DNA of 18,329 nt from Deltaproteobacteria bacterium (lineage in GTDB: Bacteria; Desulfobacterota; Syntrophia; Syntrophales; Smithellaceae), in contig SBEK01000070.1 in NCBI GenBank assembly GCA_009668925.1, positions 1-18,329 on the forward strand, in the 5' to 3' direction. Under the pieces are notes generated by a model. The model saw only the letters and a list, made by a program, of their open reading frames with translations, was not told the DNA's origin and made no database searches. The translations under genes were made by a program, and so were the position numbers. Each line of letters begins with the position of its first letter. Position 1 is the stretch's first letter. This document shows positions 1 through 18,329 of the stretch, piece by piece.

Positions 1-2
1 AT

Positions 3-986
3 GGGGGAGGCATTTTAAATAAACTGCGATCAAACCCTTTCTATTACCTGCTGGTTCCTTTTTTTCTTATCGGCCAATTGTGGGCGACCATCCGCTTACT
101 GCGCAAGGAACGCTTCGATTTGATTCATGCGCACTGGATGATTCCTCAGGGACTGATCGCCGCGATAGGTCTGATTTTGACAAGACGGCGGATTCGCATG
201 GTCTGCACATCGCACGGCGGCGATCTTTTTGCCTTGCGCGGGACTTTCTTTCATCACATGAAACGCTGGGTCATGAACAGAAGCCTGGCGCTGACTGTCG
301 TCAGCCGGGCCATGAAAGAAGTCGTTGTCGATATGGGCGTAGCTGCCGAGAAGGTGCAGGTGATATCGATGGGCGTCGATCTAAAGAATCTTTTTACCCC
401 TGATCCTGAAGCGGTTCGTCATGAACATCATTTGTTCTTTGTCGGCCGCCTGGTCGAAGTAAAGGGGCTTCAGATTTTATTGGAGGCCTTTCCGGAGATT
501 TTGGTGAAATATCCGGATCTCCGCTTGTCTGTAGCGGGCGCCGGCCCGATGGAGGAGGATCTCCGGCGACTGGCCGCACAGAAAAAAATAGCGCATAGGA
601 TCGATTTTTGGGGGATGATAATGCAGGAAAAGCTGCCGGAGCTTTATCAAAAAGCGGGACTGGCCGTCTTTCCGTTTGTCAAAACAAAAAGCGGTGTAGA
701 GGAAGGATTCGGGCTTGTTGTCGTCGAAGCCTTGGGCTGTGAGTGTCCGGTCATCGCGGGTGATTTACCGGCCATTCATGACAGCATTGTTCATAACGAA
801 AGCGGATTACTTTTCCCGAGCGGCAATGCCGAAGCGCTGGCCCAGGCCGTGATCCGGGCGTTCGCCGACCGGGATTTGCGTTCCCGGATGGGCAGGGAAG
901 GGCGGCGGAGGGTCGTGGAGCAGTTTGACTGGGAAATCATAGCAGGAAAATATGCCGGGCTTTATCAAAAGGTCATCAGTGGATAA
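3..986 (+). CDS. GT4-family glycosyltransferase, 5' end cut off by the window
   Basis: GT-B fold retaining glycosyltransferase that would transfer a sugar from a nucleotide sugar to a growing glycan at the cytoplasmic membrane face. The frame is open from base 3, so the true start lies left of the window; the TTG at 78 is internal, because the residues before it continue the N-terminal Rossmann domain (ending LIGQLWATIRLLRKERFDLI). The acceptor domain shows DLIHAHW and TSHGGD. The donor domain has FVGRLVEVKG and the family's E-x7-E motif in EGFGLVVVEA (bases 702-731), followed by CPVIAGDLPAIHD. It ends 54 bp from the end of the convergent glycosyltransferase, so it closes a different operon. 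Sugar specificity cannot be read from sequence. Confidence 0.9.
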   Translation, partial: GGGILNKLRSNPFYYLLVPFFLIGQLWATIRLLRKERFDLIHAHWMIPQGLIAAIGLILTRRRIRMVCTSHGGDLFALRGTFFHHMKRWVMNRSLALTVVSRAMKEVVVDMGVAAEKVQVISMGVDLKNLFTPDPEAVRHEHHLFFVGRLVEVKGLQILLEAFPEILVKYPDLRLSVAGAGPMEEDLRRLAAQKKIAHRIDFWGMIMQEKLPELYQKAGLAVFPFVKTKSGVEEGFGLVVVEALGCECPVIAGDLPAIHDSIVHNESGLLFPSGNAEALAQAVIRAFADRDLRSRMGREGRRRVVEQFDWEIIAGKYAGLYQKVISG

Positions 987-1008
987 AAAAAACCGCAGCA
1001 CGATGCGG
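985..1008 (-). terminator. Rho-independent terminator of the long minus-strand operon
   Basis: On the minus strand a hairpin CCGCA-TCGTGC-TGCGG (1008-993) is followed directly by eight T residues (992-985). It lies about 30 bp after the stop codon of the last gene of the operon (1040). The stem is only 5 bp but GC-rich, and the T-tract is uninterrupted. The T-tract overlaps the stop codon of the convergent plus-strand gene. No T-tract follows the hairpin on the plus strand, so it should act in one direction only. Confidence 0.6.
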
Positions 1009-1039
1009 ATGCGGATAGGATAGACCGGCATGGATTTGT

Positions 1040-2050
1040 TCAACGGCCGGCGGATAAAATTTCTTCGAACAGGTTCCGGTACTCGGCAATCATCCGATTC
1101 AGTGTAAACATTTTTTCAACCTTTGCCCGGTTGTACTCTCCCATTTCACGGCGCAATCGGGAATTCTCGGCAAGAAAACGAATTTTCTCGGCAAATGCGT
1201 TGACATCGCCCACCGGACACAAGAATCCGCCTTTCCCTTCGTCGATCAATTCCGGCAATGAAGAGCAATCGGTGGCCACAACGGGAAGCCCGCAGGACAT
1301 AGCCTCCGCTGCCGCCAGACCGAATCCCTCTCGAACCGTTGGAAATAAAAGAATATCAGCATCCTGATATACGCCGGGCATTTGGTTGTAGGGCACCGCA
1401 CCAAGGCATTGAAGGTTAGCCTGATTGGACAAGAAGCCTTTCGGCTGCAATCCCGAGGTGTAAATGATTTTGATGTTTTGACCCAATTTTTCGGCTATGG
1501 GCACGAGCCACTGCGCACCTTTTCTTTGCGACAGGTTTCCGCTGAACAAAACTTTAATGGTTGTTTTCGCCGACGTAGGTGTCTTCTTAGGGACGAATAC
1601 CTCGTCATCAATGCCGTTGTAAATCACTCTGATGTTGTCGGTCAATTTCATGTCAGACCTGACCAGCTCTGCCGTAAATCGGCTGACGGCCGTAAGCGTG
1701 TGAGCCTTTCTAACGGCCATCCTGGTAAACGCTTTCAAGTCGGTCTGATAATGGATGTTCTGCGCTACGCTGCTATAACCGCGCATAAAACGATCCAGGA
1801 CATAGTTGTGAAATGTTAAAATCAAAGGAACATCATTTCGCGCAAAAAAATAGGCATAATCCGGTGCGGCATGAATCAAGCCGGCATGGCCGGATCGGCC
1901 CACGGGAAAAAGAGATGGCGGGAATAGTGTTCTGTAAGGATTGTACTGGACAACCCGATAGCCGGGGATCTTTTTTTCGAGCAGTTTATGAACAACGAAG
2001 GCCCCGTTGCCGGTACCCATCGGGCTAATGATGCGACATTCATTGTTCAT
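1040..2050 (-). CDS. GT4-family glycosyltransferase
   Basis: A 336-residue GT-B glycosyltransferase, full length for the family. The N-terminal domain carries the glycine-rich start (SPMGTGNGAF, residues 9-18), LTFHNYVLDRF and AVSRFTAELV. The C-terminal donor domain starts near residue 165 (VLFSGNLSQRKGAQWL) and has the E-x7-E motif EGFGLAAAEA at 241-250 and CGLPVVATDCSSLPELI. ATG at 2050 is supported by GGAG seven bases upstream, inside the end of the preceding GT2 gene, which stops 3 bp before this start. It is the last gene of the operon and is followed by a terminator. Donor and acceptor sugars are unknown. Confidence 0.92.
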   Translation of the reverse strand: MNNECRIISPMGTGNGAFVVHKLLEKKIPGYRVVQYNPYRTLFPPSLFPVGRSGHAGLIHAAPDYAYFFARNDVPLILTFHNYVLDRFMRGYSSVAQNIHYQTDLKAFTRMAVRKAHTLTAVSRFTAELVRSDMKLTDNIRVIYNGIDDEVFVPKKTPTSAKTTIKVLFSGNLSQRKGAQWLVPIAEKLGQNIKIIYTSGLQPKGFLSNQANLQCLGAVPYNQMPGVYQDADILLFPTVREGFGLAAAEAMSCGLPVVATDCSSLPELIDEGKGGFLCPVGDVNAFAEKIRFLAENSRLRREMGEYNRAKVEKMFTLNRMIAEYRNLFEEILSAGR

Positions 2051-2053
2051 GAT

Positions 2054-2821
2054 TCAGCTCCGATCCGTCCTAAGTTTTGTCACGTAAGAGAGGTACCGAT
2101 AGGGTGGGTACAGAAGCCAGTAACTTTTGTACAGCAACCCCATGAGCAGTGAATGGCAATTCTTTTCGTGCACTCTTTTTTCTTCTGCAAACCGGAATTT
2201 TAGATTCCGCCAGTCCCGACGAGAGCTGATCCCGTTGTCGCGCATAACCGTCAAAATGACGGGGGCTTTAACGATTGCAGCACTGCGGCGATAAGCCCTC
2301 AAAAAAAAATCATAATCCATTGCAATTCGAAATTGCGTGTCAAACCCTCTCAGATCTTGAAGCAGTTGACGGCGGCAAAAAACGCCCTGGTGGTAAAGAC
2401 CCTGCTTGAAATTCGTCCAAACACCGAACCCCTTCGGCTTATAGACTTCAAGTTGTTTTCCAAAGAGGATGCTGCACGCCAGGATGTCGGTGCCGTCATT
2501 CAAGAAGGCGAGGGCATTTTCCAGACTTCTGTCATTTGCAAAATAATCATCCGCATGAAGAAAAATGAGATAATCTCCGGTTGCACGGGCCGAACCTTTG
2601 TTCATGGCATCGGCGATTCCTTCATCTTTCTCAGAAATGAAGTAGTCTACTTGATTCCTGTAGCGATTAATGATTTCCAGAGAACGGTCCGTTGAACCGC
2701 CGTCAATAATGATGTATTCAATATTGCCGTATGTCTGGCTCAGTACGCTTCTGATCGTTTGCTCAACGTGCGCCTCGGCATTGAGGACAATGGTGATGAT
2801 GCTGATCAGAGGATCTTTCAA
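2054..2821 (-). CDS. GT2-family (GT-A fold) glycosyltransferase
   Basis: Inverting glycosyltransferase of 255 residues. The first strand SIITIVLNAE is followed by the nucleotide-binding DGGSTD (residues 40-45). A metal-binding HADD (89-92) stands at the DXD position, and the acceptor region includes GLYHQGVFCRRQLL and AMDYDFFLRAY. The C-terminal tail is basic and aromatic and has no obvious membrane helix, so it probably works as a peripheral enzyme at the inner membrane. The start is TTG, with AAGG six bases upstream; the frame above it has no ATG or GTG. It is 26 bp from the upstream glycosyltransferase and 3 bp from the downstream one. Substrate is unknown. Confidence 0.92.
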   Translation of the reverse strand: MKDPLISIITIVLNAEAHVEQTIRSVLSQTYGNIEYIIIDGGSTDRSLEIINRYRNQVDYFISEKDEGIADAMNKGSARATGDYLIFLHADDYFANDRSLENALAFLNDGTDILACSILFGKQLEVYKPKGFGVWTNFKQGLYHQGVFCRRQLLQDLRGFDTQFRIAMDYDFFLRAYRRSAAIVKAPVILTVMRDNGISSRRDWRNLKFRFAEEKRVHEKNCHSLLMGLLYKSYWLLYPPYRYLSYVTKLRTDRS

Positions 2822-2847
2822 TTCAAACCTTTTGCCTCGTATGAAAA

Positions 2848-4041
2848 TTAATTGTTACGCATAGTAAAAAGCAGACGGGTCCAGAGGTTCTTCTTATAGA
2901 TATTGAAATCGAGTTGTTCGTCAAAATAACGTCGGGCATTTTTTCGGTAAGCTTCCCGGTCAATGTCATTTAATACGGCTGATATATCCGCCGGCGAATC
3001 AACGACGCGGCCAAATTGTTCTCGCCGGGCTTCGTCGGCATATAAACCAATTTCATTCATAATAACGGGAACACCATATCGGAGATACGTGCTGATTTTG
3101 CCCGCCGCCATTCCCAAAAATTCCAGATTTTTCCCCGTGCCGGGATTGTTGAAATTCGGTTTATAAAAGGCAAGTCCGGCGGAGACTCCCGAAAAAATAC
3201 TACCCATGTCGTCGACCGCTTCCGCGGCTGCATCGCTGATGTAAATCTTTGATCCGATCAACGCACGTGCGGCATTGGCATCTGTGGTTAAAAGTTCTTT
3301 CGTGCGGCCATAGCGTTCATGGACGATTAAAACCCAGTCGTCCGGCCATTCCACTACACTCCCGAGGATTTGAGTGATCATGGACCATGCAAACACAGAA
3401 CCGGCGGCAATGGCTATTTTCTTCTCTTTCGGAATTCCCAGGTGGTCGCGGAGTCGTTCATTATTCGGCAGACCGGGCCCGGCTGACGAAAGGGGAAGGA
3501 GAGATCGGATTGAAGACGGGAGGAGATTTTCTGACTGTAATTGCTTTGCTCTTACTTCATCCTGAACAATCCATAACGAAACGTCCTTTGAGGCCCGACG
3601 TTCGAGCGATTTAAACGCGCAAGACGTTTCGTCTTCAAAGAGAATCTCGAAGGAAATAAACACATAAGGCGTCTTTGTTAATTTGCTGAAGATACTCGCC
3701 TCGATGAGTCCATGCCGGTCAACCCCGATGAGCAAGTCATATTTCCCATATACGAAAAATTTTTCAATGAACACGGAAAGAACGACTAAAGGCCACGCAC
3801 AAAGAAGATCAGTAAGGACTGCTTTAATCAAACCGATCACCCGTCCAAAAGGCAAAAAGCGAATTCCATCGATGCGCGGCATCGGCGATGGTGACTTTCT
3901 GTAACGAAGGTCAATTCCGTAGCCTTTTTCCCGCAAAAGATCGATGATGCATTTCAGCGACGGGTTATTAAAGAAATTTCCTTCCCTGTGAAGAATCAGG
4001 ATCCGCTTTGATCGGTTATGACAGTGATCGTTGATGTTCAT
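2848..4041 (-). CDS. GT-B fold glycosyltransferase (GT4-like)
   Basis: A 397-residue protein with the two-domain look of a GT-B enzyme. The N-terminal half starts with a hydrophobic strand (RILILHREGNFFNNPS) and has a membrane-associating hydrophobic stretch near residues 68-95. A second Rossmann start, KKIAIAAGSVFAWSM, lies at 207-221. The donor-side motif GMAAGKISTYLRYGVPVI (310-327) matches the usual GLASxKxxEYLxxGxPVI pattern. The classical E-x7-E is not clear, so it is a divergent member. The ribosome site before ATG 4041 is weak (GGA three bases away). It follows a 131-bp gap after the transferase/methyltransferase fusion in which I see no gene. Specificity is unknown. Confidence 0.82.
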   Translation of the reverse strand: MNINDHCHNRSKRILILHREGNFFNNPSLKCIIDLLREKGYGIDLRYRKSPSPMPRIDGIRFLPFGRVIGLIKAVLTDLLCAWPLVVLSVFIEKFFVYGKYDLLIGVDRHGLIEASIFSKLTKTPYVFISFEILFEDETSCAFKSLERRASKDVSLWIVQDEVRAKQLQSENLLPSSIRSLLPLSSAGPGLPNNERLRDHLGIPKEKKIAIAAGSVFAWSMITQILGSVVEWPDDWVLIVHERYGRTKELLTTDANAARALIGSKIYISDAAAEAVDDMGSIFSGVSAGLAFYKPNFNNPGTGKNLEFLGMAAGKISTYLRYGVPVIMNEIGLYADEARREQFGRVVDSPADISAVLNDIDREAYRKNARRYFDEQLDFNIYKKNLWTRLLFTMRNN

Positions 4042-4172
4042 ATTCCATTGGTTGCCATTTTGTTACATTATCGAACACCATCATTAAAAGGAATCCGGTA
4101 CTCCTGAAATGAAACAAATCGAATTTGTTATTTCTGAAAACAGTTCTCAATGATGGTTTGCAGCTAACGCAG

Positions 4173-6197
4173 TTAATGCATTGCATGCTTTTGCCATACA
4201 ATGTAGGAAACTTCACTTGCCCCATGTATTATCGAAAATGCCCGCACAAGATGCAAATGATGATACTGGGCGAACTGATCCAGCAGTGCTCTTGGGATGA
4301 CGACCGGGAAACGATAGCTTCCGGAGAGCCATGCATCCGCTACAGACAGAGTGAATGCTTCCGCTGGATAATAATCAAAGACAATAAACCCACCGGAACG
4401 GCAGATACGTGCGCACTCTTTCAGATAGGTGACAGTTTGCAGCAGTGACAGATATATAAACACACCATGGGCATGGACGAGATCGCACGTATTGCTGGCC
4501 GTGTTGCTTAAGGTTTGTCCATCGGCAGGGTGACATATCAACTTACAGCCGTTGCGGTCATGATACTCATCTTGCAGAAATTTAGTCCATGATGGACTAG
4601 TCTCATAGACTTCATAATTTGCGGGTTGTGCTACTTCCATTATCTTTTCAAGATATTGACCTGTACCGGCACCAATTTCGCAGACGCGATTGAGTTGCTG
4701 GAAAACGCCAGACTCTTGAAGTTCAGCAATAATGCGGTCACGCCGTCCACGCTTGCGGACATCGTTTTCGATATTTTCTAAATATTCGCAGACGGACAAT
4801 CCACTTTGCTTTGCGGCTGCCACAATTTGATCAGCATTATGGAAACCGGAGCCAGTGCGCCTGATATCATAACCATAGCGATTTAACACGCGGCGAACAT
4901 ATTGGCCGGCATTACGAAGGAGATAGCTGCCACCCTGTACACGCCGCATGAGATCCTTTGTCGCTTTGGCCGATCTTCTACTGCGTACCCCAGTGGCAAG
5001 TAATTCCGAAATCTTGTCAACGGCGGCTTGCGTGGCGTGACCGGCATTGTAAAGTAAATATTCTCTTAATGCCGTTTTGTTTGGCGGATACCGATCAGGA
5101 TGTGCGAAGATCTCCGTGAGTGCCTGAGGCAGCTCCTGAGGACGGGCAACAACGAGACCAAATTCTTTTCCACCGTTGACTGTTGTCCGCTGAGCATAAC
5201 CGGAGACATCCGTGCCCGGGAAAAAAGCTGCTACGGCAATTTCATAAAAACGGGGCGTATCAATAAAAATAACGGGCTTGCCAAGTGCGAGGAATTCGAA
5301 ACTGATGCTGGATACGCACGTGATAAGAACATCTGCACAGGCAAGAGCCTTGTCGGCTGCATAATCGCGGAAAAGCCTGAAGTTCGGGAAATCATTTTCC
5401 AGGGTACTGATTGTTTCAGGCCAGTTGACGCCACCCGTGGCCGTAATATCGCTTGTCGGTTTCAAACAGTCTATCGGGAGTTTGGCTAGGATGTTATATG
5501 AGGAAAGCTGACAGATCGTTCTTAAAACCTCCAGACCACAATCACGTAATGAAGCCCCCTCGTTGAAAGCCGGGGCGTAAAGAATGGTTTTGTGAGTTGG
5601 GTCAAGATCCAGATCGCGCAGAATGTTCTCTCGGTCGTAGCAACCATTGATTAAGTCGTCTGACTTGGTGTAACCAATTTCGAAGAGAGACAGATGTTTT
5701 GGAAGTGTCCAGTGCTGCATGGCCAAGTGTTCATCCAGCGCCTGTCGCTGAAGGGGACCATAGAGGAATAAAGCATCATTGGCAAACACGGGATACATTC
5801 CGTGCAGATTAAAGGTAACTCCTTTGGATGGCTGACCGTGAAAGAGTGTTAGCGTATAGACACCGGGCGGTCCGGTTACAAATTGTTCATTGGTAATGTA
5901 CAAATCTAATCGATGAAAAGAAAAGTGTTTCAAGCATCGATAGGGTAAGTTCTTCAGGCGGTTCTGAAGGTGAGGATAAAGATTTTCGAAGTCAGTTTGA
6001 CTGTCCTCATGATGAAAAACATAAAACAGGTCCGTTGGAAAACGGGCAAGAAGCAACTCGACCACATTTCGACAAAACTGAAATTCGCCGATGGACATCA
6101 AATCAATTCCGATAGCCCGTCGTTGACCCTTAAACATCAGTGCAATCGATTCACGGAAACACAGGAAAAACAATTTGAGGGTAGATGCGATTTTCAT
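4173..6197 (-). CDS. Fusion: TagF-like (CDP-glycerol) glycerophosphotransferase domain + SAM methyltransferase domain
   Basis: 674 residues in two enzyme modules. Residues about 1-400 resemble the CDP-glycerol:poly(glycerophosphate) glycerophosphotransferase family (GT-B). FHGQPSKG at 119-126 contains H120, aligned with the catalytic His of the HGTPxK motif. ILYAPAFNE lies at 205-213, and CVSSISFEFLALGKPVIFID at 294-313 corresponds to the SSxxFExLxxxKPxIF motif. After a basic linker (400-450), residues about 455-674 form a class I SAM methyltransferase with motif I VCEIGAGTG (505-513). Family knowledge suggests transfer of a phosphopolyol or other CDP-activated group to a glycan, then methylation. 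It starts 6 bp after the racemase gene, with AAAAGG just before ATG. No coiled coil is evident. The actual donor is unknown. Confidence 0.85.
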   Translation of the reverse strand: MKIASTLKLFFLCFRESIALMFKGQRRAIGIDLMSIGEFQFCRNVVELLLARFPTDLFYVFHHEDSQTDFENLYPHLQNRLKNLPYRCLKHFSFHRLDLYITNEQFVTGPPGVYTLTLFHGQPSKGVTFNLHGMYPVFANDALFLYGPLQRQALDEHLAMQHWTLPKHLSLFEIGYTKSDDLINGCYDRENILRDLDLDPTHKTILYAPAFNEGASLRDCGLEVLRTICQLSSYNILAKLPIDCLKPTSDITATGGVNWPETISTLENDFPNFRLFRDYAADKALACADVLITCVSSISFEFLALGKPVIFIDTPRFYEIAVAAFFPGTDVSGYAQRTTVNGGKEFGLVVARPQELPQALTEIFAHPDRYPPNKTALREYLLYNAGHATQAAVDKISELLATGVRSRRSAKATKDLMRRVQGGSYLLRNAGQYVRRVLNRYGYDIRRTGSGFHNADQIVAAAKQSGLSVCEYLENIENDVRKRGRRDRIIAELQESGVFQQLNRVCEIGAGTGQYLEKIMEVAQPANYEVYETSPSWTKFLQDEYHDRNGCKLICHPADGQTLSNTASNTCDLVHAHGVFIYLSLLQTVTYLKECARICRSGGFIVFDYYPAEAFTLSVADAWLSGSYRFPVVIPRALLDQFAQYHHLHLVRAFSIIHGASEVSYIVWQKHAMH

Positions 6198-6203
6198 GGC
6201 CTT

Positions 6204-6917
6204 TTAACTGAGTGCCAACGCAACGGTATGTTTGGCCAATTCAAGGCTCGAGTCAATTAACGGTACCGGCGCTTCCAGTTTAGCAAGACATCCGAATTCC
6301 GTGCAGGCCATGATCACAGCATCGACCTGCCACTGTTTATATAACGTCATAACGATTGTTTCCATCGCTTGTACATGAGCAACCGGTGTCGGATCAAGTT
6401 TGATAGCTTCGATGAGTTGTTCAGAGCGTTTCTGGATATCCGCGCCATGATCCAGCAAATCCACACCATGGCTTTCCAGAAAAGCTTTGTAGCTGTTTCG
6501 TCGATAAGTGACATGACCGCCCAGTACAGCGACCCGCCGCGCAACCGGATATTTCTGTACCAGGGCGTTAGCTGTAATCTCACAAATATTCAGAAGAGGG
6601 ATTTGCAGATGAGGCTGTATTTCTGGGATAAAAACAGCGGCACTATTGCAAGGCAACACAATCAAGTCCACCGGGTATTGCTGCAGTTTCAGGCAGCTTT
6701 CCAGCATTCCTTCCACGGGCGACGTTTCACCATAAAGGACGTGACGAGTCCGGCTCGGGATATGCGGGTTGTCGTCGATAATGATCCGTAAGTGGTCCCA
6801 ATCTTTTTCCGCTGGGGTGAGTGTCAGTAATGACTGAAAAAAGGCCAAAGTGGCATATGGCCCCATGCCGCCCAGCACGCCGACGATTTTCGAAGTCCGG
6901 TATTCAGGTTGTGTCAT
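6204..6917 (-). CDS. Aspartate/glutamate racemase family protein
   Basis: Cofactor-independent amino-acid racemase of 237 residues that interconverts L and D forms by a two-cysteine mechanism. GVLGGMGPYAT lies near the N-terminus. The two catalytic cysteines are present: C90 in LPCNSAAV and C205 in MACTEFG. VAVLGGHVTYRRNSY starts the second lobe. I place the start at ATG 6917, because GGGGGA lies seven bases upstream; the in-frame TTG at 6923 would leave no room for it. The gene begins 2 bp after the stop of the preceding methyltransferase gene. In this context it may supply a D-amino acid for glycan decoration, but some family members act on other substrates. Confidence 0.88.
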   Translation of the reverse strand: MTQPEYRTSKIVGVLGGMGPYATLAFFQSLLTLTPAEKDWDHLRIIIDDNPHIPSRTRHVLYGETSPVEGMLESCLKLQQYPVDLIVLPCNSAAVFIPEIQPHLQIPLLNICEITANALVQKYPVARRVAVLGGHVTYRRNSYKAFLESHGVDLLDHGADIQKRSEQLIEAIKLDPTPVAHVQAMETIVMTLYKQWQVDAVIMACTEFGCLAKLEAPVPLIDSSLELAKHTVALALS

Positions 6918-6919
6918 TA

Positions 6920-7762
6920 TCAAGTCCCCCTGTGAAATATGAAAAAGTCATGAGAAAAATCCACTACCTCGCCTGTCGGCCCCCAAATCCGTCGGCTGGC
7001 ATTGGCAAGGATTCTCAGAAAATGGAACGACAAGGGCGCCGTGAGACGCACAGCGCCGGCGCACTGACGGCTGGATAATAAACGACGCAAGACGCCGGGC
7101 ACATTCAAAAAAAGATAGCTCTGCCGCCGGTAATCTAGTTTGAATCCAGCTTCGCGGAAAATCTGTTCCAGTTCGTCAGATGTCCGGTAAATGCAGAAAT
7201 AGTCCTGCCGGTCCGTGAGCAAACGCTGGCGCCGATGCACCGTACTTCTGTCAATAATTACCGCGTTGGGTCTCAGTGAACGGTAGAGGCGTTTCAGTAA
7301 TTTCCGGAGATCCGCGTCATGTAAATATTGCGTAACACCGCTCAGGTAAACGATGTCGAAAGAACTCGTCGGTATGTAATCCTGTGCCGCTTCCCTGCAA
7401 AAAGTAATGTTGTCCAGTTTTAAGAGTGCTGCCCGGGTTCGGGCGATGTCGAGCATCGGTTGGCTAAAGTCCACCGCATCATAGTGTTTAACCAGCGGCG
7501 CCAGTGAAATAGCCCAGCGTCCATTTCCCGAACCCAATTCCAGAACTGTCTTCTGACGGTCAAAGGCCACCAGACGCCGTAAATGCCTTGATTCTTCGAA
7601 ATGACGATAGAGTACCTCTGTTAATCCGCAGCCGCCGATATCTGAGACACCTAATAATTCTGGCCTCACAGCTGTTTGTTTCATCCAGTACTCATAGGAT
7701 TGGCGGTAGTCGCTGTCCTTGCTGTCAGCGGCTTTTTTTCTATCTTTGTTCCAGTGAGTCAT
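6920..7762 (-). CDS. Class I SAM-dependent methyltransferase
   Basis: 280 residues. The SAM-binding motif I VLELGSGNG is at 73-81, followed by the acidic YDAVDFS (94-100) that binds the ribose, then FDIVYLSGVTQYL and LYRSLRPNAVIIDRS typical of methyltransferase fold strands 4-5. The N-terminal 60 residues (charged, with SYEYWMKQ) probably form the substrate lid. It is likely to methylate a sugar or a cap group of the glycan made by this locus; the target cannot be deduced. It is 87 bp downstream of the nucleotidyltransferase gene, a gap in which I see only very short frames, and 2 bp upstream of the racemase start. Confidence 0.87.
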   Translation of the reverse strand: MTHWNKDRKKAADSKDSDYRQSYEYWMKQTAVRPELLGVSDIGGCGLTEVLYRHFEESRHLRRLVAFDRQKTVLELGSGNGRWAISLAPLVKHYDAVDFSQPMLDIARTRAALLKLDNITFCREAAQDYIPTSSFDIVYLSGVTQYLHDADLRKLLKRLYRSLRPNAVIIDRSTVHRRQRLLTDRQDYFCIYRTSDELEQIFREAGFKLDYRRQSYLFLNVPGVLRRLLSSRQCAGAVRLTAPLSFHFLRILANASRRIWGPTGEVVDFSHDFFIFHRGT

Positions 7763-7849
7763 ATCGTTCCATTGTGGCGAGAAATTGTTCTTACCCTCGG
7801 CCTTCCCAGCGTGAAAGTCGTAAACGAGCAGTCATAGTCTTTATTAGTC

Positions 7850-8572
7850 TTACGCAAATAATTTATTCGCATTTTCCAAATCGGTCAAATTATCAATTTC
7901 AAACCACTTCAAGCCCCCGACATCGACAATCTCCACTGAGGCTTCACCGAAATGTGGCCCAACAATCAAGTCATAATATAGATTCTGCTGCCCTGCGGAT
8001 ACACCCTGTTCAAGCCATTTCTTAAAGTGTTCTGTTCCTATTGAATTAAGGTGCAGCAAGCCGATGGACTTACCCTGTTGTCCTGTCAGCAATTTTAAAT
8101 CCCGGATAATATTCAGCGATATTGCACGATGTTCATCATTGAAGCTTATATAGGCGCCGTCCAAATCCTTACGCAAAGCATCCACAAACCAAGATATCTC
8201 ATGACGAACAGTCTTAGCCAGTACGGCTGGTTCAAAAAAAACATCACCTTCCAGTATCCAAGTTGCCTCTCTCAGGTCAGATAGTCCAAGGTGCAGACTG
8301 TACATGCTGTTGGTTGTCGCGAACTCGGCGTTCTCGATAAACTCTATATTCATGCCCTTGTAGGGGGACCCGATTTGTTCTCGTACGACAGAAGCCAGGT
8401 GGCCGATTACCACTCTGACGTTTTCAACACCCTTGTCCGCAAATAAATTTAAAGCATTCTCTAAAATGCTTTTTCCACAAACTTTAATCATGCATTTGGG
8501 AGCAGTTTCTGTCAGGGGTCGCAATCGCGTGCCTTCTCCTGCGGCCAAGATGATTGCGTATCGTGTAGTCAT
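7850..8572 (-). CDS. LicC-like sugar/choline-phosphate nucleotidyltransferase
   Basis: 240-residue nucleotidyltransferase that would join NTP and a phosphorylated substrate to give an NDP-activated group plus pyrophosphate. The signature GEGTRLRP (12-19) with PK at 25-26 binds NTP. TTNSMYSL (87-94) is like the NTxNxYSL segment of CTP:phosphocholine cytidylyltransferases (LicC) and related CTP-using enzymes. EGDV (108-111) and WFEIDNLTDL (223-232, with D227) carry the metal-binding aspartates. The length fits LicC better than the longer sugar enzymes. Its ATG overlaps the wzt stop codon by 4 bp (ATGA), so translation is probably coupled. CTP use and the substrate are inferred; no cognate kinase is visible in the window. 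Confidence 0.85.
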   Translation of the reverse strand: MTTRYAIILAAGEGTRLRPLTETAPKCMIKVCGKSILENALNLFADKGVENVRVVIGHLASVVREQIGSPYKGMNIEFIENAEFATTNSMYSLHLGLSDLREATWILEGDVFFEPAVLAKTVRHEISWFVDALRKDLDGAYISFNDEHRAISLNIIRDLKLLTGQQGKSIGLLHLNSIGTEHFKKWLEQGVSAGQQNLYYDLIVGPHFGEASVEIVDVGGLKWFEIDNLTDLENANKLFA

Positions 8573-9885
8573 TTTGAGTCCTCCATTAAATTATTCGTTT
8601 TGACAATCGTCCAGTGACTTGGTGTGTAGACCTCACATCCACTATAAGCATAACGTTCAAAATCAGCTCCGCAACCGTTTATATCGCTTCCCACAATTTC
8701 GATAGTCGTAATTTCTTGGACATGATCGTCTGCGGCGTTGCCTTCTCTCAGCACCCAGGCGCCAAGCAGGTATTTCCCCGGAAGAAGCTTGATATTTGGA
8801 ATTTCAACTTCAAATACGTGCTCACCCACCTCCAGATCATAGCGCAATCCCTCCCAGGTTGAAACAATGTAATGTATAGCAATACCGGCCCAACTGCTGA
8901 TTTTAACGCCGATTTCAAAGTTTTCCATTCGCCTGATACAGGAAACTCCAAGCCGGATGATAGCTGTCGAGCCCATCGAAAATGTGCTGGCTGGTTTATT
9001 TTGCTGATTGAATATTGACATCAGTTTCAGGCGCGCGAAAGACCCAGCTCCCCCGTGTATGAATTGGTCCAGATCCAGAGAATTTTCACTGCTTACAACC
9101 ATCGTGTATCGACTGATCACGTCCTTTACCGGCCCGATCAGGGCCACGCGCCCTGAATCTAACATCATGGCTGACTCGCACAATCCCATTACAGCCGACA
9201 TGTTGTGGCTTACGAATAAGACGGTTCGACCTTCCTTTGCAGCATCCCCCATCTTGCCCAGGCACTTCTTTTGAAATTGGGCATCGCCCACAGCAAGCAC
9301 TTCGTCTATGACGAGAATCTCCGGCTCAAGGTGTGCGGCAACGGCAAACGCGAGACGCACATACATACCGCTGGAGTAACGCTTGACCGGGGTATCAAGG
9401 TACTTCTCCACATCGGCGAAAGCGACGATCTCGTCAAATTTACGATTTATCTCTCTCCGGGTCATGCCCAGGATGGTCCCATTCAGATAGATGTTTTCTC
9501 GTCCCGAGAGCTCTGGATGGAAGCCGGTGCCCACTTCCAACAGACTGGCGACCCGTCCGTTTAAAGTTAGCCTTCCAGCGGACGGTTCGGTGATGCGGCT
9601 AAGAATCTTTAATAACGTACTTTTCCCCGCACCATTGCGGCCGATGATGCCAATGGCCTCACCACGGCGTACCTGAAAAGTTACATCACTGAGCGCCCAT
9701 ACTTCTTCAAGTGTATCGCCCTGAATGACCGGTTTCCCCTGCATCATATCCTTTGTCTTGCTCCAGAACGTCCTGGCATTCTGCATCAGAACGTCGCGCA
9801 AGGCGGTGTAGCCGGTTTTTTGCCGTTGGTGACCTATCGTATATTTCTTTCCAATATTTTCGGCTTTGATGATGATGTCGGACAT
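8569..9885 (-). CDS. wzt: Polysaccharide ABC exporter ATPase with C-terminal Wzt-type domain
   Basis: 438 residues. The nucleotide-binding domain has Walker A GRNGAGKST (82-90), ABC signature YSSGM (170-174), Walker B ILVIDEVLAVGD (190-201) and the H-loop SHN (226-228). About 150 residues follow the domain (roughly 285-425) with beta-rich sequence such as FEIGVKISSWAG and LPGKYLLGAWV. This matches the C-terminal domain of Wzt proteins of E. coli O8/O9a type, which binds the capped end of the glycan before export. KpsT-type ATPases lack this extension. It lies 8 bp after wzm, with AAAAGG four bases before ATG, and overlaps the following nucleotidyltransferase gene by 4 bp. Confidence 0.93.
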   Translation of the reverse strand: MSDIIIKAENIGKKYTIGHQRQKTGYTALRDVLMQNARTFWSKTKDMMQGKPVIQGDTLEEVWALSDVTFQVRRGEAIGIIGRNGAGKSTLLKILSRITEPSAGRLTLNGRVASLLEVGTGFHPELSGRENIYLNGTILGMTRREINRKFDEIVAFADVEKYLDTPVKRYSSGMYVRLAFAVAAHLEPEILVIDEVLAVGDAQFQKKCLGKMGDAAKEGRTVLFVSHNMSAVMGLCESAMMLDSGRVALIGPVKDVISRYTMVVSSENSLDLDQFIHGGAGSFARLKLMSIFNQQNKPASTFSMGSTAIIRLGVSCIRRMENFEIGVKISSWAGIAIHYIVSTWEGLRYDLEVGEHVFEVEIPNIKLLPGKYLLGAWVLREGNAADDHVQEITTIEIVGSDINGCGADFERYAYSGCEVYTPSHWTIVKTNNLMEDSK

Positions 9886-9893
9886 GCGGCCTT

Positions 9894-10715
9894 TTAAATC
9901 AAATCTGCAAAGGTTTTTTCCATACGTCTAAAATGAGTAACGCCCAACCAAAGAAAGAACCCAATGACGAGAAAACTGAGCAGAAACCCCGGCAGGTAAA
10001 TTGGGCTGTCTCCACCCAGGATACACCAGCGGAAACCGTCGATCACACCCACCATCGGATTAAGGCTGTAAAGCAGGCGCCATTGTTCGGGAACGATCCT
10101 GCTACTGAAACCAACGGGAGAAACATAAAGCCCGAATTGCACAACGAAAGGAACGACATAGCGGAAATCCCTATATTTTACATTGAGCGCAGTAATCCAG
10201 AGACCGGGGCCCAGACTGGCAAGCAAGGCCATTGTGATGAAAAAGGGTAGGCACAGAATCTGCCAACCGGGTGCAAATTGATAGTAAATCATCATCCCGG
10301 CGAGAATGAATAAGCTAATAAAGAAATCAGCCAGAGAAGTAATCAACGATGCCGCAGGCATGATCATCCGGGGGAAATAAACTTTGCTGATCAAATTGGT
10401 ATTGTCGATCAGACTGCTTGACGATTCCGCGAGTGAATTTGCGAAAAGAGACCAGGGAAGCATGGCTGCAAAGACCATAAGAGCATACGGTGTATTGCCA
10501 TCGCTGGGCAGTTTTGCAATCTTACTGAACACGACCGTGAAGACGATCATCGTCAGAAACGGCCTGAGAATGGCCCACAAAATACCGATGATGGTCTGTT
10601 TGTAGCGAACGGACAGATCACGCCATGATAGAATCAGAAAAAGCTCTCTATAGCGCCAGAGATCACTCCAGTAGTTTTTCTCAGCCCGACCTGCTTCAAT
10701 TACAATTTCGCTCAT
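9894..10715 (-). CDS. wzm: Polysaccharide ABC exporter permease
   Basis: 273-residue inner-membrane protein of the ABC-2 permease family that forms the channel for lipid-linked glycan with Wzt. An N-terminal amphipathic segment (YWSDLWRYRELFLILSWRDL) leads to about six membrane segments, near residues 41-65, 75-97, 118-147, 150-177, 186-204 and 242-262. The conserved KVYFPR (111-116), NVKYRDFRYVVPF and SLNPM (217-221) are typical of Wzm/KpsM/TagG proteins. It directly precedes wzt. The ribosome site before ATG 10715 is poor, and the upstream methyltransferase gene ends 21 bp before the start. Confidence 0.94.
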   Translation of the reverse strand: MSEIVIEAGRAEKNYWSDLWRYRELFLILSWRDLSVRYKQTIIGILWAILRPFLTMIVFTVVFSKIAKLPSDGNTPYALMVFAAMLPWSLFANSLAESSSSLIDNTNLISKVYFPRMIMPAASLITSLADFFISLFILAGMMIYYQFAPGWQILCLPFFITMALLASLGPGLWITALNVKYRDFRYVVPFVVQFGLYVSPVGFSSRIVPEQWRLLYSLNPMVGVIDGFRWCILGGDSPIYLPGFLLSFLVIGFFLWLGVTHFRRMEKTFADLI

Positions 10716-10736
10716 GAGTGAAATAAATTTCCGATG

Positions 10737-11534
10737 CTATAATTTCTTTGTCGATTGCACGCAGAAACACACGCCCCATGTCTCCGGGCCGATCGGGTTT
10801 CCCGCAAGCCATTCTTCGGCATGGAGGATTTGCAGGCCGCTGTGGTCGGCGATGCACTCGATTTCCGGTCTGAAAAAATATCGCATCGCATGTGTTTCCC
10901 GCAATTCGCTCACGACCTGTGTGGAAAGATCTCGTACAAACATGTGGTAACTGACATCGACCCGATTGTCATTGATGTGAAGACGAGGTTCGGCTAATCG
11001 CGCAATCTCTATCTTTTCATCCGTCATCCTCTTGATCCTGACAGACGGGCGTTGCGTCAGGACAGCCGGTCCGTACCAGACATCAAAAATAAAAATGCCG
11101 CCGGGTTTGAGATGATGTTTGACCGTTTCAAATGATCGTCTGACATCGTCATTGCTGGTCTGATAGCTCATGACGTGAAAGAGGGCGATGACAGCATCGA
11201 AACGTTTCTCCAGGCGGACTTCCCGGATATCACCCGCATCAAAGGTCAACCTGCTGCTCTGCATGTTGCTTTTTTTAACAAGAGATCTGGATCGAAGGAG
11301 CATTTCCTCGCTCTGTTCTATTCCGTGAACGGAAAAACCCTTATCCGCCAGCAGAGACGCGTGAATGCCTGTCCCGGAGCCCAGCTCAAGAATGGAGTGC
11401 ACAGACGGATGAAATCTGTGAAGGAGATTGACGACGTATTCGGTTTCCGCGGGGTAGTCCTTATCCCGGTAGATGAGATCATAGTACCGGGCGTAATCCG
11501 CAAATACCGCTCTGTTGCTTATAATATTTGACAT
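10737..11534 (-). CDS. Class I SAM-dependent methyltransferase
   Basis: 265 residues. The N-terminal FADYARYYDLIYRDKDYPAE is typical of small-molecule methyltransferases. Motif I ILELGSGTG is at 48-56, followed by GIEQSEEML, the acidic FDAGDIRE and FDAVIALFHVMSY. LKPGGIFIFDVWYGPAV forms strand 5. The second half contains a beta insertion (RLHINDNRVDVSYHMFV) likely to shape the substrate site. GGGGTG lies about five bases before ATG 11534. It sits between the FkbM methyltransferase and wzm, separated from the former by 172 bp in which I find no convincing gene. Substrate is unknown; a glycan or nucleotide-sugar target is inferred from context. Confidence 0.87.
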   Translation of the reverse strand: MSNIISNRAVFADYARYYDLIYRDKDYPAETEYVVNLLHRFHPSVHSILELGSGTGIHASLLADKGFSVHGIEQSEEMLLRSRSLVKKSNMQSSRLTFDAGDIREVRLEKRFDAVIALFHVMSYQTSNDDVRRSFETVKHHLKPGGIFIFDVWYGPAVLTQRPSVRIKRMTDEKIEIARLAEPRLHINDNRVDVSYHMFVRDLSTQVVSELRETHAMRYFFRPEIECIADHSGLQILHAEEWLAGNPIGPETWGVCFCVQSTKKL

Positions 11535-11706
11535 GAGTGCACCCCGATTGTTGACCGGCTATAAAACAATTGCTGATTGCAATGCGAACCACGAGCGACG
11601 AATACAGCAGATCCAGACGTCTGAATGCCGCCGCCGACATTGCCCTGAAGACAAGAAACATACACAGCGCTTCCTTCGTGACCTTGTCTTTTTAAAGGCA
11701 TAAAAA

Positions 11707-12498
11707 TCATCCGAAGGAAGAACCCGTCAATTTTTTCATTTGTTCGGCTGTTGAATAGGAATGGTTATGTCTGAATTTCCCATTCTCCTGAACAAAAATA
11801 ATATCCAGCTGCCCCAGCGCGTTGTCAAGGGGACGGTTCCACCCGTGAATGATGTCATACGCAACGAAGCCGTGATTCTTCATGTACAGGACGACATCAA
11901 AGAATTGAGGAGCGCCTTTCATAAATTGAAACATGGATACTTCCAGAGCGACCGCTTCCGCCATCCGTAATGTTTCCTGCGCACCGTCCAATACGTTCAG
12001 TTCGGCGCCCTGAGCGTCCACCTTAATGAGGCATGATCCGGTGAGTTCCTTCTCCTTCATGATGTCGTCGATACGAACGGTGGGCACTGTAATTTCGCAT
12101 CCATCGGCGGCCGCGCCCATGGTTTCTTTGTAGAGGGACGATCCTTCCAGATGATTTTTATGGACATTGAATGTCACCAAACCTGTACTTGAAGCGGCGG
12201 CTGCGAGAACATAATTCCCCCTGTGCCTTACGAGAATGCGTTTCAGGTCCGCTTCAAATTCTTTCAGGGGTTCTATCAAGAGAAAGAAGGAATCCGGAAA
12301 AGTCCGATACAGATCATCGGTCCCTTTCGCGACGCCGACATCGATGACGATGTCGGGACGGAACCCCAGTTCGCGCAGAAGAAGATAGGACTCTTCGATG
12401 CTTGTTCTCAATCGTCCGACCGCCGTTTTATCTGAGATTCGTCTGATATCGTAGCCACATCTTCTGGCGAAAGTCTGGAGAGTATGTTTGATGCTCAT
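11707..12498 (-). CDS. FkbM-family methyltransferase
   Basis: 263 residues of the FkbM (Methyltransf_21) family, which mostly O-methylate sugars or small molecules. Motif I is IDVGVAKGTDDLYRTFP (52-68), the ribose-binding acid is in LIEP (74-77), VPTVRIDDI is at 138-146 and LIKVDAQGAELNVLDGA at 157-173; all are hallmarks of the family. The start carries a short basic segment ending GYDIRR (15-20), a motif also found in the linker of the transferase/methyltransferase fusion in this operon. ATG 12498 has GGAGG nine bases upstream. It is 91 bp after the aminotransferase gene. Confidence 0.9.
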   Translation of the reverse strand: MSIKHTLQTFARRCGYDIRRISDKTAVGRLRTSIEESYLLLRELGFRPDIVIDVGVAKGTDDLYRTFPDSFFLLIEPLKEFEADLKRILVRHRGNYVLAAAASSTGLVTFNVHKNHLEGSSLYKETMGAAADGCEITVPTVRIDDIMKEKELTGSCLIKVDAQGAELNVLDGAQETLRMAEAVALEVSMFQFMKGAPQFFDVVLYMKNHGFVAYDIIHGWNRPLDNALGQLDIIFVQENGKFRHNHSYSTAEQMKKLTGSSFG

Positions 12499-12589
12499 TC
12501 CGCAGAGCCTCCACTTGATTCGGATTTGACCCTATCCGTGGACGTATTGCAGCTCATTGAAAGGCAACCGTCGGGTGTCAGTTGCATCT

Positions 12590-13750
12590 TTAGAGACTGT
12601 TCAAACATTCTCCGACCATTTCGCAAACATAATTCAGTTGCTCCATCGTCAGTGATAATCCGGACGGGAGATAGAGTCCCTGACGAGCGATGCGTTCGGC
12701 GACGGGGTAGGCTTCCTTCTGAAAAAGCCCCATACCGCGAAAAACAGGCTGTTCGTGCATACCCAGAAAGAAAGGACGGGTCTCCACACCTCTTTCTTTT
12801 AAGTCCTGCGCCAAGCGGGTGGCCGTCGGCCCCGTACGTTCATCAATCACGATGCCGTACATCCAGAATACTTGTTTTGCCCATGTTTCTTCCACAGGCA
12901 GCTGAAGGGTGCCGATGTCCTGCAAACGTTCTGTATAGGCTTTTCCCATCCACCGTTTCTTTGCTACAATTTCATCCATTCGTTCCAATTGACCAAGACC
13001 AATAGCAGCCTGCAGGTTAGTGAGGCGGAAATTGTGACCGAGCTCCGTATGGAGGAACCGCTGTTCAGGACGAAAGCAAAGATTGCGCAAACTTCTGGCT
13101 TTCTCCGCATCATGAGCATCGTTCGTCAGAACCATGCCGCCTTCGCCGGTGGTGATGAGCTTGTTGGCATAAAAACTGAACACGCTGATGTCTCCGAAGC
13201 CTCCGCATTTTTTCCACTGTGGGGAATCAGTTGTCCGCCCTGTCATATATTCGGCGCCATGAACTTCGGCGGCGTCTTCGATGATCTTCAGGTCGTATTC
13301 TTCGGCAAGATCAATAATCGGGTCCATGTCAACAGGATGGCCATAAATATGGACGGGCATGATGGCTTTAAGCCTGCCGTCACCTTTGCGCATCTCCGAT
13401 TCGACTTTTTCGCGAACCTGTGACACATTCATACACCAGGTGCGCGGATCGCTGTCGACAAGAAGCGGAACACCGCCACTGCGTATGATCGCCTGTGCGC
13501 AGGAGATAATGGTGAAGGCGGGCATGATGACCTTATCCCCCGGTTTCAGTCCGATGCACTCAACCGCCACCTGAAGCGCAACCGTACCGTTGGCCACGGC
13601 AATTCCGTATTTCATGCCGCAGTACTGAGCCCATTTGTACTCGAATTCTTCGATAAAACGGCCCGCCGAAGAAACCCAGCCGGTCCGCAGGCACTCATTG
13701 ACGTATTCAATTTCTTTGGAACCGATCAGAGGCTCGCTGACGGAGATCAT
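12590..13750 (-). CDS. DegT/DnrJ/EryC1/StrS-family sugar aminotransferase (perosamine-synthetase-like)
   Basis: PLP enzyme that would aminate a keto nucleotide sugar. With start ATG 13750 it has 386 residues, the usual size. TGWVSSAGRFIEEFE near the N-terminus and AVANGTVALQ (phosphate site) are family hallmarks. IIEDAAEVHGA holds the aspartate that contacts the PLP ring, and FSFYANKLITTGEGGM carries the Schiff-base lysine K197. The WVSSxGxFIxxFE and FxxNKxITxGEGGM patterns resemble GDP-perosamine synthases more than WbpE-type enzymes, but substrate assignment from this is tentative. GAGGA sits six bases before ATG 13750 and abuts the alternative ATG at 13756, so the later start is chosen. 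The resulting ATGA overlap with the cupin gene suggests coupling. Confidence 0.92.
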   Translation of the reverse strand: MISVSEPLIGSKEIEYVNECLRTGWVSSAGRFIEEFEYKWAQYCGMKYGIAVANGTVALQVAVECIGLKPGDKVIMPAFTIISCAQAIIRSGGVPLLVDSDPRTWCMNVSQVREKVESEMRKGDGRLKAIMPVHIYGHPVDMDPIIDLAEEYDLKIIEDAAEVHGAEYMTGRTTDSPQWKKCGGFGDISVFSFYANKLITTGEGGMVLTNDAHDAEKARSLRNLCFRPEQRFLHTELGHNFRLTNLQAAIGLGQLERMDEIVAKKRWMGKAYTERLQDIGTLQLPVEETWAKQVFWMYGIVIDERTGPTATRLAQDLKERGVETRPFFLGMHEQPVFRGMGLFQKEAYPVAERIARQGLYLPSGLSLTMEQLNYVCEMVGECLNSL

Positions 13751-14175
13751 GAGCATTCCTCATCAAATTTGGTTTTATCACCGTCGCCGGCGAACGGGCC
13801 TTGCTTGACCTCGATCATGGCGGTTTCTTCCAGCATTTCGAATGAGTGGCCGCCGCCGCACAGCAAAATGAGATCTCCCGAATTCAGAATCCGCTCTCCA
13901 ACATGTTCCTGGTTCGAAGTGTAAAGTTTCACTTTAACTTTGCCATGCCGGATAATAAGCACTTCCTGCGTGTAAAGGACCTGTCGCGTGATCATGTTAT
14001 GATGGTGAGCGGCGATCTTGTGTCCCTGCGGATGCTGCATGTAGGCGACCTGTTGAGAAAAACTGCCCGGCGTGAAGAACTTGATGCCGGGTTCATGATA
14101 TTCCGCCCGGATGATCAGGGCGATGGGTTCCAAACCTTGCGTAATGGTCTCGACACTTTCATTCATTTTTTCCAT
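13747..14175 (-). CDS. Small cupin-domain protein
   Basis: 142-residue single-domain cupin. Motif 1 is G51-x5-H57-H58-H59 with E71, and motif 2 is GDLILLCGGGH with H110, so the metal-binding residues H57, H59, E71 and H110 are all plausible. It lacks the RG-x-HAH pattern of the FdtA/QdtA sugar 3,4-ketoisomerases, so I do not call it one. The start at ATG 14175 has AGAGGA five bases upstream. Its stop overlaps the aminotransferase start by ATGA, implying that the pair work together, perhaps on one nucleotide sugar. The exact role is unknown. The stop of the epimerase remnant lies just before its ribosome site. Confidence 0.8.
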   Translation of the reverse strand: MEKMNESVETITQGLEPIALIIRAEYHEPGIKFFTPGSFSQQVAYMQHPQGHKIAAHHHNMITRQVLYTQEVLIIRHGKVKVKLYTSNQEHVGERILNSGDLILLCGGGHSFEMLEETAMIEVKQGPFAGDGDKTKFDEECS

Positions 14176-14185
14176 TTCATTCCTC

Positions 14186-14342
14186 TCATTCTGCGTTTCT
14201 TTTCTGCTTCGAGAGATTAAGAAGGACAGATGGTTTGTAATACGATTTGTACCATTCTACGAACCTTTTTATTCCTTCATCCAGAGTTGTGGACGGCTTG
14301 AATCCGATTCACGGTGGCTGCGGTAACCAGAAATTTATGCAT
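14186..14342 (-). pseudogene. Remnant of a NAD-dependent sugar epimerase gene with the middle deleted
   Basis: Two ends of an epimerase-type gene face each other with the centre missing. From ATG at 14342 the frame reads MHKFLVTAATV, close to the usual MKKFLVTGAAGF start of NAD-dependent epimerase/dehydratases, but with the glycine motif damaged. In another frame, from 14308 to the TGA at 14186, 40 codons read IGFKPSTTLDEGIKRFVEWY then KSYYKPSV, which is the typical C-terminus of UDP-glucuronate 4-epimerase-like proteins. A normal gene has about 310-340 codons, so roughly 280-290 are absent. The stop lies directly upstream of the cupin ribosome site, showing that the gene was once part of this operon. 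The C-terminal match is strong; the N-terminal match is short and less certain. Confidence 0.7.
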
Positions 14343-14368
14343 ATCGAACATTCTGTGCGAAAAATTTT

Positions 14369-14509
14369 TTATTCGCGAAGCATGAGTACGGGGCTGTCGG
14401 GTTCCTGAATCTGCTTCATTCGGCCAACGACGGCAGATTCAGCTCCGCCCTCTGGATTACACCCAAGGGCAAATTCCATGACGCGCCGAACAATATGACG
14501 GAAGTTCAT
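14369..14509 (-). CDS. Possible small protein of 46 residues, unrecognised
   Basis: An open frame begins with ATG 14509, eleven bases after the regulator stop codon, and ends at TAA 14369. The product starts MNFRHIVRRVMEFALGCNPE and ends SPVLMLRE. It is mildly amphipathic at the start, with no membrane segment or known motif that I recognise. No good ribosome site is visible (CTGAAG adjoins the ATG), so translation would depend on coupling to the regulator. It fills most of the gap between the regulator and the epimerase scar, and could instead be a decayed fragment of a larger gene. Confidence 0.3.
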   Translation of the reverse strand: MNFRHIVRRVMEFALGCNPEGGAESAVVGRMKQIQEPDSPVLMLRE

Positions 14510-14519
14510 CTTCAGGCAG

Positions 14520-15071
14520 CTATTTGCTGCTCTGCCGTTCCCACACGAGAAAATTAGGCCGGTTTTCGAGAGCGGTCTTAAAGGTCTCGAATTCCTCGCC
14601 GGTTAAGACCAGAGAGCGGATCTTGCGCTTGATGTAACGTTCAGTTTTCCTACTCAAATCGTTCAGGTGATATTGATCGACGTTGCCCACCAGCAACAGA
14701 TCAATGATTCCCGTGTCTTTGCCCTCGGCATAATCGTCGATGATATAGGCTTTTTCCAGATCGCCCAGCCTGACGAGAATACTGTCGATAACCTGGTCGA
14801 GGCCCATAACCTTGCTGACCATGGATTTCAGTTCCGGAAAAAGAGGGTGATCGTTGTTTGCCGTATACAGAACATTGCGTCCTTCTTTCTCGGATGTCAG
14901 AAGCTTCGTTTTCGTAAGCTGGTTCAGTTCTTCACGAACGGCGTTGGTGGAGACATGAAGATCGTTGGAAAGTTCTCTGAGATAAGACCTCGTCCCGGGG
15001 TTGAAAAAAAAGCGCATGAGCAGACGGATTCTGGTCTTCGAGGATATAAGCCCTGCAAAAAGGTCGTCCAT
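14520..15071 (-). CDS. Winged-helix regulator with a degenerate nucleotidyltransferase-like domain
   Basis: 183 residues from ATG 15071. Residues about 10-70 form an ArsR-like winged helix: ISSKTRIRLLMRFFF, then the recognition region YLRELSNDLHVSTNAVREEL, and a wing KEGRNVLYTA. The C-terminal part (about 108-180) has the outline of a small nucleotidyltransferase fold. However, the G-S of the GSxARGE motif reads DD (IDDYAEGKDTG) and the first Asp of DxD is Ile (IIDLLLVG), so catalysis is unlikely and a sensing or dimer role is inferred. The start is chosen because GAGG lies five bases before this ATG, while the earlier ATG at 15104 lies within the -10 element. As first gene of the operon it is the likely local regulator. 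Confidence 0.82.
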   Translation of the reverse strand: MDDLFAGLISSKTRIRLLMRFFFNPGTRSYLRELSNDLHVSTNAVREELNQLTKTKLLTSEKEGRNVLYTANNDHPLFPELKSMVSKVMGLDQVIDSILVRLGDLEKAYIIDDYAEGKDTGIIDLLLVGNVDQYHLNDLSRKTERYIKRKIRSLVLTGEEFETFKTALENRPNFLVWERQSSK

Positions 15072-15083
15072 GTCTGCCTCATT

Positions 15084-15104
15084 ACGAGTAGTTATTTTAC
15101 TCAT
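15084..15104. promoter_or_regulatory. Dyad overlapping the -10 box and start site; candidate operator
   Basis: On the minus strand ATGAGTA (15104-15098) and TACTCGT (15090-15084) form an inverted repeat with 6 of 7 matches and a 7-base spacer. It covers the -10 element and the expected transcription start of the gene for the winged-helix regulator. A dimeric winged-helix protein bound here would block RNA polymerase, so autoregulation is a reasonable inference. Arm length is short and chance cannot be excluded. Confidence 0.4.
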
Positions 15105-15127
15105 AACACACAAAAACTAATTGTCAA
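15100..15127 (-). promoter_or_regulatory. Sigma-70-type promoter of the main operon
   Basis: On the minus strand a perfect -35 TTGACA (15127-15122) is separated by 16 bases from TATGAG (15105-15100), a 4 of 6 match to the -10 box. Transcription would begin near 15093, giving a leader of about 20 bases before the ribosome site and ATG 15071 of the regulator. No other gene with a comparable promoter is seen downstream, so this may drive the whole operon. Confidence 0.6.
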
Positions 15128-15226
15128 GTTTATTCTTTGAGCTAACAAAGACAGAGAACAAGGGTTGTAACCACCTCCCAGCCCTCAGTTCTTTGGTCTA
15201 ATGAAATTATAGTTGCCTCTGCATGA

Positions 15227-15454
15227 GATTGCCACCACCCGGGCACAGCCTGCCGTGGCGAACGCCGGGGGTGGTAGTCCCGGACATTCGGCTGCTGGTG
15301 AGATTGCCACCCCGGCCTTCGCCGGGGCAGGCTGTGACTGAACGTCGCCTCCAATGACAGTGCCGGATTGCCACAGCGCGCGAGGCGCGGTTCACAATGA
15401 CGGAACGGGGGGGAGGGATTGCCAGAGCGCCAGAACGGTAGTTTGCAATGACGG
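15227..15454. repeat. Cluster of four degenerate dispersed repeats (GATTGCCA ... CAATGACGG type)
   Basis: The 480-bp gap 15072-15550 has no gene; besides the promoter it holds this repeat block. Units begin with GATTGCCA at 15227, 15302, 15366 and 15417. The last three end in CAATGACAG or CAATGACGG near 15360, 15403 and 15454. Units 3 and 4 are about 38 bp with variable GC-rich centres. Unit 2 contains a perfect hairpin CCCCGGC-CTTC-GCCGGGG (15310-15327). The spurious reading frame across it encodes the RHCEPRLARCGNP-like peptide often annotated in genomes rich in such intergenic repeats. Confidence 0.7.
15244..15336. repeat. Long imperfect inverted repeat within the repeat cluster
   Basis: The left arm, 15244-15279, begins CACAGCCTGCC. 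The right arm, 15336-15301 read on the minus strand, begins with the same 11 bases. Beyond this the arms share GGCGAA, GCCGGGG and TGG with a few substitutions and one single-base indel. A central region of about 20 bp separates them. It looks like two repeat units inserted in opposite orientation and could form a long hairpin in RNA or a cruciform in DNA. Confidence 0.6.
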
Positions 15455-15550
15455 AGCGGGGTTACCGCGCCCTCGTGTCTTATCTCATTAGGCAGGGGCC
15501 ATGCTGCAATTCTTAGATCAAGATGGAATCCCTGATACACGACCAGCGGA

Positions 15551-17155
15551 TTACTTCACCCTCTGCAATCCTTGTTTCGGCTTCAATTTATACTTGTTGC
15601 CGCAGGCCGGGCATTGATGTTTTGCATTAAGTTTATTTCCGCACTGACAGATCCAGCCCATTTGACGGGCGGGATTGCCGGCCATTAAAGCATGGTCGGG
15701 TACGTCTTTGGTCACGACAGCGCCCGCGGCGACAAATGCATAACCACCGATGGTGTGACCGCAGACAATTGTTGAATTGGCGCCAAGCGTCGCACCTTTT
15801 TTTACCAGGGTAGGTTTGATTTCGGACATCCGCCTGATTTCGGAGCGGGGATTGATGACATTGGTGAAGACAACCGATGGACCGCAAAACACGTCATCAC
15901 TCAAAGTCACGCCTTTATACACAGAAACGTTGTTTTGAATTTTGCACCTGTCGCCGACGGTGACGTCGGGCCCGATCACGACGTTCTGACCGATTGAACA
16001 GGTCTGTCCGATTTTCGTATCGGAAAGAACATGGGAAAAATGCCAGATTTTCGTTCCAGAGCCGATGGCGACCCGGTCATCAATCGCCGCCGTGGGGTGA
16101 ACAAAAAAGGCCGTCGCATCCGTCTCCACGCTCGCCTGATGATTCTGAAGGTTGATTCTGCGTCCATTCCCGTCCAGAGAACACTCCGCGGCATTCAGTA
16201 TCCGGAGAACGCGCAGGCCTTCAGCACCGTCCGTCAACGGCTGTTTATTTTTCTTCACGCAGTCCAGAAAATGTTCGCATTCCAGTTTCAGGGGTTCGGC
16301 ATAGGGAACGGCAATACGCTCGGGAACGCCTTTTGTCGGCACGGGGACGTTATGTTCCCATTTCAAGGAATGGGGATAGACGAGCAGTTTTTCTTCCCAG
16401 GGCAGCGTATCGTCGAAAACGGCCATTTTCTTATCGCCCACAACGACCAGTTTCTGGTCCTTGAACGGATGCAGCCAGGACACAAAAATATGCGCTTTCA
16501 GGCCCGAAGGAAATTCCAGATGCGTCGTGGTGACGTCGGCAATCTTCTTGTGGAGGTAGTTGCCGCCGGTAGCCAGGACGCTTTCCGGTTCTTCTCCGGC
16601 CAGGGCGACGATCATCGAGATGTCGTGGGGCGCGAAGGACCAGAGAATATTTTCCTCTCTGCGGATTTTCCCCAGATTCAACCGATGCGAGTAAATATAA
16701 TGGATTCGTCCCAGTTCGCCGTCGAAGGCGATTTGCTTAAGTTTTGCAAAAACCGGATGATGCTGGAGAAGATGACCGACCATTAATATCCGCTGATGTT
16801 CGGACGCCAGACGGATCATCTCTTTCGCATCTTTTTCCGCGAGGGTCATCGGCTTTTCCACAAACACGTGTTTGCCGGACAAGAGAGCCTCCCTGGCGTG
16901 GATGAAGTGGGTTTCTGCCGGGGTGGCGATAACGACGGCTTCCACATCGGGACGCGCGAGAACATCTTTCAACGATAGATACGTTTCGCAGGATGGATAA
17001 AGCTTACGCACATCTTCGAGAACCTGCGGCCTCTTGTCGCAGACGGCCCTGAGCGCATCAAGCTCGAAATAGTTGCGAATCAGGTTTTTGCCCCAGTTGC
17101 CGGCGCCAATGACGGCAATATTTTTGTTTGCCGTGCGAGGTTTTTTTTCGATCAT
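15551..17155 (-). CDS. Fused nucleotide-sugar 3-dehydrogenase (WbpB-like) / N-acetyltransferase (WbpD-like) with zinc-ribbon tail
   Basis: 534 residues, three parts. Residues 1-335 are a Gfo/Idh/MocA oxidoreductase: VIGAGNWGKN (15-24), EKP (100-102) and FAPHDISM with H177. This resembles WbpB/WlbA, which oxidises C3 of UDP-GlcNAc acid. Residues 351-500 are a left-handed beta-helix acyltransferase with hexapeptide repeats (IGSGTKIWHF, VVIGPDVTVGD, NNVSVYKGV) ending MAGNPARQMGW, like WbpD/WlbB. The tail has C503-x-C505-x9-C515-x2-C518, a probable zinc ribbon. In the known pathway these steps flank an aminotransferase (WbpE) and give a 2,3-diacetamido uronic acid. ATG 17155 overlaps the stop of the GT2 gene by 4 bp. 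The partner WbpA and WbpE must lie elsewhere, or the operon aminotransferase serves. Confidence 0.9.
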   Translation of the reverse strand: MIEKKPRTANKNIAVIGAGNWGKNLIRNYFELDALRAVCDKRPQVLEDVRKLYPSCETYLSLKDVLARPDVEAVVIATPAETHFIHAREALLSGKHVFVEKPMTLAEKDAKEMIRLASEHQRILMVGHLLQHHPVFAKLKQIAFDGELGRIHYIYSHRLNLGKIRREENILWSFAPHDISMIVALAGEEPESVLATGGNYLHKKIADVTTTHLEFPSGLKAHIFVSWLHPFKDQKLVVVGDKKMAVFDDTLPWEEKLLVYPHSLKWEHNVPVPTKGVPERIAVPYAEPLKLECEHFLDCVKKNKQPLTDGAEGLRVLRILNAAECSLDGNGRRINLQNHQASVETDATAFFVHPTAAIDDRVAIGSGTKIWHFSHVLSDTKIGQTCSIGQNVVIGPDVTVGDRCKIQNNVSVYKGVTLSDDVFCGPSVVFTNVINPRSEIRRMSEIKPTLVKKGATLGANSTIVCGHTIGGYAFVAAGAVVTKDVPDHALMAGNPARQMGWICQCGNKLNAKHQCPACGNKYKLKPKQGLQRVK

Positions 17156-18252
17156 GATTTATAAAGCCTTTCATTGTCCTGAATATCCATCCACATTGCG
17201 AACAAAAGCGATTGAAAACTGCTGGTAAATAAGAAGAAGAAAGCCAGCATCGTTGTGGCGGAAACCGTTTCTCCGAAAAGGGTGTACGTCAGAACCTTGG
17301 CGGCATAAGGCAGTGAGATGAGGCCCACCACAATGGCAAAATGATAAAGCAGGAATAGCGGATGAAAGTCGCGGAAAAGATATTTTACCCAGAGCCTTTT
17401 AAAGAAACTTTTAAAAAGCAGCCAGGCAATCCGGGGAATCACTTTATGCACCTTCATCTTGGAGATCTCGCCGACGTTGTAAACGGGTTTGATTTTGACT
17501 TCCTTGATCGTGCAGAAGGCAATGTTCAGTTTAACGAGCATATCGTTGGGCATGCCGTATCGGGGGTAAATGTCGTGGATCTTAATCGCATTCAAGGCGG
17601 AAAGGGAAATGGCCGTATATCCCGTCTGGGTGTCCGAGACATGCCAGTAGCCGGAGGCGATCTTGGTTAAGATCGACAGGATGGAATTGCCGAAAAAACG
17701 GGTTTTGGGGATGACCAGACGAGCGCCCCCGTGAATCAGCCGGTTGCCTTTCACGTAGTCGATGTCATCGGTCAGGATGGGCGTGCAGATGCTTTCCAGT
17801 TCGGCCGGGTCCATCTGACCGTCACCGGCCATGACGGCCGTGCAGTCGATGGCGTGATCCAGACACCATTTGTAGCCGCGGGCGATCGCCGCTCCGACGC
17901 CGCCGTTTTTCAGGTGGTTGATCAGGATGACCCGATCGGTATCGGGACGCGAGTTGGCTATTTCCGAGGGCGTATAGTATTGAATGTCCCTCTGCTGTTG
18001 ATCTTTCAGCAGTGTTTCCGCCCGGTCATATTTATTGCCGTCCATTGCGCATCGGTTTGCGCTGATCACCTTTCCGGTCGCGCAATCTTGATTGATATGG
18101 GCCATCACGACGGAAGCCGTGTTGTCTTTGGAACAATCGTTGACCACGATGATGCGGTCGACGAAGTCGGGCATGGTGGAAAGGACGTGGCCGATCTGTT
18201 TTTCTTCATTGTATGCGGGTACAACAACAGCAACTGTCTTATCAAATAGCAT
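17152..18252 (-). CDS. Membrane-anchored GT2 glycosyltransferase (dolichol-phosphate-mannose-synthase-like)
   Basis: 366 residues from ATG 18252. GT-A core: VVVPAYNEE (9-17), VVNDCSKDN and the metal-binding DGQMDP (144-149), then DTQTGYTAIS. Between the NDCSKDN strand and the NGGVGAAIARGY helix there are about 70 residues instead of the usual 20-30, so an insertion is present. Two hydrophobic C-terminal helices (about 301-322 and 334-354) should anchor it in the inner membrane. Family members make polyprenyl-phosphate sugars or modify lipid-linked glycans. Start choice: GGGAG lies nine bases before ATG 18252, while ATG 18273 has no ribosome site. It overlaps the dehydrogenase/acetyltransferase gene by ATGA; the upstream gene is outside the window. 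Confidence 0.88.
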   Translation of the reverse strand: MLFDKTVAVVVPAYNEEKQIGHVLSTMPDFVDRIIVVNDCSKDNTASVVMAHINQDCATGKVISANRCAMDGNKYDRAETLLKDQQQRDIQYYTPSEIANSRPDTDRVILINHLKNGGVGAAIARGYKWCLDHAIDCTAVMAGDGQMDPAELESICTPILTDDIDYVKGNRLIHGGARLVIPKTRFFGNSILSILTKIASGYWHVSDTQTGYTAISLSALNAIKIHDIYPRYGMPNDMLVKLNIAFCTIKEVKIKPVYNVGEISKMKVHKVIPRIAWLLFKSFFKRLWVKYLFRDFHPLFLLYHFAIVVGLISLPYAAKVLTYTLFGETVSATTMLAFFFLFTSSFQSLLFAMWMDIQDNERLYKS

Positions 18253-18329
18253 CGAAGGCGGCTCCCAAGTCATGCGGTGTAAGAAGGCTTACTATTTTTA
18301 TGAGCATTTGTCCAAAAATATTTTATCAT

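Follow-up and report, generated by a model that had tools for sequence, protein, structure and literature searches.

The window analysed here, a stretch of 18,329 nucleotides taken as a whole, carries polysaccharide synthesis genes together with an ABC transporter and a fusion of a TagF-like domain with a SAM methyltransferase (MT) domain (Table 1). Three genes that the sequence-only reading of this DNA did not mention separate wzt from the fusion, encoding a LicC-like protein, a methyltransferase (MT2) and a racemase. Our Pfam scan took in 17 ORFs of the window, including the fusion, and found methyltransferases besides the fusion as well as an FkbM protein.

Table 1. Features of the window, with their supporting matches
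Feature	Positions	Strand	Basis
Glycosyltransferase, Glycos_transf_1 type	1040..2050	-	Pfam
Glycosyltransferase, Glycos_transf_2 type	2054..2821	-	Pfam
Third ORF, weak glycosyltransferase matches only	2848..4041	-	NCBIfam, 17-18 bits
TagF-like/methyltransferase fusion, 674 aa	4173..6197	-	Pfam PF04464 and Methyltransf_11; AlphaFold two-domain model
Fusion, MT half, residues 456-674	4173..4832	-	Methyltransf_11; EIGAGTG motif
Fusion, linker, residues 401-455	4833..4997	-	AlphaFold; longest helix 18 residues, low confidence
Fusion, TagF-like half, residues 1-400	4998..6197	-	Foldseek fold match; HGxxxKG motif
Asp/Glu-racemase-family protein	6204..6923	-	PF01177, 102.5 bits
MT2, methyltransferase resembling amine N-methyltransferases	6920..7762	-	Methyltransf_PK, 54 bits
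LicC-like cytidylyltransferase	7850..8572	-	PF00483/PF12804; PDB LicC 1jyk
wzt, ABC ATPase ending in a carbohydrate-binding domain (CBD)	8569..9885	-	PF00005 and PF14524
Wzt CBD, residues 262-438	8569..9102	-	Appears conserved only with the cassette
wzm, ABC-2 permease	9894..10715	-	PF01061, 69.7 bits
MT1, methyltransferase upstream of wzm	10737..11534	-	Pfam

The earlier proposal that one protein joins a CDP-glycerol-type phosphotransferase to a SAM methyltransferase is confirmed. Both PF04464 Glyphos_transf (32.7 bits against a cut-off of 22.1; residues 170-311) and Methyltransf_11 (36.3 against 21.2; residues 507-607) exceed their Pfam cut-offs. Structure prediction agrees: AlphaFold returned two confident domains (mean pLDDT 89.6), with confidence falling near residues 421-450 and at the extreme C terminus, and a pTM of 0.64 makes the relative placing of the two domains unsure. 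In a Foldseek search with this model the top match was TagF (3l7m, E 3.2e-13), followed by SAM methyltransferases; the family profile and the fold of the PF04464 TagF class are thus both present. The same join is carried by 78 proteins of at least 600 aa, counting that of the window, and the MT halves of the fused proteins form one side of a 100/99 tree branch. Chance is excluded by this recurrence and by the MT-half branch. Besides that of the window, 96 proteins match the fusion, not all of them fused.

The TagF-like half shares PF04464, the TagF fold and the HG...K motif with TagF, TarF, TarL and Cps3D, the CDP-alditol phosphotransferases, but it is only about 14% identical in the Foldseek match, has no invariant second histidine and is fused to a methyltransferase. 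Across 34 aligned rows, six of its residues (H120, K125, D180, N235, D289 and S296) never vary. H120 is the histidine of the HGxxxKG motif and the sole invariant histidine of the N half; on the motif, we take it to be the probable counterpart of TagF H444. All 34 rows have P, A or S after a conserved KL, in a stretch whose alignment to TagF (second histidine at index 584, altered in the 3l7m variant) is unreliable, and 28 of 34 have C instead of D before the SS motif, with D taken as the usual residue from the TagF stretch. The lone histidine and this cysteine would suit a TagF half that does not work as a transferase and instead binds glycan or acts as a structural part positioning the methyltransferase. 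We consider this the least probable of all the readings discussed here, given the six invariant residues and a linkage to the LicC-like gene that suggests a CDP-dependent partner.

The C-terminal extension attributed to Wzt is likewise confirmed as a real CBD. PF14524 Wzt_C follows the ABC_tran domain and scores 34.3 bits (cut-off 30.4), and the nearest structure, also by Foldseek, is full-length WzmWzt of A. aeolicus (8dku, E 4.3e-74, and others), which has the same full-length fold with a CBD. In PMC9445017, the A. aeolicus CBD is reported to recognise a terminal sugar that is methylated. The window protein differs in having a type of CBD sequence that seems tied to a particular set of neighbouring genes (see below).

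A close functional comparison is with WbdD, in the context of E. coli O9a and K. pneumoniae O3/O7, and with the methyltransferase-kinase ORF6 of O7. These proteins, like the fusion, unite a phospho-group enzyme and a SAM methyltransferase, and in their clusters, as in the window, the partner Wzt bears a CBD. Unlike them, the fusion has a TagF-like domain and no kinase. The earlier remark that no WbdD-like kinase is visible holds more broadly, as Pfam found no kinase of any kind among the 17 window ORFs, fusion included. Homology to WbdD was rejected on this ground and because searches of solved structures with the MT half and with the fusion profile did not show WbdD among their matches. In the excerpted text of PMC11231755, WbdD-class terminators contain a coiled-coil molecular ruler. 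In contrast, the AlphaFold model of the fusion shows no long coiled coil or coiled-coil ruler, and three probable precursor genes lie alongside it.

These three genes bear on the group that the TagF half might transfer. The LicC-like protein has LicC, a phosphocholine cytidylyltransferase, as its closest solved structure (1jyk, E 7.8e-18), followed by 6pd1 (4e-11), and several relatives carry the JGI label L-glutamine-phosphate cytidylyltransferase. Source labels of relatives thus name the activities both of LicC and of C. jejuni Cj1416 (phosphoglutamine cytidylyltransferase), the latter likened by label only. LicC works with the kinase LicA and the transferase LicD. Unlike in the LicC and Cj1416 settings, Pfam showed no LicA, LicD or glutamine kinase among 17 ORFs of the window. 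A methyl phosphoramidate pathway, weighed because of the JGI label, was ruled down since no kinase was found in the same scan. The racemase has CuyB (cysteate racemase, NF052483) as its top NCBIfam model, at 181.3 bits against a cut-off of 190, which the homologue at a second locus (L021) passes with 199.7. It scores 116.9 bits against TIGR00035 (cut-off 93.1), its top solved match is aspartate racemase (1jfl, E 9e-28), and it has both Cys motifs, PCNSA and ACTEF. Unlike CuyB, it sits among polysaccharide synthesis genes. The PDB matches of MT2 are headed by N-terminal Xaa-Pro-Lys and phospho(methyl)ethanolamine N-methyltransferases. Together, the LicC-like and racemase genes suggest an amino-acid-like CDP donor.

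The sequence-only reading had instead favoured a phosphopolyol, added and then methylated. A group such as glycerol phosphate, supplied by CDP-glycerol, would agree with the PF04464 family and the TagF fold. However, no glycerol-3-phosphate cytidylyltransferase of the TagD/TarI type was found by Pfam among the 17 window ORFs; the LicC-like protein is the one such nucleotidyltransferase found, so that the fusion, unlike the TagF class, appears with a LicC-like rather than a TagD-like partner. A phosphopolyol also leaves the LicC-like protein, racemase and MT2 unexplained, and the MT half occurs elsewhere without the TagF half. We therefore rate a phosphopolyol donor very low. Subsequent methylation of the added group is doubtful as well, since the MT half is free-standing beside wzm/wzt in three of the nine loci that have only this half (L001, L002 and L032), where no TagF half was found in the DNA as fetched. 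Thus, the MT half may methylate the terminal sugar itself.

Across genomes, the CBD appears to be tied to the genes behind wzt. The order wzm-wzt-licC-MT2-racemase-fusion recurs at L021, in an Aminicenantes genome. In all ten pairings of the window, L021, L001, L002 and L032 the Wzt ATPase domains are 59-65% identical, whereas the CBDs are 49% identical between the window and L021 and 14-26% in the other nine pairs (15-20% between the window and the three loci with a free-standing MT half). In these sequences, CBD likeness appears to go with the cassette and ATPase-domain likeness does not. At L021, as in the window, the fusion lies downstream of a CBD-bearing Wzt, which makes two of two loci with readable neighbours; the refuting condition of the sequence-only reading, fusions mainly in loci without Wzt extensions, could be judged in full on these two. 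For the other fused proteins, links were scored as matches on contigs of equal size: 12 of 79 have a LicC match and 4 of 79 a window-type CBD, against 3 and 0 coincidences, respectively, in 12 shifted-size controls. On contigs of at least 30 kb these figures are 3 of 12 and 1 of 12, from word-limited searches of which that for the CBD missed the known positive L021; the shortfall may possibly be a real lack. Among the 12 other fused proteins on such contigs are P0060 of Methylomonas sp. LL1, P0022 (148 kb contig) and P0052. Conversely, 12 of 29 LicC relatives (first 70 listed; contigs of at least 8 kb) and 5 of 7 relatives of the CBD (contigs of at least 10 kb), the window included in both, match a contig size in the fusion list, and 17 and 2 do not.

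Gene blocks in polysaccharide clusters travel jointly, and the CBD likeness could be due to such joint inheritance. The cap chemistry would then be unrelated. We regard this explanation as quite improbable, because CBD-linked fusions fall at three places in an MT-half tree with a partly resolved backbone (the window group with P0004 and P0018; P0025; and P0052, which is L021), and because equally related ATPase domains bear unlike CBDs beside other enzyme sets.

Our preferred reading, to which we give a probability of slightly under one half (about 0.47), is that licC-MT2-racemase-tagF::MT beside wzm-wzt serves as the cap cassette of a polysaccharide that is exported by an ABC transporter and whose phospho-X and methyl end is read by the CBD. 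In this model, the LicC-like enzyme, as its family suggests, would CDP-activate a small group X shaped by the racemase and MT2, the simplest candidate for X being an amino-acid-like or amine phosphate. The TagF half, judging from fold and family, would take phospho-X from CDP-X and attach it to the glycan as it grows, and the MT half would methylate the same terminus, on the sugar or on the added group. The CBD, given its conservation with the cassette and known Wzt biology, would recognise the modified end and license export. Such a scheme would parallel WbdD/Wzt quality control, with CDP-linked donor chemistry replacing the kinase. The free-standing MT halves beside wzm/wzt in L001, L002 and L032 speak for the model as well; the lone invariant histidine of the N half, the missing coiled-coil ruler, the many fused proteins on long contigs with no LicC or CBD match and the single-half loci lacking wzt speak against it. 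The cap-and-export logic of the sequence-only reading thus survives in part: a fusion downstream of a CBD-bearing Wzt, with a CBD that tracks the cassette, makes a kinase-free pair of cap enzyme and cap reader plausible, and the capping step itself stays inference.

In the portions available of PMC9445017 and PMC11231755, Wzt reads ends that are methylated, (methyl)phosphorylated or closed by a distinct sugar, for instance Kdo, and every terminated O-antigen example has a transporter ATPase with an attached CBD that binds the end group. No TagF-like capping enzyme was found in the literature on this theme, in titles and abstract openings. If our model is correct, Wzt-read ends would gain a further chemistry in a cap built from a small group activated by CDP, the ability of a kinase-free cluster to license export would be explained, and as a rule the Wzt reader domain would match the enzyme set behind wzt. 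It would also suggest a possible function for a family comprising about 80 clusters of fused proteins, most of them unnamed and the rest named mainly for their domains.

That the group sits at the chain end only is our inference, and the main rival is decoration along the chain: the fusion would place phospho-X and methyl on repeat units, and the CBD would read another cap, such as a sugar methylated by MT1 or the FkbM protein. Methyl phosphoramidate and phosphocholine are decorations of other surface glycans. LicC-like enzymes serve decoration pathways, a point that the glutamine-phosphate label of the relatives reinforces, and other methyltransferases are present in the window. Two loci with only a TagF half (L027 and L031) have no wzt (0 of 2) in the stretches read. 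According to PMC11800397, Cj1415-1418 are required in C. jejuni for making a CDP-linked phosphoramidate donor for the capsule, and this capsule is thought to use an ABC-transporter pathway. However, the CBD tracks the cassette and not MT1, which L002 and L032 have too, and we hold decoration to be somewhat unlikely. Five loci have DegT and a small cupin-like protein accompanying MT1.

A bolder version of the cap cassette seems unlikely to us. It envisages a new class of kinase-free, CDP-dependent terminators in which the LicC-like enzyme would activate a phospho-amino acid for which no kinase is required, for example O-phosphoserine, after CuyB-like racemisation and N-methylation by MT2; cysteate is the sulfonate look-alike of phosphoserine. 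The TagF half would cap the end and the MT half would methylate it, the latter being a common terminator module whose partner behind wzt is swappable, each partner with its own Wzt reader domain. Beside the free-standing MT half, the slot after wzt holds a sulfotransferase-like protein in L001 and a pyruvyltransferase fusion in L032.

The separate halves also occur away from the transporter. Three loci with only the MT half (L004, L006 and L030), each with about 9 kb or more per side, have no wzm/wzt. One relative with only the TagF half adjoins a cytidylyltransferase-PEP mutase fusion, a phosphonopyruvate decarboxylase and an Fe-ADH, neighbours that fit transfer of a single CDP-activated group. 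Profile sampling gave one full fusion in 142 genomes of the class of G001 and none in the sampled 247 genomes of its phylum (G139 lying outside the sample), 369 of the E. coli class or 398 of the E. coli phylum. Nor was any found in 245 genomes of the phylum of G003 (three MT-half matches and one TagF-half match), 296 of that of G149 (one TagF-half match) or 194 of that of G002 (one MT-half match). Few candidates were scored per genome, so these absences are weak. A profile search of genome contigs gave at least eight loci, with no full fusion among the matches listed. Mobile carriage was rejected: there was no phage match, and viral contigs gave 17 pattern stretches and no confirmed relative. 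Plasmid matches were to the MT half only, on two Streptomyces plasmids.

Our results point to a unit larger than the TagF-like/methyltransferase fusion and Wzt singled out by the sequence-only reading, namely a four-gene cassette behind wzm-wzt. Every gene of the cassette region lies on the minus strand, tightly packed. Four-base overlaps join wzt to licC and MT2 to racemase, with 87 bases between licC and MT2 and 6 between racemase and fusion.

Cassette-region genes of the window in transcription order, assigned with Pfam and NCBIfam profiles
Gene	Coordinates	Strand	Remark
DegT	13756-12590	-	followed by FkbM-type gene
FkbM-type methyltransferase	12498-11707	-	between DegT and MT1
MT1 (separate methyltransferase)	11534-10737	-	after FkbM-type gene, before wzm
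wzm	10715-9894	-	
wzt	9885-8569	-	
LicC-like	8572-7850	-	
MT2 (separate methyltransferase)	7762-6920	-	
racemase	6923-6204	-	
TagF-MT fusion	6197-4173	-	
ORF with weak matches	4041-2848	-	next after fusion
two glycosyltransferases	end at 1040	-	after ORF 4041-2848

The fusion itself, and a Wzt with a C-terminal carbohydrate-binding domain (CBD) in the same gene cluster, were read correctly from sequence. AlphaFold, with 34 aligned rows, models the fusion as two well-defined domains (mean pLDDT 89.6, pTM 0.64), and the top structural match is TagF, followed by SAM methyltransferases. Six TagF-half residues, namely H120 (of the HG...K motif), K125, D180, N235, D289 and S296, are each present in 34/34 rows, and across these rows position 241, following a conserved KL, holds only P, A or S. 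At index 584 of TagF, 3l7i has His and the variant 3l7m has Ala; the aligned rows contain no second invariant His in the N half of the fusion, where the site corresponding to index 584 is not reliably alignable by sequence. Unlike WbdD, which has a coiled-coil ruler, the modelled fusion shows no sign of one, since no helix between its domains exceeds 18 residues and the longest is itself modelled with low confidence. Wzt is modelled poorly as a whole (pLDDT 69) and better across most of the CBD, with ten-residue blocks of 68–94 over residues 271–400 and about 40 over 401–420; the model matches full-length A. aeolicus Wzt.

The donor proposed earlier, a phosphopolyol, is unlikely: Pfam found no glycerol-phosphate cytidylyltransferase, LicD or kinase family in the 17 larger, non-antisense window ORFs scanned. 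The closest solved relative of the LicC-like protein is LicC, a CTP:phosphocholine cytidylyltransferase (E 7.8e-18), followed by 6pd1 (4e-11), which we take to be PntC; source labels, as distinct from assays, on some homologues read L-glutamine-phosphate cytidylyltransferase, choline kinase or phosphocholine cytidylyltransferase. Among the 30 solved matches listed for MT2, N-terminal amine and phospho(methyl)ethanolamine N-methyltransferases lead. The racemase scores above the cut-off of TIGR00035, a broad amino-acid racemase model, and its top solved match is an aspartate racemase. Its nearest NCBIfam model is CuyB, where it reaches 181.3 bits, below the cut-off of 190; its homologue in L021, the cassette locus of an Aminicenantes genome, G139, exceeds that cut-off (199.7 bits). 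Passages in PMC11382572 describe CuyB as interconverting L-cysteate and D-cysteate. These three relationships suggest that X, the group that the fusion would transfer as phospho-X, is amino-acid- or amine-like. Our guess is that X derives from O-phosphoserine, which would account for the absent kinase.

The cassette recurs elsewhere. Of 142 genomes sampled from its class, G139 alone yielded a full fusion, 43% identical to the window's, and it shares the order DegT-MT1-wzm-wzt-licC-MT2-racemase-fusion save for the window's extra FkbM gene. A protein search for the fusion matched 97 proteins including the window's own, with the SAM-binding motif present in 81 and absent in 16; P0091, among the 81, has the MT half alone, leaving 79 other fused proteins. 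Because matches were limited to 0.55–1.75 times query length, the design leaves out free-standing MT halves (~240 aa) and biases the fused fraction. Searches for LicC relatives and CBD-type proteins were cross-matched to this list through contigs of equal size, which linked 12 of the 79 to a LicC relative, 4 to the CBD type and 15 to either, as well as 1 of 17 TagF- or MT-only proteins to a LicC relative. Shifting sizes by 1, 2, 3, 5, 7 and 11 bases both ways gave 3 LicC coincidences and no CBD coincidence over the 12 shifts. These link counts are probably lower bounds, because each cluster is represented by its longest contig alone and the CBD search, with 14 matches from 197 candidates, missed the known positive L021. 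On contigs of at least 30 kb, 3 of 12 other fused proteins had a LicC match and 1 of 12 a CBD match. Conversely, 17 of 29 LicC relatives on contigs of at least 8 kb (among the first 70) and 2 of 7 CBD relatives on contigs of at least 10 kb had no mate in the fusion list; either remote partners escaped the searches or some family members work with different ones. One LicC relative without a size-matched partner, P0117, is 74% identical to the window's (longest contig 379 kb), perhaps with its donor genes paired to another transferase.

We compared Wzt from the window, L021 and three loci with a free-standing MT half downstream of wzm/wzt (L001, L002 and L032). ATPase domains are 59–65% identical across all ten pairs, whereas CBDs are 49% identical between window and L021 and 14–26% in the other nine pairs. 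The CBD of a second G139 Wzt, encoded at the separate locus L018, shares 16% identity with that of the window and 13% with that of L021 (ATPase 44–53%). Thus, the CBD follows the enzyme set; the CBDs of L001 and L032, sister rows in the MT-half tree, are weakly alike (26%, 53 bits). Matching of cap to reader would predict this pattern. So would a block inherited whole, although fusions linked to the CBD type fall in three places of the tree. Putative capping by the cassette is the best reading of these sequences, and decoration along the chain in place of an end cap is a serious rival. Under capping, the cassette would add a variant to cap-dependent ABC export.

The two halves also occur apart. 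A 100/99 branch divides 78 fused from 7 free-standing MT halves, consistent with a single joining. Nine MT-half-only loci were counted (L001–L007, L030 and L032, but not L008, which is weak, or the fragmentary L014), and three of them carry wzm/wzt upstream. The genes separating wzt from the MT half encode a sulfotransferase-like protein and one without a Pfam match in L001 (2376–3958), a glycosyltransferase and a UDP-sugar dehydrogenase in L002, and a 701-aa nitroreductase-polysaccharide pyruvyltransferase fusion in L032 (9906–12008, minus strand). No wzm/wzt occur within ~9 kb or more each side in L004 (Streptomyces), L006 (Petrachloros) and L030, and none were seen on the contigs of L003, L005 and L007 (<8 kb). 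Judging from these contexts and the tree, some members of the MT-half family are probably glycan-terminus methyltransferases with varying partners. Two TagF-half-only loci, L027 with L033 (27 kb) and L031 (20 kb), gave no wzm/wzt matches. In L027 (9350–14137, minus strand) the TagF-half-only protein adjoins a PEP mutase-cytidylyltransferase fusion, a phosphonopyruvate decarboxylase and an Fe-ADH, the mutase and decarboxylase both exceeding NCBIfam cut-offs. With such neighbours it may transfer a CDP-activated phosphonate, possibly onto a glycan, and the gene set would support single-group transfer by the TagF half. Standing without wzm/wzt, it also shows that the TagF half is not tied to Wzt.

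Upstream, a trio of DegT, MT1 and a small protein that lacks a Pfam match but looks cupin-like by eye (10737–14175) recurs in L002, L021, L027/L033 and L032, not always adjacent and with or without wzm/wzt nearby; DegT and MT1, split by the FkbM-type gene in the window, are neighbours in L021 and L032. A 132-aa ORF at 15142–15540 is probably spurious, given a pair of 46-nt direct repeats (76% alike) and an inverted repeat of 27 nt in that region, and 15551–17155 encodes a Gfo/Idh/MocA dehydrogenase fused to a hexapeptide acyltransferase domain.
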